Positions 1 to 63,263 of a stretch of DNA of 63,263 bases are shown piece by piece (the first letter of the stretch is position 1; the number at the start of each line of letters is the position of its first letter). This DNA is from Bacteriovorax stolpii (GTDB lineage: Bacteria; Bdellovibrionota; Bacteriovoracia; Bacteriovoracales; Bacteriovoracaceae). The notes beneath the pieces are model-generated. The model did no database searches. It worked only from the letters and a program-made list of their open reading frames with translations, and was not told the DNA's origin. The stretch is from NCBI GenBank assembly GCA_945905815.1, contig CAMDQH010000009.1, forward strand, positions 1-63,263, read 5' to 3'. The position numbers and the translations under genes are program-made.

Positions 1-642
1 TGCTTTTAAAAATTTATCAGACTCAATCGTTTTATCCGCCAAATAATCACCCAGCAAAATAGAAGCTTGCACATCTGAAGGATGATGAACCCCACCAATT
101 ACACGGTTCAAGGCATACTGAGCAGCTCGCGCCATGAATCTGTCTTCGCGCTCAGGATATACTTTTGAAAGGACACGAGCAAAAAGGTGCGCCATTAAAG
201 TATGGCCACTTGGGTAAGCAAAAGACTTTTCCAGCCCAATACATGGCTTAATTGCCGTATTCGCAAGATAAGGCCTAGGTCGCTTGTACTTATGTTTTGC
301 GATATAACTATTGGCACCGACATTCACGTAGGCCTTAATTAAAAACAGTTTCATTTTCTTAACTTCACGATTAGTAAGAACACCGTTCTCACCACCGAAC
401 AAACTTGCCAGAGATGTGTCCGAATCTTTTTCTGCAAGCTGACAGTCCTCAACAGTTCTAGTCGCCTGGTAGCTTAGAAGAACTCTAAAGTCTTCAGCTT
501 CAGCAACAGACCCCTTGGCCGGAAAAGCACCAATAATTGATTGTATTTTTTTAGGAGTAAGAACTTTGATATCAACTTCAACGTGTCTAGCAATTGCAGA
601 AGTAGTGAAAATTACGAGAAAAAGAATAAGAAGTTTTTGCAT
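1..642 (-). CDS. Class A-like acid phosphatase, PAP2 superfamily (C-terminus cut by window edge)
   Basis: Secreted phosphatase of the PAP2/vanadium-haloperoxidase fold, expected to strip phosphate from phosphomonoesters in the periplasm. The 214 visible codons begin with a signal peptide (MQKLLILFLVIFTTSAIA). The three family signatures follow in order: KYKRPRPYL near residue 115, YPSGHT near 143, and NRVIGGVHHPSD near 180. These supply the phosphate-binding Lys/Arg, the active-site His and the nucleophilic His/Asp. The ATG at 642 sits downstream of a G-rich Shine-Dalgarno (AAAGGGGGG). The reading frame is still open at base 1, so the extreme C-terminus is missing. Family assignment is confident; the physiological substrate is unknown. 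Confidence 0.88.
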   Translation of the reverse strand, partial: MQKLLILFLVIFTTSAIARHVEVDIKVLTPKKIQSIIGAFPAKGSVAEAEDFRVLLSYQATRTVEDCQLAEKDSDTSLASLFGGENGVLTNREVKKMKLFLIKAYVNVGANSYIAKHKYKRPRPYLANTAIKPCIGLEKSFAYPSGHTLMAHLFARVLSKVYPEREDRFMARAAQYALNRVIGGVHHPSDVQASILLGDYLADKTIESDKFLKA

Positions 643-671
643 GAAGATTTCCCCCCTTTAAAGGTTAACCA

Positions 672-700
672 ATCATGCTACAAAACAAGACACGAATCAA
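672..700 (-). promoter_or_regulatory. Candidate sigma70 promoter of the PAP2 phosphatase gene
   Basis: On the minus strand TTGATT (695-700) is followed after a 17-base spacer by CATGAT (672-677), about 30 bases upstream of the phosphatase ATG. Matches are 4/6 in each hexamer, so this is a plausible but unproven promoter. Confidence 0.4.
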
Positions 701-779
701 TACCCGACCGGTAACGCCCCTCACAAAGTAAGCTTTTGACTGATTAGTGATGCTACTTTTACACATGAAGACTAAGGTC

Positions 780-1652
780 TTAGAAACTCTCACAGGTGGT
801 TTCGCCTCTAATCGCAGCACAGCTTTTATAGGTATTATCCATTTTCATAAACGACTGCCAAAAATAGGCTTCGCATATCTCACGTCTTACTGAAATAGAA
901 AGTTTCAAATCCTGCAATTTAGTAGCAAGTTCATCACCGCAAATTTCCATATCATCCGAACCAAGAGGGTCAGGTGTACCCAATGTTTCTGATATCTCTT
1001 TATCTGATGTTGATAAATCGACACAATCTCCAAAACAAAGTTTGGCCTTTATTTTATTTTTACATTCAGGTTTATTTGTTCCAGATGCGAGACTAAACTT
1101 CAGACCAGTATTTTCGAAATCAATTGTTTTAGAGGTCTCTGGAAAGGAAATTACGGCACTAATGCTCGCAACCCGAACTGATCCAGCTCGATTATCAAAT
1201 GGAGAAACCAAAATACTTTTCTCCTTACACCCAGGAAATTTGTTTATTTTCCACGCACCAGACTGAAGTTCTTTTATTCCATATGATTCAATGTTCTGGG
1301 CATTTTTGCATCCAATGGCCGCCTTTTCCAAGCAGATATTCTGCGACCAAATTTTTAAAGAAACACCAAGTGCGCTCCACATGATACTTTGATCTGAAGT
1401 ACCATTACCTGGAAACAGGCCCAATTTTTTTGGAAGAAATGTTCCTTTCACTCGCTCAACTCTTGGCACATCATCTCTACATTTAAAATCACAACTCACA
1501 TCAATAAACAAACCCTCATCAGATAGTGACTCATTTCCCGGTTCGCAAATAACTTTTGATTCGGCATACACTTTTAGCCTCTGATCCATTTGTTTGAGCG
1601 CACTAGCGTGGGCAAATGAAATGAAACTGAGAATGAGGATTATTGTTTTCAT
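780..1652 (-). CDS. Cysteine-rich secreted protein of unknown function
   Basis: I do not recognise this 290-residue protein. It begins with a Sec signal peptide (MKTIILILSFISFAHASA), and the mature part has well over ten cysteines, including CKNAQ, CFGDC and a C-terminal pair in SCAAIRGETTCESF. This suggests a disulfide-stabilised exported protein. No catalytic motif, membrane span or repeat is evident. An AAGGA abuts the ATG directly, an unusually short spacing, so translation may be weak. It shares the strand of the downstream acid phosphatase but is separated from it by about 137 bases containing a separate candidate promoter. Confidence 0.7.
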   Translation of the reverse strand: MKTIILILSFISFAHASALKQMDQRLKVYAESKVICEPGNESLSDEGLFIDVSCDFKCRDDVPRVERVKGTFLPKKLGLFPGNGTSDQSIMWSALGVSLKIWSQNICLEKAAIGCKNAQNIESYGIKELQSGAWKINKFPGCKEKSILVSPFDNRAGSVRVASISAVISFPETSKTIDFENTGLKFSLASGTNKPECKNKIKAKLCFGDCVDLSTSDKEISETLGTPDPLGSDDMEICGDELATKLQDLKLSISVRREICEAYFWQSFMKMDNTYKSCAAIRGETTCESF

Positions 1653-1803
1653 TCCTTAATTTTAGCTCTTTTTTAATTTTAAATTAATAGGTCAGGTTTT
1701 GCCCTTAAAGCTACTTTTTTTGGAATATGCGCACCTTGAAGCAGTGGACTTTTTCAACACAACTACCTTCACATAGTCTGATTGGCGACGTGGGAGGTTT
1801 AAA

Positions 1804-2619
1804 GTGGATTTACAAACTGAGCTACTCCATCTGGCCAAGCAAAAGTACCAACTCTCAAAAGAAGTCTGTAATGCCTTTGAGGCCATGCCCCGTCATGAAT
1901 TCCTAGGTCAGTTTTCGAGAGTTTCATCAAATAAGACTAAATGGCTGAAGGTTACACCGGAAACTCTACCCTACGCCTATGCCGATACAACTCTCCTTAT
2001 CTACGAAAAGAATGGCGTGATCTCAACTATCTCCCAACCAACTTTTGTTTTAAGGATACTTGAGCTACTTGATTTAAAACCAGATATGAAAGTTTTTGAA
2101 GTTGGAACGGGCTGTGGTTGGAATGCTGCTTTGATGGGTTATCTTGTTGGCAAAAAAGGCAAGGTAACGACCTATGAAATCATTCCCGAGATGGTCCAGC
2201 AGGCAAAAATAAATCTTGCAAAATTTGATTTGCCACAAGTAGATGTTATTGAAGGTGATGCGTTGGAAGAAATATGGGAACTTGAAAATTTTGATCGTGG
2301 AATATTCACCGTCAGTGCTTGGGACATGCCGGCCATCTTATTTGACGTTATTAAAGAAGGAGGCAAGATTCTTTTCATTTTAAAAACAAGTCGTGGTGAC
2401 TTGTTACTTGGGATAAAAAGAGAAAAAGATCATTTTCGGGTCTTTGAAAAACTGCCTTGCAGATTTGCTCCAGTAACCGGTTCTACAGTCGGCAGTTATT
2501 ATAATAATTTATCTGAACTCTATAAGGCCAAAGGCGATATTACGATCTGGCCTCAAGGCACTTTAGGTCTAGGTCATCGAGTGGTAGTTGGTAGAGATAT
2601 GATTTTTAAAATTGAATAA
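1804..2619 (+). CDS. Protein-L-isoaspartate O-methyltransferase-like SAM methyltransferase
   Basis: AdoMet-dependent methyltransferase of the PCMT family, which repairs isoaspartyl residues by carboxyl methylation. PCMT hallmarks appear in order: AMPRHEFL near residue 28, the substrate-loop motif STISQP near 75-82, and SAM motif I EVGTGCGWNAA at about 99-109. VTTYEIIPEMV and a later acidic post-motif segment complete the fold. At 271 residues it is longer than classical Pcm (about 210), with an extended C-terminal region. It starts at GTG 1804, chosen because GGGAGG lies just upstream. The last residues run to a TAA before the structured intergenic stretch. A divergent paralogue with another carboxyl substrate cannot be excluded. 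Confidence 0.8.
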   Translation: MDLQTELLHLAKQKYQLSKEVCNAFEAMPRHEFLGQFSRVSSNKTKWLKVTPETLPYAYADTTLLIYEKNGVISTISQPTFVLRILELLDLKPDMKVFEVGTGCGWNAALMGYLVGKKGKVTTYEIIPEMVQQAKINLAKFDLPQVDVIEGDALEEIWELENFDRGIFTVSAWDMPAILFDVIKEGGKILFILKTSRGDLLLGIKREKDHFRVFEKLPCRFAPVTGSTVGSYYNNLSELYKAKGDITIWPQGTLGLGHRVVVGRDMIFKIE

Positions 2620-2973
2620 AAAAGGGCCCATCCTAGGCCATTTCATAACTGATCGTCCTTGATCATAAATTAAATTGAGTTTTCTTTCATGCATTCATGT
2701 TGATCCACTCAGAACCTTTATTCAACCTAAACAAACTGGATTAAAATTAAAATTAAATTTGATTAATTTGGTAAATACAAGAAAGGCTGGCTCAAATAAA
2801 ACAGGCCACAATCCACGTGACCTGTTATACGGTATTCGGAATTACCACTTGCTGAAGTGGATTACTCCACTCAACTCTCGGCTTTTCCTCATGCTTTCAT
2901 CTCTTTCGAGATAGAAATATTTTATCGAGCAGAGGATGGTTAAGAAAGTCTATTTATCCTAAAGAATGTCTGA
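2620..2973. other. Intergenic region between convergent genes with overlapping inverted repeats
   Basis: These 354 bases separate the 3' ends of the PCMT-like gene and folA. No convincing coding frame is present; a 79-codon open frame at 2675 lacks a ribosome site and has an unnatural composition. The stretch contains several inverted repeats: AACAGG/CCTGTT (about 2800-2826), CCACTT/AAGTGG (2845-2860), AGTGGA/TCCACT (2856-2871) and ATCTC/GAGAT (about 2898-2911). The second and third share the same central strand, so they cannot form together. No poly-T follows, so these do not look like simple terminators. Confidence 0.5.
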
Positions 2974-3465
2974 TCATCTTCGATCTAAAACTTGAACGGA
3001 ATAATCATAATCATTAGAGGCATTCTTCTCAACGTTAACTTCACTCACTTTTTTCCAGTTCTTGAGTGATAATTGTGGAAAGAAGGCATTCCCTTCAACA
3101 GTTGCCCTAACTTCTGTAAGGTAAATACGGTCAATCAGGGACAAAGCGTATTTATAAATTTTCTCACCGCCAATAATAAACAATTCAGTTTCACCATTTC
3201 GTTCTGCTTGTTTAATAGCGCGAAAAATAGAATTGAACCAAAAAACATTTTCTGAATTGGCACGTGGTTCATTTGAGATAACAAGGCTCATACGTCCCGG
3301 AAGGACTTTACCAATTGATTCAAAAGTCTTGCGGCCCATCAGAATATGGTGTCCCATTGTGAGTTTTTTGAAATTTTGAAGGTCATCTTTTAAATGCCAG
3401 GGAAGCTCGTTATTTCTTCCAATCACGTTATTCTCAGACTTCGCAACTATTAATGAAATTCTCAT
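2974..3465 (-). CDS. folA: Dihydrofolate reductase
   Basis: Reduces dihydrofolate to tetrahydrofolate with NADPH, regenerating the folate oxidised by the adjacent thymidylate synthase. The 163-residue product has normal length. It shows ISLIVA at the N-terminus, VIGRNNELPWHLKDD with the substrate-binding acidic residue (D28, one residue offset from E. coli D27), the MGRKTFESIG cofactor motif, and FIIGGEKIYKYAL near residue 100. The start is the ATG at 3465, just one base after the thyA TAA; a longer upstream frame inside thyA is not needed. The compact thyA-folA arrangement indicates cotranscription and probable translational coupling. Confidence 0.96.
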   Translation of the reverse strand: MRISLIVAKSENNVIGRNNELPWHLKDDLQNFKKLTMGHHILMGRKTFESIGKVLPGRMSLVISNEPRANSENVFWFNSIFRAIKQAERNGETELFIIGGEKIYKYALSLIDRIYLTEVRATVEGNAFFPQLSLKNWKKVSEVNVEKNASNDYDYSVQVLDRR

Positions 3466-3466
3466 T

Positions 3467-4261
3467 TTAAACCGCCACTGGTGCTTTAATGTGTGGATGT
3501 GCCTGGTAATTAACAAGTTCAAAGTCTTCGAATTTAAATCCGAAAATATCTTTCACGTCAGGATTAATCTTCATTTGCGGTAATGCAAAAGGAACGCGTT
3601 TGAGTTGTTCCTGCGTTTGTTCCAGGTGATTCACATAAAGATGGGCATCGCCGGAAGTGTGAATGAAATCACCCAAACCAAGGCCGCACACTTGAGCAAT
3701 CATCATGGTCAGCAAAGCATAACTTCCAATATTGAAAGGCACCCCCAAGAAAATATCTGCTGAACGCTGATACAGCTGACAAGAAAGTTTGTTATTGGCG
3801 ACGTAGAACTGAAACATCGTATGACATGGTGGCAACGCCATTTTATCCACATCAGAAACGTTCCAGGCACTCACGATCAAACGACGAGAATCTGGATTTT
3901 TCTTGATCATTTCAATCAAATTACTGATCTGATCGATAGTCCGACCATCATGAGTCTTCCAACTTCTCCACTGAACGCCGTAAACCGGGCCCAGGTTACC
4001 GTTTTCGTCGGCCCAGCTATCCCAAATCGAAACCCCATTATCCTTGAGGTATTTGATGTTGGAGTCGCCTTGAAGAAACCACAAAAGTTCGTGGATAATC
4101 GACTTAACATGACATTTTTTAGTAGTAACTAATGGGAAGCCATCTTCAAGGTTGAAACGCATCTGATGGCCAAATACCGAAAGCGTTCCGGTGCCAGTGC
4201 GGTCTTCTTTTTTCACACCTTCACTCAGCACTCTTTGCATGAGTTCATGGTACTGCTTCAT
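3467..4261 (-). CDS. thyA: Thymidylate synthase
   Basis: Converts dUMP to dTMP using methylene-tetrahydrofolate. The protein is 264 residues, the same length as E. coli ThyA. It has the phosphate-binding region [10 protein letters not shown] near residue 20, the catalytic Cys146 in [18 protein letters not shown] near 126-134, and the dUMP-binding segment [10 protein letters not shown]. The C-terminal APVAV closes the active site in the family. It is the first gene of a two-gene operon with folA, read away from the divergent namZ-like gene. Recognition is unambiguous from motifs and length. Confidence 0.98.
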
Positions 4262-4361
4262 TCCCGCCCCCTATTGTATGTGTGTGTTTTAAAATTCTAG
4301 CATTTTCACCAGAGGTTGTTCAATCAACAATCTTGGTCAAAAAAATGACAATTTTCCCTGA

Positions 4362-4390
4362 TTGCTTCTGAAGGAAATGCTTATTAGAAT
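4362..4390 (+). promoter_or_regulatory. Candidate promoter of the namZ-like gene
   Basis: TTGCTT (4362-4367), a 17-base spacer and TAGAAT (4385-4390, 5/6 to consensus) precede the ATG at 4415. A TAGGAG ribosome site lies between. The -35 element is weak. Confidence 0.45.
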
Positions 4391-4414
4391 AAGATATTAT
4401 TTTTAGGAGATTTC

Positions 4415-5605
4415 ATGAGCGCCGTTACTACTGGTTTGGACCGCATTGTTTCAGAAAAAGAGCTGCAAGCTAAGTTTAAAGGCCGAATTGGCTACCTCTG
4501 CCACAGTGCTTCTGTCACAAAAGACCTGGAACACGGACTGCTGGCGCTTCAACGGGTGTTTGGAAAACAGCTCACAAAAATTTTTGGGCCCCAACACGGT
4601 TTCGTGACGGACGTTCAAGACAACATGGTAGAAACAACAAATTACATCCACCCATTTTTCAAGCTACCAGTTTACTCACTTTATTCTGAGACCCGCATTC
4701 CTACCGATGAAATGCTGGAAGGTTTAGATCACATTTTTGTGGATCTGCAAGATGTGGGCACGCGTATCTATACTTACATCTACACCATGACTCTCTTGAT
4801 GGAAGCTTGTCAGAAAAAAGGCATTGAAGTCGTGATTCTGGATCGACCAAATCCGATTGATTGTGTAACTCTCGAAGGAAATGTACTTGATCTCAAATAC
4901 GCCTCGTTTGTCGGTCGTCATCCAATTCCTGTTCGTCACGGACTTACTATGGGTGAAGTGGCAAAAATGCATGCTCGTTATTGGGGTGGAAAAGACTGCA
5001 AATTAACTGTAATCGAAATGAAAGGCTATAAACGTGAGATGAGTTTTGAAGACACAAAACTTCCATGGGTTATTCCTTCACCAAACCTTCCAACGGTGGA
5101 AGCTGCTTATACTTTTGTTGGAACCGTTCTCTACGAAGGAACCAACATTTCAGAAGGACGAGGCACAACTCGCTCGCTTGAAATTTTAGGTCACCCAAAA
5201 ATTGAAGCCTTCGGTTTTCATGAAAAATTAAAACCAGCTTTAGCAAAAGCGAAACTCACGGGCTTCATTCTGCGACCTCTGGTTTTCTTACCAACTTTCC
5301 AAAAACACGCAGGCAAGCCTTGCGGCGGTTATCAGATTCATGTGACGGACCGTAAAACTTTCGAGCCTTGGCGTTTGTGCCAGTATCTTCTAAAAGAAAT
5401 GTATCACGAGCTGGGTTCTGAATTTAAATGGAAAGAACCGCCTTATGAATATGAATTTCACAAAGTTCCAGTCGATCTGATTAACGGCACTGATGAATTA
5501 CGTTTATGGGTTGAAAAAAATGGATCTGAAGAAGAATACCAAGCGATCATGAAGAAAAATCAAGGTGAGTGGCTCGAACAACGGAAATCTTGCTTGATTT
5601 ATTGA
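4415..5605 (+). CDS. Exo-beta-N-acetylmuramidase NamZ-like (DUF1343, GH171)
   Basis: DUF1343 proteins were shown to be exo-N-acetylmuramidases (NamZ) that release terminal MurNAc from peptidoglycan fragments. The 396-residue protein carries family blocks FGPQHGF, FVDLQDVGTRIYTYIYTM, ILDRPNPI, PSPNLPT and EGTNISEGRGTTR in the expected order. A TAGGAG ribosome site fixes the ATG. Unlike secreted relatives it begins MSAVTTGLDRIV with no signal peptide, so it probably acts in the cytoplasm on imported muropeptide sugars. The next two genes are amino-acid carriers on the same strand, consistent with cell-wall salvage, although each carrier may have its own promoter. Confidence 0.85.
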   Translation: MSAVTTGLDRIVSEKELQAKFKGRIGYLCHSASVTKDLEHGLLALQRVFGKQLTKIFGPQHGFVTDVQDNMVETTNYIHPFFKLPVYSLYSETRIPTDEMLEGLDHIFVDLQDVGTRIYTYIYTMTLLMEACQKKGIEVVILDRPNPIDCVTLEGNVLDLKYASFVGRHPIPVRHGLTMGEVAKMHARYWGGKDCKLTVIEMKGYKREMSFEDTKLPWVIPSPNLPTVEAAYTFVGTVLYEGTNISEGRGTTRSLEILGHPKIEAFGFHEKLKPALAKAKLTGFILRPLVFLPTFQKHAGKPCGGYQIHVTDRKTFEPWRLCQYLLKEMYHELGSEFKWKEPPYEYEFHKVPVDLINGTDELRLWVEKNGSEEEYQAIMKKNQGEWLEQRKSCLIY

Positions 5606-5700
5606 CTCTCCCCTAACACAACCTTGCGAGCTTCATAATTTTACTCAATTGACTTAGTGCAAGCGTATACTCACGCGCTTCAACATGATAATTCCCCCGC

Positions 5701-7053
5701 ATGAGCGCAAAACTACTTCGCGGATTAACCCTTATTGATGCCATTTCCGTTGTTATCGGAACAATTATTGGAACGGGCGTTTTCTTAAAAACTTCTACCA
5801 TGGCGCTGTTAGTCGGCAGTCCTTTTTACGTTTTACTCGCCTGGGTAGTGGCCGGACTGTTATCACTGACGGGTGCACTGGCCTATGCAGAACTGGGAAG
5901 CATGATGCCAGACGCAGGCGGAGAATATGTTTTTCTCAAGGAAGGTTATGGAGATTTGTGGGCCTTTCTCTACGGCTGGATGAGGTTTTGGATTGGCTCA
6001 CCAGGATCTATTGCAGCTTACGCCGTCGGAGCAATGACTTTCATGAGTGGTGTCGTCGATATGAGTTTTCTAGGTGGAAGGACCTTTGCCTCTGTTGTTA
6101 TGATTATTATTTTTTCTCTGCTCAATTGTCTGAGCGTTTCTTTTGGCGGACGGCTTCAAGCAGCAATGACAACATTAAAAATATTTATGATTTTGGGAAT
6201 TAGTATTGGAATTTTTTTATACTCAGATAGTGGAAATTTTAATCACCTTTTTGAGAAAACTCCAAATATAAATGGGTTTGTTGGGTGGTCGGCGTTTGGT
6301 TCCGCCGTTCTAGCGGCCCTTTGGGCCTATGATGGGTGGTGCAATCTCACAATGGTTGCTGGAGAAATCAAAGATCCTCAAAAAAATATTCCCCGCTCAC
6401 TCATTATTGGAATGTTTTCTATTCTTGCCATATACGCTCTGGCCAATCTGGCCTTTTTTTATGCGCTTCCTCTATCAGAAATATTAAATGCCAACTCCAG
6501 TGTCCATCCTGACGCTCTTCCGGTAGCGACTAAAGCGGCGCTCACATTTTTGGGATCCTCCGGTGTCGCACTATTATCGGCGGCCTTTGTGTTTTCGGCT
6601 TTGGGTGCCATGAATGGTTCGATTCTTACGGGCTCAAGAGTTCCATTTGCAATGGCAAGGGATGGTCTATTTTTTAAAAAGCTCGCTGTAGTCAATGAGA
6701 CAACTCACGTTCCAGTCATATCTATATTGGTCCAGGCCTGTGTTGCCACGGCACTCGCTCTTACAGGAACTTTCGATCAATTAACGGATTATGTGATTTT
6801 TTCCTCATGGATTTTTTATGCCATGGTGACAAGCGTTGTCTTTGTTCTTAGAAAAAGAAAACCAAATACATTTAGACCGTATAAGGCCTTCGGTTACCCT
6901 ATTCTTCCCCTTATTTTTATTATTTTGGGCCTTCTATTACTCATAAACACCATTATCACTGCTCCTGGTGCCACAATGATCGGTCTTGGGTTCATTTCAT
7001 CAGGGATTCCTTGCTTTTATTTCTTTAAAAAAAGAAAAATCTTACATCTTTGA
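5701..7053 (+). CDS. APC-superfamily amino acid permease
   Basis: Integral membrane secondary transporter of the amino acid-polyamine-organocation superfamily, related to LAT/SteT-type exchangers. The 450 residues contain about twelve hydrophobic segments. The first holds the substrate-carboxylate-binding helix break IGTIIGTGVFLKT (near residues 20-32); TM6 contains AALWAYDGWCNL, where the aromatic-glycine pattern is typical. GEIKDPQKNIPRSL after TM6 is a strong family signature. No clear Shine-Dalgarno precedes the ATG. Substrate cannot be read from sequence; neutral amino acids or an exchange mode are possible. Confidence 0.88.
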   Translation: MSAKLLRGLTLIDAISVVIGTIIGTGVFLKTSTMALLVGSPFYVLLAWVVAGLLSLTGALAYAELGSMMPDAGGEYVFLKEGYGDLWAFLYGWMRFWIGSPGSIAAYAVGAMTFMSGVVDMSFLGGRTFASVVMIIIFSLLNCLSVSFGGRLQAAMTTLKIFMILGISIGIFLYSDSGNFNHLFEKTPNINGFVGWSAFGSAVLAALWAYDGWCNLTMVAGEIKDPQKNIPRSLIIGMFSILAIYALANLAFFYALPLSEILNANSSVHPDALPVATKAALTFLGSSGVALLSAAFVFSALGAMNGSILTGSRVPFAMARDGLFFKKLAVVNETTHVPVISILVQACVATALALTGTFDQLTDYVIFSSWIFYAMVTSVVFVLRKRKPNTFRPYKAFGYPILPLIFIILGLLLLINTIITAPGATMIGLGFISSGIPCFYFFKKRKILHL

Positions 7054-7132
7054 ATTTTAATTAATTCTATGGGTTACATTTTCTGACTAAGTTTATATCC
7101 TTTTAGAAATATTTTTCTATAAAGGAGCATTC

Positions 7133-8506
7133 ATGCTTGAAACCATTGAAAAGGTCACCGGCGATTTCGTTGGTATGGTCTGGGGCGTACCGTTAGTTGT
7201 TCTCTTAGTTGGGTCTGGGGTTTTGTTCACCATTTATTTTGGCTTCCCACAGCTCAAATTTTTCAAACATGCCATCCTCATTATCATGGGTAAATATGAT
7301 GATCCTAAAGATAAGGGTGAGATCTCTCACTTTCAGGCCCTATGTGCTGCACTTTCTGCAACTGTAGGCTTAGGTAACATTGCAGGTGTGGCCGTCGCTA
7401 TTTCCCTAGGTGGACCTGGTGCTGTTTTTTGGTTATGGGTTGCCGGCTTCATTGGCATGTGCACAAAATTCACTGAAGTTTGTTTGTCTATGAAATACCG
7501 TGAAATCTCACCTACCGGAACCGTGCATGGCGGACCGATGTTCGTGATAAAAAATGCTCTTCCAAAAAGTTTTTATCCCTTTGCGTGGATCTATGCTTTT
7601 TTCGTTATCCTCTCTTCGTTTGGTGCAGGGAACATGTTCCAGTCAAACCAAATGGCAGCGATCTTAAAAACTTCTGCCGGAATTCCGGAATGGGCTTCAG
7701 GCGTTGCTTTCTGTATTGGTGCTGCATTGATTCTTATCGGTGGGATTAAGCGTATCGGTCAAGTGACAGAAAAAATGGTTCCGGCAATGGTTGGACTCTA
7801 TCTTTTCGGAGCTATTTGGATTCTGATTGCTCGTTATGAAATGATTCCAGAAATGTTCTCACAAATTTTCTCAGGTGCCTTTGCTGGTACAGCTGCTATT
7901 GGTGGTTTTGCAGGTGCAGCTTTCAAAGAAGTGATCATTATGGGTATCCGTCGTGCAACGTTTTCAAACGAAGCAGGTATGGGTTCAGCAGCTATGGCCC
8001 ATTCAGCAGCTAAATCAACTCCGATTCAGGAAGGGATCGTTGCCTTACTTGAGCCGTTTATCGATACAATTGTTGTTTGTTCAATAACTGCTATTGCTTT
8101 GCTTTTAACAGGTGCTTGGAGTGCTCCAGGTGTTGCGGCAGGCTCAGAAATGACTGCATATGCGTTTGAAACAGTGATGGGTCCGGCCGGTCGCTGGATT
8201 GTGACTGCAACTGTAACTCTTTTTGCTTTCTCAACAATTATTTCTTGGGAATATTATGGTGAGCAAGGTGTGACATTTATCTTTGGTGATAAGGCAATCC
8301 CAGTTTACCGTTACATTTTCATTGGTTTCATTTTTGTGGGTTCAATTGCTCAGCTGAATATTGTACTTAATATTTCAGATGCAGTTTATGGACTACTAGC
8401 GATCCCGAATATGCTTGCTTGTTATATGCTTTTACCTAAGGTGAAAGAGATGTTGGTTGAATATAAAACCAAACTGAAGAATGGTGAAATTAAGCGATTT
8501 AAATAG
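7133..8506 (+). CDS. Alanine/glycine:cation symporter (AGCS family)
   Basis: Sodium- or proton-coupled importer of alanine or glycine in the inner membrane. The 457-residue sequence matches the family from end to end: WGVPLVVLLVGSGVLFTIYFG at the N-terminus, ALSATVGLGNIAGVAVAI and GPGAVFWLWVAGFIGMCTKF in the core. Later come the conserved RRATFSNEAGMGSAAMAHSAA loop and FAFSTIISWEYYGEQ. An AAGGAG ribosome site lies 7 bases before the ATG, and a strong hairpin terminator follows the stop. With the preceding permease and NamZ-like enzyme it suggests uptake of D/L-alanine released from peptidoglycan; that link is inference. Confidence 0.93.
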   Translation: MLETIEKVTGDFVGMVWGVPLVVLLVGSGVLFTIYFGFPQLKFFKHAILIIMGKYDDPKDKGEISHFQALCAALSATVGLGNIAGVAVAISLGGPGAVFWLWVAGFIGMCTKFTEVCLSMKYREISPTGTVHGGPMFVIKNALPKSFYPFAWIYAFFVILSSFGAGNMFQSNQMAAILKTSAGIPEWASGVAFCIGAALILIGGIKRIGQVTEKMVPAMVGLYLFGAIWILIARYEMIPEMFSQIFSGAFAGTAAIGGFAGAAFKEVIIMGIRRATFSNEAGMGSAAMAHSAAKSTPIQEGIVALLEPFIDTIVVCSITAIALLLTGAWSAPGVAAGSEMTAYAFETVMGPAGRWIVTATVTLFAFSTIISWEYYGEQGVTFIFGDKAIPVYRYIFIGFIFVGSIAQLNIVLNISDAVYGLLAIPNMLACYMLLPKVKEMLVEYKTKLKNGEIKRFK

Positions 8507-8518
8507 ATAAAATAAAAA

Positions 8519-8543
8519 GGCCCTCGTAAGAGGGCTTTTTTTA
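8519..8543 (+). terminator. Rho-independent terminator (bidirectional)
   Basis: GCCCTC (8520-8525), loop GTAA and GAGGGC (8530-8535) are followed by seven T residues. An A-rich tract on the other side lets it also serve the minus-strand gene ending at 8545. Confidence 0.9.
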
Positions 8544-8544
8544 T

Positions 8545-10002
8545 TTATTCTTTGCAGTCTGCGAACTCATCTTCTGGATGCGGAAGTTTGATGTCATCGT
8601 TTTCACCACACCCGAGGCTCTTAACTACGGCTTCAGCTTTGGCCACAGCATCCCCCGGCGGGCAAGATTTATCAAAATCAAAATTAGAATTCAGTTCATT
8701 GATCTTCAGGTTCAAGTCTCCAAGCCCACTCTGAAGCACAGTACTAACGTCGGCCCCATCAGCATCTAGCCATTTAATGCTTGGATCTTCATCTTTCTCT
8801 TTTGAACCATCATCAGCGTTAGTGATTTCTACCATGCATGAAGTTGGAACAGGCAGAGAAACAATACAAGCATCACCGGACGAAGCGACTTCGTCTTTCA
8901 CCGGCATAGTGTCCATTTGATGAAACTCGCCATTTTTAGCAACCTTATCCAATAAATTCGGATCATCACACTTACAGTCCTTTACAATGTAGTAAGATGG
9001 AGATTTTAAACCGCCCATAGTCAAATGCGAAGATTGGTCTTTTGAATCATGGAGTAACCCTTGAACCGCAAAATATTTATCCTCGTAATGGTTTTGAGGA
9101 TTTCTTAAAACATCGTAGGCAACCTTAGGGTCAGCAACTTTATCAGAATCTTTGGCAAATTTCTTCTGATAAGAACCAGTCATATAATCGCGGAGATATG
9201 AACTCTTTGGTGTAAAGAGCTTAGGAAACTGCGCCGCTGATTCCGGACTGAGCTTCAAATTATTTACGATAATATCTTTGCAGGGGCCAGAGGAGACTGA
9301 GATACCGTTAAATTCATCTGTTAACAGATCGATGTTAATATCACTGCTCTTTACTTTTTTCTTTCCACCATCAGACCCAACCATTGCTTTTAAACCCGCT
9401 TGAAAGCTCTTTAATCCATCAACGCATTTTTGCACGGCCGGCTTTAATACACCCTTCGTCATGTAAGTCGTATTTGTAATTGGACTAATATCGAAAGACA
9501 AAAGTTCTTCTGATAGCGTATTGATTTGCTCTGGAGAAAGCGGATATTTTTTGAGTGAATCAAAATGAGGTCTGCTACCAGATTTCATGCTTTGATTATC
9601 CCTTGGCTTATATGCAGGGTGAAGTTGACCATCTAGCCCAGTTTCAAGAATTAGACCTGAATGACATTGCCCACATCCAATATGAAAATCTTTCTGCCCT
9701 TCAAATTCCACTGATAGTTTTCCATCTACAGTATTATGCCCTACGGGTTTACACGCCTTGGCGAGACGTCCTGCGTCCCGGTTAAGCAAATTTTGGACAG
9801 CATTTTTAGCACTGAAACAGTTAAGCGGAGTAGAAGAGATTCCCCCAGAAGCAAGGCCAGGAAATTTGAAAGGCTGAGAAGTAAAATGAGAGTTTTTTCT
9901 CTTATGGCCATCAAAATAATCCGTCATTTCCTTGAAGAGTTTACCTTCCGACGATGTCGGAGTAGGCATTGGCCATAATCTTAGCGTGCCCACCAGCATC
10001 AA
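8545..10002 (-). pseudogene. C-terminal part of a frameshifted secreted protein with a CxxCH haem motif
   Basis: This is the largest piece of a gene split over three frames (8545-10404). The 485-codon frame makes sense from about residue 18 onward (SEGKLFKEMTDYF); its first residues are the alternative-frame reading of the preceding fragment. It contains GCGQCHSG, a c-type haem attachment motif, and scattered cysteines such as CKCDD and CPPGD. It has no own ribosome site near a plausible start. It shares a frame with the N-terminal fragment but not the middle one, so one deletion and one insertion compensate. I do not know its function; redox or structural export roles are possible. Treat as a broken gene unless resequencing restores it. 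Confidence 0.6.
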
Positions 10003-10162
10003 CTTTAGTGTAAAAATCGACTTTGTCGGCCGATGACATTTCGTTGATTCGTGCAGAAAAGTATTTTAAAGCATCCCGAGTTTGAGAATTTTTACAATTA
10101 TCAATGACGGCGGGATCAGTGATTCCATTATTCTTTAGAAGTTTATCGATGGTTTGATCCAA
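9941..10162 (-). pseudogene. Middle fragment of the frameshifted secreted gene
   Basis: An open frame with natural protein composition (TIDKLLKNNG, ALKYFSARINEMSS) links the N- and C-terminal pieces. It has no start codon with a ribosome site; upstream its frame stays open (KNLTLKDDASLD) back to the N-terminal fragment's stop, showing that it is a continuation. It ends at TAA 9941-9943. A perfect 6-bp inverted repeat with a 3-base loop (TCCGAC/GTCGGA, 9947-9961) lies just before that stop, where the reading must move +1 to enter the C-terminal frame. Confidence 0.55.
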
Positions 10163-10182
10163 AGAAGCGTCATCTTTTAATG

Positions 10183-10404
10183 TTAAATTTTTGACTCAAG
10201 GTCACTCGCCGACCCCTTACCAAAGATTCCCTTATGATCAGTTAAAGAATTGTAATAGCGGCGAATATAAGGCGCTCCTTGATCGCGACCAGAGGGCTCC
10301 ATATCTGAGAATTCAATAAAATTATTACCATTTTCAGGATCCACGAAGGCCACAACCCAAGAAGAGGAAAGTGCCAAAATTACAAAAATAAATAGATTTT
10401 TCAT
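10183..10404 (-). pseudogene. N-terminal fragment: signal peptide plus RHS/YD-like N-terminal motif
   Basis: This 73-codon frame starts with a signal peptide (MKNLFIFVILALSSSWVVA). The next block, GAPYIRRYYNSLTDHKG followed by IFGKG, resembles the start of RHS/YD-repeat exported proteins (DUF6531-like), where a YNS...GxFGxGW pattern is usual. The frame ends at TAA 10183-10185 just after a run of five A residues; a -1 shift there joins it to the next fragment. The parsimonious reading is a 1-base deletion in an ancestral A tract. No Shine-Dalgarno is visible before the ATG. Confidence 0.55.
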
Positions 10405-10429
10405 TACTAGAGTTTAAAACAAGAAGGGC

Positions 10430-10459
10430 AAAAAAAAAAGCGCCCATAAAGGGCGCTTT
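10430..10459 (-). terminator. Rho-independent terminator of the subtilase gene
   Basis: On the minus strand a GCGCCC/GGGCGC stem (10440-10456) with loop TTTAT is followed by a T tract of about ten residues, just after the stop of the subtilase gene. Confidence 0.9.
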
Positions 10460-10475
10460 CCGAAAACCAATAAAG

Positions 10476-11810
10476 TTATTTAAACATTGGAGTCAATGGC
10501 ATAGGAACCACATTTTGTGGGGCCACTTGCGTCTTGGCGTCAACTAAAGCATCTTTAATTTGTACATTAGCACGAGATACAGCTTCATCAACTGTCATCG
10601 AATTAGTCATTTCAGCAGCTACAACAGCTCTCTCAAGGTTAACAATTCCAGCGGCAGTAACTTTCCCTGTTAAAAAAGCTTTTTTATCAACAGTTCCCAT
10701 AAGGATCTTTTTGATATCAAGCGGGTTTAGCTTAACGTTGGCACCTTTAATTTTAGCTGCAACGTTGGCAACATAAGGAGACGCTTGAGATGTACCAGAA
10801 ACTTCAAGGTAATCGTTTCCAGGGATAGAAGATTTAATCAACATACCTGGAGCTGCGATATCAACCATTTTTGTTCCAAAGTTTGAAAATGGAGCAAAGA
10901 ATTCGTTTTTATAAGTCGCACCAACTGAAATAACGTTATCAGCTTTGATATTGGCCGGAGATGTACCGAACTCATCGTTACTCATTCCATCGTTACCTGC
11001 AGCGAAAACAAAAAGAATATTTGGAGCAGCGGCAACGAATTTAGATCCTTCTTTAACTAAAGAACCAATGAATAAAGAAGCAGCTCTGTTTGATTCTTCT
11101 TCAGTTGGCTTTTTGAAGAAAATGGCACGGAATGCAAGATCGCCAATCATTTTACCTTGCTTAAATCCAGTCCCAAAAGAACCGTTTGCAACATCAGCTT
11201 TGTGACCAGCTGCAAATACAGCAATATCAGTGAGAAGTTTCATCTGCTGAGATGCAAGGGCTAAAAAAGCAGTTTCAAGTAGCTGCCATTTTTTTTCTGG
11301 ATCTGCAGACTTGTTAGCTGAAAGGCCTTCAAAGAAAGGCTTCACTTCTGTCGGGATCAATTTAATTCCCATTGCTTCGTTTGATGATTCACGAATAGTG
11401 ATACCAGCAACGTGCGTCCCGTGAACGAAGTTACCAAATTTCCCCATTTCACTAATGAACTCAGGATCTTTCACTTTTTCTTTCATCCAAGTGATTTCAG
11501 CTTCAGTTGCTGTATGGAGAAAATATTTACCTTGGATATCAAAGTACTTTTTGCAATCAGGAGAAAATGTTCCTAGATATTTATAATCGATAATTTTGCC
11601 GTTTTGTTCAGCAAAGTTCCAACCATGAACATCATCTTGATATCCATTACCATCTTCATCTCTATTGTCTTCAATCTCATTGGCGTTAGTCCAAAGGTTA
11701 GAAACAATCATTTCGTGTTTGTAATCAAGGCCAGAATCGATGACGGCAATTTTAGCGGCTTGGGCAGTAGACAATGCTCCAAGAACAGCGAGAGCTGCGA
11801 TGAATTTCAT
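10476..11810 (-). CDS. Secreted subtilisin-like serine protease (S8)
   Basis: Serine endopeptidase of the subtilase family. The ATG at 11810 was chosen over an in-frame start 15 bases upstream because AAGGAG lies 5-7 bases before it. The product has 444 residues. The signal peptide (MKFIAALAVLGALSTAQA) is followed almost immediately by the catalytic Asp25 (AVIDSGLD). His130 lies in VHGTHVAG and Ser341 in SGTSQASPYVA; FVFAAGNDG supplies the oxyanion-hole Asn. Most secreted subtilases carry an inhibitor-I9 prodomain between signal and catalytic core; it is absent here. DEDGNGYQDDVHGWNF is typical of calcium-binding relatives. It has its own terminator. Confidence 0.92.
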   Translation of the reverse strand: MKFIAALAVLGALSTAQAAKIAVIDSGLDYKHEMIVSNLWTNANEIEDNRDEDGNGYQDDVHGWNFAEQNGKIIDYKYLGTFSPDCKKYFDIQGKYFLHTATEAEITWMKEKVKDPEFISEMGKFGNFVHGTHVAGITIRESSNEAMGIKLIPTEVKPFFEGLSANKSADPEKKWQLLETAFLALASQQMKLLTDIAVFAAGHKADVANGSFGTGFKQGKMIGDLAFRAIFFKKPTEEESNRAASLFIGSLVKEGSKFVAAAPNILFVFAAGNDGMSNDEFGTSPANIKADNVISVGATYKNEFFAPFSNFGTKMVDIAAPGMLIKSSIPGNDYLEVSGTSQASPYVANVAAKIKGANVKLNPLDIKKILMGTVDKKAFLTGKVTAAGIVNLERAVVAAEMTNSMTVDEAVSRANVQIKDALVDAKTQVAPQNVVPMPLTPMFK

Positions 11811-11874
11811 ATTTTCTCCTTCCATGAGAGTTTAAGTGTTGAAATTGTCTCTGTATGAGAAGGGAACGTCAAAA

Positions 11875-11899
11875 TAAAAAGCCCCTCTTTTGAGGGGCC
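11875..11899 (-). terminator. Rho-independent terminator of the trypsin-like protease gene
   Basis: GCCCCTC/GAGGGGC stem (11881-11898) with a TTTT/AAAA loop, followed on the minus strand by TTTTTATTTT. Confidence 0.9.
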
Positions 11900-11929
11900 T
11901 GTAAGATAATATTTGCTAAAGAAGGTGGC

Positions 11930-12793
11930 CTAGATTCCAGGAACGTTTCTAATGTATGTAACATCTTCTCCGCGGCAACCATCAGCTGCGCACAGATTTG
12001 ATACCTGGCATCCTAGGGCAGAGTTATAGACATAATCTGTCTCGCCACGCACCAAAATGCCTTCAACTTCTCCAGTCTCGACATTAAATACTGCCGAACC
12101 TGAGTTACCACCATATGTATCTAGGTTTGCTTGAAAAAACTTTCCTTGAAGGTTTCTTACATTGGCCCCATCTGCAATTTTAGTCGGCATCCCAGTCGGA
12201 TGACCAATAACAACAATTGAATCACCTTTAGAAATCTTGCCTGACTGACGAACCTTTAATGGCAATCGATCAGTAACTTTGCGGTCAAGCTCAATAAACG
12301 CATAATCATCTTTAGTAGCGCTATCTAATTTACGAGAAATGATACTTTTACATGAATAAACACTCGTTGATGAAACATTAACGGTCCCTTGCTCAGCATG
12401 GTCAACCTTAAAATCAAAAACCCATTTAAAGTTTTTACAATCTTCTTCAGATTTAATGCAATGGCCGGCGGTAACAAGCTTGTTGTTAGCAACTAGAAAG
12501 CCCGAACAATTAGCAGCGGAAATCTGGCTAGAAAATCTCTCCTTAGCACAAATACCCCTGGCCTGAAGGGTGGAACCTGAAATTTCAACTTCGCCGTTTA
12601 AAATTGATTTAAGATTTGAATCACTAATCATTGCGGCCGTGGACTTGGCCAGTTCAATGAATGAAGCATTAGTTGAATCATAGACATCTTTGCGATTATC
12701 TTCACCGTAGATAACATTGATGCTCTCAGTGGACGCTACAACTTGGCCAGAGAGAAGGATAAAGCTAACGAGAAGTAGAGATGAAATTTTCAT
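11930..12793 (-). CDS. Secreted trypsin-like serine protease (S1)
   Basis: Extracytoplasmic chymotrypsin-fold protease of 287 residues. The start at ATG 12793 gives a clean signal peptide (MKISSLLLVSFILLSGQVVA) with AAAGGA upstream. The triad is His111 in VTAGHCIKS, Asp163 in DDYAFIEL, and Ser231 in YGGNSGSAVF. The propeptide of about 60-80 residues ends before the CSGFLVANN strand that precedes the His. The GNSGS form and one-domain layout resemble V8/glutamyl-endopeptidase-type bacterial enzymes more than digestive trypsins. Cysteines near the C-terminus (GCQVSNLCAADGC) probably form disulfides. It neighbours the subtilase but has a separate terminator. Confidence 0.9.
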   Translation of the reverse strand: MKISSLLLVSFILLSGQVVASTESINVIYGEDNRKDVYDSTNASFIELAKSTAAMISDSNLKSILNGEVEISGSTLQARGICAKERFSSQISAANCSGFLVANNKLVTAGHCIKSEEDCKNFKWVFDFKVDHAEQGTVNVSSTSVYSCKSIISRKLDSATKDDYAFIELDRKVTDRLPLKVRQSGKISKGDSIVVIGHPTGMPTKIADGANVRNLQGKFFQANLDTYGGNSGSAVFNVETGEVEGILVRGETDYVYNSALGCQVSNLCAADGCRGEDVTYIRNVPGI

Positions 12794-12878
12794 GCGGAAA
12801 TCCTTTTCCAAAAGAAAGTAACTGAGTACCGCTGTTGATTGTTCCAGAAGTCTTAAAGATTCGTAAACTAATAGATTC

Positions 12879-13262
12879 TTACAAAGTTAGTGAGGTATAT
12901 GGCGATAATGTTGGGCGAAAATCTGGCACAAACCGCCATACCCGACCATCGGGATCAACTAGGCTGCATAAGTAATTATCTGCACCTAAAAAGAGAAACC
13001 TACTAGGTCCACGACGATAATAAAAGAAGTCCACCCTCTTTTTCAAGGCTTCATACTCATCATGCTCCAAGGCAAATTCCACGTTACTTGCAACCTGATG
13101 CGGGGCCGTCGGTACTTTTTTGATCTCAAGCCATGTTGAATTAAGATCCAAACGCATAGAGATATCAGTCAACTCCTGAAGCTCCAGTTCTAATACCTCT
13201 GTTAAAAATGACAGGTAGTCTTCAAAATAAACGGTATCAAGAGTTAAACCAGATAGTTTCAT
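12879..13262 (-). CDS. VOC (glyoxalase/bleomycin-resistance fold) protein
   Basis: A 127-residue cytoplasmic protein with the single-module VOC pattern: N-terminal KLSGLTLDTVYFEDYLSFLTEVLEL, a central FALEHDEYEALKKR helix and the C-terminal SLVDPDGRVWRFV strand typical of glyoxalase-like folds. The usual metal ligands (His/Glu) are not all evident, so catalysis is uncertain. It is divergent from the scramblase-family gene with only about 30 bases between starts, so their promoters must overlap. Possible roles are antibiotic binding, a lyase/dioxygenase-like reaction or a structural binding protein. Confidence 0.6.
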   Translation of the reverse strand: MKLSGLTLDTVYFEDYLSFLTEVLELELQELTDISMRLDLNSTWLEIKKVPTAPHQVASNVEFALEHDEYEALKKRVDFFYYRRGPSRFLFLGADNYLCSLVDPDGRVWRFVPDFRPTLSPYTSLTL

Positions 13263-13291
13263 ATCTGTATATTACAAGCTAATATGTGTTC

Positions 13292-13945
13292 ATGAAAACA
13301 AAATTCGAAGAAACACTCAGTGCTTCAAAAAAGCTGCATGTTCAACAGGTCCTTGAAGGTTTTGAAATCTTGCTTGGATATGAAACACGAAACAAGTACC
13401 GCATTCTTGACGAGAATATGAATCCTATCGCTTTTGCGGCAGAAGCATCTAAAGGCTTTGGCGCTGCCCTTATGCGTGGGCTGCTCAAGCATTGGCGCAG
13501 TTTTGAAATTGAAATTTTTGATCAAAACCGCCAGATGATGTATCGAGCAATATTTCCCTTTAGATGGTTCTTTAAAGTTCTTTATCTGGAAAACGATAGT
13601 GGTAACCTCATGGGTCACCTACAACAACGTTTCTCCATCCTGTATAAGAAATTTGATCTATGCGATGCAAACGGCATGATCATCGCCGAAGTCAATAGCC
13701 CCATTTTTAAACTATGGACGTTCGAATTCAGAAAAAATAACCGTAAAATCGGAACCATTCAAAAACAATGGTCAGGTGCCTTAAACGAAATTTTCACGGA
13801 TAAAGATAATTTCATCGTTAGCTTCGCTCAACCAGATCTTAAAGTAGAAACAAAGGCATTGATGATGGCGGCATGTTTAATGGTGGATATTGTGTATTTT
13901 GAGAATAATCAGGGATCAGGAAGTATTCTCAATTTGGTCGATTAA
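13292..13945 (+). CDS. Scramblase/LURP-one-family protein
   Basis: The 217-residue protein matches the phospholipid scramblase/LURP-one (Tubby-like beta-barrel) family. FEILLGYETRNKYRILDENM opens the barrel and WTFEFRKNNRKIGTIQKQWSG is the internal signature. FTDKDNF and a C-terminal hydrophobic helix (ALMMAACLMVDIVYFE) match eukaryotic scramblases and bacterial homologues. There is no signal peptide; the terminal helix may contact the membrane. The in-frame GTG at 13286 is an alternative start; neither start has a clear Shine-Dalgarno. Actual lipid scrambling by bacterial members is not established, so only the family is asserted. Confidence 0.8.
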   Translation: MKTKFEETLSASKKLHVQQVLEGFEILLGYETRNKYRILDENMNPIAFAAEASKGFGAALMRGLLKHWRSFEIEIFDQNRQMMYRAIFPFRWFFKVLYLENDSGNLMGHLQQRFSILYKKFDLCDANGMIIAEVNSPIFKLWTFEFRKNNRKIGTIQKQWSGALNEIFTDKDNFIVSFAQPDLKVETKALMMAACLMVDIVYFENNQGSGSILNLVD

Positions 13946-13948
13946 AAA

Positions 13949-15187
13949 TCATGTTTTTTTAAATTTGAGGATGAAACAAGTCTGGGAGAGATCCGGTGAT
14001 AGTTCCAAATCACCACCCATTCCATTCATAAGTGCCTTTGAAATACTCAGGCCAAGCCCGGTGCCCACCCCAATTTCTTTAGTTGTATAAAAAGGCTGAA
14101 ATAATTTTTTTCTTACGTCGACTGAGATCCCAGCGCCTGAATCTCTGATTTTGAGAACAACTTGACCTTCAAATTCTTCATTTGAAAGCCAAATTCTCCT
14201 GTTATCTTCAGCATTTTTGAGAAGCTCATCAATACTATTGCCTAAAAGATTAATCAGAACTTGTGATAATTGAGAAATGTTTACTCGTACTAACGTATCT
14301 TGATTTATGCCTGAAAAATCTAGTTCAATTAATGAATTACGAACTCTTTCAGCACATAAATTAAGAACATCTTCGATGGCCAAAAACAAATTCGTCGCAA
14401 CAATTTCTTCTTTCGCCCCGGACTTTGAAATTCTCCGCATTGATGTCACGACTCTAGAAATGCGATGGGCCATATCATTTATTTTGGATAGAGTTTTATT
14501 AACTTCGACATCTGTGGCAGACCCATCAGTTAATTGAGACAATATCATTTCACAGCGACCAATAATCACGGCCAGGGGATTATTAATTTCATGAGCAATA
14601 CCCGCTGCGATTTCACCAAGTGAAGCAAGACGACTTGAACTAATCAAGCTTTGCTCTTGGGTCTTAAGTCGTTCATCTTTTCTCTTCAATTCAGTGATAT
14701 CTTCAAAAATTAAAATTGTACCGGTTTGGTTATTAAGTTTGGTAAAACGGCACAGAAATGTCCTAAGGGAATTATCCTCTCCACATGTCCACTCGAAAAC
14801 TCCAGCTCTGTCTTTAAATGCAAATAAATCCTCTATTTTAAACGGCAGCAAGGAAACATCGAATGCCCTATTTTTAAAAGTAGGCTTCAAATCATTATCC
14901 AAAACGACAATTTGCTCATTCATACTATCTAAAATTGTATTTAAGAATATTCTCTGCGATGCGGTTCTTCTAAATTGCATATAAAGAACGAAAATAAAAA
15001 CGGGCACTGAAACGGAGCTAAATAAATAAATCGATTGTGATTTATAAACATCAGATGCATTTACGAAATTCCAAGGAAGTCCTAATTCTGCAAGGTCAAT
15101 TGCTATAAATAAAAGAGGTACAGTTTGTCCTGCGGTCATTGAGAGGAATATCGATAATAATAAATTGGACAACTTATTCTTGGTCAT
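13949..15187 (-). CDS. Membrane sensor histidine kinase (PAS-HisKA-HATPase)
   Basis: Transmits a signal by autophosphorylation to the response regulator encoded just upstream. Two hydrophobic segments near the N-terminus (LSNLLLSIFLSMTAG... and SIYLFSSVSVPVFIFVLYM) flank a short periplasmic loop. A PAS-like domain follows (ILDSMNEQIVVLDNDL to LIFEDITELKRK). The HisKA box AHEINNPLA has the phospho-acceptor His199. The ATPase domain shows the N box NLLGNSIDELLKN, G1 RDSGAGIS and G2 GVGTGLGLSISKAL. I chose the only early ATG; an upstream TTG at 15280 would overlap the regulator by about 26 bases. The sensed cue is unknown. Confidence 0.85.
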   Translation of the reverse strand: MTKNKLSNLLLSIFLSMTAGQTVPLLFIAIDLAELGLPWNFVNASDVYKSQSIYLFSSVSVPVFIFVLYMQFRRTASQRIFLNTILDSMNEQIVVLDNDLKPTFKNRAFDVSLLPFKIEDLFAFKDRAGVFEWTCGEDNSLRTFLCRFTKLNNQTGTILIFEDITELKRKDERLKTQEQSLISSSRLASLGEIAAGIAHEINNPLAVIIGRCEMILSQLTDGSATDVEVNKTLSKINDMAHRISRVVTSMRRISKSGAKEEIVATNLFLAIEDVLNLCAERVRNSLIELDFSGINQDTLVRVNISQLSQVLINLLGNSIDELLKNAEDNRRIWLSNEEFEGQVVLKIRDSGAGISVDVRKKLFQPFYTTKEIGVGTGLGLSISKALMNGMGGDLELSPDLSQTCFILKFKKT

Positions 15188-15254
15188 TTTATAATTTGAA
15201 AACCTTTTAACTGTAAATTTGTTTGTATTAATTGATTTCAAAGTTTTCAAAATT

Positions 15255-16046
15255 TTACTTTTTGGATTTTTCTTCTGCAAGAAGTCTAGTCATATCTTCT
15301 AGTCTTGACGTTACCGTTTCCAGCAATATTTTGAACCACTTTGGCTGAGTAGAAATCACAGCTTCAAGCTTTTCTTTCTGTATACTGATAAGGACACAAT
15401 CGGTAACTGCCAAAACTGAAGCTGTTCGAACTTTACCCACTAGAAATCCCATCTCACCAACCATCTCTCCCGCTCCAACACTTGAAACGGTTACGCTAGT
15501 TCCATTTTTTGCTTTTCTAACAATCTTAAGCGCCCCTTCTTTTACAAAAAAAAGATCAGAACTTTCATCACCCTCTTTAATGACAACTTCGCCGGCCTTA
15601 AAATTAACCATACCAGAAGTACCGGTCACAGATTTTTTTTCCAGTAATCGATTCACTTTATCTAAAACATCCTTAGGGCTAAATGGCTTGTTTAAAACTT
15701 CAATATTTCCTAAGAGTTCAATTTCAACTCGAAAGTCATCAAGAGAAGCACTTATAAGAACAATGGGGATAGGTTTGTAACTAGCACCCAACCTCATCTT
15801 TTTCTGTGCCTCATCTGTTTGAATTAGTTGGACGAATTTTATTCCGTCTTTTTTTGGCATCCTAATATCTGTCATAATAAGATCAAACGTTTCATTGGAA
15901 TACTTAAAAGCGCCATCAACTCCGTCGATAGCAGTCGTTACTTTAAAACCTGCAGTTGTAAGGATGTCAGAAAGCATCTCCAGAAAATCGCTGTCATCAT
16001 CTACAATCAAAATTTTGTGTTTAATTTTTTTTCCTGAGTCTTCCAT
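15255..16046 (-). CDS. Response regulator with REC and cyclic-nucleotide-binding domains
   Basis: The 263-residue protein starts with a receiver domain: acidic pocket ILIVDDDSD (residues 13-20), phospho-acceptor Asp60 in MTDIRMP, and the conserved Lys in LNKPFS. This is followed by a cNMP-binding domain (GEVVIKEGDESSDLFFVKEG to CVLISIQKEKLEAVI) with the beta-roll pattern GEMVGEMGFLVGKVRTASV. No DNA-binding helix-turn-helix is seen after it, unlike CRP, and it ends with a short helix (LEDMTRLLAEEKSKK). It therefore probably acts through protein contacts or by sensing cAMP/cGMP/c-di-GMP together with phosphorylation. It precedes its likely kinase in one operon. Confidence 0.85.
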   Translation of the reverse strand: MEDSGKKIKHKILIVDDDSDFLEMLSDILTTAGFKVTTAIDGVDGAFKYSNETFDLIMTDIRMPKKDGIKFVQLIQTDEAQKKMRLGASYKPIPIVLISASLDDFRVEIELLGNIEVLNKPFSPKDVLDKVNRLLEKKSVTGTSGMVNFKAGEVVIKEGDESSDLFFVKEGALKIVRKAKNGTSVTVSSVGAGEMVGEMGFLVGKVRTASVLAVTDCVLISIQKEKLEAVISTQPKWFKILLETVTSRLEDMTRLLAEEKSKK

Positions 16047-16324
16047 AGATTCTCCATCTTTTTAAACCTTAAGAATAACTCAACATCGTCATATAAGGAC
16101 AAAATATTAAATAACTGAAGATTTTAGTGCTTAAAAAAATACTATTAAGATTGTCTTAATATCTCTTGTCTTCGAAATCAGACATTTAATAAATTAGGAC
16201 TTATTTTAACAACGCTTTAAATGAAAGCATCAGCTGACATAAAAGCAATAACTCATAAATACACATATACAAAGATAAGGTCGTTTATTTTACTCCGGCT
16301 GAATACAATGTAAACGGAGCATGA

Positions 16325-17080
16325 CTAAGGTATTAAATCCGGCCGATGAGTCCTGATCCAGACCTCTCCCGATAGTTGATTCTTTATTTTTTCTAACTCC
16401 AGGACATGTAAACGATCCAACTCATCCCTGCCTTCGAGGCCATACTTCTTTCTTAGAAATGATTTTCTGGAAAAGCCAATTAACCAACGATTATGTTTGG
16501 ACATCTTTTGGATTTTTCCAAAGGTCTCAAGAATCTCCCAGTTTTGCTCAAAGGTTTTGGAGAATCCCAGACAAGGATCAAATATGACATGTGGGTGAAT
16601 ATGAGATCGGAAATATTCGTGTAGATTCAGTTCGTGCGAAACATAGTCCATGTGCCGACCTGAGAGCTCCCTCGAAGGGGCGAGATTATGGCAAAAAATA
16701 TAATCATGCCCCGACTTTAAAAACTCTCTAACTGAGTCATCAAATTTTCCGGAGACATCATTCCAAATCAGTCTATTTTTAAGCTTATGATCCCGCCAAT
16801 GCTTAAGCAGTTCAAATATTGTCTCTGGATGATAAGTGTCCGCACTAATGGTGGTGGTTACGTCGTTAAGTAGAGGCAGCACCATTTGCCATCTTTCCCA
16901 TTCAGTCTGCCAAGGGATCGAATGATTCTGTGGAGCAGTGGATTCGGCACCAATATCGATTGCATCAAATTGATTAAGATTTTTTAAGCGATGGGAAATG
17001 GTGTCGGGAGACAAGAACTCTCCCCCATCAGAAAAAGAATCAGGGGTGACATTCATCACCCCCATTCGTTTAAGTTTCAT
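16325..17080 (-). CDS. folP: Dihydropteroate synthase
   Basis: Condenses 6-hydroxymethyl-dihydropterin pyrophosphate with p-aminobenzoate in folate synthesis. It has GVMNVTPDSFSDGG near the N-terminus, AIDIGAESTAP, IWNDVSG, the pterin-binding DPCLGFSK and the C-terminal GFSRKSFLR. At 251 residues it is slightly shorter than most DHPS (about 270-280). Its ATG follows directly on the ftsH TAA with no spacer and no obvious Shine-Dalgarno, so it probably depends on translational coupling. tilS-ftsH-folP is a widely conserved order. Together with thyA-folA in this window it completes much of the folate/dTMP cycle. Confidence 0.93.
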   Translation of the reverse strand: MKLKRMGVMNVTPDSFSDGGEFLSPDTISHRLKNLNQFDAIDIGAESTAPQNHSIPWQTEWERWQMVLPLLNDVTTTISADTYHPETIFELLKHWRDHKLKNRLIWNDVSGKFDDSVREFLKSGHDYIFCHNLAPSRELSGRHMDYVSHELNLHEYFRSHIHPHVIFDPCLGFSKTFEQNWEILETFGKIQKMSKHNRWLIGFSRKSFLRKKYGLEGRDELDRLHVLELEKIKNQLSGEVWIRTHRPDLIP

Positions 17081-18982
17081 TTATGCTGGAGTTGGTTTAC
17101 CAGCGCCAAACATTGGATTTGCTCCAACCACTGTTCCCTCAGGAGCAGATGGTTCGGCCGGTTTTTTACTTAGCTCAGGTTGACCAATATCTTTACCAGC
17201 AACCACGTTTCTGATTTGTTCTGCATCGAGAGTTTCCCAAGCAACGAGGGCAATCGCCACGCGGTGAAGGGCATCAACATTATCATTCAGAATTTTTTTC
17301 GCGATTTCATAGTTCGTCTGAATCAAATTTGCAATTTCAGAATCAATTCTGCGAGATGTTTCGTCTGAGAATGAAACACTTTCTGAACCATAAACCATGC
17401 CACCATTTTGTTTGGCATAATTAATAGGTCCAAGTTTCTCACTCATACCCCAGTTACAAACCATGCTACGAGCAAGGTCAGTAGCACGTTCAATATCGTT
17501 TGATGCACCGTTAGTCATTTCACCATAAACGATTTCTTCAGCAACACGTCCACCCATAAGGAAAGAAATAAAATTCTCACCCTTCTCTTTAGACAGGTTC
17601 AACATATCTTCATTCGGGAGGGTCTGAGTCACACCCAGGGCCTGACCACGAGGCATGATCGATACTTTATGAATAGGATCTGTCTGAGGAAGGTTCATAC
17701 CAACAATTGTGTGTCCGGCTTCATGATAGGCCGTAAGCTTCTTTTCTTTTTCTGAAATCATCATCGACTTACGAGCAACACCCATTAGGACTTTATCTTT
17801 AGCATTTTCAAAATCACTCATATCCAGAGCTTTCTTACCATCACGAGCAGCTAATAAAGCAGCTTCGTTAACTAAGTTAGCAAGATCAGCCCCCGTAAAT
17901 CCAGGTGTACCTTTAGCAATAACTTCTAGATCCATATCTCCAGAAAGTGGAGTTTTACGTGTGTGAACCTTAATAATAGCGTGACGACCACGAACATCCG
18001 GACGACCAACAGTTACACGTCGATCGAAACGACCTGGACGAAGGAGGGCCGGATCTAGAACATCCATACGGTTAGTAGCGGCCATAATAATAACGCCTTC
18101 ATTTGATTCGAAGCCGTCCATTTCAACTAAAAGTTGGTTGAGAGTTTGCTCACGTTCATCGTGACCACCACCCATACCTGCCCCACGGTGGCGTCCAACG
18201 GCATCAATCTCATCAATAAAGATGATACATGGAGCGTGTTTTTTACCTTGCTCGAATAAATCGCGGACTCGGCTTGCACCAACACCAACGAACATTTCTA
18301 CAAAGTCAGAACCTGAAATAGAGAAGAATGGAACTCCGGCCTCTCCTGCAACAGCACGAGCAAGTAAAGTCTTACCTGTTCCTGGAGGTCCAACGAGTAA
18401 ACAACCCTTAGGGATTTTTCCACCCAAAGTTGTGTATTTTTTAGGCTCTTTTAAGAAATCAACAATCTCTGCCAGTTCTTCTTTAGCTTCTTCAACACCA
18501 GCGACATCAACGAAAGTCATTTTCTTATCGTTTTCAGTTAGCATCTTGGCCTTAGACTTTCCAAAGCTCATGGCCTTTCCACCACCTGCTTGAAGCTGGC
18601 GAAGAAAGAAAAAGAAAAAAACAAAAAGAAGAATCATCGGCAACCAGTTAATTAACATAGTCGCAAGAAACCCTTGTTTCTCTTCTCTTTTGTAGTTAGG
18701 AATAATTCCTGCAGTTTTTAGAATGCGGAAAGTTTCATCTCCAGTGTTACCTGTTAGTTCAAAGTAAGTTCCGCCATCATAGCCATCATTAAATTTTCCT
18801 TGAATGATGTTATCACCCTGAAAAGTGACTTCCTTCACCTTGCCGGCCTCGATTGCCGTAATGAAGCTGGAAAAATTAATATTTTTTGCCTGAACTGTTT
18901 TGGGATCCAAGACCTTCATGACAAATGCCATGATCAAAATAACTACTATCCACAGCATGAGAGTTTTCTGTTGTTTACGCAT
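17081..18982 (-). CDS. ftsH: ATP-dependent zinc metalloprotease FtsH
   Basis: Membrane-anchored AAA+ protease for quality control and regulated turnover. The ATG at 18982 is preferred over an upstream in-frame start because AAAAGG lies just before it and the protein then begins with [13 protein letters not shown], directly entering TM1. Features in order: TM1 (residues 8-24), periplasmic domain, TM2 (about 105-125), Walker A GPPGTGKT (near 198), Walker [12 protein letters not shown], the second-region-of-homology Arg fingers (RPGRFDRR), and zinc site HEAGH at 420-424. The 633 residues match the usual length. It follows tilS and is coupled to folP. Confidence 0.97.
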
Positions 18983-19035
18983 AAAATACCTTTTTGAGCT
19001 CTTAATGAGACTGATAAGAATTATACGGGAGGGAA

Positions 19036-20379
19036 TTATTCTTGGAAAGCAAAGAGATTGGCCAAATTCCAAAGAGGCAAGAGTCTGAGCTTTTCAGGCA
19101 ACTTCTTTTTTTTTCTTTCCCATGTCTCTATGCCCTTTAAACAGGACACAAAGCGAAAACCTCTTTCTTTACATACCTGAGATGTGGCCGGAAACAGTGG
19201 ATCATAGACTGAAGCATTTAAGGTTTTAGCGATATTTTCAGGACCGCAAATTAAAATGAGGCCAGGCATGTTTAACATAGCATCAGAAGTTGTTACTAAA
19301 TTCTTCCAAGCGCGCTCCAGGTCCATCCTGCTAAAGGTCGGGAGACTCATAAGCTCTGCGCCTGAAATCCCTTTGAGAGTTTTAGCAATCGCCTCATCAT
19401 GATTGTTCATATTTTGTTGATAGATCATCAAAAGCTTATGAGAAGAATAAACCTCTGTTCCACCGCTAAAGTGAAAAGGACCTTTCTTGCCATTATCAAT
19501 GGCCTTAAACATTTTTAAAATTTGAGCTGAAATCTCTCCCCTCTCTGAATTTGAAAAGGAGTGCAGCAATTCCTGGACTTGATACTGAGAGAATTGTGGC
19601 CCCTGAATGATTGCGCCTTGCTCGTAGAGATGAATTTGATTTTCATTCACACGATTAGTAATGTTCAAATGCAAAATAACCGCCATATGATTGGCATGAT
19701 TCACATAATGTTTTAAATATTTAGGAAACCGCTTTTTAATAAGTGGGGCGAGACTTTCTCGCAAAAAGTTCCGATCATACTTAGTTTCTTTATTGGTAGG
19801 ATCGTTCCTGAAAACAATATTCTCAAAGCGCGAAAGATGTAATAGCTGCTCTTTAGTGACACATAGAAAAGGCCGAATAATTTTCCCATTACGAACGGGA
19901 ATTCCCAGCGAGGATTTAGGCTGGCCCGAACGGTATCGTTGCATGATACTCCATTCATAAGAATCATCTATGTGGTGACCTAACCATAAGCTTTCACCCG
20001 GAAGTAAATCATTCAAAAGCAGGGCCCGACGTTCTTTTCTTGCCCGACCTTCAAAGTTACCAATTTTTGTATCCAAATCTTTAGCATGAAGAATTTTAAA
20101 CGGAATATGATTCTGATCACAAAAATCCCGCACTAAGCTTGCATCCTGATCTTGACCGGAACGAGTGTGATGATGAACGAAGAGTGCTCGGATGGGTCCG
20201 ATCTTCTCTTGTTTAAAAAGCTCGTGGGCAAACCAAAGAAGTGCCATGGAATCCACGCCACCAGATACCGCAATCACGTGCGATCCAATGAGTTCATTTG
20301 GTGAGGTTACGTTGCCCAAAAAGCGAAATACATGCTTAAAGAACAGTGCTCTATATGAGGTCGAACTTAGCTTATTCAT
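19036..20379 (-). CDS. tilS: tRNA(Ile)-lysidine synthase
   Basis: ATP-dependent enzyme that converts C34 of tRNA-Ile(CAU) to lysidine, switching it from methionine to isoleucine decoding. The 447-residue protein has the N-type ATP pyrophosphatase P-loop [12 protein letters not shown] (SGGVDS at 39-44), the downstream [12 protein letters not shown] and [12 protein letters not shown] motifs (TilS usually has GHHxDDxxET; ET is replaced by EW here) and a C-terminal substrate-binding extension. It starts tilS-ftsH-folP; hpt, which sits in this cluster in several other phyla, is absent. A tRNA with a CAU anticodon is encoded divergently 83 bases away. Confidence 0.92.
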
Positions 20380-20413
20380 AGCTCCAAAACAGTATAATCC
20401 TGCGTTATTGTTA

Positions 20414-20442
20414 TTGACTAGAGACGCTCAGTTAAATAGGAT
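20414..20442 (+). promoter_or_regulatory. Promoter of the tRNA-Met gene
   Basis: TTGACT (20414-20419, 5/6) and TAGGAT (20437-20442) are separated by exactly 17 bases. The predicted start lies about 12 bases before the tRNA 5' end, consistent with a short leader. Confidence 0.6.
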
Positions 20443-20461
20443 GACTCTACTTTTTTCTTAT

Positions 20462-20538
20462 GGCGACGTAGCTCAGTTGGTGAGAGCACAGCATTCATAA
20501 CGCTGGGGTCGGCAGTTCAACTCTGCCCGTCGCTACCA
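20462..20538 (+). tRNA. tRNA-Met (anticodon CAU), elongator type
   Basis: A 77-base cloverleaf with encoded CCA. The acceptor stem GGCGACG pairs with CGTCGCT (first pair G-U). D-arm is AGCTCAGTTGGTGAGAGC; anticodon loop TTCATAA; T-arm GGCAG-TTCAACT-CTGCC. The variable loop GGGGTC and the GTAGCTCAG/GCTACCA ends resemble elongator tRNA-Met rather than tRNA-Ile2. Pairing 31-39 in the anticodon stem is an A-C mismatch. An initiator identity is unlikely because the 1-72 pair is G-U and the three G-C pairs before the loop are missing. Confidence 0.93.
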
Positions 20539-20833
20539 TTCTTTATTATCCCTATCTCAGCTTATTAGACATTTAATTTTTTTCTTGAGGATTCAATATT
20601 AAGATTCGTGGCACCAAAATCACTAAACAAATTAGTAGTTTGTAGCAATTTGTCCAAAGGTTAGTCACATGTACTCAAAATCCCACTATTCCTACTAGCT
20701 AAGTTATTGAATTATTGAATAAAAAAGCTGTCACCAATATTGCAAAGAATGGGCTAGGGATTTGTGAGTTGAAGGGTTTAGGCCATGTAGATTTTACACC
20801 ATAAGGGTGTTTACACCGCATGGCGCTAAATAT
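20539..20833. other. Non-coding spacer with repeat cluster before the ATP-grasp operon
   Basis: No gene is visible in this stretch. TTATTGAAT is followed by TATTGAAT near 20704-20720. At 20782-20824 a nested dyad occurs: GCCATG/CATGGC encloses ACACC, GGTGT and ACACC. TTTACACC is present twice, at 20793-20800 and 20810-20817, with 17-base periodicity. The cluster ends ten bases upstream of the predicted -35 box, so it could be an activator or repressor site. Confidence 0.45.
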
Positions 20834-20861
20834 CTGACTACACTTATCCAAAAAGTATAAA
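20834..20861 (+). promoter_or_regulatory. Candidate promoter of the ATP-grasp/envelope operon
   Basis: CTGACT (20834-20839), a 16-base spacer and TATAAA (20856-20861, 5/6) precede a 25-30-base leader that contains the AGAGAGG ribosome site of the GTG start at 20893. Confidence 0.5.
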
Positions 20862-20892
20862 ACCGGTTAATTTGAATTTTAGAGAGGTCATT

Positions 20893-23800
20893 GTGATTAA
20901 AGTAAAAAGCCGTCGCAAGCTTCAGCCCTACAATCCGAACCTGGGATTTATTGGAAGCGTGAAAGTCGATGTTGCCAACTACATCTTCTCTTCAAAGCGC
21001 AAGCGTGCCCCTTATCAACACTCAAAGGCACTGGTAAAAAACCTCCTTACACGTGATGTGTCTGTGCATTTGAAAGAATCACAAGGTCTAACACGATTTA
21101 TTCGTAAACGTGATCTGACATTTCAAAAATCAGACGCTAATGGGAATTACAAAATTTTCACAGTTCCTTGTACAACAACCATCGTGCCGATGCAGAAATC
21201 AATTTTTAATACGATTGAAAAAGCAGCACAAACTTTGATCGTGTCTTTACGCTGCGTAATCCAGGATATCTATGGCTCAAAAACAATAAAAGACTCTGGT
21301 TTTGTAAAATCACTACCAATTGAGATCAGAAGCATTTTTATTGATGCCATAAAAGAATCTCCAAACTACTTCCTTCAACTCCATAATCCATCAATGAAGA
21401 AATACCCTTTCTTTGATAACGTTGGTCTTGATTTGGTGTTAATTGAAGATTATTTTGAACAATCAAAAAATTTCGATACTCTTTTGAAGGCAAAAAAAAC
21501 GGATAAGCTTCCTGAACTTCCTTTCAGAATCCTTGAGCTTAATGCTGGTGCCCCATCAGGTGCTTCAAATAATATGAACGTACTCGAAGGTCATTATGAA
21601 CAGAATCCGGAAGTTCTTGATTCTCTCGGCCGCTTAATGCCAAATGATCACTTTCAAGTCCTTGCTGAAACATATAAAACTCTGGGTGAAGACTGGACCG
21701 GTATTAAAGACGGAATCCAGGTTATTCTTCCTCCTGGAGGAATGAACGGTGCTGCTCCAGAAATTCACAACCTTGCTGCATATTCTGGTTTAGTTTACGC
21801 CGATCCAGTCCAGTTATTCTCAGATGAGAAAGGTTATATTCGTCTTCGTACTATTAACGGTTCTAACCCAATTATTACGGCGATTTATTCCCGCATCAAT
21901 GCAGACTCAGCACTATTTGATGTTGATAAGGGCGTGATCCTTCGTGATGCGGATACAAATGAACCACTTTATCTTCGTGACTCATTCAAACTTGGTGAAG
22001 ATGGAGAGGCCCCTTTAGTCTTAGATGTTAAAGGTAATCCAATTCCACTTCAGTCTGATTATGCCGTTCCAGGACTTTTGGAAGCAGTTCTTACGAAAAA
22101 AATCTATATGGGTGGTCTAAACCGAATTCTTGATAACAAGATTATTCTTGCGGCCCTAACAACTTATGCACCTATTTATTTTGCAGGAAAGATTAAAGAA
22201 TTAGGTCTTAACAACAACGGACCAAAGATAACTCCTCCAGAAACACTTCCACCTAAGATGGAATCAGTAAAAATTATTGAAGCTAATCCGGAAGAATGGG
22301 TTGTAAAAGCGCCAAATCTTTCTGGTGGCTCAGGCATTCACATCATGAAGTCACTTTCTAAGCAATCAAGGAAAGAAGTTCTTGATATGATTCGTAAAAA
22401 GCCAGATCATTTCGCTTATCAAAAGCTTGTAAACATAGCTCGAATTCCAGTAGCCATGAAAGATAAAAAAGAAGGCATTCGCTTTGCAAATTTAGCTGCT
22501 GATATTCGTCTATGGGTTTTCTACGGCGGCGGAAATAAAGCACTTCCAAAAATGACTCATAATGCTTTAGTTCGATATGCCCCTGAAGAAAAAGGCCCCA
22601 TGAGCTCAATCGTAAATACCTCAAAAGGTGGCGGTTATGCTCCATTCGTTGTAGTTGACGACATTGGAACTTCAGAATCAGTTAGCGCGATGGAATTTAT
22701 AAAAACAAAAGCACCAATACCTCTACAAACTCACCTACCAATGTTTGTAGCGGCCCAACTTATTCAAGTGTCACGACTTGCAGTCGAAATGAATACTCAT
22801 CTTAAAAATGAAACTGCGGACAGCTATACAACATTAGGTCTGGCACTTTCTTTGAAAACTCAGTGCCGTGAAGTATTGAGCTTTATGAATCCGAGAGCAA
22901 TTGAACCCATTTATAAGATCATTGATTTATTGGAGGCAAAACAAGAATCAAAGGCCACGGCAAAATTCTTTGATTTGGTTAACCTAAATCAGCTTACTCT
23001 TGTTACAAGCCTTCAAAAGCTTGAGTCAAAAAACAAACTTCCCAATGGTTTTCGTGAGCGCTTAGATGAACTCTTGGTCATGGACCAGGACATTGTGTAC
23101 CAAAACTATACTGTTGAAAACCGTAACCATGATCGAAAAATCTTGAAAAACCTAAAGGCAATTTTAGTTGAAAGAGCTAAAGGCAATAAAGTGCTCTTAA
23201 AAGAATACAATGGCCTTATCAAAATCTTAAATTCAAGCATTGAAGCCTCATTTCCAAGAGAGATACTTAAAGGTAAAGCAGCGCAAAACCTACTAAAATT
23301 AGTTGAAAGTTTCATGAATATGGTTAAGGACCGCTTACAAAACTCTGAAAAAGCGATTGAGTTTGCAAAGTTATTCTCAACTGATTTGGTTCATCCTGAA
23401 TTGAAATTTGATACCTTTGGATTAAAGCAAGAATCGCTTTGTAAAAAAAGTGGCTTTCTAACTGCTTCACAAAAAGAATTTGCAACTGGTGAGTTGTTAA
23501 CAGAATCTGATTACATATCACCGATGATAAAAGAGGCCCGTGTTGAATGGATCAAAATCGAAGCCGAAGCTAAAAAACAAACATTGGCTAAACGCGTTCA
23601 GTTTTTGGCAAAAAAACGTGCGGCACATTTTGAAAAATATCCATTAATTGCGCGCATGAATCAGATCATGAAATCTTCAAACGTTGGTGTTTCAGATCTT
23701 ATCGAATTAATGCCTGCTATGCCTTATGCAAAATTCAACCTTGAGATGTTTGCTAAGAAACAAGGCCTAACACTTGAAGATATCTTCACCAATGAATTAA

Positions 23801-24654
23801 CCCCAAACAAAATCTCAATTTTGACAACTGAACAGATTGGCGAAAATAAATTATCCGCCCAAGATCATGCTGGTGAATGTTTTGCCAAAAAACGTAAATC
23901 TCATGGACTCTTTTCTGATTCAGATATTTTCATATGGATCCGAAAGGAATTAGATCCTCTCACTCAGATCTATACAGCTGGACATGAAGTTATTCACTTT
24001 CATCAAATTGAAGAAACAACAAAATCAGAAGCAAAAGCATTATCAGATGGTGCTATAGCTCAGGCCTACTTTCTTAACTTTTACGGGAATTTTCTTGGGG
24101 TATCGGCCGCATCTCTTGAAGGATTGTCTGTAGACATATCAGTTGAGCGCCAACCTCTTTATGGACTTGCAGATCGTATTGTTCCTTATTTTTATACTCC
24201 ACTATTAACCGAGATTCGATCGGGTATAAATAGTTCTCGTGAAAAATACGAAAAAGTTTTAAATAAATACGGTTCTCTTTTTAGTTACATGATGCCTAAT
24301 TCTAACCAGGTTAAAGTTAAGGCATTGCAGGAAATTATTCCGGCCTTAGAAAATGCCAAGAACATTCTTTTCGCAAAAGAAATTGGTCTTGAAATCAAAA
24401 TGGACGAAATTTGCTCTGCAATCCCAAGTGCAAATAAAGCTCAGATTAAAACATTTGGTCCTAAAATTATGCGCGCTGTAAAAAAAGCATCACCAGATTA
24501 TGAAGCACTTACAATTATTGGGAATCATCAGTTCTATGGCGTTAGTTTCGCCAGGAAACTGGATGTCTCTAAGTCGATTACGCTTAAACCCATTTTAAGT
24601 ACGATTTCACTTGGAAACAGCTACAACCAAACTCAACAACAGCAACAGCAGTAG
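20893..24654 (+). CDS. Circularly permuted ATP-grasp protein with C-terminal HExxH metallopeptidase-like domain
   Basis: Large cytoplasmic protein (1253 residues, no signal peptide). Its first half has the blocks of circularly permuted ATP-grasp (DUF404/DUF407) enzymes: ILELNAGAPSGASNN, VVKAPNLSGGSGIHIMKS, ADIRLWVFYGG and ALVRYAP followed by VNTSKGGGY. These enzymes form amide or peptide bonds using ATP in characterised relatives. The C-terminal part has TAGHEVIHFHQIEE with HExxH at 1031-1035 and further acidic residues, suggesting a zincin-like domain. The protein ends in a Gln run (QTQQQQQQ). The start is GTG 20893, with AGAGAGG 5 bases before it. It heads a three-gene unit with a membrane protein and an outer-membrane-like protein. 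Substrate is unknown. Confidence 0.8.
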   Translation: MIKVKSRRKLQPYNPNLGFIGSVKVDVANYIFSSKRKRAPYQHSKALVKNLLTRDVSVHLKESQGLTRFIRKRDLTFQKSDANGNYKIFTVPCTTTIVPMQKSIFNTIEKAAQTLIVSLRCVIQDIYGSKTIKDSGFVKSLPIEIRSIFIDAIKESPNYFLQLHNPSMKKYPFFDNVGLDLVLIEDYFEQSKNFDTLLKAKKTDKLPELPFRILELNAGAPSGASNNMNVLEGHYEQNPEVLDSLGRLMPNDHFQVLAETYKTLGEDWTGIKDGIQVILPPGGMNGAAPEIHNLAAYSGLVYADPVQLFSDEKGYIRLRTINGSNPIITAIYSRINADSALFDVDKGVILRDADTNEPLYLRDSFKLGEDGEAPLVLDVKGNPIPLQSDYAVPGLLEAVLTKKIYMGGLNRILDNKIILAALTTYAPIYFAGKIKELGLNNNGPKITPPETLPPKMESVKIIEANPEEWVVKAPNLSGGSGIHIMKSLSKQSRKEVLDMIRKKPDHFAYQKLVNIARIPVAMKDKKEGIRFANLAADIRLWVFYGGGNKALPKMTHNALVRYAPEEKGPMSSIVNTSKGGGYAPFVVVDDIGTSESVSAMEFIKTKAPIPLQTHLPMFVAAQLIQVSRLAVEMNTHLKNETADSYTTLGLALSLKTQCREVLSFMNPRAIEPIYKIIDLLEAKQESKATAKFFDLVNLNQLTLVTSLQKLESKNKLPNGFRERLDELLVMDQDIVYQNYTVENRNHDRKILKNLKAILVERAKGNKVLLKEYNGLIKILNSSIEASFPREILKGKAAQNLLKLVESFMNMVKDRLQNSEKAIEFAKLFSTDLVHPELKFDTFGLKQESLCKKSGFLTASQKEFATGELLTESDYISPMIKEARVEWIKIEAEAKKQTLAKRVQFLAKKRAAHFEKYPLIARMNQIMKSSNVGVSDLIELMPAMPYAKFNLEMFAKKQGLTLEDIFTNELTPNKISILTTEQIGENKLSAQDHAGECFAKKRKSHGLFSDSDIFIWIRKELDPLTQIYTAGHEVIHFHQIEETTKSEAKALSDGAIAQAYFLNFYGNFLGVSAASLEGLSVDISVERQPLYGLADRIVPYFYTPLLTEIRSGINSSREKYEKVLNKYGSLFSYMMPNSNQVKVKALQEIIPALENAKNILFAKEIGLEIKMDEICSAIPSANKAQIKTFGPKIMRAVKKASPDYEALTIIGNHQFYGVSFARKLDVSKSITLKPILSTISLGNSYNQTQQQQQQ

Positions 24655-24665
24655 GATGTTTTTAG

Positions 24666-26918
24666 ATGAGAACAGAAATATTAACCAGTGAAATTCCAAA
24701 GCTGTTTCCATTCTTGGAAACTCTCCTCCAGGATGGCGGGAAGAAGCTTTTCGCAATCTTGGGTGAAGTAACACGTTCATCTAATTTTGATGGACGCAGT
24801 GGTTATCATTTCCATGAAGAAAATCTATTTGCTTCAATTGAATTTGGAGTGTTATTTGGTGGATCTGGTTTTGTTATCCGACGATACAAGAAAACAAAAG
24901 AAGAAGAATTTGAAAGTTTTGATCACTTCGATAAAAAGGGAAATTTTACTTTTACTTCGAACCAAAAAACTCTTGATCCTCTGTATGTAGATTCGATGAA
25001 CATGGATGCAACATGCCCCATTCTTAATCACTTATACAACTTTTTATCACTTGAATATAAGCGGGCAGCTGAAGGAAAATCTTGGGCAACAGATCAAGTT
25101 CATATTATAGAGCTTTTTTTACGCCAAATTTTCAAATCCAAGATTGTGCAACTCTCTATTAAAAGTGGAATCAACGATCCTGCAATTTCTGGCATCTACG
25201 AAAAAATCCAAAAAGCTGAAATGGATCCAGTTCTGACATGGGAAGAGCGCCAGCTTGTATTTGATTCGTACCGCGAAACGCTAGATGCAGTTATTGCAAC
25301 AAAAGTTCGTGCTCATAAACTTTCAAGTTTTAGCTTTTCATTACAAAAGATGAGAAAGAATTCTTCAAATTTCAGAGGGCGTGTTACTGCTCGACCAATT
25401 AGCAATGCCAAAGGTCTATTATTTCGCTATACGATTGGAAAAGTTCTTTGGTTTATCCATACAGTGAAAGATAACCTCGGGTACTCAGTAGCGCTGGCCG
25501 TTTATGGCCCCTTTACTTATTATTTCATCACAATGCCAATGAACCCACATGCTATGCAGGCAGTTGGTCGTTTGCGTGGAGTTTATTTAGACACTAGGGC
25601 CGAAATTTCTGAATTAGTTGATAATGTTGAAGGACTTACGAACAAATCAACGACAACACTTGTTCAATTACCTGTTCCAGCAGAAAAAACGTTGGCCATA
25701 GTTGAAGACACTATTTCAACTACAAATGCTGCACCAGAAACAAGCTCAACAGCATCTGCACCAGCTGTGGACCCAAAACTGCTCGCCAATATTATCTATG
25801 TTTCATCAACTACGATGGGCCCAGTCCAAGATATATCAGTTGATCTTGGTGATGGTGCAAATGAAAAGTATAAACCGACTTTTTTAAACATGCTTCTTAC
25901 AACTGATATCCCAAAAGTTGATCGCCAACTTTGGAATGATCGCATGAGTAACTTTAAGCAAATGCAAATTGCTTACGAAGAGAATATTGAGTACGCCTCT
26001 CGTATGGGTCGTCTTGAACAACTCGAGACTCAATACAATTTCCCGATGCAAGTTGAAAGCACTTGGGAAGAGCTAGAACGCTACAATGGCTTGATCTTTC
26101 GCATGCGTGAGGAGAATCCAAATCTCTCACCTAAGATGAAGCAATATCTTTCAAACGAAATAAACCGCACTCAGCAGTTAGAACTTTACCTTTGGGACCG
26201 CATGGGTCGCTTTGTCCTAGATCAAATCTACGTTATGCTTGACCAGGATAATGAACAAAAACGTAGTGACTATTATGTCGGCCGTTCTTTTGTATTCATG
26301 CAAGAAATGACGAATATGCTTTCATGGCGCTACAAGAACTTTAAAAAGCCTGAGGGGTATGAGCGAATCGAAAAACTTGCAAATTTTTATGCTAAGAACC
26401 GTAAAGAATTTGGCTCTGTTACAAAAAACTTAACGGCCAACTCAGATCTTTATAAGCAGAAAGATGTTCTTAACACTAAAGAATTCCGTTCTTACATGAA
26501 GCGCCAGTGGGAAATTCTTTATCTTCAAAACTCTAAAGCTGAAGAAGCTTCAAACAATGGACTGAATATGTATATCTGGTCGGTGCGAAATACCGTCTGG
26601 GTTTTACAATCACTTTATTCTGCTAAGCGAGAGGAGCTCGGACTCTTGATTAAGCGAGATATTTCTGGTCAGATGTTTTCGCCAGGTGATCTGCTCAGTC
26701 GATCAAAGATATCTATGATGTATGAAACTCACATTCACAACTTAACGTTAGAATATGTAGGTATTAGAGAGGAAATCATGAAGAGACTTGGAAAAGATAT
26801 CGAGTCTACTCAGAGGATGATGATACTCGAAAACCTGAAAGAGTTTTTGTCTGATCGAGAAAAGTTGGATGGCCTAAGTGTAGCTACCTCACAAAGAACA
26901 GCGGGAACGACTTTATGA
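24666..26918 (+). CDS. Large single-span membrane protein of unknown function
   Basis: I do not recognise a family for this 750-residue protein. No N-terminal signal peptide is seen. About 260 soluble residues precede one clear hydrophobic span (LGYSVALAVYGPFTYYFITM, residues 271-290). A Ser/Thr/Pro/Ala-rich linker (near 345-375) follows, then about 370 charged, helix-rich residues with abundant Tyr/Trp/Arg (YNGLIFRMREENP, YLWDRMGRFVLDQIYVML). The likely topology is one domain on each side of the inner membrane. It starts 11 bases after the ATP-grasp gene and overlaps the next by ATGA, implying a stoichiometric partnership with both. Confidence 0.7.
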   Translation: MRTEILTSEIPKLFPFLETLLQDGGKKLFAILGEVTRSSNFDGRSGYHFHEENLFASIEFGVLFGGSGFVIRRYKKTKEEEFESFDHFDKKGNFTFTSNQKTLDPLYVDSMNMDATCPILNHLYNFLSLEYKRAAEGKSWATDQVHIIELFLRQIFKSKIVQLSIKSGINDPAISGIYEKIQKAEMDPVLTWEERQLVFDSYRETLDAVIATKVRAHKLSSFSFSLQKMRKNSSNFRGRVTARPISNAKGLLFRYTIGKVLWFIHTVKDNLGYSVALAVYGPFTYYFITMPMNPHAMQAVGRLRGVYLDTRAEISELVDNVEGLTNKSTTTLVQLPVPAEKTLAIVEDTISTTNAAPETSSTASAPAVDPKLLANIIYVSSTTMGPVQDISVDLGDGANEKYKPTFLNMLLTTDIPKVDRQLWNDRMSNFKQMQIAYEENIEYASRMGRLEQLETQYNFPMQVESTWEELERYNGLIFRMREENPNLSPKMKQYLSNEINRTQQLELYLWDRMGRFVLDQIYVMLDQDNEQKRSDYYVGRSFVFMQEMTNMLSWRYKNFKKPEGYERIEKLANFYAKNRKEFGSVTKNLTANSDLYKQKDVLNTKEFRSYMKRQWEILYLQNSKAEEASNNGLNMYIWSVRNTVWVLQSLYSAKREELGLLIKRDISGQMFSPGDLLSRSKISMMYETHIHNLTLEYVGIREEIMKRLGKDIESTQRMMILENLKEFLSDREKLDGLSVATSQRTAGTTL

Positions 26919-27859
26919 AATTGAAGAAAATCAATGTCTCCTCTCAATTACTGATTCTTCTTCTTGCCGGTCTTGTTATGGGACTAATGTTACAGATGGC
27001 ACAAGCTCAAGTTCTTCAAACTCAAGCACCTGGTCAAACTCTGGGCGAGACTTTGATGAAGAACACTTCATTAGGATATTACCATCAATTTCTAGGTCCT
27101 ACTGTCGGTGGGCCAAACGGCGAAACATATAATGTCTTCGTCGAAGGACAATCCCCATATCAAAGTTTTCATGCCGCAAATATTAAATATACCTTCAATT
27201 CAGATTGGGCAATGGGCGTAAGTTTAGCTGCCACGACGGCCTATGGTGACTCTGTTACTAATAAGAAAACTGGCTACGAAACAAATAATTTGAGAGACGA
27301 ATTCTATAATGCTCGTGCTTTTGTAAGTTTGCCTTCTTATACAACGTCGGTTGGTACACTATTTACGACAATTTCCTATGAAGCACCTACATCAGTCGTT
27401 TCCCAAAGAGATAATATGCAATATGGTGGAGTGCTTGCGCAAAGCTTTGCTATCAAGTTGCCAAGTATGAAATGGACAGCTGGTTTCTCATGGCAATATT
27501 ACCGTATGGTTTATAAGGATAACGTTCAATCTCGTCCGGCAAACTATTATTTCCCTGGTTCTGTACCTGAGAAAATTGCCCGTCAAACAACAATTGTAAG
27601 CGGTGGTCCATACATGACATATCGCCATAATGATAAATGGGGAATGAATTCAGCGATGATATTTGACTGGGATCAAAGAGGAAATCAAACAGGAACAGCG
27701 AGCTTCAATAATAACTTACCCGATCGTGCCCGATTAGGTATTTCATATTTCCCTTCTAAGATTAAGCAAATCGCCAACGTGGGTATTTTCACTCAGGGAC
27801 TTGTTAAATACACTGCCGCAACCCATGCCGTTGGTGCAGAATTCGCTCTGAGATTTTAA
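26915..27859 (+). CDS. Probable outer-membrane beta-barrel protein
   Basis: The 314-residue product begins with a positively charged N-terminus and a hydrophobic signal (LLILLLAGLVMGLMLQMAQAQ). The remainder is rich in alternating polar/aromatic strands and Asn/Gly/Tyr turns (SFHAANIKYTFNSDWAMGVSL, KWTAGFSWQYYRMVYKDN). It ends in a terminal Phe (VGAEFALRF), a classic outer-membrane insertion signal. No named family is recognised. The ATG overlaps the previous stop by four bases. As the third member of the unit it may form the outer-membrane end of a trans-envelope complex; that role is inferred from order and overlap only. Confidence 0.7.
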   Translation: MKLKKINVSSQLLILLLAGLVMGLMLQMAQAQVLQTQAPGQTLGETLMKNTSLGYYHQFLGPTVGGPNGETYNVFVEGQSPYQSFHAANIKYTFNSDWAMGVSLAATTAYGDSVTNKKTGYETNNLRDEFYNARAFVSLPSYTTSVGTLFTTISYEAPTSVVSQRDNMQYGGVLAQSFAIKLPSMKWTAGFSWQYYRMVYKDNVQSRPANYYFPGSVPEKIARQTTIVSGGPYMTYRHNDKWGMNSAMIFDWDQRGNQTGTASFNNNLPDRARLGISYFPSKIKQIANVGIFTQGLVKYTAATHAVGAEFALRF

Positions 27860-27898
27860 TCAATTTGAATTAACATGCTCTTAGAAAGTTGGATGCCA

Positions 27899-27973
27899 TT
27901 ACTGCAAAATATTGGCAGCTTCAACCTGAAGTGCTAAAATGAAAATACAGAAAACAAAAAGATATTTAAACAT
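27899..27973 (-). CDS. 24-codon ORF encoding little more than a signal peptide
   Basis: The frame reads MFKYLFVFCIFILALQVEAA followed by NILQ and a stop, with a GGAAG element 5 bases upstream. It closely resembles the signal peptide of the L,D-transpeptidase encoded just upstream on the same strand (MLKHFFVLFIFLIALQIQAS). It may be a truncated duplicate, a tiny secreted peptide, or a chance remnant. Confidence that it is translated is low. Confidence 0.3.
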   Translation of the reverse strand: MFKYLFVFCIFILALQVEAANILQ

Positions 27974-28036
27974 ATTTTCTTCCTTGGTACTGACTTATCG
28001 GTGATGACCGAAAAAGCTTGAGCAAAAAGGTTTGCT

Positions 28037-29593
28037 TTAGTTTAAATACTGAGATTTCGTTTTACCAGGGCCGGTATAATTAAACATTAAGGTACCTGGT
28101 AGATCCTCACGCAGTAGCTCTAATTGCGACTTATGTCTTCCCTTGCGATCAGCATGACCCATCTGGGTATCAGGAACGCCCAGGCATCCATCAGTGGCGT
28201 CAATTCTGTCTCTTGCCGAGGCGGCCGAGCTTACCTCTTGAGTAAGATCAAACAGATCTTCCTTGGTGTTTTTAAAATCAATTTCCATAAAGTTCTTATA
28301 AATATCGATTCCTGGAATTCGTTTTTTCTCAGAACTGATAACCCAAGTTTTGTCCACGTATTCTTGATTTGGTGTTCTCCAGCCATGAACAACTAAGTCC
28401 CTTCTAGCCATCGACTTGTTATTTACATCGATTCCACTGAGAGTCACATTATTTAAATAAGTTCCACCGGTGCTTGCGGCCTTCGCAATGTAAAAGCCTT
28501 CAGATGAAAGCAAAGATCCTGCAGCATTTGAAGTCTGAGGCGAGCTGCCTAATTTATCAATTCCTGCTTCCTGAGATCGATCTTTTCCACCACCGTGAGC
28601 AACCCAAGTATTATGCAGAACTTTTTTCGACTTAATATCAATGACAAACATTCTTCTCTCATTAGAGGGACGAGAATAATCGACGATTGTAATAACATTG
28701 GGATTCGTAATTTCATTTTTGTGGCCAGTTTTCAAAACGGCTTCACGGCCAGCAAGAGCTTCTTCAAATGCTTTTTGACTGACGAAAGGACATTGTGAGT
28801 ATCCATCAGCATCTTGAGTGAAAATTTTCCTTTTCAACAATTCTTCTTTTATTACTTCTGCTTTGTAACTTGGTTTAGTCTTGGAAAGTTTATGCATTTC
28901 CTGAAGCATAACTCCCCGTAAGCGTGCCATTGCTTCGAATCGACCTGCGCTGTTATCTTCAAATGTTTTTAGCAGTCCTTCACCATATTTAATTGTTTCG
29001 GAACTAATTCCGTAATCTTTCGCAAATTCTTTAAAGCGTAAGATTTTAATTTCTCTGGTGAGATAGGCATCCGTTTTAACAATAAATCTCATATCTTCAA
29101 GGAGCTCCATGAAAAGAATAGGACTTAGCTTCTCTTGAGGGTCATTCAAAACTTTATCCGGTTCACAAAAAGCAGAAGAGAGAAAATCTTTTTTGAGTTC
29201 ATCATAGGTGCTGTTGGCGCTCTCATAAACTGCCTGAATCGTTTTACGTGAAACATCTTCGACATTTTGCTCAATAACTAATGGATCCTCACAAACTTCT
29301 TCAATTTTAGGCAAAGGCGAAATAATCAGTGGAATTAAATCAGGCAGCTCATCTTGAACTTCATTAATGGCCAGGGCCGGCGCTCGAGCAATGGCCTTAT
29401 CAAAGACGGTAGATTTAGCAAGTAAATTTCGTTCAGAATGTGTGAGTAATTTCGGATTTTTTGACTCAAAATCAAGCAGAAAACTCTTGAGCTCATCAAC
29501 CCATTCCGTTCGTATTTTAAGCCCCTGATCAACGGAAGCCTGAATCTGCAGAGCGATCAAGAAAATGAACAAAACAAAAAAGTGTTTAAGCAT
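28037..29593 (-). CDS. Murein L,D-transpeptidase catalytic-domain protein (YkuD_2 family)
   Basis: Secreted protein of 518 residues. The start at ATG 29593 gives a proper signal peptide (MLKHFFVLFIFLIALQIQAS) and follows AAGGA; a longer frame upstream is not needed. The N-terminal 300 residues are helical and uncharacterised. The C-terminal domain matches YkuD_2: ITIVDYSRPSNERRMFVIDI, WVAHGGG, LVVHGW with His403, and TDGCLGVPD with the probable nucleophile Cys470. L,D-transpeptidases cross-link or modify peptidoglycan stems or attach proteins to them. A remodelling role in the periplasm is expected, but the exact reaction is unknown. Confidence 0.85.
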   Translation of the reverse strand: MLKHFFVLFIFLIALQIQASVDQGLKIRTEWVDELKSFLLDFESKNPKLLTHSERNLLAKSTVFDKAIARAPALAINEVQDELPDLIPLIISPLPKIEEVCEDPLVIEQNVEDVSRKTIQAVYESANSTYDELKKDFLSSAFCEPDKVLNDPQEKLSPILFMELLEDMRFIVKTDAYLTREIKILRFKEFAKDYGISSETIKYGEGLLKTFEDNSAGRFEAMARLRGVMLQEMHKLSKTKPSYKAEVIKEELLKRKIFTQDADGYSQCPFVSQKAFEEALAGREAVLKTGHKNEITNPNVITIVDYSRPSNERRMFVIDIKSKKVLHNTWVAHGGGKDRSQEAGIDKLGSSPQTSNAAGSLLSSEGFYIAKAASTGGTYLNNVTLSGIDVNNKSMARRDLVVHGWRTPNQEYVDKTWVISSEKKRIPGIDIYKNFMEIDFKNTKEDLFDLTQEVSSAASARDRIDATDGCLGVPDTQMGHADRKGRHKSQLELLREDLPGTLMFNYTGPGKTKSQYLN

Positions 29594-29772
29594 AATTTCC
29601 TTATTTGCACTCATCGGCTTATACTTGACAAAACTGGACCAGCGCTGCAAGTGCCTGGATTCACAGACTTCTGCATCGTGTAAGTTATTCATAATACGCA
29701 AATTTCAGTGTATTTAACGCGGAGCACGAGATACATCTAGTCTACTTATTTTTACCTATTCAGGAGGCCCCT

Positions 29773-31443
29773 TTGAAACGATATTTAGCATTGATCACGC
29801 TTGCGCTACTGACTACACCAGTGTTCGCACAAGTTGCAGATGATGATGAACCTTGCGATCCAGCTGTTGAGCAGTGTGGAGATGATCTTAATTCTGAGGC
29901 CTACAAAAATATTTACCCTTTTGTACCAATGGCAACTAAAGATATTCAATTTCGAGTGAATCGTTTAACTGAGAATGAGAATTTTATTTGGGACATCAGA
30001 GAAATCAATAAACGTGGTCTGACTCGTGCTAACACCAAAGTTCAACCATGGGGTGGATCATTCTGGCCTCTCATCCAAGGGCAAGTTGCAAATACTTATC
30101 AAAATAAGAACTTCTCAATTCTTCACGGGGCATTTAACGGACTAGAAGTTACATCTTGGAAATACAATTATAATAAATTTCAAAAGCGTGAGGAGAAAGT
30201 TCTTCCTAAGATTTATGAACTAGACGAAAAAGATCTTGCTGAACTTGCTCCTTCTGAGAAATACGACATCCTTTTAGGAGACACTTCATTCGATTTAACA
30301 AAACGTGTGTGGACAAATGCAACTACTTGGGGTGCCAAGAAGAAATGGGGATATCTAAGTTCAATTGACCTTCCTGCTGGTTACCGAATTCCTAAAGCTT
30401 CAAGCTTCCTTGCTCTTTGGGAAGGGATTTGTCACGGATGGGCGGTAGCTGCTGGCCATTATGATCGTCCTGAAAAAACAGTTTGGGTGACTCTCCCAAA
30501 TAAAAAGAAAATGCCATTCTACCCTACTGACTTGAAAGCGCTTATTTCTCTGATGTGGGCAAACTCAACAGTCCAGGATTCAGTAATTAGTGAAGGTCTT
30601 CGTTGTAATCGTAAATCACCTAAAAAAGATGAACATGGACGTTTCATTGATACTCAACTGGATAAAGGTGACACGCATCTTCTTCCACGCTGTGCCGACG
30701 TACACCCTGCTGTCTATCACGCAAGTATCGTAAACATCCTCGGAATCGAGGGACGAAGCTTTGTTGTTGATAGACATGCTAAGGCATCAATTTCTAACCA
30801 GCCTGTATCTGGTTATGAATACACATATTTTAATCCTCGTTCTGGGAAGGAAGGAAGTCTTGAGACAACAACACTGTCTGTAGACAAATATACAGACGAT
30901 CCATTTAAAGCGGCCCGTAACGCTGACACCAAATTTATCGTTGGTGTAGCAATGACATTAAAATATATTGACTGGGAAGATCCAGTAAAACAAGAAACTA
31001 ATGGTCCGGCCGATGATAAATTGAATAAATTTTCTTTCAACTATGACCTTGAGTTAGATGAAAACTATAAAATCATTGGTGGTCAGTGGCGTGTAGATAA
31101 GGATGCAAGTGCACGAATATTTAAAAACAACACTGATCAGCCAGACTTTTTTTGGGTTGTTCCACGCGATTATAAAAAGTATTTCCAACCAATCGCTGGA
31201 TTACCAACTTGGGATTTTAGAAAATCCACTCTTCCACCTAAAGAGTTCATGGCCGCTGCCCATAATGCTCATAGTTTTGTTTACCAGGAAACACGTGAGT
31301 ACGGCTTTGATCACAAGTGTCCGGTGTTCCCACTCAAAGGTACTGAGGGTGAGATGAAGACTGTTAACTGTGAGTTTAAATACCCACGTCCTCAACCTTT
31401 AATTAACGTCATCAATAAACTGTTAGAAGAGTCTCGTAAATAA
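29773..31443 (+). CDS. Secreted transglutaminase-elicitor-like cysteine enzyme (first of two paralogues)
   Basis: The 556-residue precursor starts at TTG 29773, supported by a perfect AGGAGG five bases upstream and a signal peptide (MKRYLALITLALLTTPVFA). The core carries WEGICHGWAVAAG with Cys220, VYHASIVNILG with His316, and SFVVDRHA with Asp333. This Cys-His-Asp arrangement and the GICHGW block recall the GP42 transglutaminase-elicitor family; I rate the exact family as probable. Cysteines in CDPAVEQC near the mature N-terminus could form a disulfide. The enzyme would form isopeptide cross-links or hydrolyse glutamine amides outside the cytoplasm. It is followed at a 9-base gap by a paralogue. 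Confidence 0.65.
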   Translation: MKRYLALITLALLTTPVFAQVADDDEPCDPAVEQCGDDLNSEAYKNIYPFVPMATKDIQFRVNRLTENENFIWDIREINKRGLTRANTKVQPWGGSFWPLIQGQVANTYQNKNFSILHGAFNGLEVTSWKYNYNKFQKREEKVLPKIYELDEKDLAELAPSEKYDILLGDTSFDLTKRVWTNATTWGAKKKWGYLSSIDLPAGYRIPKASSFLALWEGICHGWAVAAGHYDRPEKTVWVTLPNKKKMPFYPTDLKALISLMWANSTVQDSVISEGLRCNRKSPKKDEHGRFIDTQLDKGDTHLLPRCADVHPAVYHASIVNILGIEGRSFVVDRHAKASISNQPVSGYEYTYFNPRSGKEGSLETTTLSVDKYTDDPFKAARNADTKFIVGVAMTLKYIDWEDPVKQETNGPADDKLNKFSFNYDLELDENYKIIGGQWRVDKDASARIFKNNTDQPDFFWVVPRDYKKYFQPIAGLPTWDFRKSTLPPKEFMAAAHNAHSFVYQETREYGFDHKCPVFPLKGTEGEMKTVNCEFKYPRPQPLINVINKLLEESRK

Positions 31444-31452
31444 GAGGATGAT

Positions 31453-32691
31453 ATGAAAAAGAGAACTCTATCATTAGTTTTATTATCGACGACTGCCTTT
31501 GCAAATATGCGCCCCATTCCTGAATATGAGCGGATCACTCCGCTCCTTCAAGGACAACGGGAAGTAACTAATCTGGTTGAAATCGAGAAACTCGGGCTTA
31601 ATTCAGGTACGACTGGTTTGGATTTGTGGTCAGGATCTTACTGGCCTCAGTATCAGGGCTCACTTGGTGTGCGCTATCGCGACTCTTCGTTTATTGCCCT
31701 CATGAAAGAACATGAACAATATGATAAGTTCAAAGAGCTTAGTGAAAAAAAACCTGTCTACACTTATAGCGGTAAAGAAAATTTGCTTTCTCCAGCTGAA
31801 AAATACGATTTAGTTGTGGGTGACGGTCTCATGTCCCTCACCAAGTATGCCTGGGAGCTTGGTGCAAAAAATGAGAATTTAGGAAAAGTTCCTACTTGGC
31901 GTGGGATTTGTGATGGATGGTCTTCTGCGGCACAGATGATGCCAAGACCAGCGAAGTCAGTGACACTTTTAACTCCACAAGGGACTCAGATTACGTTCTT
32001 TCCAGAGGATATTAAGGCCCTTGGATCCCTACTTTATGCACGCGCTCAGGACAATGTAATATTTCTTGGAAAACGTTGTTACCCGGTAGTGGGGATGTTT
32101 ACGGGAGGCTGTGATGCCACTAATCCGGCCACGCTACATAAGACCTTTGCCAATCGCGTAGGTATGTTAAAGAAATCTTTTAATGCCGATATTTCTACTA
32201 GTTCACAAGTTTGGAACTATCCAGTGAAGAGTTATAAGTTCACTTATTACCATGTGTTCAATGATGAAGAGTCATTAGATTTCAGAAAAGTATATGAAGT
32301 TTTTGAAAAGAAGCATCGCTTTATAAAGGCCAATCGTCGTCACGAAAGAACTTATGCCATTGTTGGTGTTAAGGCCGAAGTGGTCTATGCTAATATGAGA
32401 GAAGCAAACCTTCTTACTACTGATGGAATTGCTGCCGATCAAAATCTTACGAAAACATATCTCTATGACCTAGAGTTAGATCGTAATTTTACTATTCTTG
32501 GTGGTGAATGGTATAGTGGTGGCCCTGATTTTATCTGGGCACCAAATGATAAAACCTATCCGATTTCTGATGGTGAAGCGGGCGCAAAACCAATTACAGC
32601 TATTGAAATAACAAAAGCGGCGCAAATTTCTTCAAAAGTTGGTCAGCCGCTTTCTATTATCGTAGAAAAATTATTCGAACAATCTAAGTAA
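31453..32691 (+). CDS. Second secreted transglutaminase-elicitor-like paralogue
   Basis: This 412-residue protein is a shorter paralogue of the preceding gene product. It shares the order WSGSYWPQYQG, LSPAEKYDLVVGD, WRGICDGWSSAA (Cys153), PATLHKTFANRVG (His229), SFNADIS (Asp246) and YLYDLELDRNFTILGGEWY. A signal peptide (MKKRTLSLVLLSTTAFA) is present and GAGGATG precedes the ATG. The catalytic residues are kept, but the His after Cys in the first paralogue (ICHGW) is Asp here (ICDGW), so specificity may differ. The N-terminal extension and a C-terminal region of the first paralogue are shorter. It is almost certainly cotranscribed with it. Confidence 0.63.
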   Translation: MKKRTLSLVLLSTTAFANMRPIPEYERITPLLQGQREVTNLVEIEKLGLNSGTTGLDLWSGSYWPQYQGSLGVRYRDSSFIALMKEHEQYDKFKELSEKKPVYTYSGKENLLSPAEKYDLVVGDGLMSLTKYAWELGAKNENLGKVPTWRGICDGWSSAAQMMPRPAKSVTLLTPQGTQITFFPEDIKALGSLLYARAQDNVIFLGKRCYPVVGMFTGGCDATNPATLHKTFANRVGMLKKSFNADISTSSQVWNYPVKSYKFTYYHVFNDEESLDFRKVYEVFEKKHRFIKANRRHERTYAIVGVKAEVVYANMREANLLTTDGIAADQNLTKTYLYDLELDRNFTILGGEWYSGGPDFIWAPNDKTYPISDGEAGAKPITAIEITKAAQISSKVGQPLSIIVEKLFEQSK

Positions 32692-32707
32692 CATTCCGGG
32701 GAGCCTC

Positions 32708-33385
32708 CTAGTGAAGCTCCTCGCCTTTTGCAGCTCGCTCTGCCATTTCTCTAACAATATATCCGATCGCATAGGGAGCAGAATCGTGTTCTGCTGCTGA
32801 CTTATGATCAAACCCAATTTTATGTGTCCATTCATGTGCAAAGTTTCCGGCCACATCGCTAGGCTTGAAACTTTTAAAGAATTTCCAGTTGATATTGATG
32901 GTATTGATGTCGCCATTAGTCCAACCAATAACCTTTGAGTACCGTTTGTTGTAAAGTGAAAGGTAGTAATTCATTTCACCAGGAGTATTTTGCTGAAGAG
33001 TCTCTCTGCCATCCATAAAAGTGGCATAAATCTGTGTATTAGTTAAACCCTTATTAGAAGCAAATTCTGTCTTACCTTGAGTGTTTACAAAATTCAAAAC
33101 TCTACTTTTAAACTCTTCAGAGTTAACAACTTTTTCAAGTACAGAAAAGGCCTGCTCAACCTTTTCCAAGCTTTGAGCATCAAACCCCTTCACTTCCATG
33201 CCCTTAACCGCAAGATACCCGGCATTCACTGAATAGGGTTGAATAAATCTGGCATCAGATGCTTTTAACATCTTAGGGGCCACCGTAAGAGCACTCGCAT
33301 GCTCATGTTCGTTATGATTAATTTTAGGTGAATTTATGAAAGAGGCGCAAAGTAGTAACGATAGTGAAAAAATCCATTTTTTCAT
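32708..33385 (-). CDS. Secreted metzincin-like zinc metallopeptidase
   Basis: The 225-residue precursor has a signal peptide (MKKWIFSLSLLLCASFINS) and, in its C-terminal third, AHEWTHKIGFDH. This fits the metzincin consensus HExxHxxGxxH at residues 184-194 (three His ligands and catalytic Glu). A Met-turn is not obvious in the short C-terminus, so subfamily is uncertain. A His-rich stretch (NHNEHEHA) directly follows the signal and could bind metal. It is convergent with the transglutaminase-like pair, with only 16 bases between stops, and divergent from the pyroglutamyl-peptidase-like gene. Extracytoplasmic protein degradation is the likely role. Confidence 0.75.
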   Translation of the reverse strand: MKKWIFSLSLLLCASFINSPKINHNEHEHASALTVAPKMLKASDARFIQPYSVNAGYLAVKGMEVKGFDAQSLEKVEQAFSVLEKVVNSEEFKSRVLNFVNTQGKTEFASNKGLTNTQIYATFMDGRETLQQNTPGEMNYYLSLYNKRYSKVIGWTNGDINTININWKFFKSFKPSDVAGNFAHEWTHKIGFDHKSAAEHDSAPYAIGYIVREMAERAAKGEELH

Positions 33386-33513
33386 AACTTCAATCCTTGA
33401 AGAGGTATACTTAGCTTTTCGGGTGAATATGATGAAAGTTTTGAGGTATTTTATGGATGCAATTGGTAGGGAAAAATCTACCTTCCCCCTAGGATTTCCA
33501 TCACCTTTATGGG

Positions 33514-34353
33514 ATGTTCTGGCTTATGAAGTTCTTGATTTTGTTGACCCTCTTTTTGAACCCGATCGTCTTGGCAAAACCACTCGTTTTGATCACCTAT
33601 TTTGATCCCTTTAACAATACCGCCTTTAATAACTCCGAGAGAGTTGCAAAGGCCCTTGTTACAAGGACCAACATGGAGACTTCACAAATAGAAATTAAAC
33701 TTTGCATCCTCAATACTATTTTTGATAAGGCCTATGCACAGACAGAAGATTGTTTAAAGGCCCTGCCAGAGCAACCTCTCATGGTCCTTGCTTTGGGTGA
33801 ATCAACATGTCAGCTCAAAGTCGAAACCATAATGAGAAATATTGATAAAACTCGTGGCCCGGATAATGCCGGGGGAGAAAGAAATAACTCCAGAATCATT
33901 CAAGAAGCTCCAGATGCTATTGGAATGCGCTATCCGCTACCACAGATGTATTGTGCCCTCACTGTTTCTGAACGAAATAGTATGGATGTTTCAAATAGTG
34001 CGGGAGGTTTTGTCTGCAACAATACTGGATTTCAAATGAGCTATCATTATCCTGAAATTCAATATGGATTTATTCATGTCCCGGCCAACAACTGCAGCAA
34101 TCTTACTAAGAAAACAGATGTCGCTGTCGGTATTCTTGAGAAAATGATTCTAAAAGCTGTAAGTTACCTTTCATCTGAGGAAAAAAATCCTGGTTTACCT
34201 CATTCAAGTAATGAGATTCGTCTTCCAACAAAAAAAGATGAAATCAAAGGGCTTTTGCGTCAGTATACTAACAAGAATGATTGTTTGAATGAATATCTCA
34301 AAAAGTCTAAGGCAGCTGACGAAGGCCGAAGTATCTTTGGATTGATGAATTAA
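33514..34353 (+). CDS. Exported pyroglutamyl-peptidase I-like protein (C15)
   Basis: C15 peptidases remove N-terminal pyroglutamate. The family core is recognisable: ITYFDPFNN (for TGFDPFGG), LALGES, VETIMRN with Glu104, NSAGGFVCNNTGF with the nucleophile Cys168, and GFIHVP with His188. Typical Pcp is cytoplasmic and about 215 residues. This 279-residue form has a signal peptide (KFLILLTLFLNPIVLA) and a 60-residue charged C-terminal extension, so it is exported. ATG 33526 is an alternative start inside the signal. N-terminal glutamine cyclisation is common on exported proteins, giving a plausible substrate pool; the biological role is inferred. Confidence 0.78.
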   Translation: MFWLMKFLILLTLFLNPIVLAKPLVLITYFDPFNNTAFNNSERVAKALVTRTNMETSQIEIKLCILNTIFDKAYAQTEDCLKALPEQPLMVLALGESTCQLKVETIMRNIDKTRGPDNAGGERNNSRIIQEAPDAIGMRYPLPQMYCALTVSERNSMDVSNSAGGFVCNNTGFQMSYHYPEIQYGFIHVPANNCSNLTKKTDVAVGILEKMILKAVSYLSSEEKNPGLPHSSNEIRLPTKKDEIKGLLRQYTNKNDCLNEYLKKSKAADEGRSIFGLMN

Positions 34354-34574
34354 TCGTTGTCGACAAAATCGAAATTACTTATCCAGCTTGAGCAATAAAC
34401 CAAGTCGGTACCCATTATATTTTGATCGCAAACGAATAAACAATTCACATTGTGGTTCATAAAAAATAACATAGACGTTTTTTTGCTTTTTAACTTCAAA
34501 AATCGATCCAGTTCAAGAATTTTCAAATATTTTGAACAAGTAGAAGACCTGCGATTAAATCAGCCCATTTTTTA

Positions 34575-35588
34575 TTAGGCATGAATTTCCATTTTACCAA
34601 TTATTTTTTTTGCCCAGTCATATCCCAAACTATAACCATTTTTATAATACCCACCGATCCACCAACATTTACCATGGTTTTTTATATAGGGAGATCGTTT
34701 GGGAGCTTTCTCGCGAATGCCTACTTTAACTTCAGCAGCTGAGAAGTCCGGAAGCTTAAGTTCAAGAGAAGATTGCAACCTCTTATAAATTTCAAGTAAA
34801 GAGTTCATTTCAGGCAATTCATAATGCGTAACCAAAGAGGTTGAACCTATCAACAGCTTGTGTGAATGAGCATGATAAACAAGATTATCCCCATCCAAAG
34901 TTAATGAATAAGAGTGATGACCCAAATTGACGTTTCTAAATTCTAGATACGATCCCTGCACCGGTTTAATATTGGATAACTGATCATTTGATTGTTTGTT
35001 CCAAAACCGGTTAACACTTCCCCCTGCAAAAATCACTGCATCAAAAACATGCGTATAACCATTTTGTGTTTTAACTTCAACACCTTCAGAAATTTCATCA
35101 ACGCTCAAAACAAAATCGTTTTTCTGAATTAAAGGCAACGTAGAAGATTGATTAAGTAACCATTCAAGATATATTTCAGGATCAATCAAATATGCATTCT
35201 CGCAGGCCATGTAGACGTCACTTCGAAATGAAAAAAGTGAAAAATCTTTTGCAAACTCTCCGTTAGGATAACGTTTTTTTAAGTCATCAAGCTTGCTTAG
35301 GCCCCCAGTATATTGCGTAATAGGAAAAACCCCTGCCGGCCGATCATTTTCAATGTGAGAAGAAAAAGTTTGAAAGGCACCGACTAAAAGATCGCCCAAA
35401 TCGGAGTGACCCAGCGAAAGCCCCCTGGGTGCGACAATCGCCGTGGACCGAAGCGAACATGTATGAGCAAAACTGTCAGAATCAAAAAGTGTGATTTCTG
35501 AAAATTTTTTATTTCCCTTGGCAAGAGCATAAAGCAGACTTCTGCCTGCTATTCCTGCCCCAATAATGGCGAGTCTGGTCAATTTCAA
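34575..35588 (-). CDS. FAD-dependent D-amino-acid oxidase-like oxidoreductase (DAO/DadA superfamily)
   Basis: The protein (337 residues, cytoplasmic) begins with the FAD-binding Rossmann motif LAIIGAGIAGRSLLYAL. LRSTAIVAPRGLS follows in the substrate region, AVIFAGGSVNRF is the second conserved glycine motif, and the C-terminal KCWWIGGYYKNGYSLG corresponds to the FAD-contacting GHxxxGxxxSP-type block of DAO proteins. The fold resembles glycine oxidase, DadA and the C-terminal half of MnmC; the lack of a methyltransferase half makes full MnmC unlikely. Downstream on the same strand (about 34374-34515) is a short protein-like open stretch without a start. Confidence 0.78.
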   Translation of the reverse strand: MKLTRLAIIGAGIAGRSLLYALAKGNKKFSEITLFDSDSFAHTCSLRSTAIVAPRGLSLGHSDLGDLLVGAFQTFSSHIENDRPAGVFPITQYTGGLSKLDDLKKRYPNGEFAKDFSLFSFRSDVYMACENAYLIDPEIYLEWLLNQSSTLPLIQKNDFVLSVDEISEGVEVKTQNGYTHVFDAVIFAGGSVNRFWNKQSNDQLSNIKPVQGSYLEFRNVNLGHHSYSLTLDGDNLVYHAHSHKLLIGSTSLVTHYELPEMNSLLEIYKRLQSSLELKLPDFSAAEVKVGIREKAPKRSPYIKNHGKCWWIGGYYKNGYSLGYDWAKKIIGKMEIHA

Positions 35589-35697
35589 TCCTTATTGTTT
35601 ATTTCACTCATATTTTCCCACAATTTCTTGCCAATTTCTACTCTTGCTAGCTACCCTAAATGCTCTTTTATAATGTTATTTCGAAGGACATTTCAGT

Positions 35698-38046
35698 ATG
35701 GCGCCTCAGATCTTAGACCCACAAGCAATGATCTTTTCTACTACTAAACTTGGTTTACCCCCTCAGAAGGTCTTGGCGACCTGTAAACTGCTTTTTGAAG
35801 AAGAGTGCACCATACCCTTTATTGCCCGATACCGAAAAGAAGTAACCGGCAACCTGGATGAAGTCCAAATCAGGGATATCCAGGATACCTATAATGAATA
35901 CGTAGAAACAGAAAAGCGCCGTGAATTTATTCTTGATGCTATTAAAAAGATGGAGGCACTGACTCCAGAGCTTGCACGACAAATCAAGGCCGCTTCAACG
36001 CTTAACCAATTAGAAGATATCTATGCTCCTTATAAATCGAAGAAAAAAACAAAAGCGATGATCGCAAAAGACAATGGCCTTGAGCCACTATCTGAGATGA
36101 TCCTCAATGGAAGTAAAGACATTCGCACTTTAGTCGATGAGATCAATGAGAAATTTGTGAAACCAATGGAAGGAAAAATTAAAGATGTTCAGGATGCCAT
36201 CAATGGTGCCTGCGATATCATCATGGAAACTTTTTCGCATAAACTAGAATTGAAAGAAAGAATCCGTCAGACTTTCTGGGAAAGCGGTGTGATGAAAGCT
36301 TCTCTTCGTAAAGATGGTGAGAAAGTCGAAGATGCTCAAAAGTTTAAAGATTTCTTTGAGTTTTCTGAACCGCTTTCAAAAATCAAAGACCCTAAGGCCA
36401 GTCACCGCTATATGGCGATGAGACGCGGAATGAATCTTAAAATCCTTAAGGTGGATGCAGAAATAATTCCAGAGATTGGTTATACACTCATTCAAGAAGA
36501 GTTTTTTCCTAAGAAAGATAAACTCGCGAACTACGAACTTTTAAAAAAATGCGCCGAAAAAGCTTTCACTAACTACATCCAGCCTTCTCTTGATCTTGAA
36601 GTTAAAAACGATCTCAAAAAGTTTGCGGATACAGCAGCAATTTCAGTCTTCGGTATCAACCTAAAAAACCTTCTGCTTCAACCATACCTTGGGTCAAAAG
36701 CAGTCATGGGCATTGACCCAGGTATCAGATCAGGCTGTAAGGTCGTTATTGTGGATAGTACTGGGAAATTTCTAGGTGACCACGTGGTTTATCCTCACGA
36801 ACCTAAGAATGATAAAGTGGGCGCTGCTCTCATTCTGACCAAGATGATCGAAATGTTTAAAGTTGAATACATTGCCATCGGCAATGGAACTCACGGACGT
36901 GAAACTCTAGAATTTGTAGAATCGCACATTCAACAAGTAAAAGACGGCCAAGTTAAGGCCACCATGACTTCTGAAGCTGGTGCATCGATTTACTCTGCTT
37001 CAGACATTGCCCGTGAAGAATTCCCAGATAAAGACGTCACTGTGAGAGGGGCCATCTCCATTGCTCGTAGATTCCAGGATCCTCTCGCAGAACTCGTAAA
37101 GATTGATCCAAAATCAATCGGTGTAGGTCAATACCAGCATGACGTAAATCAGATCCAATTAAAAAATAACCTTGAAGCCGTTGTTGAATCTTGCGTGAAC
37201 TACGTTGGCGTGGATCTTAACACCGCTTCAGCTCCTCTACTTTCATATGTTTCAGGGATTGGCCAAACGGTTGCTCAGAACGTAGTGAAGTACCGAGATG
37301 CTAACGGTGGATTCAAATCTCGCAATGATCTTTTAAAAGTCACTCGTTTCTCGCAAAAAGTTTTTGAACAATCTGCAGGTTTCTTGCGTATTTATAACGG
37401 GCCTCATATTCTTGATGGGACATTCATTCACCCCGAGCGCTACCCTGTGCTTGAAGAGTGGGTAAAGTCTAAGAAAAAAGATCTAAAAGATTTATTGATC
37501 GATGATTCACTTCAAAATGAATTGGCTTCAGACAAACCGCTTAAAGATAAAATTGGTGAGATCACTTTAATCGATATTGTGAAGTGTCTTAAGGCGCCTA
37601 CTCAAGATCCACGTACCACTTTTAAATCAGTTGATTTCACTAAAGGCATCTCAGGACTAAAAGATCTGAAGATCGGTCAGTGGTACAACGGCGTAGTAAG
37701 TAACATCACTATGTTTGGTGCATTTGTGGATATTGGAATTAAAGAGAATGGGCTACTTCATATTTCTGAGATGAGTGATCGTTTCGTAGAAAACGCTATG
37801 GATGAACTTAAAGTCGGACAAGAATTAAAAGTTCGTATTTTGGGTATTGATATGGATCGCAGTCGAATTTCGCTTTCATGTAAGGCCGATTCTCAGACTG
37901 AAGGTGTGACTGGAACTAGTGCGAATGCTGGCCAAAGAAAAGGTGGAGGCGGAGCTCGCCCTCAATCGCAGCCCCATCTACCGACCGGACCTCAATTTAA
38001 GAACAATGCTTTTGCGAATTTAAAGAATATGCAGGTAAAGAAGTAA
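35698..38046 (+). CDS. tex: Tex family RNA-binding transcription/ribosome accessory protein
   Basis: The 782-residue protein is a near full-length Tex/YhgF: N-terminal helix-turn-helix region with CTIPFIARYRKEVTGNLDE, the central YqgF-like domain with MGIDPGIRSGCKVVIVD, double helix-hairpin-helix near 500-560 (LLSYVSGIGQTVAQNVVKYR), and a C-terminal S1 domain (GQWYNGVVSNITMFGAFVDIG). The last 50 residues are Gly/Arg/Gln-rich and probably disordered. Tex binds RNA and affects transcription and stress physiology in other bacteria. A bidirectional hairpin terminator follows. Length and motif order make the identification secure. Confidence 0.96.
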   Translation: MAPQILDPQAMIFSTTKLGLPPQKVLATCKLLFEEECTIPFIARYRKEVTGNLDEVQIRDIQDTYNEYVETEKRREFILDAIKKMEALTPELARQIKAASTLNQLEDIYAPYKSKKKTKAMIAKDNGLEPLSEMILNGSKDIRTLVDEINEKFVKPMEGKIKDVQDAINGACDIIMETFSHKLELKERIRQTFWESGVMKASLRKDGEKVEDAQKFKDFFEFSEPLSKIKDPKASHRYMAMRRGMNLKILKVDAEIIPEIGYTLIQEEFFPKKDKLANYELLKKCAEKAFTNYIQPSLDLEVKNDLKKFADTAAISVFGINLKNLLLQPYLGSKAVMGIDPGIRSGCKVVIVDSTGKFLGDHVVYPHEPKNDKVGAALILTKMIEMFKVEYIAIGNGTHGRETLEFVESHIQQVKDGQVKATMTSEAGASIYSASDIAREEFPDKDVTVRGAISIARRFQDPLAELVKIDPKSIGVGQYQHDVNQIQLKNNLEAVVESCVNYVGVDLNTASAPLLSYVSGIGQTVAQNVVKYRDANGGFKSRNDLLKVTRFSQKVFEQSAGFLRIYNGPHILDGTFIHPERYPVLEEWVKSKKKDLKDLLIDDSLQNELASDKPLKDKIGEITLIDIVKCLKAPTQDPRTTFKSVDFTKGISGLKDLKIGQWYNGVVSNITMFGAFVDIGIKENGLLHISEMSDRFVENAMDELKVGQELKVRILGIDMDRSRISLSCKADSQTEGVTGTSANAGQRKGGGGARPQSQPHLPTGPQFKNNAFANLKNMQVKK

Positions 38047-38053
38047 TAAAAAT

Positions 38054-38075
38054 AAGGCCCCTTCAATGGGGCCTT
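38054..38075. terminator. Bidirectional hairpin terminator between tex and the next gene
   Basis: AAGGCCCC (38054-38061), loop TTCAAT and GGGGCCTT (38068-38075). The minus-strand reading is followed by ATTTTTATT, so it is the better terminator for the small secreted-protein gene ending at 38087. Confidence 0.85.
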
Positions 38076-38086
38076 ACATAAAGACC

Positions 38087-38407
38087 CTATTCAGCGTAAA
38101 CATTGACCATTTTAAGTGTTTTGCAGCTCGTAGGATCAACCACGACCGCCTCTAGACCATAACCACCCATAAATTCACTAGCAGCAATATAAACCGTAAC
38201 ATCAATGTCATATCCAAGCTCAACCTGAGTTCCGTAAAAAGTAAAGGCCTTCTCTAGTTTTTTAAAGTTAAAAACTTCACCTGTAAGGTGATGATGTTCG
38301 TTGGCCTCAAACGCACTGATATAATCTTTAAGCACTTGTTCTTCACAAGATTTACCAAACGCAACAGTCGAAAGAATAAGGAACAAAACTAAAATAATTA
38401 ATTTCAT
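38087..38407 (-). CDS. Small secreted protein of unknown function
   Basis: A 106-residue protein with a clear signal peptide (MKLIILVLFLILSTVAFG) and a compact mature domain. Two cysteines, KSCEEQ just after the signal and DPTSCKTL near the C-terminus, could form one disulfide that ties the ends together. No known motif is recognised. A ribosome site of the form AGGCGG precedes the ATG. The gene appears monocistronic, with its own terminator shared with tex; it is small enough to be a binding or inhibitor protein, though nothing in the sequence shows this. Confidence 0.7.
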   Translation of the reverse strand: MKLIILVLFLILSTVAFGKSCEEQVLKDYISAFEANEHHHLTGEVFNFKKLEKAFTFYGTQVELGYDIDVTVYIAASEFMGGYGLEAVVVDPTSCKTLKMVNVYAE

Positions 38408-38487
38408 AAAACCGCCTTTTTAATTTTATATGTGAAATAGTCGTGAAAAACGTCTATGGCAAGAGCAGGAGGTTTGGAGTGTAAAAA

Positions 38488-39489
38488 CTACTCAAGAAAA
38501 TCTCTGAAAATGTAGTAGCCTTTTCTGGCGGCCCCATACGCCATGTAAGAGTGCCTGGCCTCCGTATTATACCCTTCACGGTTATCATCTAACCTCCATG
38601 CAAGAGCACTTTTAAAACCGCAATTTTTGGCACTATTCAAAAAATTAGACGTAACTTGTGCCTGAAGATTGTCATCATAGGATTGACTTATTTGCCCAAA
38701 CTCTCCGAGCTGAAAAATATGGCCTTGATTGGAAAGGCGCTGAAAATCCGTGCAACGAGGAATGGCACCAAAATCGTTATAAAGGTGAATATCATAAAAA
38801 TCCAAACAGGAGTTACTCAGTATCCCTTCAAAAAATCTGGCCTCGGCATCGAGCCAGCCTAGGGAGGCCGTAACTGCTACCGGTCTATGGTGTCCTAGTT
38901 TGCATAAAAATGATGACATTGAGGCTTTAGGGTCCTCAAACATACCAAAGAATATGAGAGCATTGACCTCATTAACTAAATCAATTTGAGTAACTACATC
39001 TTTAAAATTTTGGCCAACCAATTGATAAATGGGAACAATGGCTGCCTGGTAAAACTGCTCCAGCATTCCGTACTTACTGTTAAATACATTCCACCAGAAA
39101 ACTCCAAGCTGTTGATTCTTAGCAAAGTTTCCAAAAGCATTCCCATCCAGAAAAGTGAGATTCACTTTTAAGTGGTGCTTGCGGGCCATCTTTAAAAAAT
39201 GGGTCAGATTTTTAAGGATTTCGGGTTTAAGTTTCAGAGTTCCTTCGTTTTGATTATAAATAAATTGAGTGAGACCGGCCCCTTCATAAAGCCACATTCT
39301 CAAAATTTCGGAACCACCTTCTTTATTTAAAATCATCAAGTCTTCGACATATTTTTGATCGTAGGTCTGATCCAGCCACTGAAAACCATAATTATTTTTA
39401 AGCCAGGCCTGGTTAAAGCCCTTAGTAAATGACCACCCTGAAACAGAAAGAAGCATCAAGGCCAGTGTGAAGAGAATTTTCAAATTCAT
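38488..39489 (-). CDS. Secreted clan-A glycoside hydrolase (GH5/mannanase-like)
   Basis: The 333-residue protein has a signal peptide (MNLKILFTLALMLLSVSGWS) and a TIM-barrel glycosidase pattern. ILRMWLYEGAGL is strand 2-like, HHLKVNLTFLD strand 3-like, DLVNEVNA contains the acid/base Glu174 preceded by Asn as in clan A, and IFQLGEFGQ contains the nucleophile Glu263. The spacing of the two Glu residues matches GH5-type enzymes. SALAWRLDD near the end corresponds to the strand-8 aromatic. Beta-mannan or beta-glucan cleavage is plausible; the sugar cannot be read from sequence. Confidence 0.72.
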   Translation of the reverse strand: MNLKILFTLALMLLSVSGWSFTKGFNQAWLKNNYGFQWLDQTYDQKYVEDLMILNKEGGSEILRMWLYEGAGLTQFIYNQNEGTLKLKPEILKNLTHFLKMARKHHLKVNLTFLDGNAFGNFAKNQQLGVFWWNVFNSKYGMLEQFYQAAIVPIYQLVGQNFKDVVTQIDLVNEVNALIFFGMFEDPKASMSSFLCKLGHHRPVAVTASLGWLDAEARFFEGILSNSCLDFYDIHLYNDFGAIPRCTDFQRLSNQGHIFQLGEFGQISQSYDDNLQAQVTSNFLNSAKNCGFKSALAWRLDDNREGYNTEARHSYMAYGAARKGYYIFRDFLE

Positions 39490-39709
39490 TGATTCAATCT
39501 ACCATGGCATGATTTTGAGGGGTTAACCTATCTGAATGGTGGGCAATTTATTCACGGATGTGGGGTCGTTATTTCGAAGGGAATTGCCTCTTTCAAAGTG
39601 ACTAAACCATCTAATTCAAACATTTTTTCAAGAAATATGCCTTAATTTCAAGAGAGACCAAATTCCCATCAAGATTAAAGAAAAGTCTGTTTTTTCCCGA
39701 TAAATTAAT

Positions 39710-40693
39710 ATGCTCAATTCATTCAAAAATGGCTGGCTCATTCTTGCCAGCATTCATCGCCTCTTTTTTAAACATCCTGTTCTGGTATTACCCATAATCT
39801 TCTGTTGGCTCATTTATGCTTATACCATCATTTATTTCCGTTTTAAGTTTGATTGGGCCCATTATTCTAACGATCAAAATTATTTGATTGTTTTCATGAT
39901 TATTCTTTTCTTTTCAACTATTATTTCCATTTCAAATTTAGTTGTTCTTGAACTCATTCAACAAATTGAAAGTGGAAAACCCACATCAATTATTAAGTCC
40001 ATATCAGACTCATTTACCCAAAACTTCATTAGGGCCTTCCCGATTATTCTGACTTGGGCCATTTTATGGTTCATAATTGCCGTCATTGAAGCATTCACAA
40101 GTGGAAAAAAAAGATCAAACGAAAAAGATAGCAACGCAGAGGAGTTAAATACCAAGAACATGGCAATCGAACTCGCGAACGTCCAGGAATTCTCGTTCAG
40201 TTTACTGATGTTTAATGCCATCAAGAAAGGTTTTAGAATGATGGCCTTCACTATGTTTCCGGCCATTGCTTGGGAAGATGACAGTACGATGAACGCTGTA
40301 AAAAAAGGGTTTGTGATCGTAAAAAACCGTTGGGCAGAATTTGCCACGGGCTTTGTCTTAACTTCGACCCTCAATCGTCTTATTTTTTTTCCAGTATCTC
40401 TTTTTCTGGCGTTTGCCAAAGATGAAAAGAATATCCCTGACCAGGTATGGACCTATCTTCTTTTCTATATCGCCTTGGGATGGAGCTACTCTATTTATCT
40501 TGAAATGCTTTTCACAGCAGAGCTTTATCTATGGGATATGAATTGGAGAAAGGCCTGCAAAAGCGCCGAGTCCGAGGGGCGAAAGATGCCTGAGTTTCAT
40601 GAAGTCAAAAGGCCATCGATCATGGATGACACCAACGATATGAAAAATATTATCATCAAAAATTGGAATACGAAGACGCCAGATAAAGAATAG
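39710..40693 (+). CDS. DUF6159-like integral membrane protein
   Basis: A 327-residue inner-membrane protein with at least five hydrophobic segments. The first is HPVLVLPIIFCWLIYAY, followed by YLIVFMIILFFSTIISI, FIRAFPIILTWAILWFIIAV and two near the C-terminus. The FKNGWLILASIHRLFFKHP opening and KGFRMMAFTMFPAIAWEDDS motif recall DUF6159 proteins. The function of that family is unknown. The stop codon abuts the convergent rmuC stop directly, with no spacer. A charged cytoplasmic loop of about 30 residues lies between the third and fourth spans. Confidence 0.65.
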   Translation: MLNSFKNGWLILASIHRLFFKHPVLVLPIIFCWLIYAYTIIYFRFKFDWAHYSNDQNYLIVFMIILFFSTIISISNLVVLELIQQIESGKPTSIIKSISDSFTQNFIRAFPIILTWAILWFIIAVIEAFTSGKKRSNEKDSNAEELNTKNMAIELANVQEFSFSLLMFNAIKKGFRMMAFTMFPAIAWEDDSTMNAVKKGFVIVKNRWAEFATGFVLTSTLNRLIFFPVSLFLAFAKDEKNIPDQVWTYLLFYIALGWSYSIYLEMLFTAELYLWDMNWRKACKSAESEGRKMPEFHEVKRPSIMDDTNDMKNIIIKNWNTKTPDKE

Positions 40694-41836
40694 TTACGAA
40701 TCGGATAAAGTCCCTAACGTTTTTGAACTCTTTGCACCTAGATCTTTCAAATTTTCCATTCTTGATGCGAGACTGCCCTTACCAGTTAGCATCTTCCCCT
40801 TGAGGTTATCAAACGAATCCCCCACTTTACGAATCTGGGATTGCATTTGATCCAGGTCTTCGGCAACTCCCGCAAATTTATCATAGAGAGCACCCGCCTG
40901 ACGGGCGATCTCAACTGCATTCTTATTTTGTCTCTCTTGCTTCCATAAACTCGACACAGTTCTCAGAGTGGCCAGTAAAGTTGAGGGAGATACAAAAACA
41001 ATACTTCGCTCCCAAGCATAATTAAAAAGCTCTTTATCTTTTTGCATGGAAAGTGTGAAGGCGCCTTCAATCGGGACAAACATCATCACGTAATCTGGAG
41101 TCACTAGTTTATCTAACTGATGATAACTTTTTTTAGATAGTCCTTTGATGTGCTGATAAAGAGAATCAAGAAAGGCGGATAGATCTTCCTCAGTTCCATC
41201 ATTAACATAACGCTCATAAGAAACCAGACTGACTTTTGAATCAATAATCAGATGCTTTCCTTCCGGAAGATTAATGATCACATCCGGCATCTGGTGCTTA
41301 CCTTCATCATCTTTGAGTTTTAAATCTTTGCCTTGAAGGGTGAACTCTTCGCCTTCTCTAAGGCCCGAAGCTTCCAGAACTTTTTCAAGAATCAACTCTC
41401 CCCAATTCCCCTGAAGCTTGACGTCTCCTTTAAGAGCGCGCGTCAGGTTCTCGGTCTCAAGACTCATCTTTTGGCCAGTCATCACAATTCGCTCAATCTC
41501 TGAATGAAGTTTCAAGCGGTCCTTAGTATCCGTCAGATGCATCTCTTCAACTTTACGCTGAAACTCCGACATCTTCTCTTTAAAGGGATTCAGCATGAGT
41601 TCCATGCCCCGGAGGGAATCTTCCCGAAAGCGTTTGGATTTCTCTTCAAAGATTTGTTGTGAAATATCTTTTAGTTTAAATTCCAACTTCTCACTACTTT
41701 GCACATGAAACTTTTCCTGCAGATTATACTTTTCTTTTAACAGTTCATAATTCAAGCGGATATTTTGAGTTCTGAGATATTGAACAAACCAACCCAGAAA
41801 GAGGCCACCTAACGAAGCTATGATGTAATATTCCAT
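40694..41836 (-). CDS. rmuC: DNA recombination protein RmuC
   Basis: RmuC is a membrane-anchored nuclease-fold protein that limits inversions at short inverted repeats. This 380-residue protein has one N-terminal membrane segment (YIIASLGGLFLGWFVQYL), a long coiled coil (about residues 30-125), then the conserved core GNWGELILEKVLEASGL, PDVIINLPEGKHLIIDSKVSL and PDYVMMFVPIEGAFTLSM. The restriction-endonuclease-like Asp/Lys motif is in IDSKVS. Length is slightly below the usual 450-500 residues. It is divergent from the tyrosine recombinase gene. Confidence 0.93.
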   Translation of the reverse strand: MEYYIIASLGGLFLGWFVQYLRTQNIRLNYELLKEKYNLQEKFHVQSSEKLEFKLKDISQQIFEEKSKRFREDSLRGMELMLNPFKEKMSEFQRKVEEMHLTDTKDRLKLHSEIERIVMTGQKMSLETENLTRALKGDVKLQGNWGELILEKVLEASGLREGEEFTLQGKDLKLKDDEGKHQMPDVIINLPEGKHLIIDSKVSLVSYERYVNDGTEEDLSAFLDSLYQHIKGLSKKSYHQLDKLVTPDYVMMFVPIEGAFTLSMQKDKELFNYAWERSIVFVSPSTLLATLRTVSSLWKQERQNKNAVEIARQAGALYDKFAGVAEDLDQMQSQIRKVGDSFDNLKGKMLTGKGSLASRMENLKDLGAKSSKTLGTLSDS

Positions 41837-41951
41837 ACCTTATTATTCCAAGGACAGAGGTGAATTGCCAACGCCAAACTATCCGGAGTAAAACGCTCAA
41901 GCCGGAGTTTATAGAATTTGTAATCCTCCGCCTTTCGGCTATGATAATTGT

Positions 41952-42950
41952 ATGGTGAAGAAATCAACTGCCCTCACGACCAACTATAATCCTGATCTGG
42001 CCCAGAAGTTTCATGAGGCAAGCCAGAAGAAAAGTGATATTCAGGAATTTATCCAGGAATTTTTAGTTCAGTTTCTCTCAGTTGATACTAAAACCGCTTA
42101 CATCAAAGACCTTAGATTCTTTTTTGATTTTTTAAAATCTGGAGATGTAACGATTTCTCATCCTTCAGAAATCAAATCATTCCATTTTCAACTCTACCGC
42201 GACCACTTACTAGAAAGAGGTTTGGCCTCTGCGACTATCAATCGCCGTTTAGTTTGCATTCGCTCATTTATTAAATGGGCAGTGGCGGCCAGAATGATGG
42301 ATCACAATCCTCTTGATACGATCAAACTTCCGAAAGTTCAGACTGAGTCACCGACTGTTGCCTTTGATGATGAAGAAGTTGTGACAATGATTAATGCTCC
42401 TGATATCAAAACTCATAAAGGCCGCAGCCATCGTTTAATCATGGTAATGCTTTTTAATCTTGGTCTTCGTCGCTCTGAGCTCGTAAACATTAAACTTTTT
42501 CAGCTATTTCAGGATCGAGGGCACATGGTGCTTAGAATTCATGGAAAAGGTGACAAGGTTCGCTTAGTGCCCCTTAACGGCAACGTCCAAGGTGAGATTC
42601 AAAGCTATCTAGATCACTTAAAAAATAATGGCATTGATATGGGTGGAGAAGATTATCTGCTTCAAACAGACATGGGCAAAAAAAATGACCGCCCGATGGA
42701 TGGTTCTACTATTTATAGAGTGATTGAGAGATATGCACTTGGGCTCGGAATTAACAAATCAGTATCTCCCCACTCCTGTCGGGCAACAGTTATTTCTCAT
42801 TTACTGGATACACAAAATACGGCGATTAGAGATGTTGCAACATTTGCAGGGCATGCCAATATCACGACAACTGAAAGATATGATAAAAGACGAAAGAATT
42901 TAGATAAATCTGCTGCGTATCAGGTCGATTTTGATTTAAAGAAGGCTTAA
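41952..42950 (+). CDS. Tyrosine recombinase, XerC/XerD-like
   Basis: A 332-residue site-specific recombinase. The N-terminal SAM-like core-binding domain (SVDTKTAYIKDLRFFFDFL to RSFIKWAVAARM) is followed by the catalytic domain. Catalytic residues are Arg in FNLGLRRSEL, Lys in HGKGDKVRLV, His-x-x-Arg in SPHSCRATVIS, His in FAGHANITTT and the nucleophile Tyr in TERYDKR. No phage or transposon genes flank it, so a chromosome-dimer resolution role (XerC/XerD) is likely; which of the two cannot be told. Its stop overlaps the convergent unknown gene by four bases. Confidence 0.88.
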   Translation: MVKKSTALTTNYNPDLAQKFHEASQKKSDIQEFIQEFLVQFLSVDTKTAYIKDLRFFFDFLKSGDVTISHPSEIKSFHFQLYRDHLLERGLASATINRRLVCIRSFIKWAVAARMMDHNPLDTIKLPKVQTESPTVAFDDEEVVTMINAPDIKTHKGRSHRLIMVMLFNLGLRRSELVNIKLFQLFQDRGHMVLRIHGKGDKVRLVPLNGNVQGEIQSYLDHLKNNGIDMGGEDYLLQTDMGKKNDRPMDGSTIYRVIERYALGLGINKSVSPHSCRATVISHLLDTQNTAIRDVATFAGHANITTTERYDKRRKNLDKSAAYQVDFDLKKA

Positions 42951-43894
42951 GCCGATTTTGCTACCAACGCTTCTTTATAATGCTCACTTATCATATTCCG
43001 CGTATGCTTCACAAAATCTCGTATTCCCTCAATCTTTCCATTTTTAGCAGACAACTTTTCATAAGATACAAAAAGATAAGCTTTCTTGTTCTTTAAAAAA
43101 TCAAAGCTCGACTGAACATCTAAGTCCTGTACCTGAAAAGTCACGGCATCTTCTTTTCTTGAAGAATACATTAAATTGAAGGCATATTGAGAGAGGTGAT
43201 TTTTTAATGCTGCCAGGTCTTTACCGCAGGCATCTGCAAGTAATCCTGAGTCAATTAAAATTCTCATCTCAGAATTCGGGGAAATGGATTTTAAAAAAAC
43301 ATCAGAATCCAACGAGAATAGAATCCCGTTCATCGTTAGCTGCTCAAGACCTATAAGACCAGCTTGTGAAAAATCGTTTCCATACTCCATTAGAACTTTA
43401 GACTTAAGGCGAATTCGATAATCGCGCTTAGGAAGCTTTCCTCGTAATAGATAAACCATCACAAAATCTTTATAAGTTGAATTGTTAAAACATTCAGCTA
43501 TCGCCATGGAACGAAAAGGACCTGTTCCAGAAATAAATGATATTTCAATCGGACCAAATGGATCAATACCCAGTGAAAGCTGCATTTGATTAAGAATATA
43601 TCGTTCATACAAATCGAACATTGTCGTTTGATGCACTTTCTTCTCAGTGCGTATCCACACAGTAATGAGAGAAAGACGATTGAGCGCCATTTCTTTGTGT
43701 TTAAATTCAATTTTAATCTCAGGAATATTTTCCATGCGCTTTTTTACTGCATCACAAGTTTCATGATAGTCGGCCCAATGAAAAACCATGTTACCGTTGT
43801 CACACAACGAAAAGTCCTCACCTAAGCTCTGTTGAACTGTAGATTCATTTTGAAAAATTTGTGGAAAAATTTCTGTAATAGTCGCCTGTGACAT
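42947..43894 (-). CDS. Unknown protein, possibly with a divergent PilZ-like domain
   Basis: I do not firmly recognise this 315-residue cytoplasmic protein. The central part (RDYRIRLKSKVLMEYG to NGILFSLDSDVF) has a faint PilZ-like pattern (basic Arg pair, short beta strands, S-x-x-G-type turn region), but the full RxxxR and D/NxSxxG signatures are not intact, so c-di-GMP binding is speculative. A hydrophobic beta-rich N-terminal half precedes it. It has AAAGGAC upstream of the ATG and overlaps the recombinase gene convergently by four bases. Confidence 0.45.
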   Translation of the reverse strand: MSQATITEIFPQIFQNESTVQQSLGEDFSLCDNGNMVFHWADYHETCDAVKKRMENIPEIKIEFKHKEMALNRLSLITVWIRTEKKVHQTTMFDLYERYILNQMQLSLGIDPFGPIEISFISGTGPFRSMAIAECFNNSTYKDFVMVYLLRGKLPKRDYRIRLKSKVLMEYGNDFSQAGLIGLEQLTMNGILFSLDSDVFLKSISPNSEMRILIDSGLLADACGKDLAALKNHLSQYAFNLMYSSRKEDAVTFQVQDLDVQSSFDFLKNKKAYLFVSYEKLSAKNGKIEGIRDFVKHTRNMISEHYKEALVAKSA

Positions 43895-43965
43895 GAAAGG
43901 TCCTTTTCAATCAATAAAAGATTCATCCTGAATCTCATGCTTCTATTTTAACCTGAAAAAGAATT

Positions 43966-45135
43966 CTAACCAACACTTCTCACGATAGAGACAAAGTTCT
44001 GATTTTCCTTGCGGAAATTGAGAAATGATAAGTAGCTGAAAACGACCGAAATTCCAAATGGGATAAGAAAACTCAATGTTATGTGGTTGAAATTTAATTC
44101 AATTGGAAATCGGCGCTCAACAAAGATATCCGGAACGAGATCATGACCATAAATCTCAAGTACTCGCAAAGTGATAAAACCTGCCACTGTGCCAACAATA
44201 CAAACGATTCCAGAAAGGATCAGAATGAACCTGAAACACAATTTAACTAACATTTGTTGAGGCATACCCAGAATCCAAAAACTCATCAAATCCCGTCTAA
44301 TTTTTGAATAAAAAATCAAAAGTCCTGTCGTGATCGCAATTGAGACAAGTAGACTCATGCTGATGAACAAGAAAAGCATGACTTTAGTTTCTAGATTTAA
44401 AGACCATACTAAGGCCCCGTTCATTTGCTCCCAGCTAACTATTCTAAATGGCACTTCCGTTTTGAAATCTTTGATTCGAGACAAGACATCAGAATCAGGA
44501 TTTCCAAAAATACGAATCTGATTTATTCCTCTTTCTCGTAATAGATTTTGAACAATTTCAACTCTCCCCCACACTTCAAATTCATCAACTTCAGGAAGTT
44601 CAGTATAAAGGTAATCTGAAAGAGTTTCTGACACGAAACGCGGGACTTCTCCTAAAAGGGAATCCGTCACTCCAGGTGATATAATCTGCAGATCATCCAG
44701 AAATTGAAGACGGATTTTTGATGCAAGCTCACTGCCTATTACAATCCCGGAAAAATCCTTATCATCTAAAAACGTAGGCCTCTCATCACTGAGAAGAATT
44801 CCATGAAACTTTGCAGGAGCGACATAATTTTTATATTTAAGCATGACCTCAGATTCAAGTTCAGAATAAAAATGGATACCTTCTTTTCTAAAGATTTCAC
44901 GAATCTCGTCCAGCGGTTCGTTGGTAATAGAGTCAAACTGAATGAGGTGAGAGCCATGAACGCTTTTTGAACGATTAATTAACCCACGCTGCAAACCACC
45001 CATGATTCCTTGAATAACCATAAGTGAAAAAGCTGAAATAAAAAGGCCAACGACTGCTATAAAGAGCAGACGTTGGCGGGTCTTAGCGAAAAAAATATAT
45101 TTAAAAAAATAACTAAAAAAAGGCCAGATTCTCAT
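43966..45135 (-). CDS. ABC-transporter permease, LolC/LolE-like (FtsX fold)
   Basis: The 389-residue protein has the four-span MacB/LolC/FtsX topology. One span near the N-terminus (LLFIAVVGLFISAFSLMVIQG) is followed by a periplasmic domain of about 200 residues (HLIQFDSITNEP onward). Three spans follow at the C-terminus (MLFLFISMSLLVSIAI; CFRFILILSGIVCIVGTVAGF; LSFLIPFGISVVFSYLSFL). LolC/E proteins extract lipoproteins from the inner membrane; the ATPase LolD is not in this window. The ATG abuts the fadJ-like TAA with no spacer, so coupling is expected. Other MacB-type permeases remain possible. Confidence 0.75.
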   Translation of the reverse strand: MRIWPFFSYFFKYIFFAKTRQRLLFIAVVGLFISAFSLMVIQGIMGGLQRGLINRSKSVHGSHLIQFDSITNEPLDEIREIFRKEGIHFYSELESEVMLKYKNYVAPAKFHGILLSDERPTFLDDKDFSGIVIGSELASKIRLQFLDDLQIISPGVTDSLLGEVPRFVSETLSDYLYTELPEVDEFEVWGRVEIVQNLLRERGINQIRIFGNPDSDVLSRIKDFKTEVPFRIVSWEQMNGALVWSLNLETKVMLFLFISMSLLVSIAITTGLLIFYSKIRRDLMSFWILGMPQQMLVKLCFRFILILSGIVCIVGTVAGFITLRVLEIYGHDLVPDIFVERRFPIELNFNHITLSFLIPFGISVVFSYLSFLNFRKENQNFVSIVRSVG

Positions 45136-47256
45136 TTAGAGATCATAAAACTTTCTTTTATCATTGACCATCATAGAAAGCATGGGAGAAACCTGATAAC
45201 GCTCCTGATTCACTTCTTTAGCGAAGTTATTCAAGCGCTCAACGATCTGCTCCAGCCCTTCCTGATCGGCCCAACGCAAGAGTCCACCTTTAAACGGAGG
45301 AAAACCTGTCCCATAAATCATTCCCACGTCAACCGTGGCCGCTTTGTCACAAATTTTATCTGCAAGGATATAAGCAGCTTCGTTAACCATTGGCAGGAAA
45401 AGTCGCATCTGGATCATCATCTCATCCATGTGCTTTTTCTTACTTGGAAGTAACTTGAAAATCTCAGAATTTCTCCCTGTCGATTTTCCTTTTTCATCAT
45501 ATAAATAGAAACCCTTATTATTTTTCTTACCTAGCAGTTTCGCGTCATAAAGTTTAGTTGATAAGGTACTTGGAATGGCCCGTTCTCCTAAGCCTTCATG
45601 CATTATCTTTCCGACCTTAACACAAACATCTAGACCGATCTCATCCATCAAACGACAAGGACCCATTGGCATACCAAAATTGAGAGCTGCTTCATCCAAT
45701 GCCTCTACCGAAACACCCTCTTCTAACAAAAAAGCTGATTCATTTAAATAAGGAGCAAGAATACGGTTAACCAAAAATCCAGGACCATCTTTAACAACAA
45801 TCGGAGTTTTCTTAACTTCCAGTGCCCATTTTATAAGGGTCTGAATCGTTTTTGGATCAACCTTGTCATGAGTGATAATTTCAACTAATGGCATTTTGTT
45901 AACTGGATTAAAAAAGTGAAGACCTGCAAAACGTTCTGGCTTTTTAAGCGCCTTACTCATTTCTTGAACTGATAATGAAGACGTGTTTGAAGTCAAAATA
46001 CTATCAGGACGAACATACTCTTCAAGTTCTGCAAAAACCTTTTTCTTTAAATCCATATTTTCAACAACCGCTTCAATCACCAGATCGGCACTCTTCATGC
46101 CTTCAAGCGTGAGCGTGGGTTCGATTGAGCGCATTTTGCGATTAAATTCATCCTCAGTCATGCGGCGTCTTTTAAGTGCCCCTGCAAAGTTCTGAGAAGC
46201 TTGCTTAAGTCCCAATTCAAGTGCTGCAGGTGTTATATCTTTCATGAGTGGTGCTTGATTATTGTGAGCAAAAAGCCAGGCAATTCCCCCGCCCATCACG
46301 CCAGCACCAATCACGGCCCCACGCTTAACTGAAGGAAGTTGGTCTTTATTATCAAGCTTCTTAGAGTTATCAGTTAGAAAAAATATGTGCTGAAGATTCT
46401 TAGACTGTACACTTTGTGAGAGTTCAGCAAACCCCTGGGCTTCCATTGCTAAATAATCCGCACGGCTTTTGCCAGCTCCGCCTTCTAAAAGCTCTAAGAT
46501 TTTTAAAGGCGCCGGGTAAAAACCTTTGGTGGTTTTCATCACTTGTTCGCGAGCTTTTTGAAAAATAATTTTTCTTGTCAAAAAATTATCCATCGCCGCT
46601 TTTTCAATTTCTTCTTTAAATGTTTTTTTCTTTTTTGGCTTTGTTAAATACTGAGGCGCCAGCTCTTTCATTCTTTCAATAGGCAAGATGGCGTCGGCAA
46701 GTCCCATTTTATAAGCATTTTTACCCTTAACTTGCTTACCTGTAAGGATCATATCAAGTGCCGCAGGTAGACCCACTTTTTTAGGCAAACGGTACGTGCC
46801 GCCAAAACCTGGTAGTATCCCGAGCATCACTTCTGGAAGACCTAAAGCCGTTTTAGAGTTGTCTGAAACAAAAATCTTTTTGCAACAAAGTGAAAGCTCA
46901 AGTCCACCACCTAGGCAAACTCCATCAACCAGAGAGGCCGTCGGCATTTTCAGATCTTCAACTGCATTGAATAATTTGTGGGCCTGCTCAAGATTTCTAA
47001 GTGCGTCTGCTTCATTTTTAAGATCATTAATAACCGAAATATCCATCCCAGCAAGGAAGACTCCCGGCTTATGAGAAAAAAAACACAAACCTTTGGCGCC
47101 TTTTTTCTGATCTAATTCTGTCGCAGCCGCAATTGCCAAGGTTAACTCGGCCAATGAATCACGGGTAAGGGTCGTCATGGATTTTTTTTCATTATATCCA
47201 AGACCAATCCAGATAATTTCGTTTTTTATCTCATATGATATATGTTGATAGCTCAT
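45136..47256 (-). CDS. fadJ: Fatty-acid oxidation enoyl-CoA hydratase/3-hydroxyacyl-CoA dehydrogenase (FadJ/FadB-like)
   Basis: Bifunctional beta-oxidation enzyme of 706 residues. The N-terminal crotonase domain has FLAGMDISVI, DGVCLGGGLELSL and the Glu/Gly-rich FGGTYRLP loop. The dehydrogenase domain has NAD motif GAGVMGGGIAWLFA near residue 317, VIEAVVENMDLKK, SNTSSLSV, and HFFNPVNKMPLVE with the catalytic His. C-terminal domains (DGPGFLVNRIL; MGPCRLMDEIGLDV) follow. ATG 47256 was chosen because TTGGAG lies 6 bases upstream; a TTG just 12 bases further up is part of that site. It lies between the thiolase and an ABC permease on one transcript. Confidence 0.92.
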   Translation of the reverse strand: MSYQHISYEIKNEIIWIGLGYNEKKSMTTLTRDSLAELTLAIAAATELDQKKGAKGLCFFSHKPGVFLAGMDISVINDLKNEADALRNLEQAHKLFNAVEDLKMPTASLVDGVCLGGGLELSLCCKKIFVSDNSKTALGLPEVMLGILPGFGGTYRLPKKVGLPAALDMILTGKQVKGKNAYKMGLADAILPIERMKELAPQYLTKPKKKKTFKEEIEKAAMDNFLTRKIIFQKAREQVMKTTKGFYPAPLKILELLEGGAGKSRADYLAMEAQGFAELSQSVQSKNLQHIFFLTDNSKKLDNKDQLPSVKRGAVIGAGVMGGGIAWLFAHNNQAPLMKDITPAALELGLKQASQNFAGALKRRRMTEDEFNRKMRSIEPTLTLEGMKSADLVIEAVVENMDLKKKVFAELEEYVRPDSILTSNTSSLSVQEMSKALKKPERFAGLHFFNPVNKMPLVEIITHDKVDPKTIQTLIKWALEVKKTPIVVKDGPGFLVNRILAPYLNESAFLLEEGVSVEALDEAALNFGMPMGPCRLMDEIGLDVCVKVGKIMHEGLGERAIPSTLSTKLYDAKLLGKKNNKGFYLYDEKGKSTGRNSEIFKLLPSKKKHMDEMMIQMRLFLPMVNEAAYILADKICDKAATVDVGMIYGTGFPPFKGGLLRWADQEGLEQIVERLNNFAKEVNQERYQVSPMLSMMVNDKRKFYDL

Positions 47257-47268
47257 TTCATTCTCCAA

Positions 47269-48558
47269 TTAAACTTTCAAATTCTCGATAATCACAGCAC
47301 CACCCTGACCACCACCAATACAAAGTGAGGCCAGTCCATATTTTTTCTTCTGACGTTTTAGCTCGTGTGCAAGTGTCACAACTAAACGTGAACCAGTTGA
47401 ACCAACAGGGTGGCCAAGAGCAATTCCTCCCCCATTCACGTTCAATCGATCTAGAGGTATGGTACCAATGGTTTCGTCGATTCCCCATCTGGCCGATAAA
47501 TTTTTATCTGCCATGACTTTCAAGCAACCCAGTACTTGAGCAGCAAATGCTTCATTTAATTCAAACAGATCAATATCTGAAAGCTTGAGCCCTGCACGTT
47601 TTAGCAATCCATGAATCGCAAGGACTGGACCTAGACCCATTCTTTCAGGCTCTAGCCCATGGAAATGGTAATCAATCATTTTGGCCATTGGCTCAAGGTT
47701 ATATTTTTTGACGGCCTCTTCAGAGGCAAGTAGCCACATTGATCCACCATCAGTTAACGGACAAGAATTTGCCACTGTCACTGTTCCCGTTTCTTTCTCA
47801 AAGTAAGGCTTGAGTTTTCCAAGACCTTCAACCGTTGAGTTTTCACGAAAGCCGATATCATCAGCAATCATTTTATCTAGTTTGTATCCTGCAGTGATTG
47901 GAAGAATCTCTTCACGAAATTTTCCGGCCTTAGTCGCAGCAGCGGCCAAATGGTGAGAACGGTTCGCAAACTCATCTTGTTCTTTACGAGAAATACCTAG
48001 TTCACGCGCAAGGGTCTCAGCTGTTGCACCCATGTTCTTGCCGCAAAAGGGATCTGTGAGACCTTGCTCAATGGCAATCACTGGAGCGAGGAAATGGGGA
48101 CGAAAGCCTGCGATTATTTTTAATTTTGCGGCCGGAGATTTTGCCTTCATCAGATTAATAAACATCTCTGTCATATCTTTATTAAACATGAGAGGCATCT
48201 GACTCATATTTTCAACACCACCAGCGAAGATGAGATGTGAGCGGCCCGAACCAATTTTATCGAAGCCCTGAGAAAGGGCTTCCATACCAGAAGCACAGTT
48301 GCGGTGAACGGAGTAACCAGAAGTTTTTTTATGAAGACCAGCTTCAAGAGCAATGATTCTTCCGACGTTAGGATATTTAGCAGGAGCACCGGTACAGCCA
48401 ACAATCACTTCGTCAATTTGATCAGAAGGAAGACCATGTTTATCCATAAGATGCCGGACTAAATAATGCCCTAGATAAGGTGATGCGATCTCTTTAAGTT
48501 CAGCTCCACTTTTCACACAGGGAGTTCGTTTTCCATCAACAAGATAGACGGGTTTCAT
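47269..48558 (-). CDS. fadI: 3-ketoacyl-CoA thiolase (FadI/FadA-like)
   Basis: Cleaves 3-ketoacyl-CoA with CoA as the last step of beta-oxidation. The start at ATG 48558 (MKPVYLVDGKRTPCVKSG) follows AAAGGA; the protein has 429 residues. Catalytic residues: nucleophile Cys88 in HRNCASGMEAL, the C-terminal His in GGGIALGHPVGSTGSR, and Cys in ASLCIGGGQGGAV. The NEAFAAQ motif lies just before the His. The order fadI-fadJ, with the hydratase/dehydrogenase following at a 12-base gap, is the typical trifunctional pair. The long internal insertion resembles FadI more than FadA. Confidence 0.93.
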   Translation of the reverse strand: MKPVYLVDGKRTPCVKSGAELKEIASPYLGHYLVRHLMDKHGLPSDQIDEVIVGCTGAPAKYPNVGRIIALEAGLHKKTSGYSVHRNCASGMEALSQGFDKIGSGRSHLIFAGGVENMSQMPLMFNKDMTEMFINLMKAKSPAAKLKIIAGFRPHFLAPVIAIEQGLTDPFCGKNMGATAETLARELGISRKEQDEFANRSHHLAAAATKAGKFREEILPITAGYKLDKMIADDIGFRENSTVEGLGKLKPYFEKETGTVTVANSCPLTDGGSMWLLASEEAVKKYNLEPMAKMIDYHFHGLEPERMGLGPVLAIHGLLKRAGLKLSDIDLFELNEAFAAQVLGCLKVMADKNLSARWGIDETIGTIPLDRLNVNGGGIALGHPVGSTGSRLVVTLAHELKRQKKKYGLASLCIGGGQGGAVIIENLKV

Positions 48559-48675
48559 ATGTGTCCTTTGAATAAAATAATAGTTTGAAATTAACCCTAT
48601 TATCATAATTCAAGGGACCTATCTTCTGAAGGCAAAAGTAATTCGATCAGGCATAAAATAGTCTGCGTCAAAAAG

Positions 48676-48702
48676 CAAAAACCCCCGGCAAGCCGAGGGT
48701 TT
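48676..48702 (-). terminator. Rho-independent terminator of the outer-membrane protein gene
   Basis: An ACCCTCGGC/GCCGGGGGT type hairpin (48681-48700, one mismatch) is followed on the minus strand by TTTTTGCTTTTT, immediately downstream of the barrel-protein gene. Confidence 0.85.
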
Positions 48703-48734
48703 TAAAAGTAGCTTAATTTTTGAATCTAAAATTC

Positions 48735-49856
48735 TTAAAAAATTACAACTGCACCAGCGAAGATCGACATTGCTCCCGCGTTGATGATCTCAGTTCCAAG
48801 TTCACGAAGGCGATTTTGATCCGGGTTATTATTTCCGTTCTTCGAAGCTTGCGAAGATACAGAGTTACCTAGGCCAGTTGCATAAGCAGCTTCGATATTT
48901 ATCCCAAATGTTTTAGTAATTAAAATCTCAGTACCACCCATTACAGTTCCGCTAAAGTAGCTTGTTCTAAATTCTTCGTTACCAAAGTTATAAAAGCCAC
49001 CATTGTTGTTGTTAAAAGTACTGTAAGGATCGTTCTCAGTATAATTTGAAGTTGAACGATTATAACCAAGACCAGCACCAACATAAGGACGGAAACGCTC
49101 ACCTTTAGTGATAAAAAACTTACCATAAAGATCTATTCCCATCGACTTGTATTGAATCTCACGAGACTGATAACCATTACCAAAATTCATTGAAGAGAAT
49201 GAGTTATTAGCAAAATCTTGTGTTTTTAGAGTCGAATAGTTAATACCCATACCCATTGAAAAACGAGTCGAGATATTTGATTCAAGTCTTAGACCAGCAG
49301 AAAGCTGAGCTTCTAACTGCTCCACTTTACCGTTGTATTGAGTTGCACCACCATAAGGAATAAGTTTAATTTCTTCAAAAGGGGCCCCAGTTAAAGCAGA
49401 TGCCGATGCCGTAGCAACAGAAGTTGCGGCCGCTTGCTGAACCTGTACTTCTTGTTGAACTTGAGGTTCATCGGTTCTACGATTGCGCACATATTTATCA
49501 CAATCTTTACCTGGATTTTCTTCCATCAAACATTTGATTTTTGCATTGTATTCAGCAATATCTTTCTGAGCAGATTTTTTGTTATCAAGATAATCTTCAG
49601 TCGTGTCTGAAAGCTTCTCAGTGGTCTTACTTAGTTCGTTGTAACTTTTAGTTTTATCTTTATTCAACTGAACTTCATTTTTTTGTTTTCTGATTTCACT
49701 CTTGATTTGCTCAAGCTCACCATCTGTAGCTTGCTTCTCGCTTAAGTATCCATCAACATCAATAGGGTCCGAGTTAAGAACCTGTTCTTCATTCTGTGCA
49801 TAGGCAGTGGAGAAGCTCAAGGCGATCACCAAAGCTAAAAGATTTCTAGATTTCAT
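48735..49856 (-). CDS. Outer-membrane beta-barrel protein with N-terminal coiled coil
   Basis: The precursor has 373 residues: signal peptide MKSRNLLALVIALSFSTAYA, a charged coiled-coil segment (about residues 30-115, EQIKSEIRKQKNEVQLNKDKT) and a C-terminal OmpA/Ail-like eight-stranded barrel. The barrel strands include LIPYGGATQYNGKV, GRDP-free FRPYVGAGLGYNRSTSNY, and the end INAGAMSIFAGAVVIF with terminal Phe. FRPYVGAGLGY is typical of outer-membrane beta-barrel domains. GAGGAGG precedes the ATG, which implies strong expression. The gene is monocistronic, bounded by its own terminator. Function: porin or adhesin-like; unproven. Confidence 0.8.
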   Translation of the reverse strand: MKSRNLLALVIALSFSTAYAQNEEQVLNSDPIDVDGYLSEKQATDGELEQIKSEIRKQKNEVQLNKDKTKSYNELSKTTEKLSDTTEDYLDNKKSAQKDIAEYNAKIKCLMEENPGKDCDKYVRNRRTDEPQVQQEVQVQQAAATSVATASASALTGAPFEEIKLIPYGGATQYNGKVEQLEAQLSAGLRLESNISTRFSMGMGINYSTLKTQDFANNSFSSMNFGNGYQSREIQYKSMGIDLYGKFFITKGERFRPYVGAGLGYNRSTSNYTENDPYSTFNNNNGGFYNFGNEEFRTSYFSGTVMGGTEILITKTFGINIEAAYATGLGNSVSSQASKNGNNNPDQNRLRELGTEIINAGAMSIFAGAVVIF

Positions 49857-49977
49857 AAATTCCTCCTCGCAAGGACGTTTCATATCAATTTGAGAGGAGT
49901 TTACGCCAACAACGCAAAGCAATGATTAAAATAAGACAGAGGATGTAAAAGTTACATTAAAAGAAGAATTTATGGGA

Positions 49978-50193
49978 CTACCTAGGCAGAGGATATCTCT
50001 TATACAAATACTGAGGATCAAAAAGTTTTGTATAGATCTTTAACTGAGTATTCATGTAACTATCTGGATTTGTTATAAGGAAGGCTTCTGTTTTCTTTAA
50101 AAGTGCCACGCCCAAGCTTACAGATACGGCCAACATAAGGATGTACTCAACAGACGTCTGACCCTTTTCTTTAAGATAAGTTCGAAGCTTCAT
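49978..50193 (-). CDS. Small pilin-like protein (Flp/TadE-type or class III signal)
   Basis: The 71-residue product begins with a basic leader (MKLRTYLKEK) followed by GQTSVEYILMLAVSVSLGVALL, a pattern of Gly, hydrophobic helix and Glu at +5 after the Gly found in Flp-type and TadE-type pilins. The C-terminal 35 residues are polar with many Tyr and Pro, and no second helix is present. A GTG/ATG pair precedes; ATG 50193 is used. It ends the sufE-hemB operon but no pilus assembly genes are adjacent, so assembly would depend on distant genes. Confidence 0.55.
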   Translation of the reverse strand: MKLRTYLKEKGQTSVEYILMLAVSVSLGVALLKKTEAFLITNPDSYMNTQLKIYTKLFDPQYLYKRYPLPR

Positions 50194-50208
50194 AAACACG
50201 ATTATATC

Positions 50209-51549
50209 CTAAATCCCCTCTATTCCATAACAAAGCGACAAAAGGCCTAGGGAACGATAACGAAAAGGGCCCCAGTATTCAAACCCCTGAATATTACGAT
50301 CATTAACAGCAACTTCCAGAGGTAAGCGATTGAGTATAGGTGCCTCAAATTTTCCTTTCTCACGTGACTCACGAAGATCCATCGTAACACTTAAACTACC
50401 CTTGAAATCAGCAATTACGGCATCAAAGGGTAAGGTTTCAGCATCATGACGATAGGAATTCCTGATCTGCTTTTCATAAAACTCCGGCTTAGAACCTGGA
50501 AGCTCAGGGTAAGGCCAGTCATAAAAAGAAACCCCTGCCCCAGAAGCAAGAACTCGATAGGGAGTTTCAGAGCCTAAAAGTTTATTATGAGTAACAAAAG
50601 TGAGATCAGTAGGAGGATTAGGCGAAGCGATCCTTTTAATGGGTGTCATTTGAGTTTTTCTAAAAATTGGATATTTAGACTTCACTTGAAAAGGCACATC
50701 TTCTGGTAAGTGAGCAAAAAACAAGACCCGATCTCCTGAGATCACTCCCTCAAAACTTGCAAGGAGGAGATTCTCAAACTTTTGATCATGCAGTTGCCAG
50801 AATTGAATCGAACTCTCTTTATAATCTCCACCTAACAACAGCAAACGCCTCTTTAATTGGGTATTGAGAAAAAAATCATGCAAACGATATATAGGAGATA
50901 ACATCCGAAAAAAATAAAAAGGTACTTCTTCTGGAGACAGATACGTTTTTAGTTTCTCTTCGGCCGATAGTCCAAGCAAATGGATAAGGCTTGAGTATTT
51001 TAAATCTTTAGAAACGGCATATTCCCGATTAATCAATTCACTGAAGCGAGAATAAAAAGTTTTAATCCACTTCGGACCCTGAAGTTCGAAACGAAGACCC
51101 TTAGGTCGTTTAGAAGCTTCAAAACAGGCCATTTCATATCGTCGTAGTTCTTCTATGAAATATTCATTAAAAGATTCTGGTGAATCTTTGTAGGGCAGAT
51201 CCAGGTCAGTCGCATCTATGAGCTCAGGGAATTTTCGAAGAACTTCACGTAAATTTTCAAAAGGAGTTTTGCCTAAACGCAAGCGAAGCTCACTCGTGAC
51301 AAACTCAACTCCGGCCGGCAACAGAAATTGCTTAAGTACCATAAGTTCTGGAATGTCGTAATTTCTGCCAAGACGCAGAAGCGAATAAACTTCCATCTCA
51401 CTTAAATAATGAAAATGATAACTATCACCAAAGAAACGCGGGTCGTCGATTAAGAGTGTTGAGCGATTACGTTTAAGCGAAATTAGCCCACGCACCAAAG
51501 ACATTAGCCCCATGCCCACAAGAATTTCTTGGTAGCGGTTTTTTAACAT
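50209..51549 (-). CDS. Unknown protein with possible Rossmann-like N-terminus
   Basis: I do not recognise the family of this 446-residue protein. The first 35 residues (ILVGMGLMSLVRGL then STLLIDDPRF) resemble an FAD/NAD-binding beta-alpha-beta unit, but the GxGxxG is degenerate (GMGLMS). The C-terminal half (TLPFDAVIADFKGSL, FEYWGPFRYRSLGLL) recalls FAD proteins. A degenerated oxidoreductase is possible, as is an unrelated fold. It starts inside the Kdo-transferase-like stop (overlap ATGTTAA), so it is translationally linked with lipopolysaccharide core genes. Confidence 0.4.
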   Translation of the reverse strand: MLKNRYQEILVGMGLMSLVRGLISLKRNRSTLLIDDPRFFGDSYHFHYLSEMEVYSLLRLGRNYDIPELMVLKQFLLPAGVEFVTSELRLRLGKTPFENLREVLRKFPELIDATDLDLPYKDSPESFNEYFIEELRRYEMACFEASKRPKGLRFELQGPKWIKTFYSRFSELINREYAVSKDLKYSSLIHLLGLSAEEKLKTYLSPEEVPFYFFRMLSPIYRLHDFFLNTQLKRRLLLLGGDYKESSIQFWQLHDQKFENLLLASFEGVISGDRVLFFAHLPEDVPFQVKSKYPIFRKTQMTPIKRIASPNPPTDLTFVTHNKLLGSETPYRVLASGAGVSFYDWPYPELPGSKPEFYEKQIRNSYRHDAETLPFDAVIADFKGSLSVTMDLRESREKGKFEAPILNRLPLEVAVNDRNIQGFEYWGPFRYRSLGLLSLCYGIEGI

Positions 51550-52796
51550 GAAAGAACTTCCTTCTGAAACACTGGATAAGATTCTATCTGAGTTCTTAGT
51601 CTATCATGAACTTTAAAGCCGGAGATATCTTCTGAAAGCCATTTTAAGAATTCCTGATTAGTTTTGACTTCTTTCATACTTCCAAGAGACTGGGCCAAAT
51701 CAAACTCAGTGGAGCGGTGATTCACAGGCCCACAACTCAGATGTTCACTACCGGCCACCAGTGGCTCCAAAATGGAATGCACACTCACCCCGAAACCACC
51801 ACCAACGTACGCCATCCCGAAATCAGCATAAAGCTCACACAAAATACCCTTCTTGTTTACCAGGATAGTTGTGCCAGTTGGAGGTGTTTCCATTGAAGTA
51901 TCAGAAACAACTTCCATCTGCCGCCCTAAGGCAACAAGCTTCTGACGAATCTCTTCAAAGATTTCTAGTTTCAATTGATGAGGAACAATCACCAGGAGAA
52001 TATCTTGCGGAAGATCTTTTAATAAAAATAAGTCCTGTGGCCAGGCATTACCCATGATGAGACGTTTGTTACGTGGGTATTGATCTATCACTTTTTTGAG
52101 GCCCTGATACTGAGGAAAAAATTTAGCAAATTTTTCTTCACGCTTTTCCATTCTTCGCTTGATCTGCTCCATTCTAAAGTCATAAATAGTTCCATTCATG
52201 CCCATCTCTTGACCTTGCTTATAATCAGCTTCAGTGGCGAAAATGGTAAAATCAGAACGCATTAAAAAAGCCATCTTATAAAAAGAAATATTTTTTCTTT
52301 TCGCTCTTTCTTTTTTGAACGTAACCCATACAAGTTTTAATTTTCGACCTGGTTTAAAACTCCAGACAAGAAATTCAGGAAAAAAATCATACCGAACTAA
52401 CATCAAAGTTGATGATGTGATCCAAGATGAAAAGCTTAGTCCCAAAATTGGGTAGCGCAAATAACGTATTAATTTAGGATGACGCCTATGAAGATCAACG
52501 ATCGTTTTCTCAACACTTGGTGAAAAGAAAACCAGTTCCAGATGTTTTTCCTTCGAAATAGCGTCATCAATCAAGCTTGCCACTTGTTGGAACTCACCTT
52601 CACTGGAAAATTCAAAACAAAGATCGGCCTTAATGCCATCTTGTTTAAAACTTCGACACCCCTCTTCAGTTTTGTTATTCATTTCAAATTCGATCCGCAA
52701 GCGAACTTTAGGAATAAAAAAGAAAACCCATTTTAAGGTAGAGAGGATAGGAAAATAAATAAGCCACAAAAAAGCTGAGCCTAAATACCATTTCAT
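51543..52796 (-). CDS. 3-deoxy-D-manno-octulosonate transferase-like (WaaA/KdtA family)
   Basis: Glycosyltransferase of the Kdo transferase family, attaching Kdo to lipid A at the inner membrane. A short hydrophobic N-terminus (SAFLWLIYFPILSTLKW) precedes an N-terminal domain with CFEFSSEGEFQQ, equivalent to the ASxGE motif that carries the catalytic Glu. The C-terminal GT-B domain has LLVIVPHQLK and AYVGGGFGVSVHSILEPLVAG, the usual GGS/F...HN.LEP nucleotide-sugar loop, here with HS instead of HN. The length is 417 residues (about 420 typical). It overlaps the heptosyltransferase gene by ATGA. The substituted motifs make donor specificity uncertain. Confidence 0.75.
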   Translation of the reverse strand: MKWYLGSAFLWLIYFPILSTLKWVFFFIPKVRLRIEFEMNNKTEEGCRSFKQDGIKADLCFEFSSEGEFQQVASLIDDAISKEKHLELVFFSPSVEKTIVDLHRRHPKLIRYLRYPILGLSFSSWITSSTLMLVRYDFFPEFLVWSFKPGRKLKLVWVTFKKERAKRKNISFYKMAFLMRSDFTIFATEADYKQGQEMGMNGTIYDFRMEQIKRRMEKREEKFAKFFPQYQGLKKVIDQYPRNKRLIMGNAWPQDLFLLKDLPQDILLVIVPHQLKLEIFEEIRQKLVALGRQMEVVSDTSMETPPTGTTILVNKKGILCELYADFGMAYVGGGFGVSVHSILEPLVAGSEHLSCGPVNHRSTEFDLAQSLGSMKEVKTNQEFLKWLSEDISGFKVHDRLRTQIESYPVFQKEVLSC

Positions 52797-53848
52797 GGGC
52801 TTACTCCCATGCTGAGATAAGTCTCATAAACCTTAGCGACAGATATATCTTCCATGCAATAAAGTTTGTCACGAAAACAAGCTTTTGAGCCTGTCGTTGA
52901 ACAGGGCTTACACCACAGTTCTTGGGAGAGGTATTTTGACTTTGATCCGTGTGGAGCAAATCCAAACCTTGGATCAGTTGGACCAAAGATGGTTAAGCAA
53001 GGGACGCCATGGGCCTCGGCGATATGATTCATACCAGAATCATTGCCAATGCAAACTTTAGTCTTGGCCAGGATACTCATAGATTCTTTGAGTGACGTCT
53101 TACCTTGAAGATTTAATAATCGATCCGATTTAATTTCAGAAAAGGCATCACAAAATTTATCTTCAGGTCCTGCCAGAACCACAATTTTAAGAGAAGTGCT
53201 ATCCAAAAGTGTTTTGGTCAAATCTACAAATGATTGGATCGGCCAGCGCTTGGGAACAAAAGAAGCCGAAGGTGCAAGGACCACATAGTCCCCATCTATT
53301 TTATATTCTGGAAGTGCACCCAGAGTTGTCATCTCTTCATGTGGACCGCGTACAAAATCCTTAGTCCGGCGCACACCTCTGGTTTCAAAAAACATCGATT
53401 CAAAATCGTTGATGATTCTTTCAACCTGAGGCTCAAGCCCAAAAACTTTTTTACTGATAAGACGCTTAAAAAATACGCCTTTGAGCTTAGTTAAAAGAAA
53501 TCTCTCCCATCGTCTTTTATCAAGAGTCAGGGCCGGCGTGGTCCAGAAGTTCATGCGCAAACGAAAAGACCTAAGGGTGGCGTGCATATCCATGATTAGA
53601 TCAATAGGTTGCTTCTCGTCCAGATCATCAATTTTTTTAATCAGATCTTTCCATGTCTCGCCACCACGTCGGTTAAAACTTATCACGTTATTAAGACCTG
53701 GATGAGTATCAATCAGAGAAATAAATTCTTGGGAAGTGACAAAAGAAAGCTGTAGGTTCTTCCCGTATAACGAGCGTAACCAGTTTATCGTTGCTGTTTG
53801 AAGAACCACGTCTCCCATACTGGAGAAACGGATCAGAAGAATATGCAT
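52793..53848 (-). CDS. ADP-heptose:LPS heptosyltransferase-like (GT9)
   Basis: Adds heptose to the LPS inner core. The 351-residue GT-B protein opens with ILLIRFSSMGDVVLQTATI and LQLSFVTSQEFISLI, typical of WaaF/WaaC. Later come YVVLAPSASFVPKRWP, IVVLAGPEDK and the signature VCIGNDSGMNHIAEAHGVPCLTIFGPTDPR, where the DSGMxH motif contacts the nucleotide. Which core heptose it adds cannot be stated. It is in a minus-strand operon with hemB upstream and a Kdo transferase overlapping downstream. Confidence 0.9.
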   Translation of the reverse strand: MHILLIRFSSMGDVVLQTATINWLRSLYGKNLQLSFVTSQEFISLIDTHPGLNNVISFNRRGGETWKDLIKKIDDLDEKQPIDLIMDMHATLRSFRLRMNFWTTPALTLDKRRWERFLLTKLKGVFFKRLISKKVFGLEPQVERIINDFESMFFETRGVRRTKDFVRGPHEEMTTLGALPEYKIDGDYVVLAPSASFVPKRWPIQSFVDLTKTLLDSTSLKIVVLAGPEDKFCDAFSEIKSDRLLNLQGKTSLKESMSILAKTKVCIGNDSGMNHIAEAHGVPCLTIFGPTDPRFGFAPHGSKSKYLSQELWCKPCSTTGSKACFRDKLYCMEDISVAKVYETYLSMGVSP

Positions 53849-53859
53849 AATTAATTGTA

Positions 53860-54414
53860 TCAGTAACTCATCAAAAGTGGAGAGAACTCTGTTGATTTGT
53901 GATTATTTATGACATTTTTATTATAATCATCGACCCACTTTTTGTACTGATCCCACCTGCTCTCTCCAAAAAGATTTTTATAGTCTCGTTGAACTTTCTC
54001 TTCCAGCTCGATTAGCCTGCGCCGCTCTTTAAAACTCAATTCTGCTGGCCTCAGCCCATTTTTTCCATAGATGGTTCCAGTTTGTTTGAAATATTCCTGA
54101 GTCAGCTTCTCTTTGCGTTTTAAAAACCCTTCCGATATCTCAAGATCCTCAAGAAATTTATTCTGCGCTATTCCAATTTCATCGCTGGCCTGGATAAAGC
54201 TTTGTTCGTCTTGAACTAAAATTTGAACATCACTATCGGATATTTTGGGAGCGTCTTGTTTTTTTACTAACGGCGCAGTGGCTGGATTATTCTCAGGAGC
54301 GACTTTTTTCTCCATCACGATACGCTCTATAGGTGGTTGATTTATTTCTTCGAAATAAAAATATATCAAAACCACATTCAGAATCAGACTGAGAGTGAGA
54401 AGCTTCTTCATCAA
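53860..54414 (-). CDS. Membrane-anchored protein of unknown function
   Basis: The 184-residue protein has an N-terminal membrane anchor or uncleaved signal (KKLLTLSLILNVVLIYFYF), a Pro/Ala/Lys linker of about 35 residues (VAPENNPATAPLVKK) and a helical C-terminal domain (ELSFKERRRLIELEEKVQRDY, FGESRWDQYKKWVDDYN). The helical end resembles small heavy-metal-resistance/CpxP-like folds only vaguely; no signature supports a call. Its ATG overlaps the hemB stop by four bases. Confidence 0.6.
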   Translation of the reverse strand: MMKKLLTLSLILNVVLIYFYFEEINQPPIERIVMEKKVAPENNPATAPLVKKQDAPKISDSDVQILVQDEQSFIQASDEIGIAQNKFLEDLEISEGFLKRKEKLTQEYFKQTGTIYGKNGLRPAELSFKERRRLIELEEKVQRDYKNLFGESRWDQYKKWVDDYNKNVINNHKSTEFSPLLMSY

Positions 54415-55388
54415 TTATTCAGCAATCTGGCCGCTTCTTTGGCATGATAAGTAAGTATAACATCCGCTCCTGCCCGTCTAAAACACATCAGATTTTCCAT
54501 CATGACTTTATCATGATCAATCCAACCATTTTGAGCTGCGGCCTTAACCATGGCGTACTCTCCGCTCACGTTATAAGCAGCAATCGGCAGAGTGAAGCTT
54601 TGTTTCAGGCGGTAAATGATATCAAGATAAGGAAGCCCAGGCTTTACCATCAAAATATCGGCACCCTCAGCTTCATCCAAAGCTGCTTCTCGAAGTGCTT
54701 CGTCCCCGTTTGCCGGATCCATCTGATAAGTTTTTTTATCACCTTTTTTCGGAGCAGAATCAAGCGCGTCCCGAAAAGGTCCATAGTATCCGGAAGCATA
54801 CTTAGCGGTATAGCTCATGATCATGGTGTTATGAAAACCTTCATTATCTAAAGCATTTCGAATATATCCAACTCGTCCATCCATCATATCCGACGGTCCG
54901 ATAATATCCACACCAGCTTTTGCCTCACAAATTGCTTGTCGGGCCAGTACTTCTAAGGTTGCATCATTTAAAATTTCACCGGTTTTTGAATCCACTAGTC
55001 CGTCATGGCCATCGGAAGAAAAAGGATCAAGAGCAATGTCTCCCATGACCATCATGCCAGGGATCGCTTCCTTAACTGCAAAAATGGCGCGGGCATTTAG
55101 GCCATCCGAGTTATAGGCCTCACGAGCATCCGGAGTTTTTAAATTGTCACTAATGGCCGGAAAAAGTGCGACACTTTTCACGCCCAAAGCATAAAGTTCT
55201 TTCGCTTCTTTGACTAATTGATCAATCGAAAACCGAGCATAACCCGGCATTGATTTAATCGGAATGTTTTGATTTTTTCCTTCAATGACAAACAAGGGAG
55301 CAATTAATTGAGCAGGACTCAAAAAATTCTCGCGCACCATGGAGCGAATCACTTCATTTTGTCGATTGCGGCGTGGACGAATCATCAT
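54411..55388 (-). CDS. hemB: Delta-aminolevulinic acid dehydratase (porphobilinogen synthase)
   Basis: Condenses two 5-aminolevulinate molecules to porphobilinogen in tetrapyrrole synthesis. The 325-residue protein has RPRRNR near the start, FPAISDNLKTPDA, VMGDIALDPFSSDGHDG, SYTAKYASGYYGPF (first Schiff-base Lys) and MVKPGLPYLD (second Lys). The metal-binding stretch has Asp instead of the three Cys found in zinc enzymes (DIALDPFSSDGHDG), so it belongs to the Mg/K-dependent group. The ATG follows the sufE stop by three bases. Confidence 0.96.
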   Translation of the reverse strand: MMIRPRRNRQNEVIRSMVRENFLSPAQLIAPLFVIEGKNQNIPIKSMPGYARFSIDQLVKEAKELYALGVKSVALFPAISDNLKTPDAREAYNSDGLNARAIFAVKEAIPGMMVMGDIALDPFSSDGHDGLVDSKTGEILNDATLEVLARQAICEAKAGVDIIGPSDMMDGRVGYIRNALDNEGFHNTMIMSYTAKYASGYYGPFRDALDSAPKKGDKKTYQMDPANGDEALREAALDEAEGADILMVKPGLPYLDIIYRLKQSFTLPIAAYNVSGEYAMVKAAAQNGWIDHDKVMMENLMCFRRAGADVILTYHAKEAARLLNN

Positions 55389-55391
55389 GGC

Positions 55392-55823
55392 CTAAACCTT
55401 TGTCATCGCCATGGATTTATAAACCACGGCATACATTTGAATTTGTTTCATCATAGCGGCCAAACCATTGGAGCGGTTCATCGAAAGATGTTCGGTAATT
55501 CCAACTTCGGATAAGAATTCTGGTTTGGTGGATAATATTTCATCAGGAGTTGCATCGGAGTAAACCGAAGTGAGAATCCCAACAATACCTTTTACTAAAA
55601 GCGCATCAGAGTCAGCGTGAAAATAAACACGCCCGTCCCTAAACTCAGGACACAACCACACCTGGCTTTGGCATCCCTTCACTTTATATTTCTCTTCACG
55701 CTTATCTTCCGGATAGGCCGGAAGTTGTTTGCCCAGAACGATGAGTTCTTTGTAGCGGTCTTCCCAGTCGTTGAACTGGAGAAACCTGTTCTTTATTTGA
55801 GTTGTACGCTCGGTCAATGTCAC
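55392..55823 (-). CDS. sufE: SufE cysteine-desulfurase sulfur acceptor
   Basis: Accepts persulfide sulfur from SufS for Fe-S cluster assembly. The 143-residue protein matches SufE in length; KVKGCQSQVWL contains the acceptor Cys51 (same position as in E. coli), and ADSDALLVKGIVGIL and TEHLSMNRSNGL are conserved blocks. The GTG start is supported by GGGG about 7 bases upstream and by family length. It is the promoter-proximal gene of the long minus-strand operon, which therefore mixes Fe-S, haem and LPS functions. SufS and SufBCD are not in the window. Confidence 0.93.
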   Translation of the reverse strand: MTLTERTTQIKNRFLQFNDWEDRYKELIVLGKQLPAYPEDKREEKYKVKGCQSQVWLCPEFRDGRVYFHADSDALLVKGIVGILTSVYSDATPDEILSTKPEFLSEVGITEHLSMNRSNGLAAMMKQIQMYAVVYKSMAMTKV

Positions 55824-55847
55824 GTGTTTTCCCCGTTTTATGGCCGT

Positions 55848-55876
55848 ATTATGTCCTGAACAACAGGCTTAGTCAA
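55848..55876 (-). promoter_or_regulatory. Strong promoter of the sufE-hemB-LPS operon
   Basis: On the minus strand TTGACT (55871-55876) and CATAAT (55848-55853) match 5/6 each with a 17-base spacer, 25 bases upstream of the sufE GTG. This is the best sigma70-type promoter found in the window. Confidence 0.7.
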
Positions 55877-55976
55877 AATGCCTAAATAAAAAAAACTGGA
55901 ACGTTAAAGTTAAGGTTAAAGATTTTTGCTCGGAGCACCGAAAATAAGAGTAAGAAACCTGCAAAAGAGTTTGTTT

Positions 55977-57065
55977 ATGGCCTTTGATTTAAAACCACTC
56001 ACCAAAGAAATAATTCACAAAATGAATTATGGGCCCCATACGTTATGGATCGTGAAGCTTGATGATGAAGTTTTTGGTCCATTTGAAATAGAATCTCTTA
56101 AGGATTATGCCGCAGAAAATGAACATCAGTTTGAAACTGCTCTTGCGTCAAGAATGGATACAAATGACTGGCAGCCATTTTTTTCTTATGCACATTTTTT
56201 ATCAATTGCAGATCACTTACAAGCTGAGCGACAAGGATTAGAAAAATATTGGATTCTTAATCAAGGGCAAAAAGCGGGCCCTCTTTCGCGTTTGGACATC
56301 GAAAAAAAGTTTGAGCTTGGTATTCTTTCAATGACTGACCTTGTCTCAGTTGATGATGGACATACGTGGCTGAAGTTTTTCAGTAATGCGGTATTTAATC
56401 CTAATAACAATGAAGTTCAGACACTTCCTGTCGCCCCTCTTGAATCAACTTTTCAAAGAGACGCGGGAGCCCTTAACGAAATAATGGATCATGAGGAAAA
56501 AAATGACACCTATAAAGGTTTAGCTGCCTTGACTCACATGAGTCACAACAAAGATAAACGAAGTTTAAATCTGGAAGAGATGGACCTTAAATCTTTGGAC
56601 GAGACGGAAATGAGCCGCACTCTAAAATGGGCCATTCCTATTTCTGCTGTTGCTGTTGCTGGGATATTCATTATCGTGGGTGCTTTTATTTTACCACTTT
56701 CAAATGAAACAGCATCTATTGATGAAGAAAAAACAAATTTACCTTCAACGGTCCAGCCATCTAGTATCACGAGAAGAACACAAGAACGATCTCCAGCAAG
56801 TTACCGACCACTCAATCAGCAAAGCGCAGGTCTAACAAATGCGCCGGCAATACACGAAAATGAATATCCATCTCATGTAGAAACTCATTTTAATGAACCA
56901 GATTCAAATAATGAGATAGAAAATAATCCACCTCCTGAATCTCAAGAGAACTCACTCGTAAGTAATACTGGTGTAGAGAATGAGACTTTGGATCAAGTTA
57001 TGGGCGAAGTCCCGCCAGAAATTGTTCCTGAGCAACCTGTCGTCGAAGAGTCTGGGGATTTCTAA
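55977..57065 (+). CDS. Tandem GYF_2-domain membrane protein
   Basis: The 362-residue protein has two GYF_2-type domains. The first is LWIVKLDDEVFGPFEIESLKDY ending DWQPF, and the second is YWILNQGQKAGPLSRLDIEKKF ending WLKF, each with the W...GP...L...W pattern. A single span follows near residue 215 (WAIPISAVAVAGIFIIVGAFIL), then a long Ser/Asn/Glu/Pro-rich tail (NNEIENNPPPESQEN) presumably in the periplasm. GYF_2 domains mediate protein contacts, often with envelope or secretion partners. The ATG at 55977 is used; a TTG 51 bases upstream is possible. Its stop overlaps the convergent lipoprotein gene by four bases. Confidence 0.7.
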   Translation: MAFDLKPLTKEIIHKMNYGPHTLWIVKLDDEVFGPFEIESLKDYAAENEHQFETALASRMDTNDWQPFFSYAHFLSIADHLQAERQGLEKYWILNQGQKAGPLSRLDIEKKFELGILSMTDLVSVDDGHTWLKFFSNAVFNPNNNEVQTLPVAPLESTFQRDAGALNEIMDHEEKNDTYKGLAALTHMSHNKDKRSLNLEEMDLKSLDETEMSRTLKWAIPISAVAVAGIFIIVGAFILPLSNETASIDEEKTNLPSTVQPSSITRRTQERSPASYRPLNQQSAGLTNAPAIHENEYPSHVETHFNEPDSNNEIENNPPPESQENSLVSNTGVENETLDQVMGEVPPEIVPEQPVVEESGDF

Positions 57066-57694
57066 TCGTCTTTTAAAGCACGTTTCATTTCAATCAATGC
57101 TTTCCCATCTCTTTTACGCAGGATTTTACAACCACATTCGTATTGATCCTGACTTAGAGGTCTATAGATATTGAACTTTCCATCTTCAATATAACTTGTG
57201 AATTGTTGTTTAAATTTGTCCCTGGCATCCCATTCAAAACAAGTCAGCAAGAGATTTCCAACATCGGTCATTTTCCCTTGATGAATTTTAAAACCAAGTG
57301 CCACGGTTGCAGGTTTTTCCAAATGGTTACGTAGGTAAGCAACGTTATCTGGCAATTCAGAGAAGAAACTAGAAATCATCAAACCAGTTGAAGTATTACA
57401 GCCTCCACCGGACCATAATTCTTTGATTACGTAGTCACCTGGAGGTAGCTTCATGAAAAATGGTCCCTGAGTATCTCCGTACTGATAGCTTTTTTTGGTC
57501 TTGGTATTTTCAAAATAAATAATTGTCGTTTTTCGGTCATGAGGAAAGCCATCTAAAGGCACGACGACATGCCCTACTAATAACCCGTTGCCACCAATTT
57601 TAGAAAGATCTTCACCATGATAAGCATATTCTTTATCAATAGGTCCAGAAGAGCATCCAACCAATAAAAGGCCTAATAAAAGAGGTCGAAACAA
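57062..57694 (-). CDS. Lipoprotein of unknown function
   Basis: The 210-residue precursor has a lipobox (MFRPLLLGLLLVGCSSG, Cys14) and the mature protein begins CSSGPIDKEYAYHG, so it is a lipoprotein. Ser at +2 predicts outer-membrane retention by the E. coli rule. The mature chain is beta-rich (VVPLDGFPHDRKTTIIYF, FFMKLPPGDYVIKELWSGGG), like a prealbumin-fold carboxypeptidase-regulatory domain, with a further Cys (CNTSTG) and Cys-x-Cys (ECGCKI). Function is unknown. Confidence 0.7.
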   Translation of the reverse strand: MFRPLLLGLLLVGCSSGPIDKEYAYHGEDLSKIGGNGLLVGHVVVPLDGFPHDRKTTIIYFENTKTKKSYQYGDTQGPFFMKLPPGDYVIKELWSGGGCNTSTGLMISSFFSELPDNVAYLRNHLEKPATVALGFKIHQGKMTDVGNLLLTCFEWDARDKFKQQFTSYIEDGKFNIYRPLSQDQYECGCKILRKRDGKALIEMKRALKDD

Positions 57695-57743
57695 GAAAAA
57701 GTCCTTTGTTGTCGCGCTAGGCCACTGATAGACTAGCTCTCGC

Positions 57744-58418
57744 GTGAAAAACTCAATAGATAATTTAAAATCATTTTACAGAACTCCCGTGACTCCGGAA
57801 AGTTTTTTTATATCGCTTGAAGGTATTGAAGGCTCAGGTAAAACGACTCAGATTAAGCACATCGAGAAATTACTTATAGATAAAGGCTATCGTGTCTTAA
57901 CTTTGCGGGAGCCAGGCGGAACTGAATTCGGAGAAAAACTCCGGGAAGCCATTCTTAAAAGTTCCACTCCTTTACACCCTCTTGCCGAATGTCATTTGTT
58001 TCTGGCCTCAAGGGCACAACTACTCAAAGAAAAGATTCTTCCCTTCTTATTAGTCCCAAAATCAGTGATTATTTTAGATCGCTACATAGATTCAACCATG
58101 GCCTATCAGGGTAAGGCCCGTCGACTAGGACTTGAAACCGTTCTAGAACTCCATCGCCATGATCCTTTAAATCTTCTTCCTCATCGCACCTACTTCCTAG
58201 ATATCAATTTAGAAACATCTTTAGAGCGTCAGAAATTACGCGGTCAGCAGAAAGACTATTTTGAATCTGAAGAAACAGAATTCCATTTGAATTTGATCGA
58301 TGGCTACAGGGAAATGGCGCAAATTTTTCCCGAACGTATTTTAACCATTGATGCCTCTAAAACTCCGGAAGACATTTCAAAAGTCATTGATATCGATTTA
58401 GGGAAAATTCTCAAATGA
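57744..58418 (+). CDS. tmk: Thymidylate kinase
   Basis: Phosphorylates dTMP to dTDP. The 224-residue protein has the P-loop SLEGIEGSGKTTQ (about residues 24-36), LREPGGTEFGEKLRE, ILDRYIDSTMAYQG with the DR(Y/F/H) motif and the LID-like region RQKLRGQQKD. The GTG start at 57744 lacks a clear ribosome site; an alternative GTG lies 15 codons downstream (VTPESFF). The stop overlaps holB by ATGA. The product links to thyA of this window in dTTP supply. Confidence 0.94.
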   Translation: MKNSIDNLKSFYRTPVTPESFFISLEGIEGSGKTTQIKHIEKLLIDKGYRVLTLREPGGTEFGEKLREAILKSSTPLHPLAECHLFLASRAQLLKEKILPFLLVPKSVIILDRYIDSTMAYQGKARRLGLETVLELHRHDPLNLLPHRTYFLDINLETSLERQKLRGQQKDYFESEETEFHLNLIDGYREMAQIFPERILTIDASKTPEDISKVIDIDLGKILK

Positions 58419-59188
58419 ATATTCATGAAATCCTCATGAAGAAGGCCACCAAAAATGAGCTGGCGCACTTTTATATTTTAGAAAGTTCGGCCCCCGAAGA
58501 AGAATCATATGAACACTTGATGAAATTTACTCACAATTTTATCCGTGACTATTATCAAAAAATCGAAGGAGCTAAACAGAGCATGGCAAATTTGATGGAT
58601 CATCCAGACGTCTATGTCATGGGTAATCATCCTGATTACGCTGATAAAAAAGATCCCAATTACATCGTGGAAGAAGCTGAAGCGATGATTCGTTTTTTTG
58701 AATTCTCTCCGCTTCAAGGCAAGAGAAAATTTGCCGTTATACCTGAAGGGCATAAAGTCACTGAACGAGTTGCCAATAAATGGCTCAAGCTCCTTGAAGA
58801 GCCAAACGGAAGCTCAACCATTTTTTTACTAAATCCTCGACGTCATAAACTTTTAGACACAATTCATTCCCGTGCGCAGCATTTAAGACTACATACGTCA
58901 ATTCCGGCCGTCAGTTTAGAGGAATGGAAGAGGTTTCTAAGCGATAGTAAAACTCAGTCGCTAGCGCAGTTTATCGAGCAAAATTCAAAACAAAATCATG
59001 ATGTCTTTTTCTGGACGAATGAAATGATCAGATGGGAAACAGAGCAGTTCGAAAAGATTGATAGTAAGATTGCCCTAGCAGAATGGTTGAAGAAGCTTAA
59101 GGAAATGGAGATTTTCCATCAACCATCTGCAACAAAATGGACTTTGTTCTATTCTTATCTCCAAACCCACGTTTTACCTCGTTTTTAA
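58415..59188 (+). CDS. holB: DNA polymerase III subunit delta-prime
   Basis: Clamp-loader subunit. The 257-residue protein is short for the family (about 330) and lacks an N-terminal Walker A (ILESSAPEEESYE replaces GxxGxGKT) and zinc cysteines, as in other non-hydrolysing delta-prime proteins. Retained: FFEFSPLQGKRKFAVIPEGHKVTERVANKWLKLLEEP region (in pieces, with the KLLEEP motif), TIFLLNPRRHKLLDTI and SRAQHLRL. It lies between tmk and ricT, the usual place of holB, with overlapping start. The C-terminal collar domain is shortened. Confidence 0.85.
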   Translation: MNIHEILMKKATKNELAHFYILESSAPEEESYEHLMKFTHNFIRDYYQKIEGAKQSMANLMDHPDVYVMGNHPDYADKKDPNYIVEEAEAMIRFFEFSPLQGKRKFAVIPEGHKVTERVANKWLKLLEEPNGSSTIFLLNPRRHKLLDTIHSRAQHLRLHTSIPAVSLEEWKRFLSDSKTQSLAQFIEQNSKQNHDVFFWTNEMIRWETEQFEKIDSKIALAEWLKKLKEMEIFHQPSATKWTLFYSYLQTHVLPRF

Positions 59189-59237
59189 CGGATCACAACT
59201 CATTGACATAGCTCGGAATTACTCTGACAATAGTCCC

Positions 59238-60674
59238 ATGACCATGGATAACCACGAGGAAGAGAGTAACAGAACTCATTCCGCGGAAATTATAATTTCT
59301 GAAGATTATTCTTCAGAAATGGATGCAGAAAGAGAAGCGTCACAAGAAGCAGAAAACCGAGAAGACTCAAGATTCAAAGAAGGACAAGTTCTTCGTTTTG
59401 TCAGAGTCCGCTTTCCAGGTAATTCGCGCTCTTTTGCATTTCTCGTTGGCAGAAGACGTATTGAATACGGCCAAAAAGTTGTAGCGATGTCTGACCGCGG
59501 AATGGCAGTCGGATACGTAAACTCCTTTCCCTACGATGTTCCTTTCAATAAAAGCATGCTTCCTGTTCGCAGCATTTCAAAAGTTGCGATGGATGAAGAT
59601 ATTGTTAAAGATCGAGAAGCTTACCATCAGCAAAAAAATGCCGAAAATATTTGTAACGATTTAATCGCAGAATACCAGTTAGACATGCATTTAACGCACG
59701 TTGAGTTCACATCTTTTGGGAAGAAGGCAGTGTTTTACTTTATTGCTCCAGCACGAGTCGATTTCCGAGATTTGGTAAAAGAACTTGTTGGCCGCCTTAA
59801 AACCAGAATTGAACTTCGTCAGATCTCTGTTCGTGACCGCTCTGCCTCTGTGGGTGGTTTGGGTCCATGCGGACGAGAACTTTGCTGTTCTTCATTTCTT
59901 ACAAAATACGGTAATGCTGGGATTAAAATGGCCAAAAACCAAGATCTCACGCTTAACTTTTCAAAACTTAACGGTGTATGTGGTCAGCTCAAATGTTGCC
60001 TCCAATATGAAGACGAAGTTTACCGCGAAAAACGCTCGCGTCTTCCTAGAGAAGGCGATTTTATTTCGACTCATACGGGTGAAATTGGTCGCGTCGACAG
60101 ACTTCACTTATTAAGTGAGCAGTTTGTGATGATGACTAATCGTGGGATAAGAAAACGATACGTTGTTGATCTCTATAAAGATACGCTCAATAAAGAAGAG
60201 GCCAACTTCCCGCTTGAATTTGAATCCATTTCTGATGAGACGTTTAAAGTTATCGGAATGGACGAAGCCGAGGCCAAGAAAGTTCTAGCGTTTGAAGCCG
60301 GTGTAAAAGCACTCAAGGAACCAAGTAAGAAATTTGCTGATTCCATCTTCGAGTCTCTTTTTGGCGAAAAATCTTTAGGTTATGACTTACCTGATTTAAA
60401 AGAGCCTGAGGGATCTGTGAAGAAAGTTGTCTTCAATCCTGAAGAGGAAGAAGAGATTGCTTACACTATGTCTGCAGATGATATGTTGGATGAGGATGAT
60501 GAAAGTTTATCGAGACCGGATTCTCAATCTGCCAGACCACATCACCAAGATAACCGTGGTGGAAGACCTCAAGGTCAGCAGAACCAAAATCGAAATAATC
60601 AAAATCAAAACCAGAATCAAAACCCAAATAGAAATAACCCAAATCAAAACCGAGGGCCTCGTAATCCGAGGTAA
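59238..60674 (+). CDS. ricT: PSP1/RicT-family protein with N/Q-rich C-terminal tail
   Basis: Homologue of Bacillus YaaT/RicT, a component of the Ric complex that contacts RNase Y. The 478 residues contain the PSP1 domain (EGQVLRFVRVRF to LRQISVRDRSAS). The cysteine-rich GGLGPCGRELCCSSFL and NGVCGQLKCCLQYEDE motifs can carry Fe-S clusters in RicT relatives. A DEDDES-type acidic region precedes a long Asn/Gln/Arg/Gly/Pro tail (about residues 435-478) of low complexity. The acidic N-terminus (residues 1-50) is also low-complexity. The neighbourhood tmk-holB-ricT matches that of Bacillus (with other genes between). The tail is unusual. Confidence 0.88.
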   Translation: MTMDNHEEESNRTHSAEIIISEDYSSEMDAEREASQEAENREDSRFKEGQVLRFVRVRFPGNSRSFAFLVGRRRIEYGQKVVAMSDRGMAVGYVNSFPYDVPFNKSMLPVRSISKVAMDEDIVKDREAYHQQKNAENICNDLIAEYQLDMHLTHVEFTSFGKKAVFYFIAPARVDFRDLVKELVGRLKTRIELRQISVRDRSASVGGLGPCGRELCCSSFLTKYGNAGIKMAKNQDLTLNFSKLNGVCGQLKCCLQYEDEVYREKRSRLPREGDFISTHTGEIGRVDRLHLLSEQFVMMTNRGIRKRYVVDLYKDTLNKEEANFPLEFESISDETFKVIGMDEAEAKKVLAFEAGVKALKEPSKKFADSIFESLFGEKSLGYDLPDLKEPEGSVKKVVFNPEEEEEIAYTMSADDMLDEDDESLSRPDSQSARPHHQDNRGGRPQGQQNQNRNNQNQNQNQNPNRNNPNQNRGPRNPR

Positions 60675-60680
60675 TCTTCG

Positions 60681-61823
60681 ATGCGGATCCTGCACACTTC
60701 CGACTGGCATCTAGGAAAGAGGCTTTTCAAGCTTGATCGCTCTCCGGAGCACGCGCGCTTTCTAGATTGGCTACTAAGCAACCTTATTGATAAAAAAATT
60801 GATCTCCTGCTTGTGGCCGGAGACATTTTTGATACTCCAACTCCTCCGCACCAGTCTCTTGAGATGTTTTATGAGTTTCTTCACCGGGTATCGACTGAAA
60901 CTGAAACCCAAACACTCATCATCGCTGGTAATCATGACTCTGGCCTACTGCTTGAGGCCCCATCAAAGATTCTAGTCTCCCATAGGGTCAAGGTATGGGG
61001 AAAATTATCTGCTAACCAGGAAGATCACTGGCTCAAGATAAATATCAAAGGTGAGACACTTGAAATTTGTGCCATCCCATTTTTTAGATCCTATGAACTT
61101 CTGCCAAATGGCGAAGGCGATGCACTTAGCGTTCTAAAGACATACCTTTCGAAACCAAGAACTGCACCTCAACTCTTGATGCTACATCACTTGGCGGGGA
61201 TTTTTGAAGCGGCCGGCTCTGAGCAGGTCATTACTTTATCCGGAGTTGATTCAATTCCAACTGAGGTCATAGAAGCTTTTGACTACGTGGCACTAGGGCA
61301 TATTCATAAACCACAGAAAATTGCGAAAAATGCCTATTACTCCGGCTCCCCTATCCCCATGCGCTTTTCAGAAACTTATCCAAAGTCACTGATGTTTCTT
61401 GAGTTAAAAAAAGGCATCTTCGAGATCGAGAAAATAGACATTCCACTTTCAAGAGCTTTGCATATTGTGAAAGCGGATGAAGCGAATTGGCGGATGAAGA
61501 TAGATGGATTAGCTAATCAATCTGAATTTACGCCCATGGTGGAAATTCAGTTATCCCTCACCCAACCCGTAATGGGCCTCATTGATGAAATCAAGGAAGC
61601 AATTAGCAAAAAGAAAATGGAACTTCTTTCTTATCTTCCTAATTATTCTGGATCTGAAAAAATAGAACGAAGACACGATCGGTTATTCGAGCTTTCTCCC
61701 TTGGAAGTATTCCAAGAGTTTTACAAATTCAAATATCCAGATGCTCCCGAGATGCCTGCTGATTTAAAAAATGATTTCAAAGAATTGATCCAAAAGGTAA
61801 GCAATGCGCCTGATCAAGCTTAG
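60681..61823 (+). CDS. sbcD: Exonuclease SbcD (Mre11-type nuclease subunit)
   Basis: Mn-dependent nuclease of the SbcCD complex that cleaves hairpins and protein-blocked DNA ends. The 380 residues show the calcineurin-like phosphoesterase motifs in order: MRILHTSDWHLGKRL, LLLVAGDIFDTP, IIAGNHDSG, LMLHHLAG and VALGHIHKPQ. The ATG is preceded by GAGG inside the end of ricT. Its stop overlaps the sbcC ATG by 20 bases, as commonly seen for these subunits. Length is typical (about 400). Confidence 0.96.
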   Translation: MRILHTSDWHLGKRLFKLDRSPEHARFLDWLLSNLIDKKIDLLLVAGDIFDTPTPPHQSLEMFYEFLHRVSTETETQTLIIAGNHDSGLLLEAPSKILVSHRVKVWGKLSANQEDHWLKINIKGETLEICAIPFFRSYELLPNGEGDALSVLKTYLSKPRTAPQLLMLHHLAGIFEAAGSEQVITLSGVDSIPTEVIEAFDYVALGHIHKPQKIAKNAYYSGSPIPMRFSETYPKSLMFLELKKGIFEIEKIDIPLSRALHIVKADEANWRMKIDGLANQSEFTPMVEIQLSLTQPVMGLIDEIKEAISKKKMELLSYLPNYSGSEKIERRHDRLFELSPLEVFQEFYKFKYPDAPEMPADLKNDFKELIQKVSNAPDQA

Positions 61824-63263
61824 AATCAAAAATATTGCCTCTTTAAAAGGCGAGCATGAAATTGATTTTGCGAGCATTCAAAGTCAGAGTCCACTTTTTG
61901 CAATTACGGGAGAAACGGGTGCGGGAAAATCCAGCATCTTAAATTCCATCGGAATGGTTTTATACGGCAAAGTTTATAAGTCGAATTTGACTCAAAATGA
62001 TCTTGTGACTTTAGGAGAGAAAGAAGGCCAAATTGAGCTCATATTTCAGGCGCAAGAAAAAAACTATCTGGCCTTATGGAGGGCCAGGGTCAGAAAACAG
62101 AATGGTGAATTTTACTCAACACCTCAGCCCGCACAGCGAGAAATATACGTTCTGGATGGTGACCAATTCGAATCACATAAGACTATTCTCAACGTAAGGG
62201 CCGAAGAGCTCCTTAATCTGGATTTTGATCAATTTTGCAAATGTATCATTCTTAACCAGGGCGAGTTCGCTAAATTCCTTTCCAGCTCTTTTACTGAAAG
62301 AAAAGATATTCTTGAAAAAATGTATCCTGGGGAGATGTTTGATAAACTTTCAACAAAACTAAAAGAAGAAAAGACGGAACTTGAAAAACAAATAAGTGAT
62401 TTAGATATAGAACTTCACACCCTAAAAGGCGACGGTCTCAAAGGCGAAGACCTGACTAGTATGAAGGATAAGCTTGAGGCAGAATACAAACTGCATGAAA
62501 GTTGGCTAACCACTCTAGAGTCCATGGACTATCATTTCACGAGTTTATATTCTCACCACAAATCTTTTACTGAAACTAAACTTCGAATTGAAACAGTTAA
62601 GGCCACACTGAATAAAGAGACTAGCATCTTTAATGATTTTCTCATGACAACCCAAAAAGCGTCTGAAGAACTTTTGCAGATTCAAAAAGAACAAACGAAC
62701 AATCTTCCAAAATTACAGGAATTGCTCAAATCAGAAGAAGCCCTCAAGCATGCTCAGACTAATAAAGCTGAAAATGAAAAATCCCGGAATGTGTATCTGG
62801 AGCAAGTACAAAAACTGCAGGACAGACAGGTTCAACTTGCTCGTCATCTTAAGGAATGGGAACAAAACTCTCAGGACCTTATAAAAAGCTTCACTCTACC
62901 TTTGAGCGAATTAAAGACCCACGCCAGAAGTCTGGAAAGAGTGTTTGACCTGCACAAAAAAAAAGAACTTTTAGAGCAAGAGCTATCTACGAAAGAAGAA
63001 AGGCTTACGCAGCTTGAGATGCAGGGTAAAGATGAAGCCTTAGCACTCAAAGAACTTACGTCCAAAAAAACTTCTTTTGAAGAAGAAAAAACACGAATGC
63101 AAATTCTAGAGACTAAGAAAAAAGAACTCATGCTAAATATTGAAGGAAGGGCCCGTGCCGGGGTCAGATTAGATGAGCTCAATTTAAAGATACTTGGGCT
63201 CATAAGAGAAAAAAGCGAACTTGATAAGAAAGATGTGCTTATGTCTAGCGAGCTTATCCAGTA
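61804..63263 (+). CDS. sbcC: Exonuclease SbcC ATPase (partial, cut by window end)
   Basis: SMC-like ATPase subunit of SbcCD. The first 486 codons are visible. MRLIKLRIKNIASLKGEHEIDF opens the ATP-binding head; AITGETGAGKSSILN is the Walker A (about residues 33-47), and FDQFCKCIILNQGEFAKFL is the Q-loop-like block typical of SbcC. From about residue 185 the chain becomes long heptad-rich coiled coil (LSTKLKEEKTELEKQISDLD). The hook and the C-terminal head with Walker B lie outside the window. It overlaps sbcD by 20 bases. Confidence 0.95.
   Translation, partial: MRLIKLRIKNIASLKGEHEIDFASIQSQSPLFAITGETGAGKSSILNSIGMVLYGKVYKSNLTQNDLVTLGEKEGQIELIFQAQEKNYLALWRARVRKQNGEFYSTPQPAQREIYVLDGDQFESHKTILNVRAEELLNLDFDQFCKCIILNQGEFAKFLSSSFTERKDILEKMYPGEMFDKLSTKLKEEKTELEKQISDLDIELHTLKGDGLKGEDLTSMKDKLEAEYKLHESWLTTLESMDYHFTSLYSHHKSFTETKLRIETVKATLNKETSIFNDFLMTTQKASEELLQIQKEQTNNLPKLQELLKSEEALKHAQTNKAENEKSRNVYLEQVQKLQDRQVQLARHLKEWEQNSQDLIKSFTLPLSELKTHARSLERVFDLHKKKELLEQELSTKEERLTQLEMQGKDEALALKELTSKKTSFEEEKTRMQILETKKKELMLNIEGRARAGVRLDELNLKILGLIREKSELDKKDVLMSSELIQ

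Follow-up and report, generated by a model that had tools for sequence, protein, structure and literature searches.

Two described systems come closest to the locus analysed here. The Anbu operon encodes an ATP-grasp protein, an alpha-E protein, a transglutaminase-like protein and Anbu itself; the roles proposed for this operon were experimentally unconfirmed as of 2017 (PMC6376114). In Pseudomonas aeruginosa, the rlo operon (RloA, RloB and RloC) combines a cytosolic ATP-grasp enzyme with a peptidase and with an inner-membrane protein that has a domain in the periplasm, and its mutants are affected in osmotic tolerance, biofilm formation and cell shape (PMC12239564). The window that we analysed, a 63,263-nucleotide stretch of DNA from Bacteriovorax stolpii, carries three adjacent genes, p1, p2 and p3, which resemble both systems in outline.

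As in the Anbu operon, an ATP-grasp amide-ligase fold is combined with a transglutaminase-fold partner. However, while the peptidase partner in that operon is the proteasome-like Anbu (PMC6376114), in our unit this part would fall to an HExxH domain within the same polypeptide as the ligase. Beyond the Anbu components, the unit has p2, probably an inner-membrane protein, and p3, which is exported and barrel-like, and the alpha-E partner (PF04168) was absent from the six genomes with the unit that were examined. As in rlo, an ATP-grasp enzyme is linked with a (here probable) inner-membrane protein and a (here putative) peptidase. The earlier note on this DNA knew of no described operon that pairs a circularly permuted ATP-grasp enzyme with a large inner-membrane protein and an outer-membrane barrel; of this, the pairing of an ATP-grasp with an inner-membrane protein is already known from rlo (PMC12239564). 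The rlo operon has a RimK-like ATP-grasp, a secreted aspartic peptidase and an inactive transglutaminase with 7 TM helices, and the text covered describes no outer-membrane partner. In contrast to that transglutaminase, p2 matches no Pfam family and shows a single candidate span, and no Pfam relation was found between p2 or p3 and the rlo proteins. Thus, since the outline is alike but alpha-E and the RloB features are missing, the unit is a variant of the ATP-grasp/transglutaminase/peptidase theme and not a member of the Anbu or rlo systems. Our literature search found no paper combining circularly permuted ATP-grasp with Bdellovibrio.

The three open reading frames are all intact and run head to tail on the plus strand (Table 1). 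The best start for p1 is the GTG at 20893, preceded by gagagg, and its stop is at 24654. The ORF coordinates confirm the tight packing described previously, with 11 bases between p1 and p2, an ATGA overlap between p2 and p3, and a shared strand. A tRNA-Met gene lies 5' of p1 (20462-20538), and no sigma-70-like site was found between the two; the single upstream promoter of the earlier note is therefore a putative one.

Table 1. Features of the p1-p2-p3 locus and of its 3' neighbours (window positions).
Feature	Position	Strand	Description
p1	20893..24654	+	1253 aa; ~1-600 circularly permuted ATP-grasp (predicted), ~615-950 helical, ~960-1250 HExxH domain, tail SYNQTQQQQQQ
p1 HExxH motif (H1031-H1035)	23983..23997	+	invariant among aligned homologues
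p1 C-terminal tail codons (SYNQTQQQQQQ)	24619..24651	+	Y-[NH]-x-x-(x)-Q-Q ending, 46/46 complete homologues
p2	24666..26918	+	750 aa; alpha/beta N-domain 1-265, candidate transmembrane segment 271-289, variable linker ~305-415, helical C-domain 416-735
p2 candidate transmembrane segment (residues 271-289)	25476..25532	+	inside most conserved p2 block (YGPFTYYFITMPMNPHAM)
p3	26915..27859	+	314-aa exported protein; signal peptide, C-terminal F; probable outer-membrane beta-barrel
TGase_elicitor protein, secreted	29773..31443	+	Cys220, His316 conserved; recurrent neighbour of p1-p2-p3
second TGase_elicitor protein, secreted	31453..32691	+	associated gene 3' of p1-p2-p3

The earlier note had proposed that the three genes form one system, a claim that would suffer if they rarely co-occurred in relatives or if the third gene were a known unrelated porin. 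Conserved co-occurrence was the test set in that note. Among 129 Bacteriovoracales genomes (the order is an inferred assignment), p2 was present in 43, and p1, either full-length or split between contigs, in exactly the same 43. None of the 129 carried a full-length p1 without p2, and five further genomes had distant ATP-grasp relatives alone. Strong p3 matches were obtained in 40 of the 43; in two of the exceptions (G077 and G127) the contig ends beyond p2, while the third (G063) has room yet no recognisable p3. Across the phylum, p2 occurs in 58/369 genomes, from three families. A scan of genome contigs with two short peptide patterns, whose misses elsewhere are not proof of absence, gave 53 loci, all in metagenome-assembled genomes. 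By name these are mostly Bacteriovoracaceae, Halobacteriovoraceae, Bdellovibrionales or Oligoflexia; a few stand under other names (such as 'Nitrosovibrio' and 'Nonlabens') and are apparently mislabelled.

Nearly every locus has a tight p1-p2 junction, with the two genes 6-44 bases apart or overlapping slightly, and p1, p2 and p3 remain together while their flanking genes differ between clades. Moreover, in 8 of the 35 loci holding all three genes, p2 and p3 run divergently from p1, a glutaminase gene frequently lying in the interval, and these eight divergent loci cluster on the midpoint-rooted p1 tree. Nothing speaks more strongly for a functional unit than this linkage, which has survived changed neighbourhoods and strand rearrangement. 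That three unrelated genes were simply packed together by genome compaction would explain the general gene density of the window and nothing beyond it; set against the strict co-occurrence and the linkage kept amid differing neighbourhoods and rearranged strands, the odds of this reading are vanishingly small, and we consider it refuted by the distribution. In support of the one-system claim, the strict co-occurrence and the linkage kept in the divergent clade indicate that p1-p2-p3 is a real conserved unit, far beyond chance, and that p3 is no chance porin.

The assignment of p1 as a circularly permuted ATP-grasp protein was borne out. It matched the Pfam families CP_ATPgrasp_2 (6e-17) and CP_ATPgrasp_1 (2e-8), both above the cut-off, with scores for PF14403 and PF04174 of 62.1 bits (cut-off 32) and 33.9 bits (cut-off 23.1). 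Lys472, Gly478, Gly479, Gly481, Asp537, Arg539 and Asn575 are invariant in the alignment of p1 homologues (A1). The only solved relative found by sequence is the CP-ATP-grasp protein 3n6x, a putative glutathionylspermidine synthase (E = 7e-6), to which the p1 motifs align in both blocks (Lys472, the Gly-rich loop, Asp537-Arg539 and Asn575-Ser577-GGG). We take these aligned residues to be the nucleotide/metal-binding motifs of the ATP-grasp fold. The key motifs of this half are intact, and ligase activity is predicted. Note that the match is confined to the ATP-grasp half of p1, and 3n6x has no counterpart of the HExxH domain or the Gln tail.

In the remainder of p1, H1031, E1032 and H1035 show no variation in the aligned homologues, Glu1046 is on the same predicted helix, and Glu1147 and Glu1153 are conserved candidates for the third zinc ligand. 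The domain matched DUF6782 ('putative metallopeptidase') weakly, with a score below the cut-off. The C-terminal 647 residues, spanning the helical region and the HExxH domain, were modelled with a mean pLDDT of 90 and a pTM of 0.89, and a Foldseek search of this half against PDB folds (E <= 0.001) returned no match and no solved zincin. Thus, the proposed zincin has the invariant motif and a putative zinc site, but no structural match to a solved member. The alpha-E family was not found in the C-terminal part, and FliS-like helical matches to p1 were discarded as being at chance level.

No convincing Pfam family was found for p2, and no recognised ATPase or channel family; it had no sequence match in the PDB, and in a structure search against PDB folds no match had an E below 0.1. 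The AlphaFold2 model (mean pLDDT 80.5, pTM 0.53) shows an alpha/beta N-domain, a helical C-domain and a disordered linker, with low confidence for the helix at 271-289. These residues, which lie centrally, are the most hydrophobic stretch of the protein, with a mean hydropathy of 1.2 versus the usual cut-off of 1.6. The single-span membrane protein described in the earlier note has, therefore, a weaker span than stated, and such weak hydrophobicity would suit a soluble, cytosolic p2 that partners p1 and buries this block as a helix, p3 being a separate, co-regulated outer-membrane protein and no trans-envelope complex being formed. The much faster divergence of p3, the fastest-evolving of the three genes, relative to p1 and p2, and its lack in G063, would agree with this. 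However, the net charge is +4.5 on the N side of the candidate span and +0.8 on the C side, Cys residues fall from 0.63 per 100 aa in the N-domain to 0.018 in the C-domain, the low-complexity linker is Ala/Ser/Thr-rich and varies from 23 to 111 aa, and the linkage of p3 persists in the 40/43 genomes and through rearrangement. A soluble p2 is thus quite unlikely. Because of the charge bias, the near absence of Cys from the C-domain and the variable linker, an N-in/C-out topology is favoured, and p2 is probably an inner-membrane protein.

The third protein, p3, has a clear signal peptide (hydrophobic N-terminus at 8-26), and most of its homologues, like p3 in the window, end in an aromatic residue (F or Y). 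The window protein had no Pfam match, and the p3 profile gave no significant match in the PDB and only sub-threshold matches to outer-membrane families. A known porin was ruled out by these results. Genomes lacking the unit gave weak p3 matches (E about 1e-4 to 1e-10), which point to no more than a distant barrel superfamily. A test of hydrophobic alternation was mixed, with lag 4 and not lag 2 strongest, and we draw no support for a barrel from it. Consequently, the outer-membrane barrel proposed before is favoured by the signal peptide and the terminal aromatic residue but not by the alternation signal, and we regard it as probable.

Transglutaminase-partnered amide-ligase operons had previously been contrasted with this locus, yet several lineages have TGase_elicitor or glutaminase genes beside the unit. 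In the window, p3 is followed downstream by two TGase_elicitor genes whose products bear signal peptides. The family members from the loci keep Cys220 in 23/23 cases and His316 in 22/23. Such a gene is found within 5 kb of the unit in 22 of 48 loci, from three families, with the window as a further case, against genome totals of only about 4-18 copies. The median copy number is 8 in genomes with p1 and 1 in those without (Mann-Whitney P = 6e-14, kinship ignored), and it is high in 8/8 genera with p1 versus 5/40 without (Fisher P = 3e-6, kinship again ignored); a few genera without p1 carry many TGase_elicitor genes too. No transglutaminase gene was seen beside the unit in the marine clade (g10, g43, g36, g16 and g19). 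Protein-glutaminases (PF18626) flank p1 in several lineages. These glutaminases and the TGase_elicitor proteins (PF16683) are secreted, Gln-acting families; they are partners of the unit, not homologues, and are not constant neighbours. The transglutaminase-fold neighbours, together with a copy number that tracks p1, tie the unit to the ATP-grasp/transglutaminase/peptidase theme of Anbu and rlo.

Glutamine also marks the end of p1 itself. The terminal pattern given in Table 1 is extended by more Gln in some homologues, the preceding 20 residues vary, and the tail is disordered in the structure model. In pattern scans of the genomes examined, no protein besides p1 had a YNQxQQ end, the other hits being short ORFs without gene support, and QQQQ-stop sites were few and near the control level in most genomes scanned. 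A general sorting signal was rejected on these grounds. Two genomes (G019 and G025), which carry 16-17 TGase_elicitor genes, had 17 and 24 QQQQ-stop sites, putative C-termini, versus 0 and 13 with the reversed-pattern control.

Distant ATP-grasp proteins from genomes without the unit (L173-L176) have N-termini that, judged by eye, look like signal peptides or, in part, a lipoprotein signal. Apparently exported or lipoprotein members of the CP-ATP-grasp type that bear HExxH domains are encoded at 4601-7870 (minus strand) in L174, at 6626-10153 (plus) in L175 and at 5680-9182 (plus) in L173, where the two parts are divided between two ORFs. The HExxH-bearing proteins (in L173, the separate ORF) end in QQQ or QQQQ. 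An ATP-grasp enzyme apparently located outside the cytosol is unexpected. In L176 (3115-8306, minus), an apparently exported CP-ATP-grasp protein of 985 aa is followed by a TGase_elicitor gene on the same strand; judged by these predicted products, the pairing recurs without p2-p3.

The tails and these relatives bear on another reading, in which p2-p3 would be a dedicated export route for p1 or for a Gln-tailed partner, and secreted transglutaminases and glutaminases would crosslink or deamidate the tail outside, fixing p1 to the surface or delivering it into an ATP-supplying cell. Consistent with this, p1 lacks the signal peptide or lipoprotein signal that its distant relatives without p2-p3 apparently carry, the Gln-rich end is shared with the HExxH-bearing relatives, every complete p1 ends in a disordered QQ or longer, and Gln-acting secreted enzymes adjoin the unit. 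Against it, p2 belongs to no recognised family of ATPases or channels, little ATP is available beyond the cytosol except within prey or host, and we know of no precedent for the export of a folded 140-kDa enzyme through a p2-p3-like pair. We consider this reading rather unlikely.

Among the other genes nearby, some are of regulatory or cell-wall type. A histidine kinase gene and a response regulator gene, the latter encoding a cNMP-binding domain, lie at 13949-16046 of the window (minus strand); this pair is directly upstream of p1, and on its strand, in many related genomes, and in the marine clade the response regulator alone adjoins p1. They are possible regulators of the unit. A YkuD_2 L,D-transpeptidase gene (28037-29701, minus), convergent with p3, has the same place in several genomes of the genus. 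Finally, 32708-33385 (minus) encodes a protein of 225 aa, conserved near the unit in the genus, that probably has a signal peptide, contains an HEWTH (HExxH) motif and had no Pfam match.

Some of these genes would fit an envelope-stress or cell-wall maintenance module like rlo, with p1 modifying a cytosolic metabolite or peptide, p2 relaying this to the periplasm and p3 acting as a structural protein or as a porin for the uptake of peptide fragments. Across much of the genus, and also in the marine clade, the gene next to p1 on its upstream side is that of the response regulator, often accompanied by its kinase; the L,D-transpeptidase adjoins p3 in several genomes, and the effects seen in rlo mutants (PMC12239564) speak for this reading too. 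This explanation is nevertheless rather unlikely: neither the response regulator nor the L,D-transpeptidase is a constant neighbour, and rlo has an ATP-grasp of the RimK type and an inactive transglutaminase with 7 TM helices instead.

The reading that we prefer, with a probability of roughly 0.45, is that p1-p2-p3 constitute one conserved envelope-linked amide-ligase/peptidase system, in which cytosolic ligation and editing would be coupled to the envelope; this mechanism is likely in outline. In the cytosol, where ATP is, p1 would activate a carboxylate and form a peptide or isopeptide bond on a peptide or protein, and its HExxH domain would trim or edit the product. As a single-pass inner-membrane protein, p2 would dock p1 through its N-domain and reach the periplasm with its nearly Cys-free helical C-domain, and p3 would be its outer-membrane barrel partner. 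The secreted TGase_elicitor proteins and glutaminases would act outside the cytosol on Gln side chains of that substrate or a related one, and the Gln tail of p1 may be used by transglutaminases. The unit would then represent an envelope-connected variant of the ATP-grasp, transglutaminase and peptidase theme. Several results weigh against this reading: the candidate span of p2 is below the hydropathy cut-off and of low confidence in the model, a third zinc ligand was not identified, p2 and the C-terminal half of p1 match no solved fold, the marine clade has no adjacent transglutaminase gene, G063 has p1-p2 but no recognisable p3, and the copy-number correlation ignores kinship and is blurred by genera that have many TGase_elicitor genes but no p1. 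The unit may also serve the export or surface tethering suggested in the earlier note. A more specific proposal, which we hold to be a long shot, is that p1 writes and erases a C-terminal Gln tag, its own or a partner's: the ATP-grasp half would add to it, the HExxH domain would trim it, and the outside transglutaminases and glutaminases would read it and crosslink it to the envelope via p2-p3. If true, bacteria would have a surface-conjugation pathway unlike the sortase, Pup and RimK systems.

Operons of the ATP-grasp/transglutaminase/peptidase type have long been known, but an envelope-linked trio is undescribed, and one of its members, p2, is a large conserved protein matching no family or solved fold. 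The dedicated partner proteins of the unit would place this chemistry at the cell envelope. In addition, statistics that ignore kinship tie the unit to secreted enzymes of crosslinking type, a family found throughout the genome, and the conserved Gln tail provides a concrete substrate hypothesis.
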